Source: Eubacterium sp. (GTDB lineage: Bacteria > Bacillota > Clostridia > Eubacteriales > Eubacteriaceae). Taken from it: DNA of 64,000 nt. A program made the position numbers and the translations under genes. Below the pieces are notes generated by a model. It saw nothing but the letters and a program-made list of their open reading frames with translations. It ran no database searches and was not told where the DNA came from. Where the stretch lies: contig JAUNGS010000004.1 of assembly GCA_030524435.1 (NCBI GenBank), positions 1 through 64,000 of the forward strand, written 5' to 3'. This document shows positions 1 to 64,000 of the stretch, one piece after another; position 1 is the stretch's first letter; each line of letters begins with the position of its first letter.

Positions 1-79
1 TTCCTGTTTTACTTCAAGACGTCGAAGGAAGTTAGCGAGTTTCGCAATTATCTATTATATTATAGCACCTTATCGGCCA

Positions 80-853
80 TTATGCGCTTAAATCTTTTAC
101 AATCGCTTTTGCCATATCAGCCATCATCCCCTGATCTGAACTAATAGGAATATAGCGAACACCTTTATCCATCAATACTTTAGCCATCTTTGCATCGCTG
201 GCAACCGTGCCGACAGCCTTTCCCGCAGCATTAACCTTGTCGATAATTTCATCAATGGTTTTTAACAATTTCGGGTGATTTCGATCTCCCATAACGTCCG
301 CCCCAAGTGACTGTGACAGATCCATCGGACCGATGAAAATAACATCTAACTCTGGCAATGTAAGTATCTGATCCAGATTGGAAACTGCTTCCATCGTTTC
401 ACAATGCAGAATCGTCAGGATTTCCTCATTGGCCATTTTAATATATTCCTTTTTATCCATAAGACCGTAGCCTGCAGCACGGTGGGATGGCGCAAAACCA
501 CGGTTTCCAAGCGGTACATAGCGGGCGCTCTCAACGACACATTTTGCATGATCAAAGGTATCGACATTCGGGGCATGAAAACCCAAAGCACCTAAATCAA
601 GGGCCTGCATAATATTAACCGGTGTTCCTTCTTTAATTCTAACAATGGGAACAATGCCGGAAATATCTGAAACACGCACTAAGTCCGTAATCGTCTCAGG
701 GTTATAAGAAACATGTTCACTGTCAATGACGAAAAAATCGAGTCCGCACATTCCCATAATTTCTACAGCACTCGCATCGGTTGTTTTGATGAATGTGCCA
801 ATGGCAGTTTTACCCTCTTTTAAAAGTTGCTTTACTTTATTTTTCCGTATCAT
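80..853 (-). CDS. HpcH/HpaI-family aldolase
   Basis: 257 residues, the usual size for class II pyruvate aldolases of the HpaI/GarL family, which cleave 2-keto-3-deoxy sugar acids or 4-hydroxy-2-oxo acids to pyruvate plus an aldehyde. The expected active-site residues are present: His47 in DSEH, Arg72 in PIVRI, and metal ligands Glu152 and Asp178 (IGPMDLS). It is the last visible gene of the LacI-linked operon, 6 bp after the lactonase gene, which suits the final carbon-carbon cleavage of a sugar-acid pathway. The ribosome site is modest (AAGGAAT, about 13 nt before ATG). The substrate cannot be read from sequence. More operon genes may lie left of the window. Confidence 0.85.
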   Translation of the reverse strand: MIRKNKVKQLLKEGKTAIGTFIKTTDASAVEIMGMCGLDFFVIDSEHVSYNPETITDLVRVSDISGIVPIVRIKEGTPVNIMQALDLGALGFHAPNVDTFDHAKCVVESARYVPLGNRGFAPSHRAAGYGLMDKKEYIKMANEEILTILHCETMEAVSNLDQILTLPELDVIFIGPMDLSQSLGADVMGDRNHPKLLKTIDEIIDKVNAAGKAVGTVASDAKMAKVLMDKGVRYIPISSDQGMMADMAKAIVKDLSA

Positions 854-859
854 AAGCTT

Positions 860-1750
860 TTAAATTCCTTCTATCTTTGTTCTTAAACTGTACAGCTTAT
901 CTGTTGCCATGATATAAAGCGTTTTCATATCCGTGCCGCCAAAGGTACAGTTTCCAACTTGTTCGTCAATTTTCACAACACCCAGGCATATCCCTTCAGG
1001 ATTAAAAATATGAATTCCACCTTGAGCACAGCAATAAATATTTCCCTTTGAATCCACTTTCATACCATCAGGCTTTCCTTTTCCATCCCCCTTTGTTACG
1101 GCCCAAACCGCCCCATCACCAAGCGAACCATCTGTCTTAACCGTAAATTTTCGGATATGACTATTGGGGGGATCGTTGACATACAGATACTGCTCATCTG
1201 GTGAAAAGCAAAGCCCATTGGGGTCCGTGAAATCACCACATAAAAGCTCGAGATTTTTCCTTTCCGGATCATACTTGAATACGCCCTGAAAATCCAAATC
1301 CTGCTCACGCTCCAGGCCTACCCAGGAAGGATTGCGTCCAAAACGTGGATCGGTAAAGAAAATACAACCATCACTTTTTACTATAACATCATTCGGGCTA
1401 TTGAGTTCCTTCCCTTTATAGTGGGAAACAAGTATCTCGATCTTATTTGTCTGAGTATTTAACATTGAAATACAGCTTCTTACATGCTCACAAACAATTA
1501 TATTTCCCTTTAAATCGTAGGCATTTCCATTGGCTTTATGGGTGTTTTCTCGAATTATCTCTGGCACCTGTCCAGGAAAATACACATAGGTTTTACTTTC
1601 AGGAATATCGTTGAAAATAAGCTTTTTTTCTTTCTTATTCCAAATTCCCCCTTCTATAAAGGTAAATCCCTGGGCTTCTACCTGTAATTCCTGGGCAGGA
1701 TCGATCATTGCCTCTAAACTCGGATGATTTTTTCTTATATCTAATGGCAT
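860..1750 (-). CDS. SMP-30/gluconolactonase-family lactonase
   Basis: 296 residues with the six-bladed propeller signature of SMP-30/regucalcin lactonases. Metal ligands fit the family: Glu33 (FIEGG), Asn178 (DPNGL) and Asp228 (KPDGM). The NSPNDVIV motif at 117-124 is also typical. Such cytosolic enzymes open aldonolactones made by sugar dehydrogenases, and the operon has an SDR that could make one. It lies 20 bp after the isomerase gene and 6 bp before the aldolase gene, so translation is probably coupled. The family is clear; the lactone is unknown. Confidence 0.85.
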   Translation of the reverse strand: MPLDIRKNHPSLEAMIDPAQELQVEAQGFTFIEGGIWNKKEKKLIFNDIPESKTYVYFPGQVPEIIRENTHKANGNAYDLKGNIIVCEHVRSCISMLNTQTNKIEILVSHYKGKELNSPNDVIVKSDGCIFFTDPRFGRNPSWVGLEREQDLDFQGVFKYDPERKNLELLCGDFTDPNGLCFSPDEQYLYVNDPPNSHIRKFTVKTDGSLGDGAVWAVTKGDGKGKPDGMKVDSKGNIYCCAQGGIHIFNPEGICLGVVKIDEQVGNCTFGGTDMKTLYIMATDKLYSLRTKIEGI

Positions 1751-1770
1751 TTTATTTTCCTATTTTAAAT

Positions 1771-3207
1771 TTAAGACTGTAAAACCTTCGCTTCAATGTT
1801 AAGAATACGGCAGAGCTGGACAAGTTCGTTTGCATGTTTGCCTGCGACAGCAGTAATATGATTAGAATTAAACTGATCCATAAAAGCTTCGATATCATAA
1901 TCCGTCTGAACAAATGCAACTGGCAGCTGATGAATCCCTCTGGCACGTTTGAAGTTTTCCACAATTTCTTTCTTCGGCATAACAAATTCTGCTTCCATAA
2001 TGATCATTTCATAGATCCCGGCAGTCCGGCAAAGACGCGCTAAGGTAACATCCCCCGGTGTTGGATTCATATAAGTAACCGCACCACCTGTTGGTCGATT
2101 GGCCATTTTTAATTCAACATTTTTTAGATTCTGGCAGCCATCACAATTTCTTCCAGCAAACCAAGTGCACATTGAACCACAATTTGGCAGGAAAATTAAA
2201 TCATTTTCATAGTCTACATGTCCTACATCAGCGAACAGCGTTGGCATACCATCTGTCAACAATTTCATCATTTCCATCGTTAACGCTGCATCCGCATCTG
2301 CCTCGCAGGCAATGGCAAAGGGTTCAAAATTTCCATCTGCATCATAGCCACTATTTAAAAAAGCTGTTGTAATACACTGCGGGATTCTGAAGTTGGTCAT
2401 ATCGGGCATACATTTAAGTGCTGCAAAATCAAGCCCCCGGTCTCTGATAATATCTTTAGTTGCAAAATAACATGCGATTTGGTATTTTAATTTTTCTGCT
2501 GTGAACTTTTCATTGTAATCTACAGATTTCACATGGCCTGTTAACCACTCAAACATTTTATCAATACGTGTTTCGTCAATATTTTCAGCTCTGCGGATAA
2601 TTTCTTCATGATCAATGTGATCAGAATCAATTTTAAACATTCGCTTCCACTGCATTGGGTCAAAGGTCCCTGTATCGATCCCCATGGAACGCCCGCCAAA
2701 CAGGCCAAAGGTTTTTCCCTTAAGACGTCTCGCAGCGCTGGCCGCTTTAATGTATGGCATCATTTTTGTTTCAAACAAGTTCGCTTTTGGTCCCTCGAAA
2801 TCACTGCTGATACGAATATGGTCGATACCTACCTGTTTCAGCGCACCGCCGCCGCCCAATAAACCAACGGTAGCATGGGTCCCAGGATCGTCATTTGCAA
2901 CTAAAACGGTTGGCATATCCATTGCCTGCGCTGCACGAACAACAAGATTTGGCCAGGTCCAGCAAGGAATGTGCCCCAAAAAAACCTCAGCACCCTTTTC
3001 CTTCAATTCTTTTGCCTGTTCTTCAATATCCTTTGCATTACACGCAACACAATCACAGGTAAATACTTCCATGCCAAACTGTTTAAAAAATTCACGTGCC
3101 TGCTCATGTCTTGGAATTGCAACCTTACTAAAAACCGTACGCCATTCATGTTCCCTTGGATCACCAAAGGTGATCATTCCGACTTTTGGTAAACTCATAT
3201 TATTCAT
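1771..3207 (-). CDS. L-fucose/L-arabinose isomerase family protein
   Basis: 478 residues resembling the FucI/AraA fold of metal-dependent aldose-ketose isomerases. Candidate metal ligands are Glu302 in CEADADAALTMEMM, Asp327 in LFADVGH and His458 near the C-terminus, matching the Glu-Asp-His trio of FucI. It is shorter than E. coli FucI (about 590) and near the size of uncharacterised FucI-like proteins. Two close ATGs compete: the one used here has AAGGAG only 2 nt away, and the ATG at 3198 is 11 nt from it, so the start may be three codons later. An isomerase beside a lactonase and aldolase suggests it acts on a free sugar or a keto acid. Confidence 0.75.
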   Translation of the reverse strand: MNNMSLPKVGMITFGDPREHEWRTVFSKVAIPRHEQAREFFKQFGMEVFTCDCVACNAKDIEEQAKELKEKGAEVFLGHIPCWTWPNLVVRAAQAMDMPTVLVANDDPGTHATVGLLGGGGALKQVGIDHIRISSDFEGPKANLFETKMMPYIKAASAARRLKGKTFGLFGGRSMGIDTGTFDPMQWKRMFKIDSDHIDHEEIIRRAENIDETRIDKMFEWLTGHVKSVDYNEKFTAEKLKYQIACYFATKDIIRDRGLDFAALKCMPDMTNFRIPQCITTAFLNSGYDADGNFEPFAIACEADADAALTMEMMKLLTDGMPTLFADVGHVDYENDLIFLPNCGSMCTWFAGRNCDGCQNLKNVELKMANRPTGGAVTYMNPTPGDVTLARLCRTAGIYEMIIMEAEFVMPKKEIVENFKRARGIHQLPVAFVQTDYDIEAFMDQFNSNHITAVAGKHANELVQLCRILNIEAKVLQS

Positions 3208-3228
3208 TACTCCTTCTTATGAATATCT

Positions 3229-4053
3229 TTATTTTTTTAACATTTGAAACTGTTTATACTCTTCATCCGTAACAGTTTTATAGCCCGGTGTCGGGAATGC
3301 CTGAAAGCCACGCCCGCCATCGATAAAAATTGACTGTCCAAAGATAAAATTAGAATCATCACAAGCTAAAAACACTGCAAGACGACCGCATTCATTGGGC
3401 GTACCGACACGGCCAATCGGCGTTCTTGAAATTACCGTATTGAACAGCTGTGGGTCTGATCCAACACGTCGCATCAATTCAGTTTCAATCGGTCCTGGAC
3501 AGATAGCATTAACTTTAATATTATGCTCTGTCAACGCCACCGCCTGCACTTTTGTCAACTGACCAACACCGCCTTTGCTGGTGGTATAAAGCATCTGACT
3601 GTCCAATGCAAGATAAGCGTTCACAGAAGACACATTAATAATCACGCCGCCTTGTCCTTGCTTCACCATTTGTCGTGCTGCTGCCTGACCTCCAAAAAAA
3701 ACGCCTTTCAAATTAACACCCATTATATGTTCGTATTGTTCATCTGTAATTTCCAAATAATGGGTCTTATTCGGATCATTAATGCCAGCATTTGCAACAA
3801 AAATATCCACACGGCCAAATTTTTCAACGGCCTCATTTACCAGCATTTCGTTGGCTTTTTGAGTAGATATATCACAGGGAACGAAATGGACATCTCCGAG
3901 TTTACTTAATTCGACAATTGCCCCAGCGCCTTCGTCTTTATTTCTTGCACAGATAACGACCTTTGCGCCTTCTTTTAAGTATTCTTCTGCAATACCATAA
4001 CCGATACCTTTGCTGCCACCGGTAATAATCGCAACTTTACCCTTTAGCTTCAT
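3229..4053 (-). CDS. SDR-family oxidoreductase
   Basis: 274 residues of a classical short-chain dehydrogenase. It has the TGGSKGIG cofactor motif at 11-18, NAG at 88-90, catalytic Ser142/143 and Tyr156-x3-Lys160 (YTTSK). The frame is open 33 codons further upstream, but the ATG at 4053 is preceded by AAGGAGT at good spacing and begins with the normal KLKGKVAIITGG entry strand. SDRs of this type oxidise sugars or sugar acids with NAD(P), as gluconate 5-dehydrogenase and KduD do. The family is certain and the substrate open. About 150 bp separate it from the creatininase gene, with no clear terminator. Confidence 0.88.
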   Translation of the reverse strand: MKLKGKVAIITGGSKGIGYGIAEEYLKEGAKVVICARNKDEGAGAIVELSKLGDVHFVPCDISTQKANEMLVNEAVEKFGRVDIFVANAGINDPNKTHYLEITDEQYEHIMGVNLKGVFFGGQAAARQMVKQGQGGVIINVSSVNAYLALDSQMLYTTSKGGVGQLTKVQAVALTEHNIKVNAICPGPIETELMRRVGSDPQLFNTVISRTPIGRVGTPNECGRLAVFLACDDSNFIFGQSIFIDGGRGFQAFPTPGYKTVTDEEYKQFQMLKK

Positions 4054-4202
4054 TTTATACTCCTTTTTCATTTGATTAATTCTATACATGTCGCAATACA
4101 TCTTTAATCGCTGTACTCCGAGATGTGCAGAAAAAATTCTACACACCCCCAATCCTAAAAGAACTGATTTATTTAAGAGGGAGGGTTTTGTATTTATCTA
4201 TT

Positions 4203-5012
4203 CTATTTAACAGGCGGCTGAACACCCACCGGGAAACGCTCCATAACATCTTCAATAATATCAAAAACAAGATCCACGGCTTTTTCTACAATAGCTTTAC
4301 CCTTTTCAACCGTTGCTAATGTCGGATGTCCGATGACTCCGCTTTCAAGTTCAATGTATTCCGGACGAGCAAATGTTCCTTCAAAGTGATACATCTGACC
4401 CGGTTTGGGAACCATCCCCGGTTTAATCATAAATTCATCATTAATTAAACACTCTCCGCCATCATCAACAGCTTTACTCATATCGATATATTGCGGATAC
4501 AGATATAAGGCCATTGAAGTTTCCGCTTCATCGGCGTGGGTCATCGGTGTTTCCAGATCTGTTTGATTATCTCTTAATAGATCATACCAGTGTGCAGAAA
4601 GTGTAAAGTAACCTTCAAGACCAAGTTTGTGAACGGCAACTAAAGTTGTGGAAACCTGACCATGCGCAGAAAGAATGAAGAATTTTTTATAACCGGCATT
4701 TGATGCCCCGCGAATAATATCACAGAGCACATTGGTATGCGTTTCATATCCCAACGGGATAGTTCCCGGCATATACCAATGATGATACGGATGTGATCCA
4801 TAAGGTAATAAAGGCAGAAGCATTGCGCCTGTTTTCTCAGCAATTTTTTCAGCCAAACCCTTTGCATTGTATGCATCGCATCCACAGGGACAATGCGGAC
4901 CATGCTGTTCTGTTGCACCAATTGGAAGAATTGCCAGGTCACAGTTTTTGACATCTTCTAAAATTTCTTCTTTGGAAAGTTCGTCCCACCATAAATATTT
5001 TCTTTTTAACAT
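4203..5012 (-). CDS. Creatininase-family hydrolase
   Basis: 269 residues with the creatininase metal-site motif GATEQHGPH: Glu35, His37 and Asp46. His117 lies in SAHGQ (usually NGHGG), and Glu162/Glu164 in HADEAETS. The family includes creatinine amidohydrolase, MftE, FAPy deformylase and, as I recall, the ring-opening hydrolase IolN of Thermotoga inositol breakdown. Between two dehydrogenases and a lactonase it more likely opens a cyclic ketone or lactam-like intermediate than creatinine; this is inference. AAGGAG lies 7 nt before the ATG. Confidence 0.8.
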   Translation of the reverse strand: MLKRKYLWWDELSKEEILEDVKNCDLAILPIGATEQHGPHCPCGCDAYNAKGLAEKIAEKTGAMLLPLLPYGSHPYHHWYMPGTIPLGYETHTNVLCDIIRGASNAGYKKFFILSAHGQVSTTLVAVHKLGLEGYFTLSAHWYDLLRDNQTDLETPMTHADEAETSMALYLYPQYIDMSKAVDDGGECLINDEFMIKPGMVPKPGQMYHFEGTFARPEYIELESGVIGHPTLATVEKGKAIVEKAVDLVFDIIEDVMERFPVGVQPPVK

Positions 5013-5046
5013 CTTTTTTCTCCTTGTACTAAAATTAAATTTTTTA

Positions 5047-6114
5047 TTATAAAACCGTTAACGGTTCATCAACATGATATTTTTCAGCCAATTCCTTTAA
5101 TTCTTCTATCGTTGTTTCCGGGACTGGAATGCCATTTTGCAAGCGTTCTTTCTCTTTTATATATTCCAGTTCACCAGGTAAAAACATTTCCATATTTTCT
5201 TTAAGCATCGGTGTCGCTTTTAATGTTTTGTAATATTCCTCCATTCGTTTTTTCATTTCTTCTTTAGTAATAATCTTAGAAATATCCAGAGCAATCATAA
5301 AATGACCTGTTAAACTTGGCTCTTCCGGATTAGCGTACATACTTTTCATCTGATGGGAAAATACACCGCCAGAAATAACACCAGATAAAATATCAACGAC
5401 ATAGGCTAATCCTAAACCTTTGTGATCCCCCATCGGCATTAAATAGCCATCAAAAGCTTTTTGTGGATCATCTGTCGGATTACCATCTTTATCTGTTGCC
5501 CAATCCATTGGGATTTTCTCTTTTTTCTTAATTGCCAGTGTCAGTTTTCCACCTGCAACCTTCGAAAGAGACATGTCCAAAACGAAAGGAAAATCGCCAT
5601 AGGTCGGAATGCCAAAAGCAATAGGGTTATTGCCAACTACCGGTTTTGTTGCTCCTGGACCTACAATCAAAGGTTTCACGTTGGTCATCGCAATGCCTAC
5701 CATTCCCTCTTCTGCTGCCATTCTTGCATAAATCCCCCCAGCGCCAAAATGGTTGCTGTTAATCGCTCCCACCGCTGCAATACCGCCAGTTCTCGCTTTT
5801 TCAATAGCTCGTTCCATAGCCTCTTTAGCTACAATAAAACCTGCTGCGCCATTGCCATCGATAACTTCTACATTGGCTTCGCCGCGAACCGCTTTTATGT
5901 TAGGTTGTGTATTAATACCACCATTCATCATTCTATTAAAATATGCCGGTACTCGAATAACGCCATGCGAGTCAATTCCCCAAAGGTTACTTTTTACCAG
6001 CGCTTTAGCATGAAATATCGCATCTTTTTCAGGCATTTTTGCTTTTTTGAAAAGCTCAGTTATAAATGTCTCTAAAACATCCGCTTTGATATTTTTAGTC
6101 TTTGCCTCCTCCAT
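5047..6114 (-). CDS. Type-2 malate/L-lactate dehydrogenase family oxidoreductase
   Basis: 355 residues of the Ldh2/YlbC/ureidoglycolate dehydrogenase family, which is unrelated to Rossmann lactate dehydrogenases and reduces 2-keto acids with NAD(P)H. Visible motifs are GIDSHGVIRV with His50 and Arg54, His122 in SNHFGAGG, and GNNPIAFGIP near 175. An upstream in-frame ATG at 6156 is rejected because AAGGAGAGAG stands directly before the ATG at 6114. First gene of the operon; a palindromic operator lies 29-40 bp upstream of its start codon. The family includes 2,3-diketo-L-gulonate reductase, so a keto sugar acid is a reasonable guess. Confidence 0.85.
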   Translation of the reverse strand: MEEAKTKNIKADVLETFITELFKKAKMPEKDAIFHAKALVKSNLWGIDSHGVIRVPAYFNRMMNGGINTQPNIKAVRGEANVEVIDGNGAAGFIVAKEAMERAIEKARTGGIAAVGAINSNHFGAGGIYARMAAEEGMVGIAMTNVKPLIVGPGATKPVVGNNPIAFGIPTYGDFPFVLDMSLSKVAGGKLTLAIKKKEKIPMDWATDKDGNPTDDPQKAFDGYLMPMGDHKGLGLAYVVDILSGVISGGVFSHQMKSMYANPEEPSLTGHFMIALDISKIITKEEMKKRMEEYYKTLKATPMLKENMEMFLPGELEYIKEKERLQNGIPVPETTIEELKELAEKYHVDEPLTVL

Positions 6115-6142
6115 CTCTCTCCTTCTTTCTTTAACATGATTA

Positions 6143-6154
6143 GAATACGTATTC
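6143..6154. promoter_or_regulatory. LacI operator O1 (perfect 12-bp palindrome)
   Basis: GAATACGTATTC, a perfect palindrome just upstream of the dehydrogenase start. It is identical to the site at 6265 and nearly identical to that at 6377. Palindromes with a central CG are normal targets of LacI-family repressors, and the LacI gene is adjacent. The role is inferred from repetition and position. Confidence 0.75.
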
Positions 6155-6264
6155 ATTTTTTCTTTAAAAAAATATTATCGCTGTTTATGTATTCTGTTTT
6201 ACCCCATTGTAAACATTTTAATCCAGCTCATTTCACGCATATTCCGCTTTAAGAAGTATTTTTT

Positions 6265-6276
6265 GAATACGTATTC
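6265..6276. promoter_or_regulatory. LacI operator O2 (perfect 12-bp palindrome)
   Basis: Second exact GAATACGTATTC, 122 bp from O1 and about 112 bp from O3 (centre to centre), mid-way in the divergent region. The layout would allow looping between the two promoters. Confidence 0.72.
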
Positions 6277-6337
6277 TTTATGATTGCTATATTACACTCT
6301 TTTTTGCCGTATGTCAACTGTTTTGAAAGAATTTTAA

Positions 6338-6366
6338 TTGTTTTTTTGTTTGTTTTATGAGATAAT
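6338..6366 (+). promoter_or_regulatory. Probable promoter of the lacI-family gene
   Basis: TTGTTT (6338-6343), a 17-bp spacer, then GATAAT (6361-6366). The start would be near 6373, so operator O3 covers about +5 to +16, as expected for autorepression. Confidence 0.55.
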
Positions 6367-6376
6367 GGCAAAAAAT

Positions 6377-6388
6377 GAATACGTATTA
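6377..6388. promoter_or_regulatory. LacI operator O3 (one mismatch)
   Basis: GAATACGTATTA matches O1 and O2 at 11 of 12 positions. It sits just downstream of the predicted lacI start of transcription. Confidence 0.65.
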
Positions 6389-6424
6389 ATTGTAAAATAT
6401 ATTCCAGAAAGGAAATTTTAATCA

Positions 6425-7426
6425 ATGCAGACCACAAAAAAACGTGTTACTTCTATAGAAGTCGCTAAACGCGCCGGCGTTTCTCAAGCCACCGTTTCAA
6501 GGGCCTTTAACCCTGATTCTAAGATGCAGGATAAAACCAGGCAAAAGGTTTTAGCAGCTGCCAAAGAGCTTAATTATACACCGGATGCCATTGCCCGAAG
6601 TATGAGCTCAAACCGAACCAATATTATTGCCGTTATTATGAAAAACCCAACCAACCCTTTTTATGCTAAAATTCTGACATCTTTTTCCAGTTCCTTTCAA
6701 AAGCATAATAAGCAGATTCTCTTTTTTAACTTAGAAAATGAAAAAAATATTAATACTGTTATGCAGCAGGTTCTTCAATACCGCGTTGACGCCATCTTAT
6801 TAACAGATTCTCCTATTTCATTCGATTGGGTTGATACCTGTGCACAATTTAATATTCCCGTTCTGCTTTTTAATCGTTACGCTAATAACCACAATATTAC
6901 TGCAGTGTGTTGTGACAATGTTGAAGCCGGACGTAATTGTGCCAACTATCTCGTCCAAAAGGGCTTCTCCCGTTTTGCATATATTGGGTCAATTGAAGAT
7001 GTATCCACAAGCATTGATCGCCAAAAAGGGTTTTTAGACCGTCTCCAGGAACTAGGCTTTGCCAACTGTGACACTTACAAGTGTTCATTCTCCTACGAAG
7101 CAGGACAAGAAATCATGCGGGAAGTTCTATCAACTGGTGGCAAGTCATACGATGCGATTTTTTGCGCCAATGACCTGATTGCTTCAGGCTGTATGGACGT
7201 TGCCCGTTATGAGCATCATCTTTCATTGCCAGAAGACCTTGCGATTATCGGCTTTGATAATATCGATCTCGCAAGCTATCCATCCTATAATCTCACCACT
7301 TTTGTTCAGCCTTTAGAAGCGATGATCGAAAAAACCGTTCAGCTTATTATGAATCCCAGCGAAACTGATATGAAACGTCACCTGTTTCTTTATCCTTGTA
7401 AAATTATTGAGCGAAAGACGACTTAG
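6425..7426 (+). CDS. LacI-family transcriptional regulator
   Basis: 333 residues. The N-terminal helix-turn-helix (about residues 9-30, SIEVAKRAGVSQATVSRAFN) is the LacI signature, followed by the YTPDAIARSM hinge helix and a periplasmic-binding-like effector domain. The C-terminal half carries AIIGFDNIDLA, as in LacI/CcpA sensors. It is transcribed away from the six-gene catabolic operon, and three copies of a palindrome lie between them, so it is very probably the local repressor, released by a pathway sugar. AGAAAGGA lies about 11 nt before the ATG. Confidence 0.92.
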   Translation: MQTTKKRVTSIEVAKRAGVSQATVSRAFNPDSKMQDKTRQKVLAAAKELNYTPDAIARSMSSNRTNIIAVIMKNPTNPFYAKILTSFSSSFQKHNKQILFFNLENEKNINTVMQQVLQYRVDAILLTDSPISFDWVDTCAQFNIPVLLFNRYANNHNITAVCCDNVEAGRNCANYLVQKGFSRFAYIGSIEDVSTSIDRQKGFLDRLQELGFANCDTYKCSFSYEAGQEIMREVLSTGGKSYDAIFCANDLIASGCMDVARYEHHLSLPEDLAIIGFDNIDLASYPSYNLTTFVQPLEAMIEKTVQLIMNPSETDMKRHLFLYPCKIIERKTT

Positions 7427-7449
7427 GAGCGAAATGAAGCGGGAATATT

Positions 7450-7513
7450 AAAAAAGAGTCAGAACGACTATGCAAACAGGATTAACCTATCTTCCAGTCT
7501 CTGACTCTTTTTT
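7450..7513. terminator. Bidirectional terminator between lacI and the ATPase gene
   Basis: Left arm AAAAAAGAGTCAGA (7450-7463) pairs with TCTGACTCTTTTTT (7500-7513). Inner GACT/AGTC adds four pairs. T-runs leave both ends, which suits the convergent genes on either side. Confidence 0.8.
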
Positions 7514-7520
7514 GTTTATT

Positions 7521-8720
7521 TTAATATGCGTCACTCAGTAAAAAATCGACCAGATGTACAAGCTTCACCCCATTGACATTTCCTGTGGCTAAATCATCCA
7601 GGGTCACCACGTATTTGGGATAATGATCCCTGATTTCAAGAAGGTTTCCAATCTCCCGATCCGATTCCTCCGGAAGTCTGCGGCACACCTGCACGTAAAT
7701 ACGCTCATCCCGCCGCACCGCTACAAAATCAATTTCTTTCGTTTCATTTTTACCGATATAGACCTCATAGCCCCTCCGGCGCAGCTCAAAATAGACAATA
7801 TTCTCCAGCATCGACGCAATTGATTTAGGATTAAATCCAAGGATACAATATTTCAGCGCTGGATCAGCCAAATAAAACTTTTCCTGGGTTTTTAACACAG
7901 ACTTCCCCTGGAGATCATAGCGCTGGCAACGATAGATGACAAAGGCCTTCTCCAGCCAGCTCAGATAATTGTAGATCACCTCCACATGGATAGACCGCCC
8001 CTCGCTTTTCAAAAATTTCGCAATGGCATTGGCTGAAAATGTCTTTCCAACATTCTCAACAATATACTTAACCACCCGATTGAACAGATCAAAGTTCTTG
8101 ATATTATGGCGTCTTGTGATATCATTGGTGATCACTGAATCGTAGATCCCCTCTACAATCTGATAAGAGGAACCCTCATCAAAATTCCCCAGGGCGACGA
8201 TTGGAAATCCGCCAAATCTCAGATAGTCATTGATCAGCATTTTGGGGGAAGGTTCATCAGCCTTTTTAAACGCTAAATACTCCGCAAAAGACAAGGTATA
8301 GACTGGAATAGATATATAGCGCCCTGTTAGATAAGTTGAAATTTCGCTGGACATCAGCTTTGAGTTAGAGCCGGTGACATAAATATCTGTGTTCGCATTT
8401 TCCAATAAGCTATTGACTGCTTTTTCCCACCCCTCAATTTCCTGAACCTCGTCCAGCAAAAGATAGTACCGGTCGTCGTCCGTCATCTTCTCCCGGATAC
8501 CCTGATACATATCCTTATCGGTCATGCCATCGGAAAAATCCTCCGAGGTATAGCGCTGCATGACAATATGATCCTCCGGAACACCACTTTGCCTTAAGTC
8601 ATCCCGCAGCATCTCCAAAATTGTGGACTTCCCGCAGCGACGGATCCCTGCCAGCACCTTAACCAAGGGGACGTCTCGATAGGTTTTTAAAATATTCATA
8701 TATTGTGGCCGGACAATCAT
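7521..8720 (-). CDS. AAA-type ATPase with DUF4143 domain
   Basis: 399 residues. Walker A is GIRRCGKST at 25-33 and Walker B is LLLDEVQEI near 80. Positions up to about 170 form an AAA_14 domain, and the C-terminal part is a DUF4143 domain containing a nuclease-like stretch (KNETKEIDFVAV). The family is widespread in anaerobes and has no settled function; links to DNA repair or defence have been suggested. The ATG at 8720 is chosen over one 16 codons earlier because GGAGGTGA precedes it. It stands alone between terminators, with two related palindromes in its leader that suggest autoregulation. Confidence 0.85.
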   Translation of the reverse strand: MIVRPQYMNILKTYRDVPLVKVLAGIRRCGKSTILEMLRDDLRQSGVPEDHIVMQRYTSEDFSDGMTDKDMYQGIREKMTDDDRYYLLLDEVQEIEGWEKAVNSLLENANTDIYVTGSNSKLMSSEISTYLTGRYISIPVYTLSFAEYLAFKKADEPSPKMLINDYLRFGGFPIVALGNFDEGSSYQIVEGIYDSVITNDITRRHNIKNFDLFNRVVKYIVENVGKTFSANAIAKFLKSEGRSIHVEVIYNYLSWLEKAFVIYRCQRYDLQGKSVLKTQEKFYLADPALKYCILGFNPKSIASMLENIVYFELRRRGYEVYIGKNETKEIDFVAVRRDERIYVQVCRRLPEESDREIGNLLEIRDHYPKYVVTLDDLATGNVNGVKLVHLVDFLLSDAY

Positions 8721-8734
8721 TGGACTCACCTCCA

Positions 8735-8765
8735 GAGTTTTTTCTATATTATATAGAAAAACTCT
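8735..8765. promoter_or_regulatory. Palindrome 1 in the ATPase leader
   Basis: A GAGTTTTTTCTATAT arm is mirrored by ATATAGAAAAACTC with one extra T. It lies directly upstream of the ribosome site. It shares the half-site AGTTTTTTC with the palindrome about 41 bp further upstream, suggesting paired operators, although an mRNA hairpin is also possible. Confidence 0.5.
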
Positions 8766-8777
8766 CAAATATTAAAT

Positions 8778-8804
8778 AGTTTTTTCGATTATTTCGAAAA
8801 AACT
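8778..8804. promoter_or_regulatory. Palindrome 2 in the ATPase leader
   Basis: AGTTTTTTCGA (8778-8788) and TCGAAAAAACT (8794-8804) form a perfect 11-bp inverted repeat. The centre is about four helical turns from palindrome 1, with the same half-site. Confidence 0.5.
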
Positions 8805-8944
8805 TTTTATATCTCTTCGGTTCTTTCGGAATTTTTAGAAATATTTGTCGATAAAAACAAACCCTCAAATTGATATTTTTATAAACGCTTAATCTCATGC
8901 ATCTCACTTTTTATTTATTCCAGGCCTATTTTTTCCATACCAAA

Positions 8945-8990
8945 AATCCTCTTAATTTGATATTTATCTCAATATCAAACCAAGAGGATT
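8945..8990 (-). terminator. Terminator of the GntR gene end of the sugar-phosphate operon
   Basis: Two 20-base arms (8945-8964 and 8971-8990) flank a 6-base loop. The two positions that would be A-C mismatches in plus-strand RNA become G-U pairs in minus-strand RNA, and a short T-run follows on the minus strand. It therefore most likely ends transcripts coming from 9094 and above. The rest of 8805-9093 shows no gene. Confidence 0.65.
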
Positions 8991-9093
8991 GTAACCGTAT
9001 AGATAAAATTAGTTCTGCTCCTTTTCAAAACGATGCATTAACTTTTGCTATTATTTATTTTGAAGAGGTCTGTACTATTCTGCTATTTGGTTT

Positions 9094-9828
9094 TTATAAA
9101 TTATGAAACTCATAACGAAGCTTAATCTTATCCCCACGGAATACCACCTTTGAATACTCATAAGGCACATCATTCTGATCAAAAAGATTATCCTCGAGAA
9201 TGAGTAAGGGATAGTCTTCTGCCACACCAAATAATTGGGACTCTTTTTTAGAAGCTCTGACAGATTCTAATGTTTCCTGAATTTTGTGAGGCCGAAGCTG
9301 GTATTCCTTTTCCATAATGACGCAAAGCTGCTCATTAATCAAATCATGTTTTTCAATACCCTCACACAGCTGAATTGGAATATAGGAATGATGTAAACTA
9401 ATGGGCTTTTTTTTCAAATAGCGCATACGTTCAATATACATCACAGAGGCATTTTCTGGAATACGCAATTTTTTTGATACCGAGGCTGATGCCTGAATAA
9501 TCTTTGATTCTAATAATTCTGTTGTCGTCGCATAACCCATACGCTCAAGTTGTTCTCTAAAGCCCATATATGCCAATGAATCTGTCATAATTTTAGGTTC
9601 AGCTACAAAGGTACCCTTTCCGGGAACACGATACAAAATTCCCTCCTGCACCAGATTTTGGCATGCGGTTCGAACTGTCATACGGCTTAAGCCATATTCC
9701 TTCTGCAATTCACTTTCCGATGGAATCGCATTCTGATGCTTCCAAACACCATTATCAATGTTATTTCTAATTAATTCTTCTAATTGTAAATAAAGGGGTT
9801 TAGGAGCATTTTTTTGTATCACAATCAT
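9094..9828 (-). CDS. GntR/HutC-family regulator with UTRA domain
   Basis: 244 residues. A winged helix (residues 5-75, with PSESELQKEYGLSRMTVRTA) is followed by a UTRA ligand domain. HutC-type regulators bind sites like TGGT-n4-ACCA and respond to a small metabolite, often a sugar phosphate. An upstream TTG gives five more codons, but the ATG at 9828 has GGAGGG 8 nt away. It is the last gene of the sugar-phosphate cluster, 148 bp after the dehydrogenase. The palindrome TGGTCATGACCA at the operon promoter (20884-20895) fits this subfamily, so it is the likely operon regulator. Confidence 0.88.
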   Translation of the reverse strand: MIVIQKNAPKPLYLQLEELIRNNIDNGVWKHQNAIPSESELQKEYGLSRMTVRTACQNLVQEGILYRVPGKGTFVAEPKIMTDSLAYMGFREQLERMGYATTTELLESKIIQASASVSKKLRIPENASVMYIERMRYLKKKPISLHHSYIPIQLCEGIEKHDLINEQLCVIMEKEYQLRPHKIQETLESVRASKKESQLFGVAEDYPLLILEDNLFDQNDVPYEYSKVVFRGDKIKLRYEFHNL

Positions 9829-9976
9829 AGCCTTTCCCTCCAAATTTATTGTTTGTCCAGTAAAATAACTACAAAACTTTTTTATTGTAAGAAATCACCT
9901 ATACTTTATCATATATAAACTTTATTTTACAATAAAAATCTCAATCTTAAGCTCATCATTCTTAAATATTTATTAA

Positions 9977-11332
9977 TCAATAAAAATAACTGATTATTTT
10001 ACTAGCTACACGGTCCAATACCCCCAGGGCTTCCGCTACCCATAAAGAATTATATCTTCCGGCACGCATATCTTTTGCGTAGTAAATGCTATTGATAATA
10101 TCCTCTTTCTCAAGTTTCAATTGTTTAGGTGAGTTAGGACCACCACATTCGAAAAGCATCTTTGAAATCCGTTCTGCTGACGGTAAACTATGCAGTTTTT
10201 CTCTCAGCTCATCTCTATGCATTAAAATACATTCTATTTCTTTGCGTCTTTTTTCTCTGTCAAAGTTATGGTTTTCTTTTTGCAATTGTAAGATATCTTC
10301 GGCCCCGTCACCATATACTTCACGTATTTTTGTTGCCCAATCTTCCCTAGTCCACGTTTTTTTCAAGGCACCTTCAATATCAAAATCATCAAAATCCAGT
10401 GATAAAATTTCTTCCCAGATCATCATATTGATAATCGCACCGACACCTACCGCCTGCCCGTGCATGGACTGCGGTATCCCTTTTGCATCTTGACACATCA
10501 TCCAATAGTGGTTCATCTGATGCTCTGCTCCTGATCCACAGGGGGAAGATCCATACCAAGCCATCCCTACAGCACTTTTATATAAACTATCCGTTAATAA
10601 TTCTATGGCCTTTGGGTTTCCAGAAGGAAGACCATCGACAACCACTGGATCTGTTCCCTCCGAAATGCACTGTCCCATCATTTCATTGACATCATCACAA
10701 TAATATACATCTTTTATCAAGTGTGCTGCGTATAAATCCATGGTCGCACTAATTTTTGAGACGACTTCTCCCACGCCCGCCGCATTCATGAATCCAGGCG
10801 CTTTAGCGATAATGTCAGTATCTGCTAAAATAATTTTAGGATAGTCTATATAGTATGTTTCCTGTAATCCATTAATAACAATTACTGACATGTTAGTGAA
10901 AAAACCATCCATCGTCATTGCTGAAGGAATAGATATAGCAGGAAGATTCAATCGTGTTGCTACGTATCGAATAATATCTGTAATTGTTCCTCCCCCAATT
11001 GATATAATATAATCTACATCAAAAGGAACACTACAAATAACCTTGCCAATTGTATTTTCATCAGGGTGCACCCTGCCAGAAAGAATATACTTTTCAATAT
11101 TGATATTCTTTTCTAACCATGCGCTGTATATATCTTGACCAAATGATTGAAAAATCTTTTCATCAGTTACTAAAAAGCCTTTCTTCCCCAGCTCAAGACG
11201 TTTAACAGTCTCTGGCAACCGTAATGCTGCTTGCGATCCTATAACAACTTCTCCAATAGACATACGGTGTTTTTTTCCACAAAAGCAATCAAACTCATGT
11301 TCTGCATATATATTTATATGATCATTTTGCAT
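9977..11332 (-). CDS. Glycerol-1-phosphate dehydrogenase-like (AraM/EgsA family)
   Basis: 451 residues, longer than EgsA (about 350) or AraM (about 394). It shows the NAD-binding GGGTITD at 113-119 and the PSAMTMDGFFTN substrate loop of this iron-alcohol-dehydrogenase superfamily branch. Candidate metal ligands are His271 (SGAEHQMNHYW) and His291 (MHGQAVGVG). The third ligand, normally Asp in GxGD, is Glu189 in GVGEVVSK, an unusual change. Known relatives interconvert dihydroxyacetone phosphate and sn-glycerol-1-phosphate; here a polyol phosphate or another hydroxyketone phosphate is possible. The start at 11332 has GGAGGG upstream, after a hairpin that separates it from the kinase gene. Confidence 0.75.
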   Translation of the reverse strand: MQNDHINIYAEHEFDCFCGKKHRMSIGEVVIGSQAALRLPETVKRLELGKKGFLVTDEKIFQSFGQDIYSAWLEKNINIEKYILSGRVHPDENTIGKVICSVPFDVDYIISIGGGTITDIIRYVATRLNLPAISIPSAMTMDGFFTNMSVIVINGLQETYYIDYPKIILADTDIIAKAPGFMNAAGVGEVVSKISATMDLYAAHLIKDVYYCDDVNEMMGQCISEGTDPVVVDGLPSGNPKAIELLTDSLYKSAVGMAWYGSSPCGSGAEHQMNHYWMMCQDAKGIPQSMHGQAVGVGAIINMMIWEEILSLDFDDFDIEGALKKTWTREDWATKIREVYGDGAEDILQLQKENHNFDREKRRKEIECILMHRDELREKLHSLPSAERISKMLFECGGPNSPKQLKLEKEDIINSIYYAKDMRAGRYNSLWVAEALGVLDRVASKIISYFY

Positions 11333-11341
11333 ATTTCCCTC

Positions 11342-11377
11342 CAAAAGAAAACGCTGGCCAGTATTAACCTGGCCAGC
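11342..11377 (-). terminator. Attenuator-like hairpin between kinase and dehydrogenase genes
   Basis: GCTGGCCAG (11353-11361) and CTGGCCAGC (11369-11377) form a perfect 9-bp stem. On the minus strand TTTTCTTTT follows, then the GGAGGG ribosome site of the dehydrogenase. It looks like an intrinsic terminator inside the operon that would reduce expression of the dehydrogenase and regulator. Confidence 0.65.
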
Positions 11378-11394
11378 ACGCATATGCATTTTTA

Positions 11395-12915
11395 TTAGAA
11401 TATACGATTGTCCAAGGCATTATAAACATTAATAAAACGCTGATAAGCCTTATCATAAGCTTCGAAGTTTTTAGGATTAGGCTCAAATGTTTTTGTCAAT
11501 TTAACAGCCTTTTTAGCTGCTTCCTTACAATTCTCATAAGCACCCACACCAACGCCAGCATATAAAGCCGCTCCTAAGCAACCTGTTTCACTTGCGCTCA
11601 GTAACTGAATTGGTAACTTAAATATATCTGCTAACATTTGACACCACATTGGTGATTTCGCAGCTCCACCCGTCAGACGAATAGCATTAATTTTAATTCC
11701 TGCTTCTAACTCAGCATTAATAATATCATATACCTCGAAACTGATCCCTTCCATAACTGCTCTGGCCATATCTGCCTTTTTAGTCCCCAGAGACATGCCA
11801 ATAAATACGCCTCTCGCCTTATCATTAATTTTAGAACCAGATGCACCTTGGAGATAAGGTAAGAAAGTAATCCCGTTTGCTCCCGGGGGGACTTCAGCGA
11901 TTTGAGCATTAATAAGATCATAGGGATCAATACCAACCAAGTCAGCAGAATATTTTTCAATATCACAGAAAGTATCTCTATACCAACGATAACTTGATGC
12001 GGATGTATTAGAAAAAGCTTCAATTGTATAGTTACCCACACCATGATTTCCTTTGACAACTAATCTGCCTTTGGGATCACGGATCGGTTCATCACTTACA
12101 ATAAAACATGAACCAAATGTCCCCATTACAACAACTGCGGTTCCATCATCGATACCACCCGAGCCAAAGGTATTACAGTTCTGATCATGGGCTCCAATAC
12201 AGATTGGTGTTCCCTCTGCTAAACCTGTCAATTCTGCTACATCTTTAGGAATATAGCCAACCACTTTCCCCGGTTCCCCAACCAGTTCAGCCCTTTTAGA
12301 TAAAGGAATTCCTAACATATCATGCATCTGTTTAGACCAACATTTATTATCTATATCCATCATGCCTTCACGACTTGCTGATGAAAAATCTGTATAGTAT
12401 CCATCTGCACCAAGTTGTTTAAGGAAATAATCTTGATGTGTAGAAAACATAGCTGTCTTTTCCCAATTTTCAGGTTCATGATGTTTTAACCATACTAATT
12501 TTGCAATACTGAAGCACATGCCCAACGGGTCACCAGTAAGTTTGTAGTATTCTTCTCTGGGAATTTGATCTGTAATCCACTTAATTTCTTCTTCGCTACC
12601 TCGAATATCTTGCCATCCTACAAATGGGCGGATCAATTCACCTTCATCGTCTAACAAGCCAATAACCGACCCTTGAGAAGAAAGTCCCACTGCAATAATT
12701 TCTTTTGGATCTATCTGTGCTTTACGAATAGCTTCTTTACAGGTTTTAAACAGTGCCGGTGTCATATCCTTTGGAATTTGTTCAACCCATCCTTCATGGG
12801 GATAATAACACGGATATTCACGATAATCGCTACCAATCAAATTTCCCTCAAGATCAAAAACACATACTTTACAGCCTGTTGTTCCTGCATCCATACCAAC
12901 TAAATATTTACCCAT
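11395..12915 (-). CDS. FGGY-family carbohydrate kinase
   Basis: 506 residues, the normal length for xylulokinase-like FGGY kinases. The N-terminal phosphate loop (GMDAGTTGCKVCVFD, 7-21) is present, Asp244 in GAHDQN is the expected catalytic base, and LTGGAAKSPMWCQ is the C-terminal ADP-binding signature. These enzymes phosphorylate pentuloses, glycerol, erythritol or related polyols. AGGAGAG lies 6 nt before the ATG. Located after the three DeoC-like genes, it probably makes the phosphorylated substrate for one or more aldolases of the operon. The sugar is unknown. Confidence 0.88.
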   Translation of the reverse strand: MGKYLVGMDAGTTGCKVCVFDLEGNLIGSDYREYPCYYPHEGWVEQIPKDMTPALFKTCKEAIRKAQIDPKEIIAVGLSSQGSVIGLLDDEGELIRPFVGWQDIRGSEEEIKWITDQIPREEYYKLTGDPLGMCFSIAKLVWLKHHEPENWEKTAMFSTHQDYFLKQLGADGYYTDFSSASREGMMDIDNKCWSKQMHDMLGIPLSKRAELVGEPGKVVGYIPKDVAELTGLAEGTPICIGAHDQNCNTFGSGGIDDGTAVVVMGTFGSCFIVSDEPIRDPKGRLVVKGNHGVGNYTIEAFSNTSASSYRWYRDTFCDIEKYSADLVGIDPYDLINAQIAEVPPGANGITFLPYLQGASGSKINDKARGVFIGMSLGTKKADMARAVMEGISFEVYDIINAELEAGIKINAIRLTGGAAKSPMWCQMLADIFKLPIQLLSASETGCLGAALYAGVGVGAYENCKEAAKKAVKLTKTFEPNPKNFEAYDKAYQRFINVYNALDNRIF

Positions 12916-12990
12916 TTTTTCTCTCCTATAAAAATATTGTTACAAATCAATTAAAATCCCCCAACTTTAATTGATTCTATTTGTTCACTA

Positions 12991-13716
12991 CTATCCCTGA
13001 TATGCGGGAATCAAACCAATTTTACGTAAATCATCAACACCATCTAAGATTTCTTTGCCACCCTGGGTACCAATCAATTCTGCGCCTGCAAGAATAAAAG
13101 CAAAGGCATTTTGAGGTCTAGGCGCCTTTACGCCGGCTACCTTAACTTTAGTTTTTGTGCCCATCTCTTTTAGAGCATCAACCATAAGAATAACATCAGA
13201 TACGCTGGGGCCAGCATACTGTCCTGTCGAGGTTTTTACCCAATCAATTTCTGCTTCTGCAACTAATTTTGTCGCCGTAACAATTTCCTCTTTCGTCAGC
13301 ATACAGGTTTCGATAATCATTTTTGTCATTGCAGGACCAGCTGCTTTTTTGTAATCTTTAAATTCCTGCAATACTTTATCGTATTTCTTTTCCTTTAAAT
13401 CGCCAACATTCATACAATTATCCAGAACAGTAGCGCCTAAACGCACAGCTTCTTCCGTCTCAAAGCATTTTACAGCTGAACTCTGCTGACCGAAAGGAAA
13501 GCCAATACCTGCCCCTACCAGAAGATCTGTTCCCTTTAATTCTTCTGCAACAACCGGTGTCCAGAATGAAGATGAAAAACAAAACGCTTTACAGTTATAC
13601 TCAATCGCTGTGCGACACCCTTTACGAATATCTTCTTCCGTAGAATCTTTACCTAACACGGAAAAATCAATCAATTTTCCCATATCCCGCTTTGTCATCT
13701 TTGATAAATCAATCAT
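12991..13716 (-). CDS. DeoC-family aldolase, copy 1 of 3
   Basis: 241 residues, class I aldolase of the DeoC/LacD fold. By comparison with E. coli deoxyribose-phosphate aldolase (Asp102, Lys167, Lys201), the proton-relay Asp99 (VLDNCMNVG), Schiff-base Lys161 (WVKTSTGQ) and Lys197 (VAGVKAPR) are all kept. The second-lysine region reads GVKxPRxQNA instead of the classical GVKPAGGVR, in all three tandem copies, so they form a distinct subgroup. True deoxyribose phosphate activity is doubtful. AGGAGGT precedes the ATG. Confidence 0.82.
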   Translation of the reverse strand: MIDLSKMTKRDMGKLIDFSVLGKDSTEEDIRKGCRTAIEYNCKAFCFSSSFWTPVVAEELKGTDLLVGAGIGFPFGQQSSAVKCFETEEAVRLGATVLDNCMNVGDLKEKKYDKVLQEFKDYKKAAGPAMTKMIIETCMLTKEEIVTATKLVAEAEIDWVKTSTGQYAGPSVSDVILMVDALKEMGTKTKVKVAGVKAPRPQNAFAFILAGAELIGTQGGKEILDGVDDLRKIGLIPAYQG

Positions 13717-13742
13717 TAAAATTACCTCCTAAAATAAATTGC

Positions 13743-14462
13743 TTAACCTTCGTATTTTGGAACAATGCCAATTTCACGCATCATATCTAAAGAATCAATA
13801 ATCTGAGGTGCCTGCCTCGTCCCAATTAATTCTGCACCAGCCATTAAGAAACAATAAGCGTTTTGTGCCCTCGGGAATTTAACCCCAGAAACCTTGACCT
13901 TTGCATCAGAATTTTCTAAGGTTTTAACCATAAGCCGAACCTGCTCCATCGTAGGGCCTTCCCATTGTCCCGTAGATGATTTCGCCCAATCTAAACCGGC
14001 TTCAGCAATAAGTTCACAACCAATACGAATTTCATCATCCGTAAGCATACATGTTTCAAGAATCATCTTAGTGATGGCTGGGCCTGCAGCTTTTTTATAA
14101 TCTTTGAACTCCTGAAGAATCTGATCGTATTTCTTATCTTTCATCAGACCAACGTTCATAACATTGTCTAAAACTGTTGCTCCCATCCGAACCGCTTCCT
14201 CAGTTTCAAAGGCTTTCACCGCTGAACTTTGTTGTCCGAAGGGAAAACCAATACCGGCACCAACCAAAATATCTGTTCCTTTTAATTCGTCTGCAACAAC
14301 TGATGACCAAATGGAAGAAGAGAAGCAAAAGGCTTTAACATTATATTTAATTGCTGTTTTGCATTCATCACGAATAATTTTTTCCGTGGTATCTTTTGGC
14401 CCAATAAAATAATCAAAACATTTACCAACTTCTTTTTTAGTCATCTTCGAAAAATCAATCAT
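13743..14462 (-). CDS. DeoC-family aldolase, copy 2 of 3
   Basis: 239 residues, very similar to copy 1 (shared KAFCFSSS, GAGIGFPFGQQSSAVK and FKDYKKAAGPA). Catalytic Asp99, Lys161 (WAKSSTGQ) and Lys195 (VSGVKFPRAQNA) are kept, so it should be active. It lies 26 bp before copy 1 with its own AAGGAG site. Copies 1 and 2 look like a recent duplication, and copy 3 is more distant. The active-site rim differs (WEGPTMEQ against YAGPSVSD), which could mean different substrates or a hetero-oligomer. Confidence 0.82.
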   Translation of the reverse strand: MIDFSKMTKKEVGKCFDYFIGPKDTTEKIIRDECKTAIKYNVKAFCFSSSIWSSVVADELKGTDILVGAGIGFPFGQQSSAVKAFETEEAVRMGATVLDNVMNVGLMKDKKYDQILQEFKDYKKAAGPAITKMILETCMLTDDEIRIGCELIAEAGLDWAKSSTGQWEGPTMEQVRLMVKTLENSDAKVKVSGVKFPRAQNAYCFLMAGAELIGTRQAPQIIDSLDMMREIGIVPKYEG

Positions 14463-14509
14463 TTTAGCTACTCCTTATTTTTTATTATTCATATTTTATA
14501 ACCAGCAAC

Positions 14510-15229
14510 TTATTCTTTATAAGCTGGTACTAATCCGATTTCACGCATCTGATCAAACGCCTCAATAATTGCTACAGCAGCACGGGTTCCAATTAAATCT
14601 GCGCCAGCTTGTAAAAAGGCATATGCATTTTGTGGCCTTGGGAATTTTACCCCTGCAACTTTTAATTTCACATCTGTATTTATTAACGTTTTCTTCATGA
14701 GTAAAAATTGCTCCATAGAAGAACCTTCAAACTGACCAGATGACGTCTTTGCATAATCGATTCCCGATTCAGCAATCAAGTTGCACCCTGCGATGATTTC
14801 ATCATCCGTTAGAAAGTTTACATCTAAAATGCACTTTGTCAGATTACCTTCAGCAGCTTTTACAAATGCATCTAATCCCTGTTTCACCTCCTTATAGTTC
14901 CTATCTTTTAATGCACCAATATTCATAACCATATCAAGAGCCGTACATCCAAGTCGTACAGCTTCTTCTGTTTCTAATCCCTTCATTTTTGCTGTTGACG
15001 CTCCAAAAGGGAAATCTAAACCGGTAGCAACGTGAATATCCGTTCCTTCAAGTTCTTCTTTTACTACAGGTGTCCAATATGGAGATGCTGAATAAAATGC
15101 GGCACAATTGTAAGCTTTTGCTTCCCGACATCCTTTGCGAATATCTGCTTCAGTTGTATTTTTAGGCAACACCGAATGATCAAAACACTTTCCCAATGAC
15201 CATTTATCCATTTTTGATAAATCAACCAT
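14510..15229 (-). CDS. DeoC-family aldolase, copy 3 of 3
   Basis: 239 residues from the ATG at 15229 (a GTG one codon earlier overlaps the GAGGAAGAG ribosome site). Asp99 (ALDMVMNIG), Lys161 (YAKTSSGQ) and Lys195 (VAGVKFPRPQNA) are present. It differs from the other copies in residues 46-85 (FYSASPYW and FPFGASTAKMK instead of FCFSSS and FPFGQQSSAVK), in the substrate half of the barrel. It is the most divergent copy and the first of the three to be translated. Confidence 0.82.
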   Translation of the reverse strand: MVDLSKMDKWSLGKCFDHSVLPKNTTEADIRKGCREAKAYNCAAFYSASPYWTPVVKEELEGTDIHVATGLDFPFGASTAKMKGLETEEAVRLGCTALDMVMNIGALKDRNYKEVKQGLDAFVKAAEGNLTKCILDVNFLTDDEIIAGCNLIAESGIDYAKTSSGQFEGSSMEQFLLMKKTLINTDVKLKVAGVKFPRPQNAYAFLQAGADLIGTRAAVAIIEAFDQMREIGLVPAYKE

Positions 15230-15255
15230 CACTCTTCCTCATACTTTCTACATTT

Positions 15256-15912
15256 TTAAAGAACTAAGTCCTTTATTTCACTTATTGTATCTACAATAAA
15301 AGTAGGCTTTAATTCTTCAAGTATCTCTTTTTTACCATAACCATAAGTTACTGCACACACATCTACACCAGCATTGGCTCCTGTCATAAAGTCTGTTTTT
15401 GTGTCTCCTACCAAAATTGCCTGTTCTGGTCTCATTTGATAATAATTCAGTATTTTTTGAATACACTCTGGATCTGGCTTTGGATTTTTCACATCATCGG
15501 CCGTCACTAAGAAATCAAAATATTTGTCAATTCCTAGGGTTGTCATGATTTTTTCTGTAGCAGTCCTGATTTTATAGGTGGCCAAGGCCATCGGCTTGTT
15601 GATCTTTTGATAGTATTCCAGAATTGCTTTAACCTTGGGATATAGCCCAGTATAAACTGCACAATTTTCTTCGTAGTATTTTTTAAATAGCGGCAGTATT
15701 TCCTTATCTATTAAAGCTTCTTTGTCCTGTCCAAGGCTTTTTAACAGCACATTGCGTGCCCCGCCGCCGATACAGCTGCGTATGAAATCATCTGACTTTG
15801 GTTCAAATTCATACTTTTTAATGATATATTGAACTGTAGCCACAATATCCGCCGCTGAATCTACCAATGTTCCGTCTAGATCAAAAATAATTAAATCATA
15901 TTGTTTTCTCAC
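15256..15912 (-). CDS. HAD-superfamily phosphatase, phosphoglycolate phosphatase-like
   Basis: 218 residues. Motif I is FDLDGTLVD with nucleophile Asp11 and acid/base Asp13, an alpha-helical cap lies at about 16-85, and motif IV is VGDTKTDFMTG. Relatives (Gph, PgmB) release phosphate from small sugar phosphates or move it within them. The start is GTG at 15912, with AGGTGA overlapping the stop of the PHP gene. In this operon it could remove phosphate from a toxic or dead-end intermediate such as a phosphorylated two- or three-carbon product of the aldolases; that is inference. Confidence 0.8.
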   Translation of the reverse strand: MRKQYDLIIFDLDGTLVDSAADIVATVQYIIKKYEFEPKSDDFIRSCIGGGARNVLLKSLGQDKEALIDKEILPLFKKYYEENCAVYTGLYPKVKAILEYYQKINKPMALATYKIRTATEKIMTTLGIDKYFDFLVTADDVKNPKPDPECIQKILNYYQMRPEQAILVGDTKTDFMTGANAGVDVCAVTYGYGKKEILEELKPTFIVDTISEIKDLVL

Positions 15913-15920
15913 AAATTCAC

Positions 15921-16859
15921 CTATAAACTGGACAACAATGCATTATTATAAAAATATTCTGGTGTAACACCGCATTCACCTATATTTCTAACCTTTTTGC
16001 TGGACTTTTTATAATCTGCATGGTAATCCGAGCCGCCAGAAATAATTTTTACCCTGTCAGTATAATCTTTTCGCACCTGATCAATAATTTCTTCCTTTGT
16101 CATTGAACCGTTATAGGTCGTTTTATCGTAGGTATAGGAGGCCTCAATACCATCCAGACCACCTTTGATTAATCGATCTATATACTCTGCCCGTGTACAA
16201 TCGAGACTCTTGGTTTTAATCCTTTCATCGATCAAGTACGGGTGCGCCAAAATGACAATTCCGCCTGCGCGATGTACAATATCAATAATTGTCAGGGGGT
16301 CTGGCTTTTCTCTTTTAATACTGTATTCTGGCGTATTGCGAATCATCAATTTGGCATCACTCCAGGTCTCTGTGTAGCCCTTTTCAGCCATAAGATTAAA
16401 AATAATCTTTTTCTGGACATCTTCTGGTTTTCTCGGAATATTATTGTAATTTAACACCTCTTCCCAGCTGATAGGAAATCCCTTTTGTGTCAGAAGCTCC
16501 GTCAAAGCTCTGTAAGAATCGATTTTACTTTGAACGATAATCCGATTCATTGCGCGAATTTCAGGACTATTGCAGTCAAATCCAAAGGCGACTAGATGAA
16601 CATCCTCTACTTCGGTTTCACAGGAAAACTCAATGCCTCTAAGAAGCTTCATTCCTTTAGTTTCAGCATAATATTCCGCATCAACCATAATGCCATTGAC
16701 CTCAATCTTTTCCGGCGGCAGTACATCATGATCTGTAATTGCAACAACCTTCATCCCCAAATCTGCTGCGGTATCGAGAAATTCCTTGGGTGTATCATTG
16801 CCGTCTGACCGCGTTGTGTGGCTGTGCAAATCGCATAAAAAATTAGGTTTATAGGCCAT
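15921..16859 (-). CDS. PHP-domain phosphoesterase
   Basis: 312 residues with all the metal-binding motifs of a PHP hydrolase: DLHSHTTRSDG (His12, His14), AITDHDVL, LAHPYL and GGSDYHADYK. The family includes histidinol phosphatase, the YciV-type nucleotide phosphatases and sugar-phosphate phosphatases. Together with the HAD gene the operon has two phosphatase candidates beside one kinase, which suggests phosphorylated and free forms are exchanged. AGGAGG lies 5 nt before the ATG. 10 bp separate it from the class II aldolase. Confidence 0.8.
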   Translation of the reverse strand: MAYKPNFLCDLHSHTTRSDGNDTPKEFLDTAADLGMKVVAITDHDVLPPEKIEVNGIMVDAEYYAETKGMKLLRGIEFSCETEVEDVHLVAFGFDCNSPEIRAMNRIIVQSKIDSYRALTELLTQKGFPISWEEVLNYNNIPRKPEDVQKKIIFNLMAEKGYTETWSDAKLMIRNTPEYSIKREKPDPLTIIDIVHRAGGIVILAHPYLIDERIKTKSLDCTRAEYIDRLIKGGLDGIEASYTYDKTTYNGSMTKEEIIDQVRKDYTDRVKIISGGSDYHADYKKSSKKVRNIGECGVTPEYFYNNALLSSL

Positions 16860-16869
16860 TTTTAACCTC

Positions 16870-17721
16870 CTAACATTCTAAAAGTGTAAATAATTTGATA
16901 TGCTTCAGAACCACTTCCTTTACCTTATCTTTTACAAAAGCATCTAATTTCAGCGGGTCATTTTGATCGGGATGCATTTTTGTATATTCACCCATACCAC
17001 TGCAGTAGGCAATTTTAATTGCCGTGGAGATATTTACTTTCGCTGCCCCTAAATCAATGAGACGTTTAAATGTATCTGTGCTCAGCCCTGTTCCACCATG
17101 CAGTACCAGCGGACAGGGTGAAAAACTCTCGATCTTCTTAAAAAGATCATAATCAATTTTCACTTCACCCTTATACAAACCATGAGCCGTTCCAATGGCT
17201 GGTGCAAAAGCATCGATACCTGTGGCTTCAAGATAGACTTTGCAATCCTTTGGATCTGCCAAAGCACTTTCTCCCTCTTTTACAACAATATCATCTTCAA
17301 CACCAACAATAGCACCCAGCTCTCCTTCTACGGTAACCCCTTTTTTATGGGCCGCTTCTACAACGGCTTTCGTATTTTGAATATTATCCTTCAGCGGCAG
17401 CTTCGAACCATCGTACATCACAGAACTCCAGCCACCTTCAATACAGGCAAGGGTAAAATCTACATCCGTAGAGTGATCTAAATGGATAGCTACGTCTACA
17501 GCAGCATTTTTAACAATGGGCTTTAGAAATCCCATCATCTCAGAAATTCCAAATTGCTTTACTGTCTTTACCGATGTCTGAAGAATAATCGGAGCATTCA
17601 GTGCTTCCGCCGCTTCTACGGAAGCTTTGGCCGTCATCTCGTTGACAATATTAAATGCCCCAACTGCGTAGCCGCCTTGCCTCGCATTTTTTAAAATTTT
17701 TTCCATATTTACGTAGCTCAT
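16870..17721 (-). CDS. Class II ketose-bisphosphate aldolase
   Basis: 283 residues of the Fba/GatY/KbaY zinc aldolase family. Zinc and active-site motifs are IHLDHSTD, VEGELGAIVG, AIGTAHGLYKG and VLHGGTGL. The ATG at 17721 follows AGGAGGTG; 12 further in-frame codons upstream overlap that site and are excluded. Relatives cleave fructose-, tagatose- or sedoheptulose-bisphosphate to dihydroxyacetone phosphate plus an aldehyde. Next to transketolase and transaldolase-like genes, a seven-carbon or modified ketose phosphate is as likely as fructose bisphosphate. Confidence 0.85.
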   Translation of the reverse strand: MSYVNMEKILKNARQGGYAVGAFNIVNEMTAKASVEAAEALNAPIILQTSVKTVKQFGISEMMGFLKPIVKNAAVDVAIHLDHSTDVDFTLACIEGGWSSVMYDGSKLPLKDNIQNTKAVVEAAHKKGVTVEGELGAIVGVEDDIVVKEGESALADPKDCKVYLEATGIDAFAPAIGTAHGLYKGEVKIDYDLFKKIESFSPCPLVLHGGTGLSTDTFKRLIDLGAAKVNISTAIKIAYCSGMGEYTKMHPDQNDPLKLDAFVKDKVKEVVLKHIKLFTLLEC

Positions 17722-17734
17722 TTTTTCACCTCCT

Positions 17735-19045
17735 TTATTTTTGGCCATTTGCCGCATTCATAAAACGTCTCTGATAGGAAACAACCTGATTACATGAAGT
17801 GAATCTTGCCAAATACTGTGGTTCAGCCGTAATGACAACCCGGTTTACCAAATCTGCAAACTCTGGTTCAACTAGCACCTTATCAATATCTGGATAGTTT
17901 AAGGGACCTTCCATACTGCAAATAATTAATCTTGAATCCGGCAGATTTGTATTTTTAAACCACCTCAAATTGTGGCGTACACCATCTAAGCCATCTGCAC
18001 CTTCTGCATCATTAAAATGACGGTATTTTAATAAGGCCTCAGCTTCGTTTTTAACAGACAAAAGATCCATATCCTGTCCCTTTGCCAGATAATCCTTGTC
18101 GATAAACATGGCTTTAATAGCTTCTAAATATTTGCTGTCCCCTGTGGCATTATAGGCTGCCAGGTTTTGATTCATCTGCTCAGACTGCATGTACCGATGG
18201 CGAATAAAGCTATTGATAAAATAGGGTTTTGCCTGAAGGGCCAGAGCTGTCTGATAAGGCTCGAACATTAAAGTAAAGTTTACCCGGTAACCATTTTCCT
18301 GAAGCATCAACGCCAGATTATGGCCCCTTAGTGCATCGGCTGTACCGGGAGCGTTATAGGGAACATCAAATTTTTTATCGCCTTTCAGCAGTTGGCCCAC
18401 ATTTTCACGGCTGACAGGACCCGTATGCGGCACTTTAATAACCACTCTGTATTCTGACAGCATTTCTTTAAACTTTGCAGCTTCTTCCAAAATTTCTGTA
18501 TCAGATTTTCCAAAGGGATCGTTGAGTTCCACACTGATATCAGCTCCCGGCCCTAATATTCTGCCAATTTCTGCCATTACTTCATCCCGGGTTTTAAACT
18601 GATTGCCTATATTGGCCTTTGGATTATTGATGAACAAATCATAGATGATCCCCGGATTACAGGTTAAATTGGCTAAAATATTTTTAATCGGTGCAACTTC
18701 ATAAGGATTCGCACTGTCTGCCGAAAAGAGAAGATTGGTTGGCCGCTTTACACCATTCTTATCATAACTGATATCTCTCACTAAATCTGCCCTGAGTACA
18801 CCATCTTCATCCAGTATATATTCTACTTTGAAACCTGCTGGCGTTTCTCCCTCGGGTACATTAAAGGTATCAATGACTTTTTTAAATTCTTCTGTGACGC
18901 CAATCGCTTTGACATAGGCTTTTAATTTTTGAAATGTTTCAAAATCAATCGGGTGATCGATCACTCTGTTAAGGTAGCTTTTTTCACTGTCAATAAAGGT
19001 AACCTCACTCTGCTTTAACGTATTTAAACTGCATTTAATTTCCAT
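17735..19045 (-). CDS. Enlarged transaldolase-superfamily protein
   Basis: 436 residues, with no close named relative recognised. A transaldolase barrel spans about 104-300: FSADSANPYEV with Asp110, LTCNPGIIYD (cf. TTNPSLI), ISVEL, VVIKVPHTGP with the Schiff-base Lys204, and VNFTLMFEPYQTALA followed by INSFIRHR (cf. SPFVGR). The N-terminal 100 and C-terminal 130 residues match nothing I know. Normal transaldolases have about 220-340 residues. The catalytic lysine suggests an active dihydroxyacetone-transfer or aldol enzyme with an altered substrate pocket. AAGGAG precedes the ATG; it ends 13 bp before the class II aldolase. Confidence 0.7.
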   Translation of the reverse strand: MEIKCSLNTLKQSEVTFIDSEKSYLNRVIDHPIDFETFQKLKAYVKAIGVTEEFKKVIDTFNVPEGETPAGFKVEYILDEDGVLRADLVRDISYDKNGVKRPTNLLFSADSANPYEVAPIKNILANLTCNPGIIYDLFINNPKANIGNQFKTRDEVMAEIGRILGPGADISVELNDPFGKSDTEILEEAAKFKEMLSEYRVVIKVPHTGPVSRENVGQLLKGDKKFDVPYNAPGTADALRGHNLALMLQENGYRVNFTLMFEPYQTALALQAKPYFINSFIRHRYMQSEQMNQNLAAYNATGDSKYLEAIKAMFIDKDYLAKGQDMDLLSVKNEAEALLKYRHFNDAEGADGLDGVRHNLRWFKNTNLPDSRLIICSMEGPLNYPDIDKVLVEPEFADLVNRVVITAEPQYLARFTSCNQVVSYQRRFMNAANGQK

Positions 19046-19064
19046 CTTAGTTTTCTCCTTATGT

Positions 19065-20012
19065 CTAAATTTTCATATAGCTTTCAATGGTTTCTGCCAA
19101 TTTATCCGAGGTCAGGCCATGATATTTCAGCAATTCATTGTAGGGTCCGGTTTGTATGGCGCCTGCTGCAATTCCAATAAGATACACCGGCGTATTCTCC
19201 TTTATATCGGCTACACTTTCAAGAACGCTGCTGCCAAAGCCACCCGTCGTGATATGCTCTTCAACGGTACACATAATCTTACTTGATCGATACAATGCAC
19301 GAATTGTTTTTTTATCTAAGGGCTGAACTGTTGTAAAGTTTATCACCCTGACACCATAACCTTTTTCAGAAAGCACTTTCCCAGCTTCCAAAGCTTCCCT
19401 GTTTAAAGTTCCTGTCACTAAGATAGTGATATCCTTCCCTGTATCGAGAAGCGTCTCGGCTTTACCGACTTCAAAGTTTCTTTGTTCTGGAGGCAACGGC
19501 ATTTCCACACTATGCCTGGGCATTCGAATATAAAAGGGTCCTTTACACGCGGCAGCCTTTCTCAGACACATCTCTACTTCGTATCCATCCCCCGGATTAA
19601 AAATCACCATATTTGGAACTGTCCTCAGCAATGCCATATCTTCAATCGCCTGATGTGTTGATCCCAAGTTGGAATGCGCCAATCCTGTGCTTGAAGCGAT
19701 AATTTTTACGTTTTTATTGGCATAGCCTACATCATTTCGAATTTGTTCAAAACAACGCATCGATATAAACGGTGCAATCGCTGATACGATGGGCGTTCTC
19801 CCTGAATCTGCCAGACCTGCACACACACCAATGGCATTCTGTTCGCTGATGCCTACCTCTAAAAATTGCTGAGGCAAATGTTCTTTAAAGGCCGACATGC
19901 CTGACCCTGCACCAGAATCGCAGGATACAGCCATAATATTTTTATCCTTCTCTCCAAGCTCCAGGAGGATCTCGCCGAAAACATCCCTGGGATTTAATTT
20001 TACATTTTCCAT
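19065..20012 (-). CDS. Transketolase, C-terminal subunit
   Basis: 315 residues containing the pyrimidine-binding and C-terminal domains of a split transketolase. GISEQNAIGVCAGLADSG carries the glutamate that activates thiamine diphosphate. The ATG at 20012 overlaps the stop of the N-terminal subunit gene in a TGATG junction, so translation is coupled. A GTG three codons earlier is less well placed relative to AAGGGG. Split transketolases serve the pentose phosphate pathway, and a split pair also serves as apulose-4-phosphate transketolase in apiose breakdown, so the substrate may be special here. Confidence 0.88.
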   Translation of the reverse strand: MENVKLNPRDVFGEILLELGEKDKNIMAVSCDSGAGSGMSAFKEHLPQQFLEVGISEQNAIGVCAGLADSGRTPIVSAIAPFISMRCFEQIRNDVGYANKNVKIIASSTGLAHSNLGSTHQAIEDMALLRTVPNMVIFNPGDGYEVEMCLRKAAACKGPFYIRMPRHSVEMPLPPEQRNFEVGKAETLLDTGKDITILVTGTLNREALEAGKVLSEKGYGVRVINFTTVQPLDKKTIRALYRSSKIMCTVEEHITTGGFGSSVLESVADIKENTPVYLIGIAAGAIQTGPYNELLKYHGLTSDKLAETIESYMKI

Positions 20013-20857
20013 CAAGACCACCCCTTTTCTTTACTGTAGTCCTTCAAATCCTTTACTGCCTGCTGCGCTTCTTCCGAATTCTTATCGGGATTCCAATGAT
20101 GGTATTTAACCTTACCCTCTGCAAATGACATCCCTTTACTTTTCACTGTATTTGCAATGATCATCGTTGGCTTTTCTTTCTGCAGCGGTACTTGATCAAA
20201 AACCTCTAAGAGCTGTTCGATATCGTGCCCGTCTACAGTGATAACTTTCCAGCCAAAGCTCTTATATTTTTCTTCAAGGGCCCCACTATCAAGAACCTCT
20301 TGTGTTGTTCCGTTAATTTGAAGTCCATTGCGGTCTATAATCGCTACTAAGTTGTCAAGCTTCTGGTGTGCTGCAAACATTGCCGCCTCCCAGTTTGACC
20401 CTTCTCCTTGCTCACCATCTCCCATTAGAACGAAAACACGGTGATCCTCACCCTTTAATTTTGCGTCTATTGCCATGCCGCATCCAACAGATAACCCATG
20501 ACCCAGCGCTCCAGAGCTAAAATCAACACCTCTGAATTTTTTCATATCAGGATGCCCTGGAATTTTAGTCCCCAACTGATTGTAGGTGTCAAACACGTTC
20601 CGGCTTTCAAATCCTTTTTCCACAAGGGCACCGTAAAGTGCAAGACATTTGTGTCCAGCACTTAGAATGAAGCGATCTCTCTTTTCCCATTTTGGCTGGT
20701 TGACATCTAGGCGCATAACACCAAAATATAATGCCGCTAAAATATCCGTACAAGATAACGACGGCCCTGCGTGACCATCCCCATGGTTAATTATTGTATT
20801 GACAATATGACAACGCATATTCAATGCCTTTTTCTCTATGAATTCTACATTCCTCAC
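20012..20857 (-). CDS. Transketolase, N-terminal subunit
   Basis: 281 residues of the thiamine-diphosphate-binding domain: GHAGPSLSCTDILAALYFGVM and the GDGEQGEGSNWEAAMFA motif, followed by IIDRNGLQ. The frame is open to an ATG at 20890, but I place the start at the GTG at 20857: AGGAGGGG lies 9 nt before it, and the upstream ATG would be only about 8 nt from the predicted transcription start and inside the operator. First gene of the sugar-phosphate operon. Confidence 0.87.
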   Translation of the reverse strand: MRNVEFIEKKALNMRCHIVNTIINHGDGHAGPSLSCTDILAALYFGVMRLDVNQPKWEKRDRFILSAGHKCLALYGALVEKGFESRNVFDTYNQLGTKIPGHPDMKKFRGVDFSSGALGHGLSVGCGMAIDAKLKGEDHRVFVLMGDGEQGEGSNWEAAMFAAHQKLDNLVAIIDRNGLQINGTTQEVLDSGALEEKYKSFGWKVITVDGHDIEQLLEVFDQVPLQKEKPTMIIANTVKSKGMSFAEGKVKYHHWNPDKNSEEAQQAVKDLKDYSKEKGWS

Positions 20858-20883
20858 GACGAAGCCCCTCCTGTCATCATTAG

Positions 20884-20895
20884 TGGTCATGACCA
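20884..20895. promoter_or_regulatory. GntR/HutC-type operator (perfect palindrome)
   Basis: TGGTCATGACCA, a perfect 12-bp palindrome, centred about 9 bp downstream of the predicted transcription start. It fits the TGGT-n4-ACCA pattern bound by HutC-subfamily regulators such as NagR/DasR; the operon's own GntR gene is the obvious candidate. Confidence 0.68.
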
Positions 20896-20904
20896 GTTAA
20901 TGCT

Positions 20905-20933
20905 AGTATAGTAGCAGTGTAATCGTTTGTCAA
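20905..20933 (-). promoter_or_regulatory. Sigma-70-type promoter of the sugar-phosphate operon
   Basis: On the minus strand TTGACA (20928-20933), a 17-bp spacer and TATACT (20905-20910). Start predicted near 20898, giving a leader of about 41 nt to the GTG at 20857. Confidence 0.82.
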
Positions 20934-21253
20934 CAACATTTTTTTATAGGTTGAGCTCTAATTTTTACTCGTTATAATTATTTTTGCGATATTTACTTAG
21001 TTTTTTACTGACCCGTCATGGTCCAAAAATTTTTTATGTTTTTCTATTTCTTAAGAAAATCCATCTAAAAGCACAGATAAAATAGACTTATTTCTATCAA
21101 AATTTACCCTTTAATTGTTCTGTTTAGGCAGTAAAATATCGAGCATCCAGTAATAATGCCATCAAACGACATTAACTTTTAACGGTTCTTTTCAAATTAT
21201 TTGACCTTTTATTAAATCTTCCTTAATTTCACCCCTGTAAACGTATTGTTTCC
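20934..21253. other. AT-rich intergenic stretch
   Basis: About 320 bp between the divergent transketolase and ferritin promoters. I see no convincing gene, RNA fold or repeat. It marks the change from the AT-rich left part of the window to the GC-richer right part. Confidence 0.5.
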
Positions 21254-21281
21254 TTGAATTCTTCTCAATTTGCTCTATAAT
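21254..21281 (+). promoter_or_regulatory. Ferritin promoter
   Basis: TTGAAT (21254-21259), a 16-bp spacer and TATAAT (21276-21281). It lies about 35 bp upstream of the ferritin start codon. Confidence 0.65.
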
Positions 21282-21322
21282 AGATGTTGAAAGAAAATCA
21301 TCAACATCAAGGAGGCACTAAA

Positions 21323-21835
21323 ATGGCTAAAAACAAAGTTGCAGAACTGTTGAATGAACAGGTCACTAAAGAATTTTACAGTGCGTATCTCTATCTTGAT
21401 TTCGCAAATTACTACAACGACAAGGGGCTCAAGGGATACCAGAATTGGTTTGAGGTCCAGGCCCAGGAGGAAATGGATCACGCTCTGCTGTTTATTAAAT
21501 ACATGCAGCAAAATGATATGCCGGTAACCCTGGAAGCCATCGATAAACCGAATAACAAATTCGATAACTTCATCGATCCCCTGAAGGCCAGTCTTGCCCA
21601 TGAACAATACGTCACCGGCCTGATCCACAAGATCTACGGCGAAGCCCAAAAGGCCAACGATTTCCGCTGCACCCAGTTCCTGGATTGGTTTGTCAAGGAA
21701 CAGGGCGAGGAAGAAGACAATGCCCGCACCAATATCCAGAGGGCAGAGCTCTTCGGCAACGACCCCAAGGCCCTTTATCAGCTCGACCAGGAAATGCAGA
21801 CCCGTGTTTATGCGGCGCCTACCCTCGTCATTTAG
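21323..21835 (+). CDS. Non-haem ferritin
   Basis: 170 residues, a four-helix ferritin of the bacterial FtnA type that oxidises and stores iron in the cytosol. Ferroxidase ligands are visible in TKEFYSAYLYL (Glu), QAQEEMDHA (Glu and His) and the later KEQGEEEDNA region. The ATG at 21323 has AAGGAGG at good spacing; the frame is open 13 codons upstream into the leader. Its codon use is GC-rich, unlike the sugar operons to the left. Transcribed alone, ending at a strong terminator. Confidence 0.92.
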   Translation: MAKNKVAELLNEQVTKEFYSAYLYLDFANYYNDKGLKGYQNWFEVQAQEEMDHALLFIKYMQQNDMPVTLEAIDKPNNKFDNFIDPLKASLAHEQYVTGLIHKIYGEAQKANDFRCTQFLDWFVKEQGEEEDNARTNIQRAELFGNDPKALYQLDQEMQTRVYAAPTLVI

Positions 21836-21914
21836 TATGCTCTAATCTTTAGGCGTGTCCCTGCAGCCCCCACTGCAGGCATTTTGAAGCGCCTGCTTTA
21901 ATTTTTCTCTATAA

Positions 21915-21977
21915 GAAAACCCGTGGAAGCCACAGTCCTGCAAACAGGCGTGGTTCCCACGGGTTTTCTCGTTTTTT
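21915..21977 (+). terminator. Terminator of the ferritin gene
   Basis: Arms 21915-21933 and 21950-21968 pair at 17 of 19 positions (core GAAAACCCGTGG/CCACGGGTTTTC), followed by TCGTTTTTT. Confidence 0.8.
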
Positions 21978-22002
21978 ATTCTCCGGTGACAGTCTGTAAA
22001 AA

Positions 22003-22031
22003 GAAAAAAACGACTATCTCTAGTCGTTTTA
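22003..22031 (-). terminator. Terminator of the tRNA gene
   Basis: ACGACTA-tctc-TAGTCGT (22010-22027), followed on the minus strand by a run of seven T, just downstream of the tRNA 3' end. Confidence 0.8.
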
Positions 22032-22041
22032 AAGTCTAAAA

Positions 22042-22117
22042 TGGTGTTCCCGACCAGGCTTGAACTGATGACCTCTACCATGTCAAGGTAGCGCTCTGCC
22101 AGCTGAGCTACGGGAAC
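22042..22117 (-). tRNA. tRNA-Val (anticodon GAC)
   Basis: 76 nt with encoded CCA. Acceptor arm GTTCCCG pairs with CGGGAAC, the D arm has GCTCAGCTGGCAGAGC, the anticodon arm CTACC/GGTAG encloses loop TTGACAT with GAC, and the T arm carries GTTCAAGC. It reads GUC and GUU valine codons. A terminator follows directly, so it is a single-gene unit. It lies at the base-composition change of the window. Confidence 0.95.
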
Positions 22118-22178
22118 AATTTTTAAGTGCTTATTTATTATAGCGAACTCTCTGGGGTTTGTAAAGTACTTTTTGAAA

Positions 22179-22883
22179 TTAAATAACCGTTTCCGCACTG
22201 ATGGCAAAGTATTCCTTTTTGATATAAAACTCACTGAAGCTGATGGGCATATTGTCCTCCACCGACACAATGCGCTGGGACACCATAAAGACGTGCTCCT
22301 CGGGCTGGGTGTTCAGATAGCGGCGCACCTCCAGGGGCGGCAGAATCATCTCGATGTGAAGATGCTTTTTTAACTGAAACTGCATCTTGCCCTTTTCCAT
22401 AATGCCGTGGAAATTGGCGAAATTGATGACGTCCTCCACAATGGGGTTTCCCTTCTGGTAGGGCAGATAGATGGCCATGTACTGGGCGCTGTCCTCATCG
22501 ATATACACCGTCTTCTGGACCTTGATGACCTTCTCGAAGGCGCCGATTTTAAGCTCCCTCATCAGCCGTCGGCCCGGGGAGATAACCCCGACCTTCACCA
22601 GCTTGACCTCGTCGATTTCTCCCTGCAGGCTGTCGATCTCGTCAAAGTAGAACTGATAGTGGTTGGAGGTGGGCTCGCAGACGAAATTGCCCTTGCCTGG
22701 AATGGTGTAGATATAATTTTCATTGACCAAAAGAGCCAAACTTTTTCGGAGGGTTGTCCGACTGACATCGTAAAAATCTGAAAGCTCGTGCTCCGAGGGC
22801 AAAATATCCCCGGGCTTTAAATCGCCCTTTTCAATCTTTCCCTTGATGTCATTGACAATATCTAAGTAAAGTATCTTTCGCAT
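22179..22883 (-). CDS. GntR-family regulator with UTRA domain
   Basis: 234 residues. Winged helix at 5-75 (PSEHELSDFYDVSRTTLRKS, then IPGKGNFV) plus a UTRA effector domain ending in SFSEFYIKKEYFA. It follows the corrinoid protein gene by 12 bp and is surely co-transcribed. The same pairing of corrinoid protein and GntR gene recurs at 58-60 kb, so these regulators probably sense methylated amines or related substrates. GC-rich codon use matches the right part of the window. Confidence 0.88.
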   Translation of the reverse strand: MRKILYLDIVNDIKGKIEKGDLKPGDILPSEHELSDFYDVSRTTLRKSLALLVNENYIYTIPGKGNFVCEPTSNHYQFYFDEIDSLQGEIDEVKLVKVGVISPGRRLMRELKIGAFEKVIKVQKTVYIDEDSAQYMAIYLPYQKGNPIVEDVINFANFHGIMEKGKMQFQLKKHLHIEMILPPLEVRRYLNTQPEEHVFMVSQRIVSVEDNMPISFSEFYIKKEYFAISAETVI

Positions 22884-22895
22884 ATCCCTGCCCTT

Positions 22896-23522
22896 CTAGC
22901 TCAGCCAATTCCGACAAATTTCCACGCCCTCGATGGCATCGCAGGAAAACCCATCGGCGCCGACGTACTCGGCGTACTCCTTGCCCGCCAGGGCACCGCC
23001 TAAAATCACCTTGATATCATCCCTGAGTCCCGCTTCCACAAGGCCGTCGATAACCTCCTTGATGTTTTCAATGACCGAGGTGAGGATACCGCTGATGCCT
23101 AAAATCGCCGGCTTTTCCCGACGGATGGTCTCGATAAACAATTCCTTGGGGACATCGGTGCCCAGGTCGATGACCTCGAAGCCCTCGGAGCGCAGCATGC
23201 TGACAAAGATATTCTTTCCAACGTCGTGGATATCGTCGTAGACGGTACCCACAAGGATCTTGCCCCCGGGGGCACGCTTAACGGCTGCGCTGTTGTCCAT
23301 CCCCGTGACCTTGAACAGATTGGCCACCAGCTCCCCGGCCATGATCAGATCGGCGATATAGTACTCCCCTTGCTCGTAGCGCCTGGCCACACACTGCAGA
23401 GCGTAGTTGAGATCGTTGACGATCTCCCGGGGGTCCTTGCCGCCTTCGACCATGGCCGTCACCAGGCGATGGGCCCCCAGCTCATCGATTTCCGACACCG
23501 CTTCAATTAATTTTTCATCCAT
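22896..23522 (-). CDS. Methyltransferase corrinoid protein
   Basis: 208 residues of the MtaC/MttC/MtbC type. The N-terminal four-helix cap (1-85) is followed by a B12-binding Rossmann domain with the base-off motif DIHDVG: His99 is the lower cobalt ligand. It carries methyl groups between a substrate-specific methyltransferase and a tetrahydrofolate methyltransferase. No methyltransferase gene adjoins it, so the partner is elsewhere. The ATG at 23522 is preferred because an extended -10 box overlaps the only upstream ATG; its ribosome site is weak (GGGATGG). Confidence 0.88.
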   Translation of the reverse strand: MDEKLIEAVSEIDELGAHRLVTAMVEGGKDPREIVNDLNYALQCVARRYEQGEYYIADLIMAGELVANLFKVTGMDNSAAVKRAPGGKILVGTVYDDIHDVGKNIFVSMLRSEGFEVIDLGTDVPKELFIETIRREKPAILGISGILTSVIENIKEVIDGLVEAGLRDDIKVILGGALAGKEYAEYVGADGFSCDAIEGVEICRNWLS

Positions 23523-23559
23523 AGCTTTTCCATCCCGTAATTTTCGTTTTCTTTGCTCC

Positions 23560-23568
23560 ATTATAACA
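23560..23568 (-). promoter_or_regulatory. Extended -10 promoter of the corrinoid-GntR operon
   Basis: Minus strand TGTTATAAT (TATAAT at 23560-23565 with the TGn extension). No good -35 box is seen. Start predicted near 23553. Confidence 0.5.
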
Positions 23569-23756
23569 CAGTCCGCTCGGCGCAGATACTAAATTTTACT
23601 ATCCGTCTTCAAAATCTTTTCCTTATTTTTTCCTTTATTTATTCTCCTTTCCGTGGAAATTTTGTCAAAAAAGAAGTATAATATTCTTGGACTGTAAAGG
23701 TTTGCGAATGTTATCCTAGGACAGACCAATTATAGAATACAATTCAGGAGTTTTTT

Positions 23757-25745
23757 ATGGAAAATTTCACTAAGGCGGAACTCGAGAAGAACAAGAAATA
23801 CCTCGAGCTCCTCTCCAACAGCTTTCCCAATATAACCACCGCCGTCGGCGAGGTGGTCAATCTCACGGCAATCCTCAATCTCCCCAAGAGTACGGAGCAT
23901 TTTTTAACGGATATCCACGGCGAGCACGAGGCCTTTAACCACGTCATGCAAAATTCCTCGGGGGCCATCCGCCGGAAGGTCATGGACGAGCTGGGCAGCA
24001 CCGTCAGCTTAGAGGATCTAGAGGATCTCACCACGCTGATTTACTACCCCACGGAAAAAATCGATCTCATCAAGCAGGAGAAAAAGGGGGCTTATTTAAA
24101 CAATTGGTACGAGCTGACCATCTACCGTCTGGTCAAGGTCTGCCGGGCCGCCGCCTCCAAGTACACCCGCTCCAAGGTTAGAAAGGCTCTGCCCAAGGAC
24201 TTTGCCTACATCATGGAGGAGCTTTTCCAGGAGGACGAGCACCGTTTTAACAAGCGGGAATACTACAACCAGATCATCAAGAGCCTGGTGGAATACGGCA
24301 GAGCCGATCACTTTATCATCGAGCTCTCCGGCGTCATCAAAAGACTGACCACCGACCACCTCCACATCATCGGGGACATCTTCGACCGTGGTCCCGGCCC
24401 CGACGTGGTCATGGATACTTTAATGAAACATCACTCCCTGGACATGCAGTGGGGCAACCACGATATCCTGTGGATGGGCGCCGCCGCCGGCAACGCCGCC
24501 TGCATCGCCAACGTCGTCCGCATCGCCCTGCGCTACGCCAACATGGACGTTCTGGAAAACGGCTACGGCATCAACCTGCTGCCCCTGGCCACCTTTGCCA
24601 ACCGGGTTTACCACGACGATCCCTGCAGCAACTTTAAGCCCAGGATCAACAGTGACACCTTCGAAAATGATATTGAGCTTCAGATGATGACCCGGATGCA
24701 CAAGGCCATCGCCATCATTCAATTTAAGCTGGAGGATCAGCTCATCACCCGCAATCCCGACTACAACATGGCGGACCGCCAGCTCCTCAGAAAAATCGAC
24801 CTGGAGGCCGGCACCGTGGAGGTCGAGGGCGTCACCTACACCCTTAACGACACCAACTTCCCCACCCTAAATTCCGAGGCGCCCTGGGAGCTCACCGAGG
24901 ATGAGCAGCTGGTCATCGACCGCCTGGTCTACACCTTCTGCCACAGCGAAAAGCTCCAGAAGCACATCCGCTTTATGTACGCCAAGGGCAGCATGTATCT
25001 GGTCTACAACAACAACCTGCTCTTCCACGCCTGCGTCCTCCTCAATGATGACGGCAGCTTTAAGGTCAAGAAGATCAACAACAAATACTACTCGGGCAAG
25101 GCCCTGATGGATAAATTCGACCAGATGGCCCGGGAGGCCTATTTCACCGACCGCGACGAGGAGCCCGCCAAGAACGATTTCCTGTGGTACCTCTGGTGTC
25201 ACCAGGATTCCCCCCTCTTTGGCAAGAGCAAAATGGCCACCTTCGAGCGCTACTTCATCGACGACAAGACGCCCCACAAGGAGCGCTACATGCCCTTCTA
25301 TTTGAAAATTGACGAAAATGAACAGATTGCCGTCAACATCCTCAAGGAATTTGGTGTGGATCCCGACGAGGGCCACCTGATCAACGGCCATGTCCCCGTC
25401 AAGGCCACCTCCGGGGAAAGCCCCATCCGGGCCGGCGGCAAGCAGCTGGTCATCGACGGCGGTTTCGCCAAGGCCTACCAGAAAACCACCGGCATCGCCG
25501 GCTACACCCTGACCTACAACTCCTACGGCCTGACCTTAATCAGCCACGATCCCTTTGAGTCCGTGGAAAAGGCCATCAGAGAGGGGGTGGATATCAAGTC
25601 CACCAAACAGGTCATCGAGACCACCATCGAGAGAAAGCGGGTCAAGGACACCGACATCGGCAAGCATATCCAAAGCCAGGTCCACGAGCTGGAAATGCTG
25701 ATCTCCGCCTACCGCAAGGGGCTCATCAAGGAAAAATCCTATTAG
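23757..25745 (+). CDS. fbp: Fructose-1,6-bisphosphatase, class III
   Basis: 662 residues, full length for the Firmicute class III enzyme, which removes the 1-phosphate of fructose-1,6-bisphosphate in gluconeogenesis. The calcineurin-like metal motifs GDIFDRGPGPD and GNHDILWMGA are present, with later GHVPVK and GGFAKAYQ. CAGGAG lies 7 nt before the ATG. Single gene, divergent from the corrinoid operon and closed by a strong terminator. An acetogen needs it to make sugars from acetyl-CoA. Very GC-rich wobble positions suggest high expression. Confidence 0.95.
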   Translation: MENFTKAELEKNKKYLELLSNSFPNITTAVGEVVNLTAILNLPKSTEHFLTDIHGEHEAFNHVMQNSSGAIRRKVMDELGSTVSLEDLEDLTTLIYYPTEKIDLIKQEKKGAYLNNWYELTIYRLVKVCRAAASKYTRSKVRKALPKDFAYIMEELFQEDEHRFNKREYYNQIIKSLVEYGRADHFIIELSGVIKRLTTDHLHIIGDIFDRGPGPDVVMDTLMKHHSLDMQWGNHDILWMGAAAGNAACIANVVRIALRYANMDVLENGYGINLLPLATFANRVYHDDPCSNFKPRINSDTFENDIELQMMTRMHKAIAIIQFKLEDQLITRNPDYNMADRQLLRKIDLEAGTVEVEGVTYTLNDTNFPTLNSEAPWELTEDEQLVIDRLVYTFCHSEKLQKHIRFMYAKGSMYLVYNNNLLFHACVLLNDDGSFKVKKINNKYYSGKALMDKFDQMAREAYFTDRDEEPAKNDFLWYLWCHQDSPLFGKSKMATFERYFIDDKTPHKERYMPFYLKIDENEQIAVNILKEFGVDPDEGHLINGHVPVKATSGESPIRAGGKQLVIDGGFAKAYQKTTGIAGYTLTYNSYGLTLISHDPFESVEKAIREGVDIKSTKQVIETTIERKRVKDTDIGKHIQSQVHELEMLISAYRKGLIKEKSY

Positions 25746-25750
25746 AATGC

Positions 25751-25786
25751 AAAAATGTCTGCGAATTTTTTCGCAGACATTTTTTT
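25751..25786. terminator. Bidirectional terminator between fbp and the sensor kinase gene
   Basis: AAAAATGTCTGCGAA (25751-25765) and TTCGCAGACATTTTTT (from 25770) pair perfectly across four T. The T-runs leave both ends, and the stop codon of the convergent kinase gene lies at its edge. Confidence 0.88.
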
Positions 25787-26711
25787 ATTGCTCTGACTTA
25801 TTTTCATCCTTCACAATCTGCCAGTCGATGCGCAGGGTAAACAGACCGTCGGCCAGGGCGGCCGACACCCGATGTCCCATGCCCTCGGCCAGGCCTTTAA
25901 CAATGGCCAGGCCCAGCCCAGTGTTCTGGCCGGTGCGCATTCTGTCCGCCGTAAAGAAGCGGTCGAAGACCGAGGCCACATCCTCGGCCTTAAGCCCGTC
26001 GGTGCCATTGGTAAAGCAGGTGACAACCCGATCTTCCTCAGTATACTGCCGAATTTCAAAGGTATCCCGGCCGTGCTTCAGGACATTCTGAATCAGGTTG
26101 ACGCAGATTCTGTTGATGGCCTGGGCATCTCCCCGGACTCTGGGCAGACCCTTCTTTAGATCAAGGGTCACAGCCAGCCCTCTGTCCTCCAGGGCGCTGT
26201 AATAGGCAGCCAAAACCTCACAGAGCAGGCTGTACAGATCGACGGCCTCGTCCTCAAAGCCGTAGGTGTTCGCTTCAAGCCGCGACAGCTCGTAAAAGCT
26301 TGCAATCAGCGCCTGAAGACTCCGGGCCCGCTTTTCAACGATATCGACACAGGCCCTTCGCTCTTCTTCGGACAAGGTGTCGTCCTTTAAAAGCTGGGTG
26401 TAGCCCAGCACCGAGGTCAGAGGCGTTCTGAGGTCGTGGGACATTCCTTCAATCTGATTTCTCAGCTCCTGCTCCCGCCGCCGATGCTCTGCGGTCATCT
26501 GTCTTTTTTCAGATAAAAGCCCGTTGATCTCTGTGGCCAGGGCGCCAAGGGCTTTGTCCGGCGCAGCCAAGGTCAGCTGGGCATTGGTGCCTTCCTCCTG
26601 GGCGATACGCCTTAGCGCCTTAGTCATGGCCTTTAAACTTTTTTTCCTGGACAAAAGCATGCCCAAAAGCACCGCCGCCAGCGCCAATAGTCCTATTACA
26701 GCAAAGATCAT
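25785..26711 (-). CDS. Sensor histidine kinase
   Basis: 308 residues. A single N-terminal membrane helix (2-20) leads to a short linker, the H box MSHDLRTPLTS with His92, and a C-terminal HATPase domain (GLGLAIVKGL). There is no extracellular sensor loop, as in intramembrane-sensing kinases of cell-envelope systems, although those usually have two helices. The ATG at 26711 has AAAGGAGG 4 nt away. It is the last gene of the operon: response regulator, ABC ATPase, ABC permease, kinase. Confidence 0.88.
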   Translation of the reverse strand: MIFAVIGLLALAAVLLGMLLSRKKSLKAMTKALRRIAQEEGTNAQLTLAAPDKALGALATEINGLLSEKRQMTAEHRRREQELRNQIEGMSHDLRTPLTSVLGYTQLLKDDTLSEEERRACVDIVEKRARSLQALIASFYELSRLEANTYGFEDEAVDLYSLLCEVLAAYYSALEDRGLAVTLDLKKGLPRVRGDAQAINRICVNLIQNVLKHGRDTFEIRQYTEEDRVVTCFTNGTDGLKAEDVASVFDRFFTADRMRTGQNTGLGLAIVKGLAEGMGHRVSAALADGLFTLRIDWQIVKDENKSEQ

Positions 26712-26747
26712 TGTGCCTCCTTTCCCGGCCAAAATCCGGCATCTGCT

Positions 26748-27464
26748 TTACTTGAGCTCCCGGCGTCTGAACAAGGCCCAGCCCGCCAGATTAAAGCCTG
26801 TAAAATAAGCGATGCCCATCACCAGACAGCGCAGTACCTCCGAAATATCCGTCCCGCCATTTTTCAGCGGTGTCATGATAAAGACATCGTAAAGGGGCTT
26901 TAAAGCAGGATATTTATAGGCCAGCACGATCAGTGCAAGGTCGGGTATCACCATGATCCCCACAAAGGCGAAGGCCGTCGCTGTGGCGTTGGGAATCAAA
27001 AAGCCCAAAGCGTTGGCCAGGGCAAGGCCTGCGATATACAAGGGCAGCGCCTTTAGCATAACGCCTGTCAGTTCCAGGTAAAACACCATCTGACCGGCAT
27101 CCAGAAGCGCCAGGGCCACAAGCAGCTCAGCCAGGCACATCAAAATCCAGACCACAAGCAGCACCAGGATCTCTGCAGCCAGCTTGGCAAAGTAAATCTG
27201 GGCCCTGGTGGTTCCTGCGGCAATGCTATTTTTCAGGGTTTTGTGCTTGTACTCCTCGCCAAAAACAATATCCATCGCTCCCATAGACATGTACATGGGC
27301 AGCGTTGTCAGCTGCCCCAGCGTATACGTAGAGAATGTTCCATCCATGAGAAAGAGGCATCCGATGTCCACCACCACAATCAGCGCCGTCCAGAGTCCCA
27401 GGGCAATCCAGAAGTACGCTCTGTGGAGGGTCTTGTAAATTTCTGCATTAATGGCGTTCAGCAT
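26748..27464 (-). CDS. ABC-2-type permease
   Basis: 238 residues with about six membrane helices and the N-terminal NAINAEIYKTLHRAYFW segment seen in lantibiotic-immunity and bacitracin-type ABC-2 permeases. The ATG at 27464 follows GGGAGGTGA and lies inside the end of the ATPase gene (17-bp overlap), so the two are made together. It probably exports or extracts an antimicrobial peptide or lipid-linked compound, to judge from the two-component genes beside it. Confidence 0.82.
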   Translation of the reverse strand: MLNAINAEIYKTLHRAYFWIALGLWTALIVVVDIGCLFLMDGTFSTYTLGQLTTLPMYMSMGAMDIVFGEEYKHKTLKNSIAAGTTRAQIYFAKLAAEILVLLVVWILMCLAELLVALALLDAGQMVFYLELTGVMLKALPLYIAGLALANALGFLIPNATATAFAFVGIMVIPDLALIVLAYKYPALKPLYDVFIMTPLKNGGTDISEVLRCLVMGIAYFTGFNLAGWALFRRRELK

Positions 27465-28380
27465 TTTTGTCACCTCCCACCAGATGAACGAAATAATCCT
27501 CGAGATTCGACCCCTTCACCGCCATCGACAACAGGCCGATGCCCCTCTGGGTCAGGGCGGCAGACAGTCTGTCCCGTTTGTCAAAAAGCCCGTAGACTCT
27601 GATGCTGCCCTCGGGATGAATCTCGTAGTTCACGCAGTCCAGCTGGGTCTCTAAAACCACCGCCGCCCCAGGGGCGTCGTCCACCACAAGCTCCAGGTAT
27701 GCTCTGCACCTGTCCGCAAGCTCCTGGGCCGTCAGCTCCTCGATGAGCCTGCCCTGGTCGATGAACCCGTAACGGGTGGCCATATTGGACAGTTCCGACA
27801 AGATATGGCTGGAAATCAGAATCGTCAGATCCCGCTCCTGGTTGAGCTTTAAAAGCATATTTCTAAAGGCCACAATCCCCGTGGGATCTAAGCCGTTGGT
27901 GGGTTCGTCGAGGATCAGCAGATCCGGTTCCCCCAAAAGGGCCAGGGCCAGGCCCAGCCGCTGCTTCATGCCCAGAGACAGATGCTTGTACTTTTTCTTT
28001 GCCGCCTCCTCCAGGCCCACCGCAAGCAGCACCTCCTTAACCTTCCCCTTGTCCGGGATCCCCCGAAGTCTTCTGTAATACTCCAGGTTCTGGGCCACTG
28101 TTAAAAAGGGATAAAAGCTGGCCGCCTCCACAATGGCTCCCAGGCGCTTTCTGCCCCGGGACAAAGCCGCCGGACTGCTTTCCCCAAAGAGCATAAGCGC
28201 TCCGTCATCTGGAAAGGCCAGCCCTGTCACCAGCCTTAAAAAGGTGGTTTTGCCTGCGCCATTTTTTCCAACCAACCCGTAGATCTCCCCCCGTTTAAGG
28301 GTCATGGACACCTCGTCCACCACCGTCTTTTTTTTATACCGCTTGGACAGTTTATGGGTTTCTAATACATTTTGTGTCAT
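27448..28380 (-). CDS. ABC transporter ATP-binding protein
   Basis: 310 residues. Walker A LVGKNGAGKTTFLR, signature LSLGMKQRLGLALAL, Walker B LLILDEPTNGLDP. The C-terminal 90 residues form the accessory domain typical of CcmA/BcrA-like exporters. It partners the overlapping ABC-2 permease gene. The 81 bp between it and the response regulator hold no promoter I can see, so it is probably in the same operon. Confidence 0.9.
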   Translation of the reverse strand: MTQNVLETHKLSKRYKKKTVVDEVSMTLKRGEIYGLVGKNGAGKTTFLRLVTGLAFPDDGALMLFGESSPAALSRGRKRLGAIVEAASFYPFLTVAQNLEYYRRLRGIPDKGKVKEVLLAVGLEEAAKKKYKHLSLGMKQRLGLALALLGEPDLLILDEPTNGLDPTGIVAFRNMLLKLNQERDLTILISSHILSELSNMATRYGFIDQGRLIEELTAQELADRCRAYLELVVDDAPGAAVVLETQLDCVNYEIHPEGSIRVYGLFDKRDRLSAALTQRGIGLLSMAVKGSNLEDYFVHLVGGDKNAERH

Positions 28381-28461
28381 CGCTCTTTCCTCCTTCTGTA
28401 CCCACAGTATAGCGAAAAAACAACAAAAAACCCTAAGCCAAAGGTTAAGAATTCATAAAGT

Positions 28462-29154
28462 TTAATCCGCCAGTCTAAAGCCGATGCCCCAGACGGTCTT
28501 GATATAGCTGTGCTCTCTGTCAATTTTTGAGAGCTTGCCCCGAATATTGCTGATGTGGACATTGACCGTGTTGTCCTCGCCGAAAAAATCGTCCTCCCAG
28601 ACCTGGTTAAAGAGATTTTCCCGGGTAAAGACCTTCTTGGGATGGGTCATGAGGAGCTTTAAAATTTTAAACTCCCGGGCGGTTAAAGCCACCGGAACCC
28701 CTTTAAGGGTAACCTCCACAGCCTCGGTGTCCATGACCAGATCGCCGTGAATCAGCCGCTCTCCAGACTTTTGTTCCGGCTTTAGTCCAACCCGCCTGAG
28801 CTGAGCCTCCACCCGGGCCAAAACCTCCTCCAGCTCAAAGGGCTTGAGGATAAAATCGTCGGCCCCGGCCCGAAGCAGGGCCACCCTGTCCTCCAGGGCT
28901 GTCTTTGCGGAAATCACGATGACCCCTATAGATTGATTATGGTCTCTGATCAATTTCATCAGAGCTTCACCGGTCATTCCCGGCAGCATCAGATCCAAGA
29001 GCACCAGATCGAAGTCCTCACGCTCCAGAAGAAGCTGGGCCTCGGTACCGGAAAAGGCCGGGCGCACCCCATAGCCCTCCCGGACCAATAGACGTTCCAG
29101 GAGGCCGTTGATATCCGGATCGTCCTCCACAATAAGTATGCGGTAATTTTTCAT
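28462..29154 (-). CDS. OmpR-family response regulator
   Basis: 230 residues. The receiver domain has phospho-acceptor Asp54 in LLDLMLPG and the conserved lysine in LKPFE. A winged-helix DNA-binding domain (about 135-228) ends in SYIKTVWGIGFRL. First gene of the four-gene operon, with GAGGAG 6 nt before the ATG. It presumably answers to the kinase at the operon end and controls the ABC exporter between them. Confidence 0.92.
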   Translation of the reverse strand: MKNYRILIVEDDPDINGLLERLLVREGYGVRPAFSGTEAQLLLEREDFDLVLLDLMLPGMTGEALMKLIRDHNQSIGVIVISAKTALEDRVALLRAGADDFILKPFELEEVLARVEAQLRRVGLKPEQKSGERLIHGDLVMDTEAVEVTLKGVPVALTAREFKILKLLMTHPKKVFTRENLFNQVWEDDFFGEDNTVNVHISNIRGKLSKIDREHSYIKTVWGIGFRLAD

Positions 29155-29199
29155 AGCTGCTCCTCACAGGCCGCCCAGCTGCGGCAGCCTCCAAAATAC

Positions 29200-29253
29200 A
29201 AAAAAAGACCAGTGACCGAAGCCTTCACCACACTTCGCTCCCTGATCCTCTAT
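29200..29253 (-). terminator. Terminator of the MarR gene
   Basis: Arms 29207-29221 and 29233-29247 pair at 12 of 15 positions, followed on the minus strand by seven T. Confidence 0.65.
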
Positions 29254-29254
29254 C

Positions 29255-29677
29255 CTAAAAGCTTTCTTCACCAATGCGGCGCAGATTTTCCTTGAAGCTT
29301 TCCGATTCCGCATCGGAAAAAATCTTCATGGCTCTGGCGTTGACATCCTCGATAACCTTCAGCACCGGTTCCTCTAAGGCTCTGCCGGTTTCGGTAATGG
29401 TGACCTGAACCTCTCTGCGGTCTTCCAGATTAATATTTCTGTCGATGAGCCCCTTTTTCTGCATTCTGTCTAAAACACCGGAGATGGTGGAGGTTTCCAG
29501 GCACAGGGTATCGGCAATCTGTTTAGGCGTCAGGTAGCCATCCTCCTTCCACAGGCAGTTGAGCACCCCGTACTGGGAGGGGGTGACGCCGTAGGGCGCC
29601 AGCTGCTGACTTAAATATTGAAAAACGTTGTGCTGCGCAGTGGTCAGCAAAAAATTGATACAATTGTTTAATTCCAT
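29255..29677 (-). CDS. MarR-family transcriptional regulator
   Basis: 140 residues, a usual MarR length. The winged helix covers about 32-98: TPKQIADTLCLETSTISGVLD recognition region, then the DRRE wing. The ATG at 29677 is chosen because the longer frame (29 codons) runs through a consensus promoter. MarR dimers bind short palindromes and are released by small acids or phenolics. It has its own promoter with a TTTGCTTGCAAA palindrome at the start point, and similar palindromes lie at both neighbouring acyl-CoA promoters, so it is probably their regulator. Confidence 0.9.
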   Translation of the reverse strand: MELNNCINFLLTTAQHNVFQYLSQQLAPYGVTPSQYGVLNCLWKEDGYLTPKQIADTLCLETSTISGVLDRMQKKGLIDRNINLEDRREVQVTITETGRALEEPVLKVIEDVNARAMKIFSDAESESFKENLRRIGEESF

Positions 29678-29699
29678 GTTCTCATTTCCTAACTCGTAT

Positions 29700-29711
29700 T
29701 TTGCTTGCAAA
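29700..29711. promoter_or_regulatory. MarR-type operator at the marR promoter
   Basis: TTTGCTTGCAAA, a palindrome apart from its two central bases, at about -3 to +9 relative to the predicted start. It shares the pattern TTWGC-NN-GCWAA with sites at 36711, 36745 and 33518. Confidence 0.65.
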
Positions 29712-29714
29712 TTT

Positions 29715-29743
29715 ATTATAGGCCTTTTATCCTGGCCTGTCAA
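29715..29743 (-). promoter_or_regulatory. Consensus promoter of the MarR gene
   Basis: Minus strand TTGACA (29738-29743), 17 bp, TATAAT (29715-29720): a perfect sigma-70-type promoter. Such strength suits an autorepressed gene. Confidence 0.88.
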
Positions 29744-29770
29744 TTTTATTCCGGCGGCATTCAAACTTAA

Positions 29771-29831
29771 AAAAGGGCTGAAGCCTTCGCCCCGATCCCT
29801 TTGATATCCGGAGTGACGGCCTTCAGCCCTA
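29771..29831 (-). terminator. Terminator of the crotonase operon
   Basis: AGGGCTGAAG arms at 29774-29785 and 29818-29830 (with a G-rich inner loop), followed on the minus strand by a T-run. Placed 45 bp after the acyl-CoA dehydrogenase stop. Confidence 0.8.
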
Positions 29832-29875
29832 AAAATATGTATGGTATCTGTATTATCCTAAAGCTGCTGCGTCAA

Positions 29876-31015
29876 TTATCTGAATAACTGTCCGCTGATA
29901 ACCAGCTTCTGGATTTCGTTGGTGCCTTCGTAGATCTGAGTGATCTTGGCGTCGCGCATCATGCGTTCTACGTGGTAATCCTTCATGAAGCCGTTGCCCC
30001 CCAGCATCTGAACGGCTTCGGTGGTCACGTTCATGGCCGCATTGGTACAGAGCAGCTTGGCCTTGGCAGCGGAGGTAGTGTAGGGTCTGCCTTCGGATTT
30101 GTCTAAGGCTGCCTTGTACAGCATGTACTTGGCCTGTTCAATCTGACATTCCAGCTCAACCATCTTGAAGGCCAGATACTGGTTTTTGTACAGCGGCTTG
30201 CCGAACTGTTCACGCTGCATCAGGTATTTGCGGGCGATTTCAAAGGCGCCTTCTGCCAGACCTAAGCCCTGGGCTGCCACGCCGATGCGGCCGCCGTCCA
30301 GTGTTTTCATGGCAACCTTAAAGCCCTGGCCTTCTTCACCCATGAGGTTTTCGGCGGGGATGACGCAGTTGTCGAAGATCAGCTCAGAAACCTGGGCTGC
30401 ACGGATACCCATCTTATTTTCGATTTTACCGATGGAGAAGCCCGGTGTGCCGCGTTTTACCAGGAAGCAGGACAGACCCTTAGCCTTGAGTTCCGGCTGA
30501 GTTAAGGCGTAGACAGCGTAGTAATCTGCCAGCGGTCCGTTGGTGTTGAAGATTTTGGAGCCGTTTAAGATGTAGTGGTCGCCTTCCTTGATGGCGGTGG
30601 TGATGCATCCGCCGGCATCGGAGCCCGCGTTGGGTTCGGTTAAACCGAAGGCGCCGAAGCTCTTGCCAGACAGCACGTCGGGCAGGAAGGCCTTTTTCTG
30701 TTCTTCGGAGGCAGAGTTGACGACGCTACCGCCGTAGAGGGAGGTGGATACAGAGTAGGCGATGGCCATGGAGCCGTCAACCTTGGCGATTTCTTCTACA
30801 GCGATGGCATAGTCTAAGTAGTCGCCGCCCTGTCCGCCGTATTCTGTGGGGTAAGGCAGACCGATGAGGCCCATTTCACCCATTTTCTTGTACTGTTCCA
30901 CCGGGAAGGTGCTGGTTTCATCTCTTTCGATGACGCCGGGCAATAATTCCTTCTGGGCAAATTCTCTCACTGCACTCTGTAAGGCCAAACGTTTTTCTTC
31001 TAATTGAAAATCCAT
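29876..31015 (-). CDS. Acyl-CoA dehydrogenase, paralogue 1
   Basis: 379 residues, flavoprotein of the short-chain (butyryl-CoA dehydrogenase) type. LTEPNAGSDAGG binds FAD and substrate, and Glu363 in IYEGTNEIQ is the catalytic base position of bacterial Bcd. With EtfAB such enzymes reduce enoyl-CoA, coupled to ferredoxin reduction in anaerobes. It is the last gene after crotonase and CoA-transferase, under a different promoter from the EtfAB operon. Two dehydrogenases sharing one EtfAB suggest two substrates or two chain forms. Confidence 0.9.
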   Translation of the reverse strand: MDFQLEEKRLALQSAVREFAQKELLPGVIERDETSTFPVEQYKKMGEMGLIGLPYPTEYGGQGGDYLDYAIAVEEIAKVDGSMAIAYSVSTSLYGGSVVNSASEEQKKAFLPDVLSGKSFGAFGLTEPNAGSDAGGCITTAIKEGDHYILNGSKIFNTNGPLADYYAVYALTQPELKAKGLSCFLVKRGTPGFSIGKIENKMGIRAAQVSELIFDNCVIPAENLMGEEGQGFKVAMKTLDGGRIGVAAQGLGLAEGAFEIARKYLMQREQFGKPLYKNQYLAFKMVELECQIEQAKYMLYKAALDKSEGRPYTTSAAKAKLLCTNAAMNVTTEAVQMLGGNGFMKDYHVERMMRDAKITQIYEGTNEIQKLVISGQLFR

Positions 31016-31055
31016 GATTTATTTCCTCTCTTCTCTGGTAATTTTTATATTTTTT

Positions 31056-32612
31056 CTAATTATTTTTTAATCCCATGAGCTCATCTCTGAAGATCCGCCA
31101 GTCCATCAGGGCCGGTTCGCCGTCCATTTTGGGCTCAAAATCCATCTGATCCAGGATATCCCGCTTGATATCGATGCCCGGAGCCACCTCGGTGAGGTAA
31201 ACCCCGTCCTTTCTCAGCTCAAAGACGGCCCGCTCGGTGATGTATTTTACCGGCTGTCCTGTCTTGTTGGCGTACTCACCGCTGAAGGTGATCTGTTCTA
31301 CGTCCTTCAGGAACTTCTTGGTTTTGCCCTCCTGGAGGATGGTGATGCGGCCGTCTTTGATCTCTGTCTTAAGACCGCCGGCGGTGAAGGTACCGCAGAA
31401 GAACACCTGCTTGGCATTCTGGGTGATATTGATAAAGCCGCCGCAGCCCGCGATTCTCGGGCCAAACTTGGAGACGTTGATATTGCCGTATTCGTCGGCC
31501 TGGGCCAGTCCCAGGAAAGCCTGGTCTACCCCGCCGCCGTCGTAAAAGTCAAACTGATAGGCCTGATCTAAGATACACTCGGGATTCTGGGAAGCCCCAA
31601 ACTGGGATCCCCCCTGGGGCACGCCGCCGATGGGGCCCGCCTCAACGGTCAGGGTCATGAAGTCGCCGATGCCCTCTTCGTTGGCCACCCGGGAAATATA
31701 CTCGGGGATACCGATGCCCAGGTTGACGACGCTGTTTTCCCGAAGCTCCATGGCTGCCCGGCGTCCGATGATTTTCTTGGTGCACATGCAGTCCGCCTTG
31801 ATGGCCGACAGGGGCACTCTGGTTTCTCCAGTTAAGGAGGCGTCGTAGGGATGGCCGAAGCACTGCTCGTGATCGCCGGGCTCTGCCACGACAACGGCGT
31901 CGACGTACATTCCCGGAATTTTAACCATACGGGGATCTAAGCTTCCCGCCGCCACGATCTTTTCAACCTGAACGATGACCTTGCCGCCGGAATTTTTAGC
32001 AGCCTGGGCGATGGAGGTTCCCTCCAGGGAGGCCACCTCTTTTTCCACGGTGATATTGCCGTTGGTGTCGGCGTAGGTGCCTCTCAAAAAGGCCACGTCC
32101 ACCGGGAAGGCCTTGTACAGAAGCTTTTCCTGTCCGGCGATTTCCACCAGCTCAACGATGTCCTCTTCACTGATATCATTGAGCTTGCCCCCCTGATTTC
32201 TGGGATCCACAAAGGTGTTGAGGCCTACGTGGGTGATGGTGCCCACACGGCGGCCCGCAATATCTCTGAACAGCTGGGAGATGGTTCCCTGGGGCAGGTT
32301 GTAGCCCTCGATGATATTGGCGTTGACCATGTTGCCCAGCTCCGGCACCATATTCCAGTGGCCGCCCACAACGCGCTTCACCAGACCCTCGTGGGCAAAA
32401 TGATCGGCGCCGCTGCCGTCTCTGTTGCCCTGGGCAGCTGCGTAGTACAGACTTAAATTTTTAGGCTCGCCTTTTTCCAGGAAGCGCTTTTCCAGAGCCT
32501 TGGTCAGGGTCTCGGGACAGCAGCTGCCCACAAAGCCCCCGGTGACGATGTTCTGGCCGTCCTGGACGATGTTGGCCGCCTCCTCCGGTGTGATGACAGG
32601 TACGTGTTTCAT
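31056..32612 (-). CDS. Family I CoA-transferase, propionate CoA-transferase type
   Basis: 518 residues, both halves fused as in Pct/YdiF. The catalytic glutamate is Glu324 in TVEAGPIGGVPQGG, where a covalent CoA thioester forms. It moves CoA from acetyl-, propionyl- or another acyl-CoA to a carboxylic acid. Here it probably activates the acid to be reduced and recovers CoA from the product, as the CoA-transferase does in caffeate reduction by Acetobacterium. Starts 10 bp after crotonase with AGGAGGT 6 nt before the ATG. Confidence 0.9.
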   Translation of the reverse strand: MKHVPVITPEEAANIVQDGQNIVTGGFVGSCCPETLTKALEKRFLEKGEPKNLSLYYAAAQGNRDGSGADHFAHEGLVKRVVGGHWNMVPELGNMVNANIIEGYNLPQGTISQLFRDIAGRRVGTITHVGLNTFVDPRNQGGKLNDISEEDIVELVEIAGQEKLLYKAFPVDVAFLRGTYADTNGNITVEKEVASLEGTSIAQAAKNSGGKVIVQVEKIVAAGSLDPRMVKIPGMYVDAVVVAEPGDHEQCFGHPYDASLTGETRVPLSAIKADCMCTKKIIGRRAAMELRENSVVNLGIGIPEYISRVANEEGIGDFMTLTVEAGPIGGVPQGGSQFGASQNPECILDQAYQFDFYDGGGVDQAFLGLAQADEYGNINVSKFGPRIAGCGGFINITQNAKQVFFCGTFTAGGLKTEIKDGRITILQEGKTKKFLKDVEQITFSGEYANKTGQPVKYITERAVFELRKDGVYLTEVAPGIDIKRDILDQMDFEPKMDGEPALMDWRIFRDELMGLKNN

Positions 32613-32622
32613 GGGGCACCTC

Positions 32623-33399
32623 CTAGAAGTCGGTCAGATTTGCCGGACGTTTTTCTAAAAATGCGGTCATGCCTTCTTTCTTATCTGCGGTGGAGAAGGC
32701 AACGCCGAAGAGGTCGCTTTCAAAGCGGCAGCCGGAGGCCAAATCGGTGTCCATACCGGTGTTGATGGCTGATTTTGCCAGGCTCACTGCGTAGCTGGCC
32801 TTGCTCATAATCTTTTCTGCCATAGCCTTGCAGGCGTCCATGAGCTCTTCAGCGGGAACCACCTTGTTGACCAGACCGATGCGGTAGGCTTCCTGGGCAT
32901 CGATCTGATCCGTGGTGAAGATTAATTCCTTGGCTCTGCCCTTGCCCACCAGCCGCGGCAGACGCTGGGTGCCGCCGAAGCCCGGCAGGATACCGAGGTT
33001 AACCTCGGGCTGAGCAAATCTTGCTTTTTCCGATGCAATTCTGATGTCGCAGGCCATGGACAGCTCGCAGCCGCCGCCTAAGGCGTAGCCGTTAACCGCC
33101 GCGATGGTGACCTGGGGCATGTTTTCTAGCTTGGCAAAGGCTTCGTGGGCCAAAAGGCACATGGCGCGGCCTTCCATGGGGGTGCCATTGACCATTTCGC
33201 TGATGTCAGCGCCGGCGACAAAGGATTTTTCACCGCTGCCGGTGACGATGACCACGCGGACGTCCTTGCGGCCTTCAATTTCTGTGGCCAGCTCCTTGAG
33301 CTCCTGAAGGGTTTCGCTGTTCAGCGCGTTCAGGGCCTTGGGCCGATTAATCGTGATGATACCGATGCCGTCTTCAACCGAAAAAAGTAAGTTGTTCAT
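32623..33399 (-). CDS. Enoyl-CoA hydratase (crotonase family)
   Basis: 258 residues. The oxyanion-hole segments SFVAGADISEM and VNGYALGGGCEL and both catalytic glutamates (GGGCELSMACD; PEVNLGILPGFGGTQRL) are present, as in clostridial crotonases. It hydrates a trans-2-enoyl-CoA or dehydrates a 3-hydroxyacyl-CoA. First gene of the operon with CoA-transferase and acyl-CoA dehydrogenase. No thiolase or 3-hydroxyacyl-CoA dehydrogenase is present, so this is not the standard butyrate operon. Long leader (about 140 nt) with operator-like sites. Confidence 0.9.
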   Translation of the reverse strand: MNNLLFSVEDGIGIITINRPKALNALNSETLQELKELATEIEGRKDVRVVIVTGSGEKSFVAGADISEMVNGTPMEGRAMCLLAHEAFAKLENMPQVTIAAVNGYALGGGCELSMACDIRIASEKARFAQPEVNLGILPGFGGTQRLPRLVGKGRAKELIFTTDQIDAQEAYRIGLVNKVVPAEELMDACKAMAEKIMSKASYAVSLAKSAINTGMDTDLASGCRFESDLFGVAFSTADKKEGMTAFLEKRPANLTDF

Positions 33400-33460
33400 T
33401 TGAAATTCCTCCTAAAACACACTAGCTCTGTGCTCCCCGTTGTTGCTGTATAAGAATAAA

Positions 33461-33470
33461 TAGCACGCTA
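33461..33470. promoter_or_regulatory. Possible weak MarR-type site in the crotonase leader
   Basis: TAGCACGCTA, matching only the inner part of the TTWGC-NN-GCWAA pattern, about 70 bp downstream of the predicted start. Confidence 0.3.
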
Positions 33471-33517
33471 GCTACCTGGTTTTTAAAAAAGCTGCCTCGT
33501 ATCTGCTTCGCAAATAC

Positions 33518-33529
33518 TTAGCTAGCAAT
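33518..33529. promoter_or_regulatory. MarR-type operator at the crotonase promoter
   Basis: TTAGCTAGCAAT, with one outer mismatch to the TTWGC-NN-GCWAA pattern. It sits at about +10 to +21. Confidence 0.58.
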
Positions 33530-33544
33530 TTATTTGTTGGGTAT

Positions 33545-33573
33545 ACTATACATCCGTTGTAAACCTTTGTCAA
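33545..33573 (-). promoter_or_regulatory. Promoter of the crotonase operon
   Basis: Minus strand TTGACA (33568-33573), 17 bp, TATAGT (33545-33550). Transcription should start near 33538. The remaining bases up to 33725 hold the etfA terminator and no gene. Confidence 0.85.
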
Positions 33574-33636
33574 TACCTTTGGATTTATTTTTTTAATCTT
33601 GATTGTTTTCATAACCAGATTGTAAAATTTTCAATT

Positions 33637-33663
33637 ATAAAAAGCCAGGCAGTGCCTAGCTTT
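33637..33663 (-). terminator. Terminator of the etfA end of the acd-etfBA operon
   Basis: AAAGCTAGG-cactg-CCTGGCTTT in minus-strand RNA, with one G-U pair that would be a mismatch on the other strand, followed by TT. A second weaker hairpin (GTGCC/GGCAC, 33685-33707) precedes it. Confidence 0.72.
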
Positions 33664-33725
33664 CATAAAAGAGAGAATTTCAATGTGCCAAGGAGTTAGC
33701 TCGGCACGTCAATGAACTTTTTACT

Positions 33726-34721
33726 TTATTCTGCCTTGTAGGCTTTGATTTTTTCCGTCAGCTTCGGCAGAATTTCGCAGGCATCGCCGACGATGCCAAG
33801 GTCTGCTGTCTTGAAAATCGGCGCCTTGGCGTCGGTATTGAGGGCGATGATGAACTCAGCATCCTCCATACCGGCCACGTGCTGGATGGCGCCGGAGATC
33901 CCGCAGGCCAGGTACAGGTCGGGGCGAACCGTTTTACCGGTCTGGCCAACCTGGCGTTCCTTGTCGATCCAGCCGGCATCTACCACGGCTCTGGAGGCTG
34001 CCACAGAGGCGCCCAGAGCCTCGGCCAGATTTTTCAGGTGGCTCAGGTTGTCTTTACAGCCCATGCCGCGGCCGCCGGATACGATCATTTTGGCCTCGGT
34101 GATATCCTCGGTTTTCTTGGTTTCTCTGACAACCTCACGGATTTTAACCGCTGCTTCATTTTCACCAAAGGGAACGACAAAAAGCTTGATCTCGCCGTCT
34201 CTGCTGTCGTCTGCCGCCATCATTTCCATGACGCCGGGGCGTACCGTCGCCATCTGGGGTCTGTGCTTTTCGCAGACAATGGTGGCCATGATATTGCCGC
34301 CGAAGGCCGGTCTTGTCATCTGAAGCAGCTTGGTTTCCGGATCGATTTCCAGAGCGGTACAGTCCGCCGTCAGACCGGTGTGAATTCTGGCAGACACCCT
34401 GGGGGCCAGGTCACGGCCGATGGAGGTGGCTCCGAAAAGCACGATTTCCGGTTCGTACTTCTGAATGGCCGCCGTCACAGCCTTGGCGTAGGGCTCTGTC
34501 AGGTATTCCTTCAGGGCCGGGTCGTCGATGATGACCACCTTGTCTGCGCCGCGCTTGATGAGGTCCTTGGCTTCGCCGGAGATATTGTCACCGGCTAAAA
34601 TAGCCACAACCTGCTGGCCCAGGGTGTCGGCCAGCTCTCTGGCCTTGCCCAGAAGTTCCAGGGCAACCCGCTGAACCTTGCCGTCTCTCTGTTCTGCAAA
34701 GACATAAATATTTTTTCCCAT
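33726..34721 (-). CDS. etfA: Electron transfer flavoprotein, alpha subunit
   Basis: 331 residues with no ferredoxin extension, unlike the EtfA of caffeyl-CoA reductase. The FAD-binding C-terminal half has GRGMG, SRAVVDAGW, GKTVRPDLY, GISGAIQH and ALNTDAKAPIF. It forms a dimer with the EtfB gene 10 bp upstream and passes electrons to the acyl-CoA dehydrogenases. AGGAGG lies before the ATG. A terminator follows. Confidence 0.95.
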   Translation of the reverse strand: MGKNIYVFAEQRDGKVQRVALELLGKARELADTLGQQVVAILAGDNISGEAKDLIKRGADKVVIIDDPALKEYLTEPYAKAVTAAIQKYEPEIVLFGATSIGRDLAPRVSARIHTGLTADCTALEIDPETKLLQMTRPAFGGNIMATIVCEKHRPQMATVRPGVMEMMAADDSRDGEIKLFVVPFGENEAAVKIREVVRETKKTEDITEAKMIVSGGRGMGCKDNLSHLKNLAEALGASVAASRAVVDAGWIDKERQVGQTGKTVRPDLYLACGISGAIQHVAGMEDAEFIIALNTDAKAPIFKTADLGIVGDACEILPKLTEKIKAYKAE

Positions 34722-34731
34722 GGTAAACCTC

Positions 34732-35520
34732 CTAAATCAGGTGACGGCCCCGGAGCGCCGCAAAAATTTCATCCGCTGCTGCATCGGCGGATAAACCGTC
34801 CTTAATTTCCCCCTGGCCCTTGGCCTGCTTGGTGAAGGACTTTTTAACGCGGGTGGGTGATCCCTTGAGGCCCAGCTCCGCCACATCGACCTGATCCTCG
34901 ATGGCAGACAGGGTCCAGATATCGATCTTCTTGGCGTAGGCTGCCACGATGCCGGCTACGGTCATGTAGCGGGGTTCCGCCAGCTCGGCCAGAGCGGTGA
35001 CCAGACAGGGCATGGGCGCTTCTAAAATATGGCAGCGGTCCTCAAATTCACGCTTGACGACGATTTTGTCATCCTCCACACTGATTTCTCTGGCGTAGCT
35101 GATCTGGGGAATACCCAGGTGCTCGGCGATCTGGGGACCAACCTGGGCGGTATCGCCGTCGATGGCCTGACGTCCGGTGATAATCAGATCGTAGTCCATC
35201 TTTTTCAAAGCCGCCGACAAAGTCAGCGAAGTGGCCCAGGTGTCGGCGCCGCCGAAGGCTCTGTCGGATAAGAGGATAGCCTCGTCACAGCCCATGGCCA
35301 AGGCTTCTCTTAAGGCATCCTCGGCCTGTCCCGGCCCCATGGACAGCACGGTCACCGTACCGCCCACCTGATCCTTAAGTCTTAAGGCCGCTTCGAGTCC
35401 CGCCTTGTCGTCGGGGTTGATAATGCTGGGCACGCCGTCCCGCATCAGGGTATTGGTCTTAGGGTCCAGGCGTACCTCAGTGGTGTCCGGAACCTGCTTG
35501 ATACAAACGATAATTTTCAT
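34732..35520 (-). CDS. etfB: Electron transfer flavoprotein, beta subunit
   Basis: 262 residues: CIKQVPDTTEVR start, NPDDKAGLEAALRLKD, SDRAFGGADTWATS and GRQAIDGDTAQVGPQIAE. The DRAFGGADT and NPDDK segments resemble electron-bifurcating EtfB of anaerobes, where a second FAD replaces AMP; bifurcation is therefore likely but inferred. It lies between the second acyl-CoA dehydrogenase (15 bp) and etfA (10 bp). Confidence 0.94.
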   Translation of the reverse strand: MKIIVCIKQVPDTTEVRLDPKTNTLMRDGVPSIINPDDKAGLEAALRLKDQVGGTVTVLSMGPGQAEDALREALAMGCDEAILLSDRAFGGADTWATSLTLSAALKKMDYDLIITGRQAIDGDTAQVGPQIAEHLGIPQISYAREISVEDDKIVVKREFEDRCHILEAPMPCLVTALAELAEPRYMTVAGIVAAYAKKIDIWTLSAIEDQVDVAELGLKGSPTRVKKSFTKQAKGQGEIKDGLSADAAADEIFAALRGRHLI

Positions 35521-35535
35521 TGTTCCCCTCCCAAA

Positions 35536-36678
35536 TTATTTCAGTTTCATGGAACCGCTGATAACCATCTTCATGGCCTCGGAGGTACCCTCGTAAATTT
35601 CCGTGATCTTCGCATCTCTGAGCATTCTCTCCACGGGATACTCTCTGGAGTAGCCGTAGCCGCCGAACATCTGAACCGCTTCCCTGGCCACATCGTTGGC
35701 CACGTCAGAGGCGAAAAGCTTGGCCTGGGCCGCCAGGGGACCATAGGCCTCGCCATTATCCTTGGCCACCGCCGCCTGCCAGGTCAAAAGTCTGGCCGCA
35801 TTGATTTTGGTCTGCATTTCCGCCAGATTAAACTGGGTGTTCTGGAAGGCCGCAATGGGACGGCCGAACTGTTTACGTTCCTTGACGTATTTAATGGCTT
35901 CATCCAGGGCGCCCTGGGCGATGCCCACAGACTGGGCTGCGATACCGATACGGCCGCCGTCCAAAGCCTTCATGGCGATTTTAAAGCCCCGGCCTTCCTT
36001 GCCCAAAAGATTTTCCTTGGGCACCCGGACATTGACGATGGCTACCTCGCAGTTGGAGGCGGCGCGGATCCCCATTCTCGGAATATCCGACTGAACCTCC
36101 AAACCCGGGGTGTCGCGGTCTACAATAAAGGCGGACATGCCGCGGCTGCCCTGATCGGGATCTGTCAATGCAAAGATGACAAAGGTATCGGCAAAGCCGG
36201 AGTTGGTGGTGAAGATTTTAGAGCCGTTGAGGACATAGTGATCGCCGTCCAGCACCGCCTTGGTCTGGGTGCCGCCGGCGTCGGTGCCAGCGTTGGGCTC
36301 TGTTAAGCCAAAGCAGCCGATTTTGCTGCCGTCCACCAAGGGACGCAGGTATTTCTGCTTCTGTTCCTCGGTGCCAAAGCCGTCGATACAAGAGCAGCAC
36401 AGGGAGGTATGCACCGAAATGGTGATGCCTGTACTGGCGTCCTGCTTGGAGATTTCCTCCATACACAGGGCGTAGGTTAAATAATCAGCGCCGCAGCCGC
36501 CGTAGGCTTCACTGTAGGGAATTCCGAAAAAGCCACAGTCCTGCATCTTTTTGATCAGTTCCATGTCCATGGCTTCCCGCTCGTCCATTTCCCGGGCGAT
36601 GGGACGGATTTCCTTTTCGGCAAACTCCCGAAACAGCTGCTGATGGAGCTTTTGTTCCTTGGTCAGTCTAAATTCCAT
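35536..36678 (-). CDS. Acyl-CoA dehydrogenase, paralogue 2
   Basis: 380 residues, same family as the gene at 29876 but clearly different in sequence. LTEPNAGTDAGG is present, and Glu363 in IYEGTSEAMK fills the catalytic base position. The ATG at 36678 has AGGAGG 7 nt upstream; 13 codons of open frame before it overlap the ribosome site. First gene of the acd-etfB-etfA operon, typical of Bcd-EtfAB complexes. Its promoter carries two inverted MarR-type palindromes. Confidence 0.92.
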   Translation of the reverse strand: MEFRLTKEQKLHQQLFREFAEKEIRPIAREMDEREAMDMELIKKMQDCGFFGIPYSEAYGGCGADYLTYALCMEEISKQDASTGITISVHTSLCCSCIDGFGTEEQKQKYLRPLVDGSKIGCFGLTEPNAGTDAGGTQTKAVLDGDHYVLNGSKIFTTNSGFADTFVIFALTDPDQGSRGMSAFIVDRDTPGLEVQSDIPRMGIRAASNCEVAIVNVRVPKENLLGKEGRGFKIAMKALDGGRIGIAAQSVGIAQGALDEAIKYVKERKQFGRPIAAFQNTQFNLAEMQTKINAARLLTWQAAVAKDNGEAYGPLAAQAKLFASDVANDVAREAVQMFGGYGYSREYPVERMLRDAKITEIYEGTSEAMKMVISGSMKLK

Positions 36679-36710
36679 AGTAGTTCCTCCTGAGATTTTC
36701 CTTGGACTAT

Positions 36711-36722
36711 TTTGCATGCTAA
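36711..36722. promoter_or_regulatory. MarR-type operator A at the acd-etfBA promoter
   Basis: TTTGCATGCTAA, the exact reverse complement of the site at 36745-36756. Located about +7 to +18. Confidence 0.65.
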
Positions 36723-36734
36723 ATATTTGCTAAT

Positions 36735-36763
36735 ATACTAATACTTAGCATGCAAAATGTCAA
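36735..36763 (-). promoter_or_regulatory. Promoter of the acd-etfBA operon
   Basis: Minus strand TTGACA (36758-36763), 17 bp, TAGTAT (36735-36740). Operator B fills the spacer. Confidence 0.72.
36745..36756. promoter_or_regulatory. MarR-type operator B at the acd-etfBA promoter
   Basis: TTAGCATGCAAA between the -35 and -10 boxes, mirrored by operator A 34 bp away. The 13-base arms including flanks are perfect. Confidence 0.68.
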
Positions 36764-36792
36764 GCGGCTTGTATGTTTTTTCTAAAATACGC

Positions 36793-36832
36793 AAAAAAAA
36801 TAACCGGGCCCTCCGCAAATTGGAGTACCCGG
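36793..36832 (-). terminator. Terminator of the cold shock gene
   Basis: CCGGGTACTCC pairs with GGAGGGCCCGG (one mismatch) in minus-strand RNA, followed by TTATTTTTTTT. Confidence 0.82.
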
Positions 36833-36850
36833 CTGTCTTGCCTGTCTGTT

Positions 36851-37054
36851 CTATCTGGCTACGGCTACATTTGCCGCCTGAAGTCCTCTGGGGCCTTCTT
36901 CGATATCAAAGGTAACTGCGTCCCCTTCGTTTAAGGTTTTAAAGCCTTCGGCCTGAATGGCGGAGAAATGTACGAAAACATCGTCGCCCTCTTCTCTGGA
37001 GATAAATCCAAATCCTTTTTCGCTGTTAAACCATTTGACTGTACCCTTATTCAC
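36851..37054 (-). CDS. CspA-family cold shock protein
   Basis: 67 residues, a single OB-fold RNA chaperone. RNP1 is KGFGFI (residues 14-19) and RNP2 is VFVHF (26-30). AGGAGG precedes the ATG. The leader from the predicted start (about 37236) is about 180 nt, the length usual for csp genes, whose leaders fold differently in the cold. Very high expression is likely from its strong promoter. Confidence 0.95.
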
Positions 37055-37227
37055 TGTGGTACCTCCTGTAAATAAAAATCTGTGCGCCGCCAGACGAAGG
37101 CCGTGGTCTGCGCGGATTCGGCAATAAAAAAAGCCACATAGCCGGTGAGGGCGGGTCTTACCTTCTATTTGTGAACGAAAGTAAAACCAAGCAACTTACC
37201 GAAATATGTGACATTGTATAATACTTG

Positions 37228-37244
37228 CTCAAATCTAATTTGAG
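37228..37244. promoter_or_regulatory. Inverted repeat at the csp start site
   Basis: CTCAAAT-CTA-ATTTGAG, a perfect 7-bp inverted repeat overlapping the -10 box end and the predicted start. Possible operator of an unknown regulator. Confidence 0.45.
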
Positions 37245-37271
37245 TATACCCGCAAAAGCCCTTTTTGTCAA
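37243..37271 (-). promoter_or_regulatory. Promoter of the csp gene
   Basis: Minus strand TTGACA (37266-37271), 17 bp, TATACT (37243-37248), about 45 bp beyond the stop of the amino-acid ABC operon. Confidence 0.85.
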
Positions 37272-37314
37272 GGCCGCAGGGCCTGTTAAAGGCGTCTTTA
37301 AGGTCGAGCAAAGG

Positions 37315-38067
37315 CTATTTTCGCGTAATGCTCTTTAAGAATTCCCGGGTTCTCTCATTTTTAGGGTGCTCAAAGATTTCCTCGGGGGTGCCTTCCTCCA
37401 GGATAACCCCGTCGTTCATGAACAGCACCTTGTTGGCCACCTCTCTGGCAAAGCCCATTTCGTGGGTGACCACCACCATGGTCATTTTATCCTCGGCCAG
37501 CTCCTGCATAACCGCAAGCACCTCGCCGGTGAGCTCCGGATCCAGGGCCGAAGTGGGCTCGTCAAAGAGCAAAATCTCCGGGTTCATCATCAGAGCCCGG
37601 GCTATCGCCACCCGCTGCTTTTCCCCGCCGGAAAGGGTGGAGGGCATACTGTCAATTTTAGACAGCAGACCGACCTGGGAGAGATATTTTTCGCAGCGGA
37701 TATCCATCTCCTCCGCCTTTTCTTTTTTGACAACCCTGGGAGCCAGCTCCAGATTCTGCCGCACCGTTAAGTGGGGAAAGAGATTGAAATGCTGAAAGAC
37801 CATGCCCATTTTCATGATGATCTCCCGGATTTTGGCCGGCGGTGCGTAGACGCCGTTATCCATGAGCCTGTCGCCATCCATGGCGATGGTGCCGCTGTCG
37901 GCCTTCTCCAAATCGATGAGGCAGCGCAGCAGGGTGGACTTGCCGGATCCCGAGGAGCCGATGACCGCCACCACGTCCCCGCGGCTGATGTCAAAGGAGA
38001 CCCCCTTGAGGACGTGGTTTTCCCCAAAGGCTTTGTTGAGATCTGTTACTTTAATCATTTCTGCCAT
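37315..38067 (-). CDS. Polar amino-acid ABC transporter, ATP-binding protein
   Basis: 250 residues of the GlnQ/HisP type. Walker [13 protein letters not shown], signature [15 protein letters not shown], Walker [13 protein letters not shown]. Third gene of the operon: binding protein, permease, ATPase. It powers import of a polar amino acid; the ligand cannot be read from this subunit. Confidence 0.93.
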
Positions 38068-38076
38068 GGCGCCCTC

Positions 38077-38733
38077 CTAAAACTCGTATTTCTTTTCCAT
38101 CTTTTTAAAGACGAAGGTCAGCACAAAATTGATCACCAGGTAGATGGCCGCAGCCACCAAAAAGGCAAAGGTATTGCCGTCGCGGTTGACGGCGGTCTTG
38201 GCGTAGTGCAGCACCTCGGCCACGCCGATGACGGTGACCAGGGCCGTATCCTTGAGGAGGGTGATGGTCTCGTTGCTCACCGAGGGCAGACAAACCCGGA
38301 TCATCTGAGGAATGACCACCCGGGTCATGGTTTCGAATTTCGTGAGCCCCAACACCTTGGCCGCCTCGTACTGCCCCCGGTCGATGGCCAGAAGGCCGCC
38401 CCTGAAGATCTCGGCAAAGTAGGCCGCGTAGTTGAGACAAAAGGCCACACAGGCCGCCGTAAAGCGCTCAAAGACCAGGTAGGGGCCGATGCCCGGAATT
38501 AAAGGCAGGCCGAAGTACACGAACATCAGCTGCAAAAGCAGCGGCGTTCCCCGGAGGATATAAATGTACACCTCGGCAAACCACCTGAGGGGAGCGAAGC
38601 GGCTCCTGGCCATCAGCGTAAACACGAAGCCCAGGGGCAGCGAGATGATGATCGTCACGATGAAAACCGCAACGGTCACCAGAAGCCCCTGGAGCATCGG
38701 CGTCAGTACGTTCATAAAATAAGTTGCGTCCAT
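38077..38733 (-). CDS. Polar amino-acid ABC transporter, permease
   Basis: 218 residues with about five membrane helices and the HisM/GlnP signature, including YIYILRGTPLLLQLMFVYFG and the EAAKVLGL loop that contacts the ATPase. The ATG at 38733 has GGGAGA upstream; a longer frame runs into the intergenic hairpin and is excluded. A single permease gene implies a homodimer. Confidence 0.92.
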   Translation of the reverse strand: MDATYFMNVLTPMLQGLLVTVAVFIVTIIISLPLGFVFTLMARSRFAPLRWFAEVYIYILRGTPLLLQLMFVYFGLPLIPGIGPYLVFERFTAACVAFCLNYAAYFAEIFRGGLLAIDRGQYEAAKVLGLTKFETMTRVVIPQMIRVCLPSVSNETITLLKDTALVTVIGVAEVLHYAKTAVNRDGNTFAFLVAAAIYLVINFVLTFVFKKMEKKYEF

Positions 38734-38782
38734 AATTTCTCCCAGATATAAAAAGATAATGCGCGGGCCAAAGCCCAAAGAA

Positions 38783-38864
38783 AGGCTGAAATTCAGAACG
38801 GCCAAGCGCCGGAGGCGATGCCCTCACCTCCGGTGCCTGACCGACACAACTGCAATTTCAGCCT
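38783..38864. repeat. Nested intergenic hairpin inside the amino-acid ABC operon
   Basis: Outer arms AGGCTGAAATT (38783-38793) and AATTTCAGCCT (38854-38864), inner arms CCGGAGG (38809-38815) and CCTCCGG (38826-38832). Placed between the binding-protein and permease genes with no T-run, it probably protects the binding-protein mRNA and keeps that subunit in excess. Confidence 0.6.
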
Positions 38865-38888
38865 CTGATGACTCTTAAAATTGATTGC

Positions 38889-39707
38889 CTAGTTGCCCTT
38901 ATACATGATGTCTTCGCCGAACCATTTTTCGGAAATTTTGGCAGCGGTGCCGTCGGCCATCATGTCGTCCATGGCCTTCTGGATCTTTTCCTGGAGCTCC
39001 GTATTGCCCTTCTTGACGGCTACGGCGTAGGTTTCCGGCGCCAGGGTTTCATCCAAAATGGTAAAGTCTGCATTCTCGCTGGAGATATAGTAGCGGGCCA
39101 CAACCGAATCCACGATGACTGCGTCGATGCGGCCAATGCCCAGATCCTGGAGGGCAGAGACATTTTCAGGGTACTCGTTCATTGCGGCAACCTTAGTGTT
39201 GATGTCGTCGGCCATAAAGGCGTCATAGGCAGAGGAGCCCTTCTGGAGGCCCACATTTTTGCCCTCGAGATCGGCCTTGGCGGCGATATCTGAATCCTTT
39301 TTAACGACGATGACCTGATCGTTTTCCAGGTAAGGCTTGGTCATGGTCATGGCTTCCTCGCGCTCCGGCGTCACAGAGAGACCGTTCCACAGGGCGTCCA
39401 CATTGCCGCTGTCCAGCTCTAATTCCTTGGTATCCCAGTTGATGACCTGGAGCTTGATGTCCATTCCCATGCGCTTGGCCGCCTCGGTGGCCAGATCGAT
39501 ATCGAAGCCGACGATATTGTTTTCTTCATCTCTGAAGCCCATGGGCGGGAAGGAGTCGTCCAGACCAATGACAAAGGTCTGATCGTCATTGCCGCTGTTT
39601 TCAGAGGTCTGGTTATCTGTGCCGCCGTCGCTTGTGCTGCAGCCAGCCAGAAGCATGGCGCCCATCAATGCCAGGATGAGCAGGGTCAGTAAGCTTTTCT
39701 TTTTCAT
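38889..39707 (-). CDS. Polar amino-acid ABC transporter, substrate-binding lipoprotein
   Basis: 272 residues. A lipoprotein signal peptide ends in MLLAGC (lipidated Cys near residue 24), then a low-complexity Ser/Asn linker, then an SBP family 3 fold (FVIGLDDSFPPMGFRDEENN, GFDIDLATEAAKRMG). It is anchored outside the membrane and delivers an amino acid to the permease. GAGGAGAG precedes the ATG at 39707. First gene of its operon. Confidence 0.92.
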   Translation of the reverse strand: MKKKSLLTLLILALMGAMLLAGCSTSDGGTDNQTSENSGNDDQTFVIGLDDSFPPMGFRDEENNIVGFDIDLATEAAKRMGMDIKLQVINWDTKELELDSGNVDALWNGLSVTPEREEAMTMTKPYLENDQVIVVKKDSDIAAKADLEGKNVGLQKGSSAYDAFMADDINTKVAAMNEYPENVSALQDLGIGRIDAVIVDSVVARYYISSENADFTILDETLAPETYAVAVKKGNTELQEKIQKAMDDMMADGTAAKISEKWFGEDIMYKGN

Positions 39708-39740
39708 CTTCTCTCCTCGATTCTTTATCACTTTACTCTA

Positions 39741-39769
39741 ATTATACACTTTAGCTAAGTAAAACACAA
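39741..39769 (-). promoter_or_regulatory. Promoter of the amino-acid ABC operon
   Basis: Minus strand TTGTGT (39764-39769), 17 bp, TATAAT (39741-39746). Confidence 0.7.
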
Positions 39770-39882
39770 GGCCTGTTTTGAAAATTTTATAGCCCTTCCC
39801 CGCTTCCCCAGACTTTAAAGCCCGAGGCTTTTTCTCAGACGTCTACCCTGCCTTCCAGGGACATCGAAGCCGACGCAAACCT

Positions 39883-39911
39883 TTGCAAGTGCCCTCTGCC
39901 TTTGTTATAAT
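39883..39911 (+). promoter_or_regulatory. Promoter of the MATE gene
   Basis: TTGCAA (39883-39888), 17 bp, TATAAT (39906-39911), 61 bp before the start codon. Confidence 0.72.
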
Positions 39912-39972
39912 AGTTGTATATCTCTATAACGACCGCCTTAAATGGTCTGTGTCATCCCGAAAGGAATCCGCC

Positions 39973-41352
39973 ATGCTCGAAAATACCCAATCCAATCCCC
40001 TGGGGTGGGAAAAGCTCTCCACCCTGCTGAAGCGCTACGCCATCCCCAGCATCATCGCCATGCTGGTCTCCTCCCTGTACAATATCGTCGACCAGATTTT
40101 CATCGGCCAGGGCGTAGGCTACCTGGGAAACGCCGCCACCAACATCGCCTTCCCGCTGACCACCATCAGCCTGGCCATCTCCCTGCTCATCGGCATCGGC
40201 GGCGCCTCCGCTTTCTCCTTGCATCTCGGGGCCGGAGAAAAAGAGCGGGCCACCGCCACCGTCGGCTGTGCCATCGCCATGATGACGGTCTGCGGCATCG
40301 CCTACTTTGCCATCATCAAAATTTTCATCTCACCGCTGCTTAACATCTTTGGCGCCACCCCCGACGTGCTGCCCTACGCCACCAGCTATACCAGCATCAC
40401 CGCCTTCGGCATGCCTTTTTTGATTGTCACCAACGCCCTGAGCAATATGATCCGCGCCGACGGCAGCCCCCGGTACTCCATGGCCTGTATGCTCACCGGC
40501 GCCATCGTCAACACCATCCTGGATCCGATTTTTATTTTCCCCCTGGGCATGGGGGTTGTCGGCGCCGCCCTGGCCACCATCATCGGTCAGTTTTTCTCCT
40601 TCCTGCTGGCCGTGGCTTACCTGCCCAGATTTAAGCAGATTTCCCTGAACCCCAAGGTCCTCAGGCTGTCCTTCAAAACCTGCGGTGAAATCGCCGCCCT
40701 GGGCATGAGCAGCAGCCTGAACCAGGTGGCCCTGTGCTTCGTCCAGATCGTCGTCAACAACTCCCTGAGGTACTACGGCGGCCTCTCGATTTACGGCAGC
40801 GACATCCCCCTGGCGGCCTGCGGCATCGTCATGAAAACCAACGCCATCCTGCTGTCCATCGTCGTGGGCATCTCCCAGGGGGCCCAGCCCATCATCGGCT
40901 TTAACTACGGGGCCAGGCAATACGACAGGGTCCGGGGCATTTACCGGCTGGCCATCCTCTGGAACCTGTCCATCTCCGCCGTCGGCTTCCTGATGTTTCA
41001 GTTTTTCCCCAGGCAGATCATCTCAATTTTTGGCAGCGGCGACGCCCTGTACTACGAATTCGCCGTGCACTTCATGCGCACCTTTCTGTTCATGGTCATC
41101 GTCAACGGGGTTCAGCTGATCTCCTCCAACTTCTTCTCGGCCATCGGCAAGCCCATGAAGGGCGCCCTGCTGTCCCTAACCCGGCAGGTACTGCTGCTGG
41201 TGCCCCTGATTCTGATTCTGCCCCTGTTTTTTGCCCTGGACGGCATCCTCTACGCAGCGCCCATCGCCGACACGGCGGCCTTTCTCATCAGCCTGGGACT
41301 TATTTCCTGGGAAATGAAAAAAATGCGTCAGCTGGAGCTTGCCCAGCGCTGA
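39973..41352 (+). CDS. MATE-family efflux transporter
   Basis: 459 residues with twelve predicted membrane helices in two similar halves, in the bacterial NorM/MepA-like branch (SSLYNIVDQIFIGQGVG early; IVVGISQGAQPIIGFNYGA in the second half). It expels cationic drugs or metabolites in exchange for Na+ or H+. The ATG at 39973 follows AAAGGA; upstream open frame contains the promoter and is excluded. Single gene with its own promoter and terminator. Confidence 0.9.
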   Translation: MLENTQSNPLGWEKLSTLLKRYAIPSIIAMLVSSLYNIVDQIFIGQGVGYLGNAATNIAFPLTTISLAISLLIGIGGASAFSLHLGAGEKERATATVGCAIAMMTVCGIAYFAIIKIFISPLLNIFGATPDVLPYATSYTSITAFGMPFLIVTNALSNMIRADGSPRYSMACMLTGAIVNTILDPIFIFPLGMGVVGAALATIIGQFFSFLLAVAYLPRFKQISLNPKVLRLSFKTCGEIAALGMSSSLNQVALCFVQIVVNNSLRYYGGLSIYGSDIPLAACGIVMKTNAILLSIVVGISQGAQPIIGFNYGARQYDRVRGIYRLAILWNLSISAVGFLMFQFFPRQIISIFGSGDALYYEFAVHFMRTFLFMVIVNGVQLISSNFFSAIGKPMKGALLSLTRQVLLLVPLILILPLFFALDGILYAAPIADTAAFLISLGLISWEMKKMRQLELAQR

Positions 41353-41362
41353 TGCCAGATAT

Positions 41363-41400
41363 AAAAAAGCATCGCCATTTCTCAGAAGGCGATGCTTTTT
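41363..41400. terminator. Bidirectional terminator after the MATE gene
   Basis: AAAAAAGCATCGCC and GGCGATGCTTTTT arms around an 11-base loop; serves both converging genes. Confidence 0.88.
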
Positions 41401-41407
41401 ATGTGTC

Positions 41408-41872
41408 TTAAAACAGGTTGTCGATATACTCAATGGCGCTTTGGGGCACCTGAAACCACAATGTGATCTTCCAAAGAGCCAGGCTGACCACGTCGCTGCC
41501 CACGTAGGTTTTCATTCTCACAACCTCCTTCAGGCCGCTGCTCTCGGTCTCGCCAAAATGGATGGTTGCCTCCTCCTTGAACACCAGCTGTCTTTTTACC
41601 TCGGCATCCTGAAGGGCCTCGGCGGGCTGCCAGGCCTCAAGGGTCATGGCCTCAATGAAGCCCGCCAGGGTTTCCTGGCTGGTGATGCCGCCCAGGTAGT
41701 TTCCCTCGGCATCCTGTACCTCTATGAGACTGGCCTTGCCCATTGCCTCTGCGACCTCAGCCTGATCCCCTGAGCCGACGTCGATGCCCCGAACCAGCTG
41801 GCAGCCCGTCAGCACGAAGACCGCCGTTAATACACACAGCACCGCCGCCAGCAAATTTCTTTTACGCTTCAT
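41408..41872 (-). CDS. Small lipoprotein of unknown function
   Basis: 154 residues. Basic start KRKRNLL, hydrophobic stretch and lipobox VLTGC (Cys about 24) make it a membrane-anchored lipoprotein. The mature part has no family I recognise. GAGGAAGGG precedes the ATG at 41872. It follows the ABC permease gene by 22 bp, so it is probably the last member of the YtrA-type operon, perhaps an accessory subunit on the outer face. Confidence 0.7.
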   Translation of the reverse strand: MKRKRNLLAAVLCVLTAVFVLTGCQLVRGIDVGSGDQAEVAEAMGKASLIEVQDAEGNYLGGITSQETLAGFIEAMTLEAWQPAEALQDAEVKRQLVFKEEATIHFGETESSGLKEVVRMKTYVGSDVVSLALWKITLWFQVPQSAIEYIDNLF

Positions 41873-41894
41873 TTCCCTTCCTCTCCTTTTTCTT

Positions 41895-42695
41895 CTACTC
41901 AAGGTTGAGCTTGTGCTTAAGCACGTAGGTGGTAATGGCAAACATGATGCCGCCGAAAATCAGATCCACCAGGGTCAAGCCGTTGAAAAGCCACTGGAGA
42001 ATATCCACCGCATCCATGGCCGCAAAGAAGGTCATCAGTCCCGTGGCCTCTGCCCCCGCAGAAAAGCTCAGCATTCCCAGAGACAACACGATCTGCTGCA
42101 CCACTGCAATGCCAATATACGCCACCACCGCCATGAGGATTTTGTGCTTGTTGGACAGCTGCCCCAGGGCAATGGCCGCATAGATCTGGGTCATGGCGGC
42201 CATGGTCGCCACCAGCATACAGATCAGAATTTCAATGCAGAGCAAAATGCCGTGGTTTTGAAGGAATACAGGCCAGTTGAGGCCGTTAAAGGCGTTGAGC
42301 ATCGCTGCCGCCGTATCCGAATTCAGGATGAGGATTAAAGCAGAGAGGCCCACAGCAATGACGTAGATCACCGACCAAAACAGCCCGATGAGCATTTTCG
42401 CCACCACCTGCTGCCACACCGGCACCGGCAGGGTAAACATCAGATAGCCCTCGTCGGTCATCAGATTTTTATAGAATCGCTGGATGATCATGATGAAGGT
42501 CATGACTGCGAGACCGATGATCAGAATGGTATAAAGAAATATAACCACGCCCATGGATATCACAAGACCTGTGGCATCGGAATTGATGCTGCCAAAAAAC
42601 TTCGTGATCAGGGTCATGATCAGAAAGGCCGCGTAGAGGGGCAAAAGCAGCCTGCCCGTGGCCTTAAACTCGTATTTTACTAATTTCCCTAACAT
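41895..42695 (-). CDS. ABC-type membrane protein of the YtrA-type operon
   Basis: 266 residues with six hydrophobic segments, rich in Ile/Val/Met. It begins MLGKLVKYEFKATGR, an entry motif common in ABC-2 permeases. Its ATG overlaps the stop of the ATPase gene (7 bp), so both are coupled. With the GntR/YtrA regulator it resembles small ABC operons induced by cell-wall antibiotics. The transported compound is unknown. Confidence 0.8.
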   Translation of the reverse strand: MLGKLVKYEFKATGRLLLPLYAAFLIMTLITKFFGSINSDATGLVISMGVVIFLYTILIIGLAVMTFIMIIQRFYKNLMTDEGYLMFTLPVPVWQQVVAKMLIGLFWSVIYVIAVGLSALILILNSDTAAAMLNAFNGLNWPVFLQNHGILLCIEILICMLVATMAAMTQIYAAIALGQLSNKHKILMAVVAYIGIAVVQQIVLSLGMLSFSAGAEATGLMTFFAAMDAVDILQWLFNGLTLVDLIFGGIMFAITTYVLKHKLNLE

Positions 42696-43387
42696 TTGAA
42701 CACCTCTCTGAATAATTCATCCACGGATTTTCCCTGACTTTCCCTGATGTCGTCGACACTGCTCTGCATGACGATTTTGCCGCCGCTGATGAAGACCACG
42801 TCGTCTAAAATCTTTTCGATGTCTGCAATCAGGTGGGTGGACAGGATCACCGTGGCATTTTCTCTGTAATTGCCGATGATGGTATTGAGAATATAATCCC
42901 TGGCCGCCGGATCCACCCCGCCGATGGGCTCATCCAGCATGTAAAGCTCCGCCTCCCGGCTCATGACCAGAATCAGCTGAATCTTTTCCTTGGTCCCCTT
43001 GGACATGGTCTTGATGCGCTGCTTGGCGTCGATGCCCAGGTCGGAGATCATGTTAAAGGCCTTGATTTCGTTGAAATCCTCGTAGAAGGCTGCGAAGAAT
43101 TTTATCACCTCCGCCGCCGTCATCCACTCGCTGAGGTAGGTGCGCTCCGGCAGGTAGGAGACAATTTTTTTCGTCTCGATGCCCGGGCGCTTTCCGTCGA
43201 TGAAAAGCTCACCGGCGGTCGGTGTCAGAAGACCTGCCGCCGTTTTAATCAGGGTTGTCTTGCCGCTGCCGTTGGGGCCCAGAAGGCCGACGATTTTTCC
43301 CCGGGGGATCTGGCAGCTGACCTCCTCCAGCGCCTTTTTAGCGCCGTAGCGCTTTGTCAAATTAACACATTCTAAAATGGGATTCAT
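42689..43387 (-). CDS. ABC transporter ATP-binding protein
   Basis: 232 residues. Walker A GLLGPNGSGKTTLIK, a signature region MSKGTKEKIQLILVMS that departs from LSGGQ (as in YtrB-like proteins), and Walker B MLDEPIGGVDP. The ATG at 43387 overlaps the stop of the GntR gene with AGGAGG before it. Confidence 0.9.
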   Translation of the reverse strand: MNPILECVNLTKRYGAKKALEEVSCQIPRGKIVGLLGPNGSGKTTLIKTAAGLLTPTAGELFIDGKRPGIETKKIVSYLPERTYLSEWMTAAEVIKFFAAFYEDFNEIKAFNMISDLGIDAKQRIKTMSKGTKEKIQLILVMSREAELYMLDEPIGGVDPAARDYILNTIIGNYRENATVILSTHLIADIEKILDDVVFISGGKIVMQSSVDDIRESQGKSVDELFREVFKC

Positions 43388-43755
43388 CACCTTTCCTCCT
43401 TTTCGAGCTTGGCCACAAGCTCAATAATCTCCTGCTTATTGAAGCCCAGCCGTTTCATCTTTTCAAAGAAATCTGCGATCTCCTTCATCGCCAATTCCCG
43501 CTTCGCTTCCTTGATCATTTTCTTATCCTCCGTGATAAATCTTCCGCTGGTGCGCTGGGCGTAAACCAGGCCCGTGCGCTCAAGCTCCGACAGGGCCTTC
43601 TGCATCGTGTTGGGATTAACCGCCGCCTCCGAGGCCATCTCTCTGACCGAGGGCAGCCGCTCCCCCGGTAAAAACAGACCGGAAACGATTCTCAGCTCGA
43701 TTTGCTCGATGAGCTGCTTATACACAGGACGATCTGAATCAATAATCCATTCCAT
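43387..43755 (-). CDS. YtrA-type GntR regulator
   Basis: 122 residues: winged helix (GERLPSVREMASEAAVNPNTMQKA) and only a short C-terminal dimer helix, the YtrA subfamily pattern. First gene of the ABC operon and its likely autorepressor; an inverted repeat lies at its own promoter. AGGAGG before the ATG. Confidence 0.92.
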   Translation of the reverse strand: MEWIIDSDRPVYKQLIEQIELRIVSGLFLPGERLPSVREMASEAAVNPNTMQKALSELERTGLVYAQRTSGRFITEDKKMIKEAKRELAMKEIADFFEKMKRLGFNKQEIIELVAKLEKEER

Positions 43756-43783
43756 GACTGCCTCCTTTTTACTATTGTATTTC

Positions 43784-43803
43784 TGTATTAATTACTTAAT
43801 ACA
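43784..43803. promoter_or_regulatory. YtrA-type operator
   Basis: TGTATTA-attact-TAATACA (43784-43790/43797-43803), a perfect inverted repeat at the predicted start, with a second overlapping pair ATTGTATT/AATACAAT. It is the expected kind of site for the adjacent regulator. Confidence 0.65.
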
Positions 43804-43832
43804 ATAATACGACCTTCTTCCGGCTTTGTCAA
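43804..43832 (-). promoter_or_regulatory. Promoter of the YtrA-type operon
   Basis: Minus strand TTGACA (43827-43832), 17 bp, TATTAT (43804-43809). Confidence 0.8.
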
Positions 43833-43916
43833 GGCCTTTAAATTTTCCTTAAGCTTTTTAAAGGCCCTGTTTACAGGGAACGCCGCCTTGTTCAAAATAA
43901 AAAACACCTCGCCGCC

Positions 43917-43945
43917 TTGACAGCGATACTTTACCGTGATAGGAT
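43917..43945 (+). promoter_or_regulatory. Promoter of the T-box leader
   Basis: TTGACA (43917-43922), 17 bp, TAGGAT (43940-43945), about 30 bp before the T-box stem I. Confidence 0.65.
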
Positions 43946-43975
43946 ATACAAAAATCAAAAACAACCACAAACCGT

Positions 43976-44238
43976 TGAGTGAGAAGAGTAGGTACAAGTG
44001 TCTTGCTTACAGAGAGTCTTTGGCTGGTGGAAAAAGATAGCAGGCTTTATACTGAATGGACTCACGAGGTCGGGAAGAACGGATTATTTCTCAGTAATGC
44101 CCGACGGGAGGTTCACCCGTTACCAAGGAACCACGTATGCTAGTACGTGAAAAGAGCGGGCGCTTTAGGCGTCAATTTGGGTGGTACCGCAGAAGCTTTC
44201 GGCTTTTGTCCCTGTATTTACAGAGACAAAGGCCTTTT
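43976..44238 (+). ncRNA. T-box riboswitch with tryptophan specifier
   Basis: A leader of about 260 nt with the invariant T-box AATTTGGGTGGTACCGC (44175-44191). Stem I runs from the GTTGAGTGAGAAG region to GGACTCAC, and the specifier position reads TGG (44057-44059) in TGAATGGAC, the tryptophan codon. A terminator hairpin, GGCTTTTGTC/GACAAAGGCC plus CTGT/ACAG, ends in TTTTTT (44203-44238). Uncharged tRNA-Trp would stabilise the antiterminator and switch on the tryptophan synthase gene downstream. Confidence 0.95.
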
Positions 44239-44294
44239 TTATTTGTGCAAACCAACGCCCATTCCCAACGGTTTACCCTGAAAGGAGAACAACC

Positions 44295-45668
44295 ATGAAC
44301 AAAAACAGCATTCCCCACAGAATTTATTTAACCGAAGATCAAATGCCGAAGCAATGGTATAACCTGCGGGCCGATATGGACGCCCTGCCGCCCTTATTAA
44401 ACCCCGGCACCGGCCAGCCCTTAAAGGAAGAAGACCTCTACCCCATTTTCGCCAAGGCCCTGGCCCACCAGGAAATGGACGCCGCTACCCGCTACGTCGA
44501 CATTCCCGAGGCCGTCCAGGATTTCTACAAAATGTATCGACCCTCGCCGCTGATTCGCGCCTACAACCTGGAAAAATATTTAGATACCCCGGCAAAAATC
44601 TATTACAAATTTGAGGGCAACAACACCTCCGGCAGCCACAAGCTCAACTCTGCGGCGGCCCAGGCCTACTACGCCAAGGCCGAAGGCCTTAAGGGCCTGA
44701 CCACCGAGACTGGCGCCGGTCAGTGGGGGACTGCCCTGGCCGAGGCCTGCTCCTTCTTTGGACTGCCCCTGATCGTCTACATGGTCAAATGCTCCTACGA
44801 GCAGAAGCCCTTTAGAAAATCTGTCATCCAGACCTTCGGCGCCGACATCATCCCCAGCCCCAGCGACACCACCGAGGTGGGCCGCGCCATTCTGAAGGCC
44901 CATCCCGACACCACCGGCAGCCTGGGCTGCGCCATCTCCGAGGCCGTAGAAAAGGCCACCTCCACCGAGGGCTACCGCTACGTTCTGGGCTCTGTTTTAA
45001 ACCAGGTACTCCTCCACCAGTCTGTCATCGGCCTTGAAAGTATGACAGCCTTAGAGCTCATCGACGAGTACCCCGATGTCATCGTGGGCTGCGCCGGCGG
45101 CGGCTCCAATTTAGGCGGCCTCATCGCCCCCTTCATGCGGGATAAGCTGACGGGCAAGGCCAATCCGAGAATCGTTGCCGTGGAACCGGCCTCCTGTCCC
45201 TCCATGACCCGGGGCCGCTACGCCTACGACTTCTGCGACACCGGCCGGGTAACCCCCTTGGCCAAGATGTACACCCTGGGCTGTGACTTCATCCCCTCGG
45301 CCAACCACGCCGGCGGCCTGAGATACCACGGCATGTCCCCCATCCTGTCCAAGCTCTACCACGACGGCCAGATGGAAGCCATCTCCGTGGAACAGACCAA
45401 GGTCTTTGAGGCTGCCACCACCTTCGCCAAGCAGGAAACCATTCTGCCTGCTCCGGAATCGGCCCACGCCATCTACGGCGCTATGCAGGAGGCCTTAAAA
45501 TGCAAGGAAAGCGGCGAAGCCAAGACCATCCTCTTCGGCCTCACCGGCACCGGCTATTTCGACATGGTGGCCTACCAGTCCTTTATGGATAAAAAAATGC
45601 AGGACTACATCCCCACCGATGCCGACCTTGAACGCGGCTTCTCCCAGCTGCCCAAGGTTGAGGACTAA
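44295..45668 (+). CDS. trpB2: Tryptophan synthase beta chain, TrpB2 type
   Basis: 457 residues, the longer TrpB2 form, which often works without a TrpA partner and joins indole with serine or phosphoserine. Pyridoxal phosphate is bound by Lys116 (SGSHKLNSAAAQ), and GCAGGGSNLGG holds the cofactor phosphate. The ATG at 44295 follows AAAGGAG; the open frame further upstream is T-box terminator. It stands alone, with no trp operon genes nearby, under tryptophan T-box control, so it probably serves to salvage indole. Confidence 0.93.
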   Translation: MNKNSIPHRIYLTEDQMPKQWYNLRADMDALPPLLNPGTGQPLKEEDLYPIFAKALAHQEMDAATRYVDIPEAVQDFYKMYRPSPLIRAYNLEKYLDTPAKIYYKFEGNNTSGSHKLNSAAAQAYYAKAEGLKGLTTETGAGQWGTALAEACSFFGLPLIVYMVKCSYEQKPFRKSVIQTFGADIIPSPSDTTEVGRAILKAHPDTTGSLGCAISEAVEKATSTEGYRYVLGSVLNQVLLHQSVIGLESMTALELIDEYPDVIVGCAGGGSNLGGLIAPFMRDKLTGKANPRIVAVEPASCPSMTRGRYAYDFCDTGRVTPLAKMYTLGCDFIPSANHAGGLRYHGMSPILSKLYHDGQMEAISVEQTKVFEAATTFAKQETILPAPESAHAIYGAMQEALKCKESGEAKTILFGLTGTGYFDMVAYQSFMDKKMQDYIPTDADLERGFSQLPKVED

Positions 45669-45670
45669 AT

Positions 45671-45750
45671 AAAAAAATCCCCGAAGGGATCCTGGCTGTC
45701 GGCAAGCTTCAATTTTGTCGATAGTCGGGATTCCCCCGGGGATTTTCTAT
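45671..45750 (+). terminator. Terminator after trpB2
   Basis: AAAAAATCCCCG at the left and CCCGGGGATTTTCT at the right form the stem base around a long loop containing GGGATCC/GGGATTCCC pieces. Confidence 0.65.
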
Positions 45751-45764
45751 TTTTGATAATCTTA

Positions 45765-46610
45765 TTATTTCTCTGCCGCTTTTCCAGACAGCGCCTCAAT
45801 TTCCGACGTCATAAGGCCTGTAAGCTCTGCAATTTCCTCGAAGGGCATGCCTTTTTTCAGCATCCTTTCGGCAATTTCATGTTTTGACTTGTTTTCACCT
45901 GTATCAATACCTTCACGCCTGCCTTTTTGAAAGCCCTGCTCACTAAAAAACTTTTCATATTCCTTCAACTGCATCTCCAGGGTAAACATTCTATCCCTCC
46001 ATTCTGTATCTCGGTTAACCGCCTCCACCGCTGCGTCGATTTTATCCACCAGAACTGTTCGCTTTTCGGTGGGACGATTTTCAAAATAGGCCAGCAGCGC
46101 CTTTAAATCCTGGGTTATCTCTCCCCGAACGCCCTGGGTATTGATGAAAATCCGATGGCCGCCGTCCCCAAGCTCCAGCTCCGGCGCCTCCAGGCAGAGG
46201 TACTCAAAATGATAAACGCACTCTCCCTTACCAAAGGGATCAAAGGTGCAGATAAAGATAACGTAGCACTCCCTGAGGGCATCGTAATCCTCACCGCGTT
46301 CGAGACAGTCCCTGTCCATTTGAGCCTGATAGTAGCGGCTGCGCTCCGGCAGACTGCCGGTATTGAGCTGCTGCATCTCAATATTATAGACCTTATCCCC
46401 GCCCCTGGCGTAGACATCCAGACGGATCCCCTTGGCCACAAGGCTGTCCTGGAGGCTCTTTTCTGTATCCAGATAGACGATCTCCCCCACGTCAATTTTA
46501 GGGAGGATTGCCCTAAGCACCTCCCGACAAATCTCCCGGTCGGCCATCACCCGCTGGAACATCAGACTGTTGGTAATTCTAATCTTTTTAGCTGTACCTA
46601 AAGCTGCCAT
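45765..46610 (-). CDS. Rpn/PD-(D/E)XK nuclease family protein
   Basis: 281 residues of the Rpn recombination-promoting nuclease (transposase_31-like) family. The nuclease core is RLDVYARGGDKVYNIEMQ, giving the D-x(n)-ExQ active site. The C-terminus has an amphipathic stretch with AERMLKKGMPFEEIAELTG, the repeated tail common in this family. Such genes are scattered through Firmicute genomes without terminal repeats, and none are seen here, so this is not an insertion sequence by itself. Confidence 0.88.
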   Translation of the reverse strand: MAALGTAKKIRITNSLMFQRVMADREICREVLRAILPKIDVGEIVYLDTEKSLQDSLVAKGIRLDVYARGGDKVYNIEMQQLNTGSLPERSRYYQAQMDRDCLERGEDYDALRECYVIFICTFDPFGKGECVYHFEYLCLEAPELELGDGGHRIFINTQGVRGEITQDLKALLAYFENRPTEKRTVLVDKIDAAVEAVNRDTEWRDRMFTLEMQLKEYEKFFSEQGFQKGRREGIDTGENKSKHEIAERMLKKGMPFEEIAELTGLMTSEIEALSGKAAEK

Positions 46611-46754
46611 AGCTCTCTCCTTTATTATATCAAATTTCCAAACCCTTTACATTAATTTTATCCCCCTTTCGGGGTAAAAGGATCCGCTTCGACCTCCATT
46701 ATAAAGGCAGCTCGATGACAAAGAAATGACATTGGTGTATACATGCAGCCACAA

Positions 46755-46778
46755 TAAAAAAAGAGACCGAAGTCTCTT
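46755..46778 (-). terminator. Terminator of the GH3 gene
   Basis: AAGAGAC-ttcg-GTCTCTT in minus-strand RNA, a stem capped by a stable C(UUCG)G loop and followed by TTTTTTT. Confidence 0.9.
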
Positions 46779-46787
46779 GAAGTTTGG

Positions 46788-47942
46788 TTACAATATGATC
46801 AGACCTAGATTCACCTTCATTTGGAGCACCCGCCTTAGGTGTTCGTCCACAACGTCCTCGGGCAGCTGCCCTGTGGCCCCGGCATCCATCAAAAAGGGGA
46901 TCTGATCTTTATAATAAGATGAGATAATCAAATCGCTGCCGGCCTTGAGGGTCAGCAGCGCCGCCGTGTTGACGTCGGCAAAATTTCTAAGCCCCGCCAT
47001 CTCAAAATCGTCGGTGACGGCGACCCCCTCAAAGCCCAGCTCCTTTCGCAGATAAGCGTGAACCTTTTCGGACAGCGACGCCGGGTAATCCGGATCGAAG
47101 GCCGCCACGATATTGTGGGCCACCAGCACACTGTCCGCCCCGGCGGCGATTCCCGCTTTAAAGGGCAGCAGATCTGTCTCCTCAAAGGATTGCATTGGCC
47201 TGGTATCCCAGACCATCTCCCCGTGGGAATCCTTGTTGTCCCCGTAGCCTGGAAAATGTTTGAGACAGCTGGCCACGCCGTCCTTTTTCATCTCTGAAAC
47301 CACCGTTGTCACGTATTCCGAGGTTCCGGCGGCATCCAAGCCCACGGTTCTGTCGTAGATAAAGCTTTCGGGATCCTGGGCCACATCCGCCACCGGCGCC
47401 AGATTGTAGTTGATGCCGCAGGCCTTTAAAATCTCCGCCTTGTTTGCTGTATCCTGACGAACAAGATCCAAACCGCCCTGGGCATAGAGCTGGGAGGGCG
47501 AGGCAAAGGGCGGCGCCAGAATCCCCTGGCCGTACCACAGCCTGGTGACCTCGCCGCCCTCCTCGTCGACGCCGATGAGCAGCGGAATCTCAGAAGCGCT
47601 CTGATACCCCGCAATCTTTGCCGCCACCGTCTCGGTGGTCTCGCCCTGAAAATCCCGGGCAAACATCAGGTAGCCCCCCAGGTGGTAATCCCTGACGTCC
47701 TCCACCTGGTTCACCTGGGGCACCCTGGCCAGAAAGAGCTGGCCGATTTTTTTCTCCAGGGGCATGGCGGCGATCATTTCTTGGATTTTATCTGCTTCTG
47801 TGGGGGTGGGGGCTGGGGTCGGGGAAGCCTTGGGCTGCGCTGTTTTTTTCAATCCTGCCGGCTGAAGATAAAAATGCCAGAGGGCAAAGCCTGCCAAAAG
47901 CGCCGCACACACCAACACAAGCACCAATAGTATTTTTTTCAC
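46788..47942 (-). CDS. Glycoside hydrolase family 3 protein, beta-N-acetylhexosaminidase-like
   Basis: 384 residues. An N-terminal membrane anchor (4-26), a Pro/Thr/Lys-rich linker, then a GH3 barrel: KHFPGYGDNKDSHGEM contains the NagZ-type Lys-His and Asp-Ser-His acid/base motif, and VTDDFEMAGL carries the nucleophile Asp. NagZ-like enzymes release N-acetylglucosamine from peptidoglycan fragments. Anchored outside the membrane, it probably acts in wall turnover. Single gene with a strong terminator. Confidence 0.88.
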   Translation of the reverse strand: MKKILLVLVLVCAALLAGFALWHFYLQPAGLKKTAQPKASPTPAPTPTEADKIQEMIAAMPLEKKIGQLFLARVPQVNQVEDVRDYHLGGYLMFARDFQGETTETVAAKIAGYQSASEIPLLIGVDEEGGEVTRLWYGQGILAPPFASPSQLYAQGGLDLVRQDTANKAEILKACGINYNLAPVADVAQDPESFIYDRTVGLDAAGTSEYVTTVVSEMKKDGVASCLKHFPGYGDNKDSHGEMVWDTRPMQSFEETDLLPFKAGIAAGADSVLVAHNIVAAFDPDYPASLSEKVHAYLRKELGFEGVAVTDDFEMAGLRNFADVNTAALLTLKAGSDLIISSYYKDQIPFLMDAGATGQLPEDVVDEHLRRVLQMKVNLGLIIL

Positions 47943-48096
47943 GTGTTCTTCCTATTCTAATTTTTTTGCCTTACAATGCCTTTGGGTATCAGATAAAGCA
48001 TAGCCTTCAGCATAGATTTTATTGGCGGCTTTGTCAATCCCTTTGTCCCGCTTAAAGCCGTCTTTTCCAATAAGCAGCAAAATTTACGCCGGCCGC

Positions 48097-48131
48097 AAAA
48101 ACACCTTCATCCCAATGTTGAAATGAAGGTG
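48097..48131 (-). terminator. Terminator of the ubiB-like operon
   Basis: CACCTTCAT (48102-48110) and ATGAAGGTG (48123-48131) with TTTTTG following on the minus strand. Confidence 0.85.
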
Positions 48132-48135
48132 CCCG

Positions 48136-49770
48136 CTATTTCTTATACCGATGCTTTTTGCCGCTGTGAATACTGTAGATCAAGGTGCCGCTGAGAAACA
48201 ACGCCACCAGATAGCCCAGCACCCCCAGGGCGGGAATGCCCAGCACCTTTGGCGTCATGTCCGTGGTGCTGATGAAGCTGGATCCGATGAGCAGAGCCGC
48301 CGTGATGATACAGGTCACCAGCTTATTGATCATCTGGTCGATGGTGGCCAAGGGCTCCTCGGAGCCCGTCAGCTCCAGATTGACCTTGGTCTGTCCCTTG
48401 ACGGTCATCTTCAGCAGATCAAAGAGCTGTCCGGGAATGCCCAGGGTGCTTTTGCCGGCCTGGTAGGCCTCCTTGCCCAGAGCCTTGAGCATCGCCTCGG
48501 GATCCAAATTCTCCAGGCGCTCTGTTTTCATGTGATTAGCCATGATTCGGATGATATTTGTGCTCGGGGAAAGCCTGGTCAGCACGCTTTCGATGGTGAT
48601 GACACCGCGGCTGAGCATGGTCACCCCCTTGGGCATGGAGATCTGATGAGTGTTGGCCAGATTCAGCAGGGCCTCCATCATCTCCCCGATATTCATCTCG
48701 CTGAGATCCATGGTGCCGTAATTGGCAAAGAGATCGTCGACGTCGGCGTAGAGCCTGGCGTGGTTGATCTTGGCCGAGTGAACCCCCAGGGCCAGAAGCA
48801 CGCTTTTCATCTCCTCGATGTCCCGGGTGGCAATGGCCTCCACGGCCTGCCTGAAGAGATCCTTGTCTCTATTGGAGAGCACCCCCATCATCCCAAGGTC
48901 GATCCAGGCGATTTTTCCGTCCTGGATTCTGATGTTGCCGGGGTGGGGATCAGCGTGGAAAAAGCCGTCGTCCACCACCTGCTTGATGTAATTCTCCGCC
49001 AGCTTTTCCGCAATCTCCTCGAGATCGTAGCCCTGAGCCTTTAGGGTGTGGGTATCCGCAATCTCGATGCCGTCGATGTACTCCATGACCAAAACCCTGG
49101 CGGTGGTGTGCTTGTGGTCGATTTTTGGACAGGTCACATAGGCGATGTCCAGGTTGTGCTCCCGGAACTCATCGGCGTTGTGGGCCTCGATGAGAAAATC
49201 CATCTCCTGCTGGGCCGTAAACCACATTTCGTCAAAGATCATGCGGAAATCCACGGCGTTGCCCGTGCCGCCGGCCAGCTTCAGCAGGGTTGCCGCCCTG
49301 TCCAAAAGAGCGATATCCCTGGCCATGGTCTCTCTGATGCCGGGGCGCTGGATTTTAACCACCACCTCCCGGCCGTCCATGAGCACCGCCCGGTGTACCT
49401 GGGCGATGGAGGCTGACCCCAGAGGCGCCGCGTCAAAATGGGCAAAAACCTCCCCCAGGGGCTGACCGTACTCCGTCTCCACCACCTGAACCACCTCAGA
49501 AAAGTCCATAGGGCTAACCTCAGTCTGGAGCTTTCTGAGCTCGGCACAATAGGCCGCCGGCAGAATATCCTGGCGCATGGAGAGCACCTGGCCCAGCTTC
49601 ACAAAGGTGGGGCCCAGCTCCTCGATGATCTTTCGGATTTTCTCCGGGGTGATTCCCCGGGTGACGTCGTTTTTCGCCAGGATTACCATGATCTCCCGGA
49701 GGCGGTGGCGGTTGCTGCCCCTGCCCCCGGAGCTTTCACCCTTACTCTGCGGTCTCTGCATCCTCGGCAT
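48136..49770 (-). CDS. ABC1/UbiB atypical protein kinase
   Basis: 544 residues. The family's KxGQ motif appears in PTFVKLGQVLSMRQDILP, followed by the alanine-rich loop AAPLGSASIAQVHRA, catalytic ADPHPGNI and IDLGMMG. Two C-terminal membrane helices are typical of UbiB. It overlaps the phasin-like gene by 29 bp. I start at the ATG at 49770 because GGAGG lies 6 nt upstream; the ATG at 49761 is possible. An anaerobe making no ubiquinone still has this gene, so a role in isoprenoid-lipid handling is likelier. Confidence 0.88.
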   Translation of the reverse strand: MPRMQRPQSKGESSGGRGSNRHRLREIMVILAKNDVTRGITPEKIRKIIEELGPTFVKLGQVLSMRQDILPAAYCAELRKLQTEVSPMDFSEVVQVVETEYGQPLGEVFAHFDAAPLGSASIAQVHRAVLMDGREVVVKIQRPGIRETMARDIALLDRAATLLKLAGGTGNAVDFRMIFDEMWFTAQQEMDFLIEAHNADEFREHNLDIAYVTCPKIDHKHTTARVLVMEYIDGIEIADTHTLKAQGYDLEEIAEKLAENYIKQVVDDGFFHADPHPGNIRIQDGKIAWIDLGMMGVLSNRDKDLFRQAVEAIATRDIEEMKSVLLALGVHSAKINHARLYADVDDLFANYGTMDLSEMNIGEMMEALLNLANTHQISMPKGVTMLSRGVITIESVLTRLSPSTNIIRIMANHMKTERLENLDPEAMLKALGKEAYQAGKSTLGIPGQLFDLLKMTVKGQTKVNLELTGSEEPLATIDQMINKLVTCIITAALLIGSSFISTTDMTPKVLGIPALGVLGYLVALFLSGTLIYSIHSGKKHRYKK

Positions 49771-50083
49771 CCTTGGCCTCCAGGTGCGCAAGCTTATCCT
49801 TGATGGCCTGGAGCTCCTCGGGGCTCATGCTGTCCATGCGCGCCACCACGGTATCGGCATCGACCTCATCCTCCTTGACGACGACGGTGACGTTGTCCTT
49901 GACCTTTTCCTTGAGATTGCGCTTCAGCTCCTCGTTCATCACCTTGCCCTGTTCCACGGTGAGCTCACCCTTTTCCACCAGCTGATCCACAATCTCCTTG
50001 GATTTTTCAGCGGTGGTGGCCACGGCGCCAACCCCTGCCAACAGAATATTTTTTAAACCTTCACCTAATTTTAAAGCTGCCAT
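49742..50083 (-). CDS. Phasin-like small helical protein
   Basis: 113 residues, almost wholly helical and charged (KLGEGLKNILLAGVGAVATTAEKSKEI then an acidic tail). It resembles PhaI/PhaF-like polypeptides often encoded just before UbiB-family kinases in Firmicutes, which are annotated as phasins even without polyhydroxyalkanoate genes. AAGGAGTG precedes the ATG at 50083. The overlap with the kinase gene argues that the two act together, maybe at the membrane. Confidence 0.75.
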   Translation of the reverse strand: MAALKLGEGLKNILLAGVGAVATTAEKSKEIVDQLVEKGELTVEQGKVMNEELKRNLKEKVKDNVTVVVKEDEVDADTVVARMDSMSPEELQAIKDKLAHLEAKDAEDAETAE

Positions 50084-50173
50084 AATCTTCACTCCTTTAT
50101 CCTTATTGATTATTGATATGCACTGCCAGGGCAGCCGCACACCTATGTAACGCTATTATATATCTCCAGACCT

Positions 50174-51355
50174 TTACTCACCCTTAAATTTTAGGGCGCC
50201 AAGGACCAGCTGCTGGATTTCCAAAAGGGATTTACCGCTTTTTTTCGCCAGGGCCCGCATGTCCTCGTACTCGGGCATGGCCTTTTTGATGTCCCCCAGG
50301 CTGCTGAACTTCACAGCCACAGACCCCAGGGGCGTTTCAATCTGCCTGATTTCACGGTCCATCACTACCCTCTCCACCTGGTACTTCCTTAGGCCGATGC
50401 TGCTGGTCTCCCTGAGGAGATAGTCCTCCACGGCCGCAAGCCTGTGATCGCCGCAGATTACCGTCAGCTTCATGGCCGGGCGGTTTTTCTTCATATAAAT
50501 GGGCGTGTAAAAGGCATCCCGAACGCCAAGCTCAAAGAGCCCCTCCAGCACATAGCCCGCCATCTCCCCGGTCATGTCGTCGATGTTGGTCTCCACAACC
50601 CAGGCGCCGCAGGGATCGTCTGGGTCTTTCTCACCGTCCTCGCCTAAAAACAGGCGCAGGCCGTTAATGATCTCAAATTCCCGGTCGCCAAAGCCCCAGC
50701 CAATTTTAGGGGCGGCCATGGCGGGCAGCTCGGGCGTGTACTCGGCCAGCTCCGCCGCGATGGCCACCCCGGTGGGGGTGGCCGACTCGCCGTCGATGTG
50801 CGCAGAGTAGCTGCGGATCTCTGTACTCCCCAGAATTTCCGCCGTGGCCGGCGCCGGCACCGGCAGCAGACCGTGGGCACATTTCACATAGCCCGAGCCC
50901 ACGTTGATGCCAGTACAATAGGTTTTGTCCGGCGCCAGGGCGTGGTGGCAGATGGCCGCCCCCACGATGTCCACAATGGAGTCCACGGCACCCACCTCGT
51001 GGAAGTGCACCTGATCCTCGGGGACGCCGTGAACCTTGCCCTCGGCCACCGCCACCCGCCTGAAAATGGCGATGGCCGTGGTCTTCACCACCGCGCTTAA
51101 ATCGCTGTCTTCGATGATTTTAACAATATCCCCAAAATGGCGGTGACTGTGCTCGTGACGGTCCATCACCACCCGACACTTGGTGCCGCCGATACCCCGA
51201 AGGCTGGTTTTTTCGATTTCTAAATGAAAGCCCGGCACCCCGAGCTTGGCGAGCTCACCCTTCAAATATTCGGGATCCACCCCCAGATCCAAAAAAGCCC
51301 CCAGGGTCATATCCCCGCTGATGCCGGCAAAGCAGTCAAAATATAAAACCTTCAC
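50174..51355 (-). CDS. larC: LarC, nickel insertion for the nickel-pincer cofactor
   Basis: 393 residues in one uninterrupted frame. The N-terminal half has FDCFAGISGDMTLGAFLDLG and the His-rich HEHSHRHF segment that probably binds nickel; the C-terminal half has ETNIDDMTGE. In Lactiplantibacillus the two halves are separate and joined by ribosomal frameshift; here they are fused. LarC inserts Ni using CTP. The start codon is GTG after AGGAGG. It follows larB by 9 bp. Confidence 0.93.
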   Translation of the reverse strand: MKVLYFDCFAGISGDMTLGAFLDLGVDPEYLKGELAKLGVPGFHLEIEKTSLRGIGGTKCRVVMDRHEHSHRHFGDIVKIIEDSDLSAVVKTTAIAIFRRVAVAEGKVHGVPEDQVHFHEVGAVDSIVDIVGAAICHHALAPDKTYCTGINVGSGYVKCAHGLLPVPAPATAEILGSTEIRSYSAHIDGESATPTGVAIAAELAEYTPELPAMAAPKIGWGFGDREFEIINGLRLFLGEDGEKDPDDPCGAWVVETNIDDMTGEMAGYVLEGLFELGVRDAFYTPIYMKKNRPAMKLTVICGDHRLAAVEDYLLRETSSIGLRKYQVERVVMDREIRQIETPLGSVAVKFSSLGDIKKAMPEYEDMRALAKKSGKSLLEIQQLVLGALKFKGE

Positions 51356-51364
51356 ACTGTCCTC

Positions 51365-52114
51365 CTAAAGATGATTGATTTTTGAAGCCATACAGGCTGC
51401 GCCAAAGCCGTTGTCGATATTCACCACGCCGATGCCGCTGGCACAGGAGGTCAGCATCCCCAGCAGGGCTGAGATTCCTCCAAAGTTGGCGCCGTAGCCA
51501 ATGCTGGTGGGCACCGCCACCACAGGCTTGTCCGTGAGGCCGCCCACAACACTGGCCAGGGCTCCCTCCATGCCGGCCACCACGATGACCACCTTGGCGT
51601 GGCTGACCACATCCACGTTGTCCAGCAGGCGGTGGATCCCCGCCACCCCCACGTCGTAGAGGCGGCGCACCGTATTGCCCATGACCTCCGCCGTCACCGC
51701 CGCCTCCTCTGCCACGGGAATGTCCGAGGTCCCGGCGGAAACCACGGCGATATAGCTGTCGGTTGCGGCATAGGGCTGACGCTTAACCACCACCGACCGG
51801 GCCTCCTTATAATACACCGCATCCGGGGTGATCTCCCGGATGGCCTCGTAGACCTCGGGCTCAGCCCGGGAGGCTAAAATATTGCCCTCGGTGCGCCCCA
51901 GCATATCCTTCACGATGCCCTGGATCTGGGGCAGGGTCTTGCCGGGGCTGTAGATGACCTCGGGAAAGCCCGAGCGAATCTCCCTGTGGTAATCTACCTT
52001 GGCGTAGCTTAAATCGTGGTAGGGCAGCTCCTTGAGCTTATCTAAGGCCGTGTCGATATCTACGGTGCTGTTTTGCACCGACTTCAAAAGTTCTCTCAGC
52101 TGATCAGTGTTCAT
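51365..52114 (-). CDS. larB: LarB, nicotinic acid adenine dinucleotide carboxylase/hydrolase
   Basis: 249 residues with a PurE-like core (VVSAGTSDIPVAEEAAVTAE, then VVAGMEGALASVVGGL). It carboxylates the pyridinium ring of NaAD and splits off AMP, the first step of nickel-pincer cofactor synthesis. It overlaps the larE end by 11 bp. An AGGCAGCAAGG site precedes the ATG. Confidence 0.94.
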   Translation of the reverse strand: MNTDQLRELLKSVQNSTVDIDTALDKLKELPYHDLSYAKVDYHREIRSGFPEVIYSPGKTLPQIQGIVKDMLGRTEGNILASRAEPEVYEAIREITPDAVYYKEARSVVVKRQPYAATDSYIAVVSAGTSDIPVAEEAAVTAEVMGNTVRRLYDVGVAGIHRLLDNVDVVSHAKVVIVVAGMEGALASVVGGLTDKPVVAVPTSIGYGANFGGISALLGMLTSCASGIGVVNIDNGFGAACMASKINHL

Positions 52115-52928
52115 CCTTGCTGCCTCCGTTCATTCTGCCGCAGCCGTAGCCTTCCAGATCTAAGGTAATGGTCTCGAAGCCCAGCACCTTGAGGTTGGCA
52201 ATCAGGCTTTCCCTGGCCGCCAAAAGCTTGGGGAAATTCTCGGGGGGACATTCAATTTTTGCAATACCGTTCATATAGCGCAGGCGGTACTGACTGAGGC
52301 CCAAAATCTTCAGACAGGCCTCCCCCTGCTCCACCATCAACAGCTTTTTGCGGTTGATCTCCTCGCCGGTGGGAATTCTGGTGGCCAGACAGGCCATGGC
52401 GGGCTTAGCCGCCGTGGACAGGCCGTACCAGGCCGAGATATCCCGAATATCCTGCTTGGTCATTCCCGCCTCGATCATGGGGCTGACAATCATCATTTCC
52501 TCTAGGGCAGCCAGGCCCGGCCGGTAGTCCTTGAGATCGTCCAGATTGGAGCCGTCGAAGATGACGTCACAGCCCTGCTCCTGGGCCTCGCCCTTGATCT
52601 GGGTAAAAATATTCTTCTTGCAGAAGTAGCAGCGCCTGCTGCCGTTCTCCACAAAGGCCGGCTCCGAAAAGACGTCCACGTCGATGACGTGGAGGTGCGC
52701 CCCCACGGACTTGGCAAAGATCATAGCCTCGTCGTATTCTGATCTGGGCATCATGCCGCCGTTGGCGGTGATGGCCAGCAGAGATCCCCCCATGACCTCC
52801 GCAGAAGCCTTCAAAAGAAAGCTGGAATCTACACCGCCGGAAAAGGCGATACAGGGCTTGTCGTACTCCTTGACAATCCCCTGCAGCCGCTCCAGCTTGT
52901 CTCTCAATTCTTTTTTTAATTCGCTCAT
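52104..52928 (-). CDS. larE: LarE, sulfur insertion for the nickel-pincer cofactor
   Basis: 274 residues of the PP-loop family: AFSGGVDSSFLLKA binds ATP. Cysteines occur in RRCYFCKK (CxxC) and in PAMACLATRIP, the region where LarE proteins hold either a sacrificial cysteine or a cluster that donates sulfur. It adds sulfur to the pyridine dicarboxylate made by LarB. First gene of larE-larB-larC. No LarA-type racemase is present in the window, so the enzyme using the cofactor is elsewhere. Confidence 0.94.
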   Translation of the reverse strand: MSELKKELRDKLERLQGIVKEYDKPCIAFSGGVDSSFLLKASAEVMGGSLLAITANGGMMPRSEYDEAMIFAKSVGAHLHVIDVDVFSEPAFVENGSRRCYFCKKNIFTQIKGEAQEQGCDVIFDGSNLDDLKDYRPGLAALEEMMIVSPMIEAGMTKQDIRDISAWYGLSTAAKPAMACLATRIPTGEEINRKKLLMVEQGEACLKILGLSQYRLRYMNGIAKIECPPENFPKLLAARESLIANLKVLGFETITLDLEGYGCGRMNGGSKDEH

Positions 52929-53065
52929 TATTTTCCCTCTATCAATTTCAAACTAACTTATCTCCATTATACAACCTTTAGCCTTTAAAAAAAAGCTTTG
53001 GCTTAAAACTCTCTTTAATTTATTAAAGCAGACCCGGCCCTTGGCCCAATCAAAAAAATCCGCCG

Positions 53066-53148
53066 GGCTGCAGCGGACTTAAATTTTAAACACCCCTTTA
53101 CTTTTCAAAAAACAATCGCCGAAGACGAACCCCTCCGTCCTTCGGCGA
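53066..53148 (-). terminator. Double terminator after the BCCT gene
   Basis: First hairpin: arms 53116-53127 and 53136-53148 (TCGCCGAAG core) followed by TTGTTTTTT on the minus strand. Second: TCCGC/GCGGA at 53066-53089 followed by TTTTTTT. The rest of the 52929-53211 gap shows only a weak TATAAT that may belong to the lar operon. Confidence 0.75.
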
Positions 53149-53211
53149 CCATTCTATACACAAACTTAGGAAAAGTGTATGGACTTATTATAATCAGAAC
53201 CATCCCTTAAG

Positions 53212-54822
53212 TCAATGCGCCCGCTCTGTGCCCTGGGATGCGCTGTCTTCAGGGGCCTTGCCGTCCTTTAAAAACTGCGGCACCAAGGTGTCGTTTTTGG
53301 TTTTCTCACAGATTTCATCCCGGCTGACCCTGCCAAAGTCGTACCTCAGCCATTTGAACAGTGAAATCAGACAGAAGATCAGGGTGACAGACACCGGCAG
53401 CGCCGACAAGATAATGGCCGATTTCAAGGAATCCAGCGGCGCCTTGGCAAACATCAGCGCCAGGGGAATGGCCGCGATCATGACCGCCCAGAACAGCTTC
53501 AGACCCTTGGGCGGCACCTCGTCGCCCTTGAGATTTTTTAAAGAAACCGCCGACAGGGTAAACACCGCCGAGTCCAGGGTGGTGACCAGCAGCATCAGCC
53601 CCGCCACAAACCAGACAAAGAGCACAATTTTGCCGAAGGGCAGCGCCATGATCACCTCGGAGATGACCTGCTGGGGGCTTTCGGTGTTCAGGATGTTGAC
53701 GAAGTCAAATTGGTTGCCCAGCTGCATCTGGAGCCCGTAGTTGGAGAGCACGCCGAAGAACAGCACGGTGCTGGCCATGCCGGCGGCGCAGATCACCAAA
53801 ATCAGCTCCTTGATGGTTCTGCCCTTGGAAATCTTGGCGATGAAGATCCACATCCAGGGGGCCAGGGTGATCCACCAGGCCCAGTAAAACACGGTCCAGT
53901 CCGCCGTAAATCCACTTTTGACAATGGGCTCCGTCTCGAAGAACATGGGAATAAACTTGTCGATCATCATCCCCAGGCTGGTGATGGTGTTGTCCAGCTG
54001 GAACTGCGTATTGCCAAAGATAAACACAAAGGCCAGCAGGGCAAAGACGATATAGGTCGTCCAGTCGGAGCAGAGCTTCATGCCCTTTTTTAAGCCCGCA
54101 CAGGAGCTTAGGGTAAAGATAATCGTGATGATGAGCACCAGCACCACCTGGGCGGCAAAATTATCCGGCGTGCCGACGCTGTTGTGCAGATTGTTGACCA
54201 GCATGGGAATGCCCGCGCCGAAGGTCAGAACAATCCCGAAGACGATGCCGATGATGAAAATAATATTGATGATATTGTTCCAGATGGGCTTCCCCTTGGT
54301 GACCCCCTCGCAGCCGTTGGCCAAAGACAGGCCATCCTGTCTTCTGACGTAGAAGCGATAGGCGATGGGCACCGTCCCCAGGGCGTAGATACCCCAGGCG
54401 GGAATACCCCAGTGAAAAAAGCTGTAGGACACTGCCACCCGGGCCGCCTCAATGCTCTCGGGGGTTAAGCCCTCCGGCGGCGCCATGTAGTAGTACACCC
54501 ACTCCAGAACCGCCCAGTAGAGCAGCGACGCGCCCATGGTGGCGCAGAATACCATGGCAACCCAGCTGTAGGTTTTGTACTCCGGCTTTCCCTCCCCGAG
54601 CTTAATATTGCCGTATTTGGAAAAGGACAGAAAGATATTGATTAAAAAAATGCCCAGGGTGATCAATACGAAATAAAACCCGAATTTTGTGGTTACGAAA
54701 ACCCGCATTTTGTTGAGGTTGGCCGTCGACTCAATGGGGTTGAGCACGGTGTAGACACAGAACACCGAGACGATGATCATGGTCAGAATGATTGCCAGTT
54801 TGTCTATTTTGTATTTTTTCAT
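53212..54822 (-). CDS. BCCT-family transporter
   Basis: 536 residues with twelve membrane helices. BCCT motifs are visible: FHWGIPAWGIYALGTVPIAY in the middle and the WAWWITLAPWMWIFIAKISKGRTI signature. These carriers take up glycine betaine, carnitine, choline or related compounds. It follows an MttB homologue and an MFS gene on the same strand; in Eubacterium limosum such carriers feed quaternary amines to MttB-type demethylases. The tail is rich in charged residues. AAGGAGAG lies before the ATG. Confidence 0.92.
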   Translation of the reverse strand: MKKYKIDKLAIILTMIIVSVFCVYTVLNPIESTANLNKMRVFVTTKFGFYFVLITLGIFLINIFLSFSKYGNIKLGEGKPEYKTYSWVAMVFCATMGASLLYWAVLEWVYYYMAPPEGLTPESIEAARVAVSYSFFHWGIPAWGIYALGTVPIAYRFYVRRQDGLSLANGCEGVTKGKPIWNNIINIIFIIGIVFGIVLTFGAGIPMLVNNLHNSVGTPDNFAAQVVLVLIITIIFTLSSCAGLKKGMKLCSDWTTYIVFALLAFVFIFGNTQFQLDNTITSLGMMIDKFIPMFFETEPIVKSGFTADWTVFYWAWWITLAPWMWIFIAKISKGRTIKELILVICAAGMASTVLFFGVLSNYGLQMQLGNQFDFVNILNTESPQQVISEVIMALPFGKIVLFVWFVAGLMLLVTTLDSAVFTLSAVSLKNLKGDEVPPKGLKLFWAVMIAAIPLALMFAKAPLDSLKSAIILSALPVSVTLIFCLISLFKWLRYDFGRVSRDEICEKTKNDTLVPQFLKDGKAPEDSASQGTERAH

Positions 54823-54964
54823 AGGTCTCTCCTTTGCGCACCATAAAGATCAGCCAGCTAAGAAAATCTTTACATCGCAAGGTAATTATATTTTACTACG
54901 TATTCTATGATTTGTCTTGCTATAACAAATATTTATCGTAATTTTTATGAAAATTCTTAATTTT

Positions 54965-54992
54965 GACAAAGAGCGCAGCCAAAGCTGCGCTC
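54965..54992 (-). terminator. Hairpin after the MFS gene
   Basis: GAGCGCAGC-caaa-GCTGCGCTC, a perfect 9-bp stem with a weak TTTGTC tail on the minus strand. It may only partly stop transcription before the BCCT gene, which also has a TATAAT in its own leader. Confidence 0.6.
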
Positions 54993-54999
54993 CCTTAGG

Positions 55000-56277
55000 C
55001 TATCCCTCTTTATGAACACTTCCCTTTTTTCTGACATAGATGCGAACCGCCACAGAGCAGAGCACCGCCACAATCGCCGCCGCAATCAGAAATACGCCAA
55101 AGCTCATCTGATACCCCGCCATGCCCGGATGGGCATCCAGCCAATTTCCGGTGATCACCGGAACAAACATGTCGGGAATAAAGGCGATGACCGACAGAAT
55201 CCCCGTGGCCGCTCCGAAGATAGTTGTGGGCACGCCGGACTCCGTAAACTGGGAGGAAGCCACACCGTAGGCCCCGGTCAGACAGAAGCCCACCACGAGG
55301 ATCAGCACAATGGCGATCATCATAATGCCTGCACTGACGGGCATGACAATCAGTATCCCTGAACAGATTGCCGTCAGGGCCATGATGACAACGAGCACCT
55401 TGGCCGGCGAATTGATTTTTGTGGCCAGACTGCCGACAATGGGCGCCGACAGCAGGGCGATACCGTAGGTTCGGATCATGCCGACGGTGGAGGTGACTCC
55501 CATGGGCGCATTGAAAACATCCGTGAGATAAGGCGTGGTATAAGCCATGGCTGCGTAGGCGCAGTAGACAAAAAACATGGACGCCGTGGTCAGCCACACC
55601 CCGGGATGCACCAGAGCCTCCTTAAACTCATTGAGATTAAAGCTCTGTCCCTCCTTGATTTCATTGTCAAATTTGGGGACAAAAAGCAGAACCGCAATCC
55701 CGAAAATACAATTCAGAACGATGCTGCTGATCAAGACAACCATAAAGCCCTCGGCCAGGTTTGTGATAAAGGCGTTAAAAATCTGCTGGGCCACAAAGCC
55801 CAGAAGCAGGCCGCCGACACCGTAAATCCCGTAGCTGAGGCCAATATTTCTGGAATAGGTCGCATCGTCGCTGACCAGCCGGATCAGCTTATAGCGAATC
55901 CCCCAGAAGATGACCGTGCTGGTAAAGCCCAAAAGACCGTAGATGATCAGCACAGAGGTGTAGGACGGCAGGGTCGCAAACCAGCATAAAACGGCGGCGG
56001 TGGTAAAAAAGCCAAAGGCCGCCAGATACTTGGCCCGGATTTTATCCGCCAAAATCCCCCCTGGAAGATAGCCGATGGTCGCAATCAAGCCGTAGATCCC
56101 GCCGGTGGCGCCCAGCTGCGCGTTGGTCAGTCCGAGGCTTTCCATCATGGTGTCGTAGAAGGAAAAGCGGAAATAAATAATCTGAAAAAGAACGGCAGAG
56201 CCAAAGCTGACCAAAAATATAATCAGCATGATTTTAAATTGGCTCAAATCATTTTTATTGACAACCTTCGCATTCAT
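55000..56277 (-). CDS. MFS transporter
   Basis: 425 residues with twelve membrane helices. The loop after helix 2 reads PGGILADKIRAK, a form of the MFS motif A. No closer family is clear; the pattern resembles organic anion or sugar-phosphate-type MFS carriers. It lies between the MttB homologue (103 bp) and the BCCT gene, so it may carry the substrate or export the demethylated product. AAGGAG before the ATG. Confidence 0.85.
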   Translation of the reverse strand: MNAKVVNKNDLSQFKIMLIIFLVSFGSAVLFQIIYFRFSFYDTMMESLGLTNAQLGATGGIYGLIATIGYLPGGILADKIRAKYLAAFGFFTTAAVLCWFATLPSYTSVLIIYGLLGFTSTVIFWGIRYKLIRLVSDDATYSRNIGLSYGIYGVGGLLLGFVAQQIFNAFITNLAEGFMVVLISSIVLNCIFGIAVLLFVPKFDNEIKEGQSFNLNEFKEALVHPGVWLTTASMFFVYCAYAAMAYTTPYLTDVFNAPMGVTSTVGMIRTYGIALLSAPIVGSLATKINSPAKVLVVIMALTAICSGILIVMPVSAGIMMIAIVLILVVGFCLTGAYGVASSQFTESGVPTTIFGAATGILSVIAFIPDMFVPVITGNWLDAHPGMAGYQMSFGVFLIAAAIVAVLCSVAVRIYVRKKGSVHKEG

Positions 56278-56379
56278 TGTTGTCTCCTTTCATCTGCATC
56301 AGCCCAGAGTACAAAATGAGTGCAAAATAGGTCTTATCCCATGCCTATTTTGCACTTATGCCATTGATCACTCAGACCT

Positions 56380-57789
56380 TTAGAACATCAATTCCTTGGG
56401 AATCAGATCGGAGATCATCTTTTCCTGGAAGGCTTCCAGCTTGTCCGGCAGCTGGTAGTTGGCGACGCGGTCCTGCCAGGCCTTGCGGGCCAGCTCCACA
56501 ACCGTGGGGGCGCCAGCGGCTTCCCAGTTGCCGATGGAAGCGCGGTTGAACAGCGGCGGCAGGAAGTAATCCTCTCTGTACAGCTTGTTGGTGCGGGCGA
56601 TGTAGTTGGTCTTGTGCTCGACGGCTTCCATCTTATCCATCATCATGGTCTTTTCGTTGATGGTTGTCCCCTTGAGGAGGTGCTTGACAATGCGGGCCGT
56701 CTGCTCATCCAGCATGTATTTTTCATAGCCCATGGCGCCGTAGGAGTCCAAAATCCCGCCGATCATGTAGATCTGCTGAGCCTCTGTCATATAGCCCGAG
56801 AGGCAGATCAGCATGGATTCTGCACCGCTCTGGTAGTCATCCTGCTTGGCGTCCGCCAGACAGCCGTTGGAGCGGCAGGGCAGTCCGTAGAAATCAGCCA
56901 GCTCGCGCATGGTACAGAAGGACTGGAAGGTTTCAGCGCCGCCGCAGACACATAAGGAGTAGCGAAGGTCGCATTCCAAAGAGCTCAGCTGATAGATGAT
57001 GGGCGCCCCCGGCTTAACCAGCTGGGACAGCACAAGGCCGGCCAGAAGCTCGGTGTTGTTCTGAATGGTGGTGGAGGCCAAGGTCGGCGGTGAGGTCATG
57101 CCCGCCAGGCCGACGCCGGTGATGACCAGGGCCTGACCCATACGGGCGTAGGTGATGATGGTGTCGCACATTTCCTTGTTCCAGGCAAAGGGCGCCGAGT
57201 TGGTGGCTAAGGTGATGGTCTGGCAATGTTCGTGGTCGTCGTTGAAGTCCTGAACCAGCTTGATGAACTTTTCGCAGCGCTCCTTGGTGCCGTTGTGACC
57301 GCCGATGAGCTTGTTGGAATATTTCAGATTCGCCAGGGTTGTCCACTCGGTGTGGATCTTCGTGGGAATATCGTTGGGAACGACAATATCCGCATCGATT
57401 AAATGCATGATGTCGCTGTCCTGGTGGATTTTAACAAAGTTGATGTAGTCCTCGGCCGTCGCCTTTCTGTAGACGCCGTTGTCCAGCACGTTGACCGGTC
57501 CCAGAGATGACTGAATCATGGTTTCCTGATCGATGCCAGTGGTGAATTTCATGCCCCTGGAGTACATGTCAAAGGTCTTGGGCACGAGATTAACGCATTT
57601 TTCAACGAGATCTCTGTCAATGTAGACGATCTTGCCGTCGACCTTGCAGCCAGCCTTGGCTAAAATTTCTCTGGCTTCTTCGTTGTCGAATAAAATCCCC
57701 TTATTGGCCAGCAGGTACAAGCTTTTATCGTGAATCAGCTCGATATCTTCCTTGCGTGTGAACAGGTTCTGATAAAATTGACGTGTCAT
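56380..57789 (-). CDS. MttB-family methyltransferase without pyrrolysine
   Basis: 469 residues of the trimethylamine methyltransferase family. No in-frame amber codon interrupts it, so it lacks the pyrrolysine of true MttB and belongs to the MtgB/MtpB/MtcB-like group, which demethylates quaternary amines such as glycine betaine, proline betaine or carnitine. It gives the methyl group to a corrinoid protein, probably that at 59491. The ATG at 57789 has GGAGGG upstream; the longer open frame contains a sigma-54 promoter and a terminator. First gene of the MttB-MFS-BCCT operon. Confidence 0.9.
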   Translation of the reverse strand: MTRQFYQNLFTRKEDIELIHDKSLYLLANKGILFDNEEAREILAKAGCKVDGKIVYIDRDLVEKCVNLVPKTFDMYSRGMKFTTGIDQETMIQSSLGPVNVLDNGVYRKATAEDYINFVKIHQDSDIMHLIDADIVVPNDIPTKIHTEWTTLANLKYSNKLIGGHNGTKERCEKFIKLVQDFNDDHEHCQTITLATNSAPFAWNKEMCDTIITYARMGQALVITGVGLAGMTSPPTLASTTIQNNTELLAGLVLSQLVKPGAPIIYQLSSLECDLRYSLCVCGGAETFQSFCTMRELADFYGLPCRSNGCLADAKQDDYQSGAESMLICLSGYMTEAQQIYMIGGILDSYGAMGYEKYMLDEQTARIVKHLLKGTTINEKTMMMDKMEAVEHKTNYIARTNKLYREDYFLPPLFNRASIGNWEAAGAPTVVELARKAWQDRVANYQLPDKLEAFQEKMISDLIPKELMF

Positions 57790-57837
57790 AATTACCCTCC
57801 ATTGTTTCGTATTTTTATTTTCTCTTGCCACTCTATA

Positions 57838-57855
57838 ATGCAAGTCCCGTGCCAA
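57838..57855 (-). promoter_or_regulatory. Sigma-54 (-24/-12) promoter of the MttB-MFS-BCCT operon
   Basis: Minus strand TTGGCACGGGACTTGCAT. The -24 GG (57853-57852) and the -12 GC (57841-57840) are separated by 10 bp, an exact match to the TGGCAC-N5-TTGC consensus. It lies 49 bp upstream of the start codon. Transcription would need RpoN and an activator not present in the window. Confidence 0.85.
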
Positions 57856-57869
57856 AAAAAGACAAAAAT

Positions 57870-57895
57870 AAAAACGGCTGTTTTTAGCCGTTTTT
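57870..57895. terminator. Terminator of the corrinoid-GntR-GntR operon
   Basis: AAAAACGGCT and AGCCGTTTTT arms (57870-57879, 57886-57895), usable in both directions. It separates the GntR genes from the MttB operon. The other bases of 57896-58078 show no gene. Confidence 0.82.
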
Positions 57896-58078
57896 ATGAT
57901 TTTTATATTTTTTAAGATTTCAGAATTGGAATGCGCCGAAATTTTAAGGGAAATTGTGGATTTCATAAATGAATTTTTGTTGTTTTTACGAAATTAGAGG
58001 GCCGCCGCTCGTGTTTTAAATATTTCTTTGCACAGAAATTTCTTATCAAAAAATTTAAACTTTTTCACGCTTTGAGCC

Positions 58079-58777
58079 TCATGCGTTTTGCCTGCTGGTA
58101 GCGGTTACCTGAATGCTGTCGGCAATGGTATAGGTCTGTCCCACCGCCACCAGATGTCCATGCTTATCATAGTACTTTTGCTTGAAATAAAACACCGGGG
58201 CATTTTCGGGAATTTTTAAAATATCTACAATTTCCCGGGTAGGCTGGATCATACGGATCTCCAAGGTCTTGTCAATCTCTTTCTCCAAGAAATAGTCAAT
58301 GCGGCGCAGATTGTCGTAGTAAAACATTTTCTTTGTATCTCCCCGGGAATGGTGGAGCAGGTACTTAATATCATAGGATACCGGCGCCTCTAAAAAAGAT
58401 TTGAAGATTCTTCTGATTTTTACCGTCTGAATTTTTTTATCCGCTTCCTCCCCAAAATCCTCGAGGCCGTTAAAATCAAAAATTCTGGAGATGCTCAAAA
58501 TCTCCGTATCTAAAATCGTCTCTTTAATATTGGTGATCTCATTGAAATACATCCAAAACAGATCATTTTCACTTTCCTTGACAAAGCAGCCTGACCGCTC
58601 CCGGGTTTCGATATAACCTTCATTTCCCAGAATGGATAAGCTGTTTCTCACAGTGATACTGCTGACCCCATAAATCTGAGTCATGGCTTTTATCGATGGC
58701 AGCTTATCTCCCGCCACCAGTTCTCCGCCGATGATCTTATTCTTGATGTCCTCCACAATATTCTCATATTCCTTCAA
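58079..58777 (-). CDS. GntR-family regulator with UTRA domain
   Basis: 232 residues: winged helix (PSIKAMTQIYGVSSITVRNS) and UTRA domain (residues 85-225). The start is TTG at 58777, chosen because AGGAGG lies 7 nt upstream and no ATG fits. It follows another GntR gene by 12 bp. Two different regulators in a single transcript with a corrinoid protein suggest two effector signals. Confidence 0.85.
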   Translation of the reverse strand: MKEYENIVEDIKNKIIGGELVAGDKLPSIKAMTQIYGVSSITVRNSLSILGNEGYIETRERSGCFVKESENDLFWMYFNEITNIKETILDTEILSISRIFDFNGLEDFGEEADKKIQTVKIRRIFKSFLEAPVSYDIKYLLHHSRGDTKKMFYYDNLRRIDYFLEKEIDKTLEIRMIQPTREIVDILKIPENAPVFYFKQKYYDKHGHLVAVGQTYTIADSIQVTATSRQNA

Positions 58778-58789
58778 AACGCTTCCTCC

Positions 58790-59494
58790 TTATTCTGTCT
58801 TGGCAAAAAAACGGGTTTTGTCTGGCAGCATGTAAAGCTTACCCCAACCAAAGGGCAAACCACTTTGATCGTAGACATTAACCTCCACCAGCATTAGAAT
58901 ACTGCCCTCGGGAATCCTCAGCTTTTCAGCCACCTCGGCATCGGCGTTGACACCTCTGATCTTGAGATCCTGATACATTTCATAGACTGAAATTTTATTT
59001 TTAACTAGGTCCGAAAAATCCTTGTATTTCAAGCTTTTTTCTGAAATATTGATCCCTGCAAAGTAGGGAAGATATTTTTCATCGTAGGCAATGGGCAGCC
59101 CATCCTCATAAATCAGCCATTTCAACGCCACAACCTTTTCATTGGGGGCAATATTGAGATTATAAACCATGTAGACATCCGGTGACACAAGGCTGGAGGA
59201 AATAAGCTTGGCTTCATCGTAGCCATTGGCAAAGATATTCTTACAGCTGTAACGCAGTGCAAATTTATTTTTCTTGACATTTTTGATGTAATTTCCCTTA
59301 CCCTGAATAGAATAGAGGAAGCCCTCGGATAAAAGCACTGAAATGGCCCTTCTGACGGTAATGCGGCTGGCGCCATACTCTGCGCAGAGGGCCGTCTCCG
59401 AGGGCAGAGGATCGTTGTCTTTATAAACATCTGAAGCAATCTTTTCTTTGATGCTCTCGATAATCTCCTCGTACTTAAATTTTGATGCACTCAT
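58790..59494 (-). CDS. GntR-family regulator with UTRA domain
   Basis: 234 residues: winged helix (PSETALCAEYGASRITVRRA, then IQGKGNYI) and UTRA domain. Its ATG overlaps the stop of the corrinoid protein gene (ATGA), so translation is coupled. Related to the GntR genes at 58079 and 22179 in layout and length. Probably controls the local methyltransfer genes. Confidence 0.88.
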   Translation of the reverse strand: MSASKFKYEEIIESIKEKIASDVYKDNDPLPSETALCAEYGASRITVRRAISVLLSEGFLYSIQGKGNYIKNVKKNKFALRYSCKNIFANGYDEAKLISSSLVSPDVYMVYNLNIAPNEKVVALKWLIYEDGLPIAYDEKYLPYFAGINISEKSLKYKDFSDLVKNKISVYEMYQDLKIRGVNADAEVAEKLRIPEGSILMLVEVNVYDQSGLPFGWGKLYMLPDKTRFFAKTE

Positions 59495-60150
59495 CCTTTA
59501 CCCCTCCTGCCCTGCTCAAAGGATTTTTTCAAACGAATGCACTCGCTGACACCATCCTTGGCAGTTTTTGCAAAGGCATCTGCCCCAGAGATAGAGGCCA
59601 CGTCGATATTAACCATGGCTCCACCGATGATGGTAATAATATCCTTGGTTTCTTCATCACGTTTAAGCATATCAATCGCCCGCTGAATAGCCTCCACGGT
59701 ACTCGTCAGCACAGCACTGATACCAATAATACTGGGCTTATGCCGTTTTGCTTCCTCCAAGAAACGCTCTGCAGGCACATCCACACCCAAATCGATGACC
59801 TTAAATCCCACGGAGACCGCCAGGGAATGGAAAATTGTTTTACCGATATCGTGAATATCCCCTTCAATGGTTCCCAAAAGGATGGTATCGGCAAAAACGG
59901 CCTCCTCGTCAGCCACAAAGCGCATACCTGCCATACCTAAAATATCCTCAAAAATTACTCCAGCCATCATCAAATCGGAAATGCTGTATTCTCCCCGTTC
60001 GTAGAGCATTCCAACCTCATCCAGTCCCGCATTGACTGCATAGACGATTTCCATGGGTGATGCCCCCAAATCTAAGGCACGCTCTACAATACGCGTAACC
60101 ATCTCATCATCAAGCTCTACTATTTTTTCGGTTAAAATTTTCAAGTCCAT
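59491..60150 (-). CDS. Methyltransferase corrinoid protein
   Basis: 219 residues. Four-helix cap (1-85) then a B12-binding domain with EGDIHDIGK: His100 is the lower cobalt ligand. It probably accepts methyl groups from the MttB homologues at 56380 and 60500, which lie on either side. AGGAGG lies 9 nt before the ATG. A palindrome in its leader may bind one of the GntR proteins encoded after it. Confidence 0.9.
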   Translation of the reverse strand: MDLKILTEKIVELDDEMVTRIVERALDLGASPMEIVYAVNAGLDEVGMLYERGEYSISDLMMAGVIFEDILGMAGMRFVADEEAVFADTILLGTIEGDIHDIGKTIFHSLAVSVGFKVIDLGVDVPAERFLEEAKRHKPSIIGISAVLTSTVEAIQRAIDMLKRDEETKDIITIIGGAMVNIDVASISGADAFAKTAKDGVSECIRLKKSFEQGRRGKG

Positions 60151-60162
60151 TCCTGTGCCTCC

Positions 60163-60184
60163 TGTGCATAATCTTGTATGCTCA
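60163..60184. promoter_or_regulatory. Palindrome in the corrinoid gene leader
   Basis: TGTGCATA-atcttg-TATGCTCA, eight-base arms with one mismatch, just upstream of the ribosome site. A related half-site TATGCACA stands at 60474-60481 near the divergent MttB start. Candidate GntR operator. The remaining intergenic bases to 60422 show no gene. Confidence 0.5.
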
Positions 60185-60422
60185 AAATGATTTTATAATC
60201 TATGTCCAAGGGGCCAGCTTCCCGGGGATACCCCTTTATACCCTTTGCAGTGGTGCAGTTATGGTTGAAACTGCGGCATCTTACTAAAGTGCTATTTCTC
60301 TGTTATTATAGCATATTTCTCGGTAATTTTAAAATTAAAAAGCTTTTATCTGATTATTTTTTGTGTTTTAAAGGTTTTCTTACGCATTTTATTAGTAAAT
60401 TATAAAAAATTAAGATTTTTTA

Positions 60423-60451
60423 TTGACAAAGGTCTCGAATGCGATTACAAT
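60423..60451 (+). promoter_or_regulatory. Promoter of the second MttB gene
   Basis: TTGACA (60423-60428), 17 bp, TACAAT (60446-60451). A GTGT-atg-ACAC inverted repeat (60461-60471) sits at the predicted start. Confidence 0.8.
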
Positions 60452-60499
60452 ACAGGTACAGTGTATGACACAATATGCACAAACTTAGGAGGAACCAAA

Positions 60500-61912
60500 A
60501 TGAATTTTACCTACGAACCCCTGACCAAACAACAGATCGAAGATGTTCACCAGGCTACCCTGGATGTCCTGGAAACCTGCGGCGTTGAAATGTGCGACCC
60601 GCGTGCCCACGAGATTTTCAAAAAACACGGCGCTGTCGTGGAAGGCAACATCATTAAAATCCCGCCCAAGGTCGTCGAAGAATGTATGAAGCTGGCCCCT
60701 CGCTCCTTTATTCTAGACGCTGCCAACCCCAGTCGTTCCGTCAACGTCGGCGCTTCGGACCGTCCTCTCATCGCTCCCAACGCTACTTCACCCTTCATCA
60801 TTGATGACGAGTTCAAACGCCGAAACGTCACCTTTGATGATATGCGCAATTTCTTCAAGCTCTCCCAGAGCAGTGACTGTGTGGATATTGGCGGACAGCT
60901 CATTGTCTTCCCCACGGACAACTGTACTTACAAAGAGGGGGTTATCACCGCAATCTATGAATATTTCCTGCACATGGATAAACCTATGAATCTGTGCTCT
61001 GTCAACAGAAGCACCATCGATATGACCATGGAAATCATGCAGCTGCTCACCGAAAAGGAAGGCGGTTACCCCATGTTCGCCTCCCTGTCCCCCATTTCGC
61101 CGCTGCGTTTTGACGAAGAGCTTTTAGATGGTCTTTTCTATGCCGCTGAAAAAAATCAAGTCATGGAGGTTACTCCCTGCTCCGCCGCTGGTCTCACCGG
61201 CCCCATCACCGGCATCGACAATGTAGTGCTCACCAACGCAGAAAATGTAGCGATGTTCACGCTGATTCAGCTCATCAACCCCGGCCTGCCGGTGGTCTAC
61301 TCCACCTACACCTGCATCACAGACATGCGTACCCTGCAGCTGTGTACTGGCGCCTCTGAAAGTGTCAAAATGTGTGCCATGGCACGCCAGATGGCCGATT
61401 ACTATCAGGTTCCCTTCGACATGCCCTCAGGCAGCACCGACGCCAAAAACTGTGACGTGCAGGCCGCCCTGGAATCCACCACAGCCATCATGAATGCCTT
61501 CGGTGCCAAGGTAGACATCGCCATGTTTATGCTGGGAAGCCTCGACAGTTTCAACTCTGCCAACTACCGAAAATTCATTTTAGATGAAGAAATCATTAAA
61601 CACGTACAGGCCTTTATCAAGCCGCCAAAGGATATGAATATCAAAAAGACCGTAGATCTCATCACCGAGGTTGGTCAGCATGGCACCTACGTCAAGCACA
61701 AAAATACCCTGCGCAACTACCGCAAGGAGCACAGCTTCCCCGATTTCAGTGTCCGTACCACCTATGAAGAATACGTCGCCGAAAACAAGGATATCACCCA
61801 GCGCATCGACGAACGCCTGAAAAAACGGATGGATGCTTATGTTGCCCCGGAAATTCCAGAGGACAAAAAAGCAAAGATGAAGGAAATCTTTGAAAAACAT
61901 TTAAACAGCTAA
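60500..61912 (+). CDS. MttB-family methyltransferase without pyrrolysine (second)
   Basis: 470 residues, MttB family, again with no amber codon. It is clearly different from the copy at 56380 (start NFTYEPLTKQQIEDVHQATL; ITGIDNVVLTNAENVAMF in the core). It should methylate a corrinoid protein with the methyl of a quaternary amine. The ATG at 60500 has AGGAGG at good spacing. It has an ordinary sigma-70 promoter, in contrast to the sigma-54 promoter of the other copy, and is followed by two DMT transporters. Confidence 0.9.
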   Translation: MNFTYEPLTKQQIEDVHQATLDVLETCGVEMCDPRAHEIFKKHGAVVEGNIIKIPPKVVEECMKLAPRSFILDAANPSRSVNVGASDRPLIAPNATSPFIIDDEFKRRNVTFDDMRNFFKLSQSSDCVDIGGQLIVFPTDNCTYKEGVITAIYEYFLHMDKPMNLCSVNRSTIDMTMEIMQLLTEKEGGYPMFASLSPISPLRFDEELLDGLFYAAEKNQVMEVTPCSAAGLTGPITGIDNVVLTNAENVAMFTLIQLINPGLPVVYSTYTCITDMRTLQLCTGASESVKMCAMARQMADYYQVPFDMPSGSTDAKNCDVQAALESTTAIMNAFGAKVDIAMFMLGSLDSFNSANYRKFILDEEIIKHVQAFIKPPKDMNIKKTVDLITEVGQHGTYVKHKNTLRNYRKEHSFPDFSVRTTYEEYVAENKDITQRIDERLKKRMDAYVAPEIPEDKKAKMKEIFEKHLNS

Positions 61913-61924
61913 ATCCTGTTCAAC

Positions 61925-61960
61925 TGGAAAGCAGTCTGACCCAAGTCTGACTGCTTTCCA
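61925..61960. repeat. Perfect hairpin between the MttB and DMT genes
   Basis: TGGAAAGCAGTC (61925-61936) and GACTGCTTTCCA (61949-61960) pair over 12 bp. No T-run follows, so it is more likely an mRNA end-protecting or processing hairpin than a strong terminator. Confidence 0.6.
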
Positions 61961-62013
61961 AACCCATTATTTCAGATCAGCCAGCTAAGTATTCTACCAC
62001 CAAGGAGAACCCT

Positions 62014-63033
62014 ATGAATGTCAATAAAAAACATGGCGCCGGCTTCGGTATTTTCCTGGCCTGCAGCTCTGCTGTGGCCACCGGTACTTTCGGCATCTTC
62101 CTGCACTACATGGCGGAGCTCGGCCTCAGCGACGACACCGTTACCCTCATCGGCCCCGTCTTTATGTTTTTCGCTTTTTTGATCATTGCCCTCATCAAAG
62201 ATAGACGTCTTTTAAAGGCACCCAAAAAGCTCTATTATTTCACGATGATTGTCGTCAGCGGCTTTGTGCTCTACCCCCTCTACAACTTCACCTATGTTCG
62301 GGTATTTGCCAATCTGCCCATGGCCATCGCATCCCTGTTCCACTTTTCCAATGCCATTGTTCTTGTATTTTTAATGCGCATTATCTTTAAACAAAAAATC
62401 ACCAAGGACAAGATCATCTGCTGCGTTTTGGCCATTGCCGGTATTCTTCTGGTCCTCCAGGTCATCACCTTCGGCACTGTGGCCCCTGAGGACAATATTC
62501 CAATCACCGCCATGGGGATTTTCTGGGGTGTTGCCGTTGCCTGCTCTTTGGCATTGGTCTATTCCATCGATTATTTCCATATCAATCACGATGTGCCGGT
62601 CATCACGACCCAGATCTACGCCTGCCTGTGCAGCTCCCTCATCTTATTTTTAACCTCTAATCCCGCAAGCGTTGTCCAGAATATTTCTGAGGCCGTTTCC
62701 GCCAACGGCATTGCCGTCATCCTTTTGGCCATCGCCTATTGCGCCGTGCTGATGTGGTCTTACTACTCCATTACAGCCTGCTACAACTATATCGACGCTT
62801 CCCTAGGCGCCCTGACCTTCGTTCTGGAGCCCAGCGTCGCCGCTGTTCTGGGATTTTTCATTCTCAGTGAAACCTTAAATCCCCTTCAGATTTTAGGCAT
62901 TGCCATCGCCGTCTGCGCCATCGTCTACATGCAGTATGCCGAGGGTAAACGCGAAAAGTTGGAGGCCGAAAAAAGCACACAGGCCGCCGATAACTCAGAC
63001 AGCAATATCCTGGCCGAGAATGCACTTAAATAA
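62014..63033 (+). CDS. DMT-superfamily (EamA) transporter
   Basis: 339 residues with ten membrane helices in two EamA repeats (second repeat ending LTFVLEPSVAAVLGFFILSE). AAGGAG precedes the ATG. Members move small metabolites, amino acids or amines. Placed after an MttB gene and before a close paralogue, it may take up a quaternary amine or release its product. Confidence 0.88.
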   Translation: MNVNKKHGAGFGIFLACSSAVATGTFGIFLHYMAELGLSDDTVTLIGPVFMFFAFLIIALIKDRRLLKAPKKLYYFTMIVVSGFVLYPLYNFTYVRVFANLPMAIASLFHFSNAIVLVFLMRIIFKQKITKDKIICCVLAIAGILLVLQVITFGTVAPEDNIPITAMGIFWGVAVACSLALVYSIDYFHINHDVPVITTQIYACLCSSLILFLTSNPASVVQNISEAVSANGIAVILLAIAYCAVLMWSYYSITACYNYIDASLGALTFVLEPSVAAVLGFFILSETLNPLQILGIAIAVCAIVYMQYAEGKREKLEAEKSTQAADNSDSNILAENALK

Positions 63034-63099
63034 CCCCTTGCCATTTTTATATTCAAATGAAAGGAAGGCGCCTGTACTCTAAGCGCCTAAGGTAAGCCC

Positions 63100-64000
63100 A
63101 TGCTTCATCAAAGAAATAACGGCGTAGTCCTCGGCGTCTTTTTGGCCGGTACCTCGGCCGTCGCCACCGGCACCTTCGGCCTTTTCCTCAATTATTTTAG
63201 CGACCTGGGGATCTCCGATGCAGCCATGTCCACCTTCACACCGCTGGCCGTATTCCTGGTCTACCTCATTTATACTTTGGCCACCCAGCCTAAGGTGCTG
63301 AAGCTTCCCCAAAAACGCTTCTATTTTACGCTGATTGTCTGCAGCGGCATGATTGCCTCACCGTTGTACATCTACACCTCGGTCAGATCCTTCAACACGC
63401 TGCCCATCGCCGTAGCTTCATTATTGGATTTCTCCAATGCCATCGTCCTGGTTTTTCTGATGCGCATTTTCTTTAAATCCAGGATTACCCGGGGCAAGCT
63501 GATTTCCTGTGTTCTGGCTGTCTGCGGCATGGTTTTCGTCCTGAATCTCTTTGGCACCCACGCCACGGATATCACCACCATCGGTATTCTTTGGGGGCTG
63601 GCCAACTGTGTGAGTTTGGCGGTGGCCTACACCTTTGACTACTACCATATCAAAAACGGCGTTTCCTGGCTGGCTTATCTGGTTTATTCTAACTTTATGG
63701 GCCTTCTGGTTTTTTCCATTAAAGCCAACCCCATCCAGGTCTTTTCTGAATTTTCTCAGGCCCTGTCCACCGGAGGCATCGCCATGATTTTTATGGCCCT
63801 GGCCTACATTGCAGCCCTGGCGATCTCCTACGGGACCATCGCGATTTCCTACAAATACATTGAGGCCTCAACCGCCTCTCTGACCTTTGTTCTGGAGCCC
63901 ACCACCGCAACCTTACTTGGTTTTTTCGTCCTGCACCAGCATTTGTCAGGCACCCAGCTTTTAGGTATGGTCATCGCCATCGCCGCTATTATTTACCTTC
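63100..64000 (+). CDS. DMT-superfamily (EamA) transporter, cut by window end
   Basis: 300 codons are visible, starting MLHQRNNGVVLGVFLAG; the frame is open at the window edge. It is clearly a paralogue of the preceding gene (shared TSAVATGTFG, SNAIVLVFLMRI and ASTASLTFVLEPTTATLLGFF). AAGG lies 8 nt before the ATG. A GGCGC/GCGCC hairpin (63067-63088) stands between the two. EamA carriers often work as dimers, so a heterodimer is possible. Confidence 0.88.
   Translation, partial: MLHQRNNGVVLGVFLAGTSAVATGTFGLFLNYFSDLGISDAAMSTFTPLAVFLVYLIYTLATQPKVLKLPQKRFYFTLIVCSGMIASPLYIYTSVRSFNTLPIAVASLLDFSNAIVLVFLMRIFFKSRITRGKLISCVLAVCGMVFVLNLFGTHATDITTIGILWGLANCVSLAVAYTFDYYHIKNGVSWLAYLVYSNFMGLLVFSIKANPIQVFSEFSQALSTGGIAMIFMALAYIAALAISYGTIAISYKYIEASTASLTFVLEPTTATLLGFFVLHQHLSGTQLLGMVIAIAAIIYL

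Follow-up and report, generated by a model that had tools for sequence, protein, structure and literature searches.

Which metabolic pathway is encoded by twelve genes, most of them for sugar-phosphate enzymes, that lie together without a transporter gene was the question raised by the minus strand (positions 9094-20890) of a 64,000-nucleotide stretch of Eubacterium sp. DNA, hereafter the window. All gene families, their order and strand as listed in a first-pass annotation were confirmed at this position, and its statement that transporter, isomerase and epimerase are absent is correct for the operon, whose ORFs were checked. The gaps between the genes as called range from -23 to 75 nt, with the exception of 133 nt before gntR, and the locus is a genuine operon; established here are its gene content, its conservation, the dedicated nature of its enzyme copies, the catalytic residues and a common operator sequence (see Table 1). 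The start sites of tktN, FBA, dehydrogenase and GntR genes were corrected according to their ribosome-binding sites (tktN: most likely GTG at 20857, with the binding site AGGAGGGG).

Table 1. Features of the operon in the window, in the direction of transcription.
Feature	Position	Strand	Matches and remarks
Sigma-70-type promoter	20905..20933	-	TTGACA-17-TATACT, 11/12 consensus
Near-palindromic operator (predicted GntR site)	20882..20897	.	ACTGGTCATGACCACT; overlaps transcription start; k-mer comparison of relatives' upstream regions
tktN, transketolase N-terminal half	20012..20857	-	PF00456 (E=1e-50); called ORF to 20890
tktC, transketolase C-terminal half	19065..20021	-	PF02779 + PF02780
Long transaldolase	17735..19045	-	PF00923; 436 aa
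Class II ketose-bisphosphate aldolase (FBA)	16870..17721	-	PF01116; TIGR00167 above cut-off; called ORF to 17757
PHP-domain phosphatase	15921..16859	-	PF02811
HAD phosphatase, phosphoglycolate-phosphatase-like	15256..15912	-	PF13419
Deo3, DeoC-like aldolase	14510..15232	-	TIGR00126, 161 bits
Deo2, DeoC-like aldolase	13743..14462	-	TIGR00126, 151 bits
Deo1, DeoC-like aldolase	12991..13716	-	TIGR00126, 157 bits
FGGY carbohydrate kinase	11395..12915	-	PF00370 + PF02782
Intergenic hairpin with T tract	11351..11379	-	between kinase and dehydrogenase; scan
G1PDH/AraM-like dehydrogenase	9977..11332	-	PF13685; optional member; called ORF to 11389
GntR/UTRA (HutC-type) regulator	9094..9828	-	PF00392 + PF07702; called ORF to 9843
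Intrinsic terminator 3' of gntR	8945..8990	-	strong; 20-pair stem, fold -25 kcal/mol

The promoter is the joint best among 60 matches in 20 kb, where about 50 such matches are expected by chance; the call is supported by the identical -35/-10/operator layout upstream of tktN in Eubacterium callanderi (L002). Promoter and operator are common to the operons of relatives, and the operator, the only site at two or fewer mismatches in the window genome, is probably the binding site of the GntR protein, which would repress its own operon. A regulon search with the operator as query revealed no hidden transporter: the further two-mismatch sites were chance-like or, as for an aga-type operon in L117, belonged to other regulators; with the reversed pattern as control, matches were equally or more numerous. 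The first-pass view of one transcript has to be qualified by the T-tract hairpin between kinase and dehydrogenase (fold of 11345-11385, -19.8 kcal/mol). As judged from its sequence, this element is possibly a partial terminator or attenuator; it is also present, with its pairing kept, in E. callanderi, and suggests a weaker expression of the dehydrogenase.

The search for the same gene order in other genomes demonstrated that the kinase is present in 12 of 40 Eubacteriaceae genomes, in every one of which Deo2-Deo1 are located directly upstream of it. The operon is conserved among acetogenic relatives of Eubacterium and Acetobacterium. It is an accessory trait, as most relatives lack the kinase core. 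In three genomes (L008, L036, L045) a membrane protein without Pfam match is encoded beside the kinase or HAD gene. RpiB or glycerol-dehydrogenase-like genes are additional members in some relatives, so that the clusters may not all encode the same pathway.

The split form of the transketolase is common in the genomes compared. The long transaldolase belongs to the TAL/FSA family: its TIM barrel (AlphaFold pLDDT 93) superimposes on 6ys0 with Z 22.4 and an rmsd of 2.4 over 214 residues, and the hhalign-aligned catalytic residues Asp110, Glu173 and Lys204 are invariant in 51 sequences. Together with Glu173, Phe280 matches transaldolases; fructose-6-phosphate aldolases carry Gln and Tyr at these two positions (compare entry titles, e.g. 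4rz4). The enzyme activity is predicted from sequence and model.

Like canonical DERA (DeoC), a member of the same family, the three DeoC-like proteins keep the catalytic Asp and both Lys; they differ in forming a separate clade, in the loop GVKxPR[PA]QN (signature KxPRPQN) at the position of the DERA GG[IV]R, and in an R- or Q-containing GT[RQ]xx replacing the Ser-Ser motif in all three window copies. In DERA, the GG[IV]R loop and Ser-Ser serve phosphate binding; with this loop changed, the DeoC-like proteins might not cleave a sugar phosphate but catalyse another reaction.

The FGGY kinase scores below every NCBIfam specificity cut-off and is about equally near to AI-2 kinase, glycerol kinase and xylulokinase. 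Its substrate may be a tetritol, a pentitol or a deoxy-sugar. A more distant kinase relative (47% identity) adjoins an aquaglyceroporin gene, which lends weak support to the earlier suggestion that the substrate enters by diffusion. In the subfamily of the G1PDH-like dehydrogenase two metal-ligand His residues are kept, whereas the Asp is changed to Glu and the NAD motif reads GGG, not GSG; its gene follows the kinase in only six of the 12 kinase-bearing genomes. A plasmid search for relatives of kinase, DeoC-like proteins and transaldolase yielded only generic matches of 29-38% identity, and none for the transaldolase.

The best PDB match of the FBA is 7ncc, and the HAD protein does not reach the NCBIfam PGP cut-off. 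Six relatives (L006, L010, L011, L012, L037, L040) encode an FBA-PHP fusion, and two genomes (L187, L188) contain an FBA-PHP-DeoC-like trio, with one DeoC-like gene, in the absence of the kinase; FBA and PHP therefore probably act in sequence. As precedents, sedoheptulose-bisphosphate replaces transaldolase in cellulolytic clostridia (PMC7029132), and in another bacterium erythrose-4-phosphate enters metabolism through Fba and Tal (PMC11508834).

We give an even chance to an inducible catabolic operon that comprises a kinase, a DERA-type split and the recycling of the fragments by transketolase, transaldolase, FBA and PHP; the order and direction of the reactions and the repression are inferred. 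Relieved from repression by its GntR regulator, the operon would supply the FGGY kinase, whose substrate, a small sugar or sugar alcohol, would enter without a dedicated transporter and be phosphorylated; the G1PDH-like dehydrogenase might provide an optional entry step for the alcohol form. Schiff-base retro-aldol cleavage of the kinase product by one or more of Deo1, Deo2 and Deo3 would follow; besides a short aldehyde or ketone, it would yield an aldose phosphate (erythrose-4-phosphate or glyceraldehyde-3-phosphate). This aldose phosphate would be condensed with DHAP by the FBA, the PHP phosphatase would take off the 1-phosphate to give sedoheptulose-7-phosphate (or fructose-6-phosphate), and the split transketolase and long transaldolase would deliver fructose-6-phosphate and glyceraldehyde-3-phosphate to glycolysis. 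More tentatively, and with rather less than even confidence, we propose an undescribed acetogen route in which the KxPRPQN aldolases, as a new DERA-like family, release erythrose-4-phosphate, together with a small carbonyl compound, from a phosphorylated sugar for assimilation by a dedicated sedoheptulose-bisphosphate module with the FBA-PHP enzyme. The absence of a matching known pathway, as claimed in the first-pass annotation, was borne out: the open literature searched contained none with these families. Its interpretation is supported as to a dedicated, conserved, non-housekeeping operon and is conjectural as to a branched, deoxy or short-chain substrate.

Catabolism of a tetritol or pentitol (e.g. 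erythritol, threitol, ribitol) is a rather unlikely alternative: the kinase would produce a polyol phosphate, the G1PDH-like enzyme would oxidise it, and DeoC-like proteins or RpiB-type isomerases would convert the ketose phosphate to erythrose-4-phosphate or pentose phosphate, assimilated by transketolase, transaldolase, FBA and PHP. Erythritol degradation in Brucella runs via erythrose-4-phosphate, Tal, Tkt and Fba, the aquaglyceroporin beside the kinase relative fits, and the RpiB proteins added to the clusters of L006, L019 and L020 have near-equal DerI and RpiB scores (L048 has a similar RpiB), but remain below the DerI cut-off. In the window genome DhaKLM adjoins rpiB2-tpiA2 on another contig, an arrangement known for tetruloses; the co-occurrence of rpiB2 and kinase, however, was not significant (10/12 versus 14/28, Fisher p=0.08), the dehydrogenase is absent behind half of the kinase genes, and the operon lacks an EryC/H/I homologue. 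The open literature searched offered nothing usable about whether E. limosum or E. callanderi grow on tetritols. Salvage of ribose or deoxyribose phosphate from nucleosides, in which the DeoC-like proteins would be deoxyribose-5-phosphate aldolases and transketolase/transaldolase would take ribose-5-phosphate, recalls Mediterraneibacter and Faecalicatena, where the long transaldolase family is paired with a related DeoC-like protein, phosphopentomutase, uridine phosphorylase and a BMP-type ABC transporter; it is nonetheless improbable, as the window operon contains no phosphorylase, DeoB or nucleoside transporter, Deo1-3 belong to a different clade, a canonical DeoC is encoded elsewhere, and nucleosides need no FGGY kinase. 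Little likelihood is likewise attributed to an anabolic, gap-filling module in which FBA, PHP, transketolase and transaldolase would form pentose phosphates from triose phosphates in gluconeogenic growth and the DeoC-like proteins a specific deoxy- or other sugar: the FBA-PHP fusion and the kinase-free trio suit synthesis as well as breakdown, but the patchy distribution, a kinase for free sugars and a local GntR/UTRA regulator, of a kind typical of catabolism, speak against it. Finally, housekeeping pentose phosphate genes clustered by chance are rejected as highly improbable: although the families are those of central metabolism and the long transaldolase is the sole TAL/FSA-family protein found in two Acetobacterium genomes (G002, G008), the window genome encodes elsewhere another split transketolase and the canonical forms of transaldolase and DeoC, and most relatives lack the kinase core.

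E. callanderi, the relatives of E. limosum and Acetobacterium serve as acetogens in one-carbon biotechnology and inhabit gut and sediment; the uncharacterised catabolic operon in their genomes could point to an unrecognised carbon source. Three enzyme groups, namely the DeoC-like clade, the FBA-PHP fusion and the long transaldolase, offer testable, probably new specificities of use in annotation and aldolase biocatalysis.

Among known systems, the erythritol pathway (EryA-EryB-EryC-EryH-EryI) shares with the operon an FGGY kinase, a dehydrogenase step and Fba/Tal/Tkt for erythrose-4-phosphate; in contrast, neither the EryB flavoprotein nor the EryC racemase and EryH/EryI isomerases are found among the twelve operon genes (rpiB2-tpiA2 being on the other contig), which instead include three DeoC-like genes and the PHP phosphatase. 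The D-apiose (apulose-4-phosphate transketolase) pathway combines a split transketolase with an FGGY kinase. The resemblance seen earlier is real in these two components and goes no further: apiose isomerase and transporter are absent from the operon ORFs, and transaldolase, FBA, PHP, HAD and three DeoC-like proteins are added. Split transketolase and transaldolase also occur in one catabolic cluster in the sulfo-transketolase/sulfo-transaldolase degradation of sulfoquinovose (SQ; PMC11659671); this pathway was rejected because its marker genes (SQ importer, isomerase, sulfolactaldehyde/sulfoacetaldehyde reductase, SQase) are missing from the window operon, and the window transaldolase is longer than BmSF-TAL and only about 21% identical over the barrel. 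The nucleoside clusters of Lachnospiraceae likewise place the long transaldolase family beside a DeoC-like gene; there, however, the partners are phosphopentomutase, uridine phosphorylase and a nucleoside ABC transporter, whereas in the window operon they are FGGY kinase, FBA and PHP.

Profile searches recovered all twelve genes listed by the first-pass annotation, on the minus strand at 9094-20890: two transketolase halves (tktN, tktC), a long, divergent transaldolase, a class II ketose-bisphosphate aldolase (FBA), PHP and HAD phosphatases, three DeoC-family proteins (Deo1, Deo2, Deo3), an FGGY kinase, a G1PDH/AraM-like dehydrogenase and a GntR/UTRA regulator. The called reading frames are spaced by −23 to 75 nt, with a sole exception of 133 nt 5' of gntR; four starts were shifted inward.

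Promoter and revised gene starts of the operon
Feature	Position	Strand	Basis
Promoter TTGACA-17-TATACT	20933-20905	minus	promoter scan
tktN start	GTG at 20857	minus	ribosome-binding site
FBA start	17721	minus	ribosome-binding site
G1PDH/AraM-like dehydrogenase start	11332	minus	ribosome-binding site
GntR start	9828	minus	ribosome-binding site

Taken alone, the promoter is weak evidence, because the scan returned 60 such sites versus 50 expected. Identical −35 and −10 elements and the palindrome ACTGGTCATGACCACT are found at the matching position in E. callanderi, and similar palindromes lie 5' of Deo2 (L011, L037), of the DeoC-like gene of L027 and of tktN (L003, L007). This operator, a single site in the window genome with up to 2 mismatches allowed, overlaps the predicted transcription start, a position that would suit repression by the operon's own GntR protein. 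Between kinase and dehydrogenase, a hairpin followed by TTTTCTTTT also occurs in E. callanderi, where substitutions preserve the pairing; in view of this conserved hairpin, the dehydrogenase and regulator may be produced in smaller amounts.

A scan using the transaldolase as query yielded 80 loci from several phyla. E. callanderi has the complete operon plus a fourth DeoC-like gene; A. bakii, E. aggregans, E. barkeri, A. dehalogenans and Pseudoramibacter have rearranged versions. In an independent search of 40 Eubacteriaceae genomes, the kinase clade (at least 72% identity) was present in 12, including 5/5 of the window's genus; at a looser cut-off, 6 of 391 genomes sampled class-wide carried the kinase. 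Deo1, preceded by Deo2, lies immediately 5' of the kinase in all 12 kinase-bearing genomes (window included), whereas the genes 3' of it vary: the dehydrogenase in 6/12, elsewhere a Deo3-type gene plus transaldolase, transaldolase, GntR or a second FGGY kinase. The operon core is therefore the kinase with Deo1/Deo2, and the dehydrogenase is an optional member. A membrane protein without Pfam match, possibly a transporter, adjoins the kinase or HAD gene in L008 (5166-6293), L045 (12711-13709) and L036 (12298-13323). L031 (2350-5760) and L075 (12387-14404) have PEP_hydrolase-like (PF09370) proteins beside DeoC-like genes, and one of these proteins carries an AraC-type HTH domain.

A housekeeping pentose phosphate set, the outcome named beforehand as speaking against a special pathway, is rejected on the strength of further copies in the window genome (81% complete at 2.16 Mb): contig 19 carries a second split transketolase, contig 83 a canonical transaldolase of 217 aa, and contigs 70 and 68 canonical DeoC genes (245-257 bits versus 151-161 for the operon copies). 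In two Acetobacterium genomes (G002, G008) no TAL/FSA-family protein was found besides the long transaldolase, which may thus be the main transaldolase there. Contig 68 also bears, at 4541-11105 of L164, a second cluster cut by the contig end (HAD, GntR, FGGY kinase, nitroreductase-like, SDR and three DeoC-family genes). Upstream of the operon, window 22042-23561 holds tRNA-Val, another GntR gene and a corrinoid (methyltransferase-type) protein, a homologue of which adjoins the contig 19 transketolase (L165). The neighbouring sugar-acid-type cluster (window 80-7426) encodes an HpaI-type aldolase, SMP-30 lactonase, fucose-isomerase-like protein, SDR, creatininase-like protein, Ldh_2 dehydrogenase and divergent LacI regulator.

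Deo1-3 align along their own length to structures of canonical deoxyribose-phosphate aldolase (DERA) and retain the catalytic Asp and the two Lys, but GVKxPR[PA]QN stands where DERA has its phosphate-binding loop GG[IV]R, and GT[RQ]xx takes the place of the Ser-Ser after it. We read them as probably active Schiff-base aldolases of changed specificity. In the tree they form a single clade, separate from canonical DeoC of the same genomes; the closest other group bears SGVPRTF and adjoins the long transaldolase in nucleoside operons. A DeoC-like gene next to the long transaldolase was seen in L057, L058, L061, L070, L078 and L079, most of which also carry phosphopentomutase, uridine phosphorylase, amidohydrolase and BMP-type ABC transporter genes; these clusters would serve nucleoside catabolism.

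The transaldolase model (pLDDT 93) places an extra N-terminal part before a transaldolase barrel at 103-436 (structure match: Z 22.4, 214 residues, rmsd 2.4). Catalytic Asp110, Glu173 and Lys204 as well as Phe280 are invariant across 51 relatives; Glu173 and Phe280 fit transaldolase and not fructose-6-P aldolase. The family's occurrence in nucleoside operons with phosphopentomutase fits a role in pentose-phosphate metabolism.

FBA and PHP occur as natural fusions of about 600 aa in six relatives (L011, L012, L037, L040, L010, L006). In L187 and L188 they form a trio with one DeoC-like gene, and neither kinase nor transketolase lies close by. On the simplest reading, FBA would make a bisphosphate that PHP dephosphorylates. 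Sedoheptulose-bisphosphate would be an attractive intermediate, since erythrose-4-P is common to FBA, transketolase and transaldolase, since Fba and Tal are required for erythritol use in another bacterium (PMC11508834), and since cellulolytic clostridia employ the same bisphosphate (PMC7029132).

As to the substrate, the kinase scores fell under all specificity cut-offs, AI-2 kinase, glycerol kinase and xylulokinase being about equally similar. Hints of a diffusible polyol come from an aquaglyceroporin gene adjoining a 47% kinase relative, from RpiB genes of some relatives, of a type close to D-erythrulose-4-P isomerase, and from the DhaKLM-rpiB2-tpiA2 cluster, which is widespread in the family with or without the operon (association of rpiB2 with the kinase p=0.08; rpiB2 in 24/40 genomes). 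In the window genome, dhaL, dhaK, a dhaM-like gene and an HPr-PAS-sigma54 activator gene lie divergent from rpiB2-tpiA2 (contig 25, L138 5245-11020). The kinase would act first and an aldolase next, releasing a small carbonyl compound together with either erythrose-4-P or glyceraldehyde-3-P. The optional status of the dehydrogenase and the constant adjacency of Deo1/Deo2 to the kinase favour this order, which would account for the aldolase-rich make-up and the absence of isomerases; we give the broad model about even chances.

The first-pass claim that no known pathway matches holds for the open-access papers searched, among which none combining these families was found; a published description may still exist in subscription journals. 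Compared with known systems, the operon does not qualify as an erythritol, apiose or sulfoquinovose pathway, and it is best seen as an uncharacterised carbohydrate operon carrying at least one apparently new aldolase subfamily.
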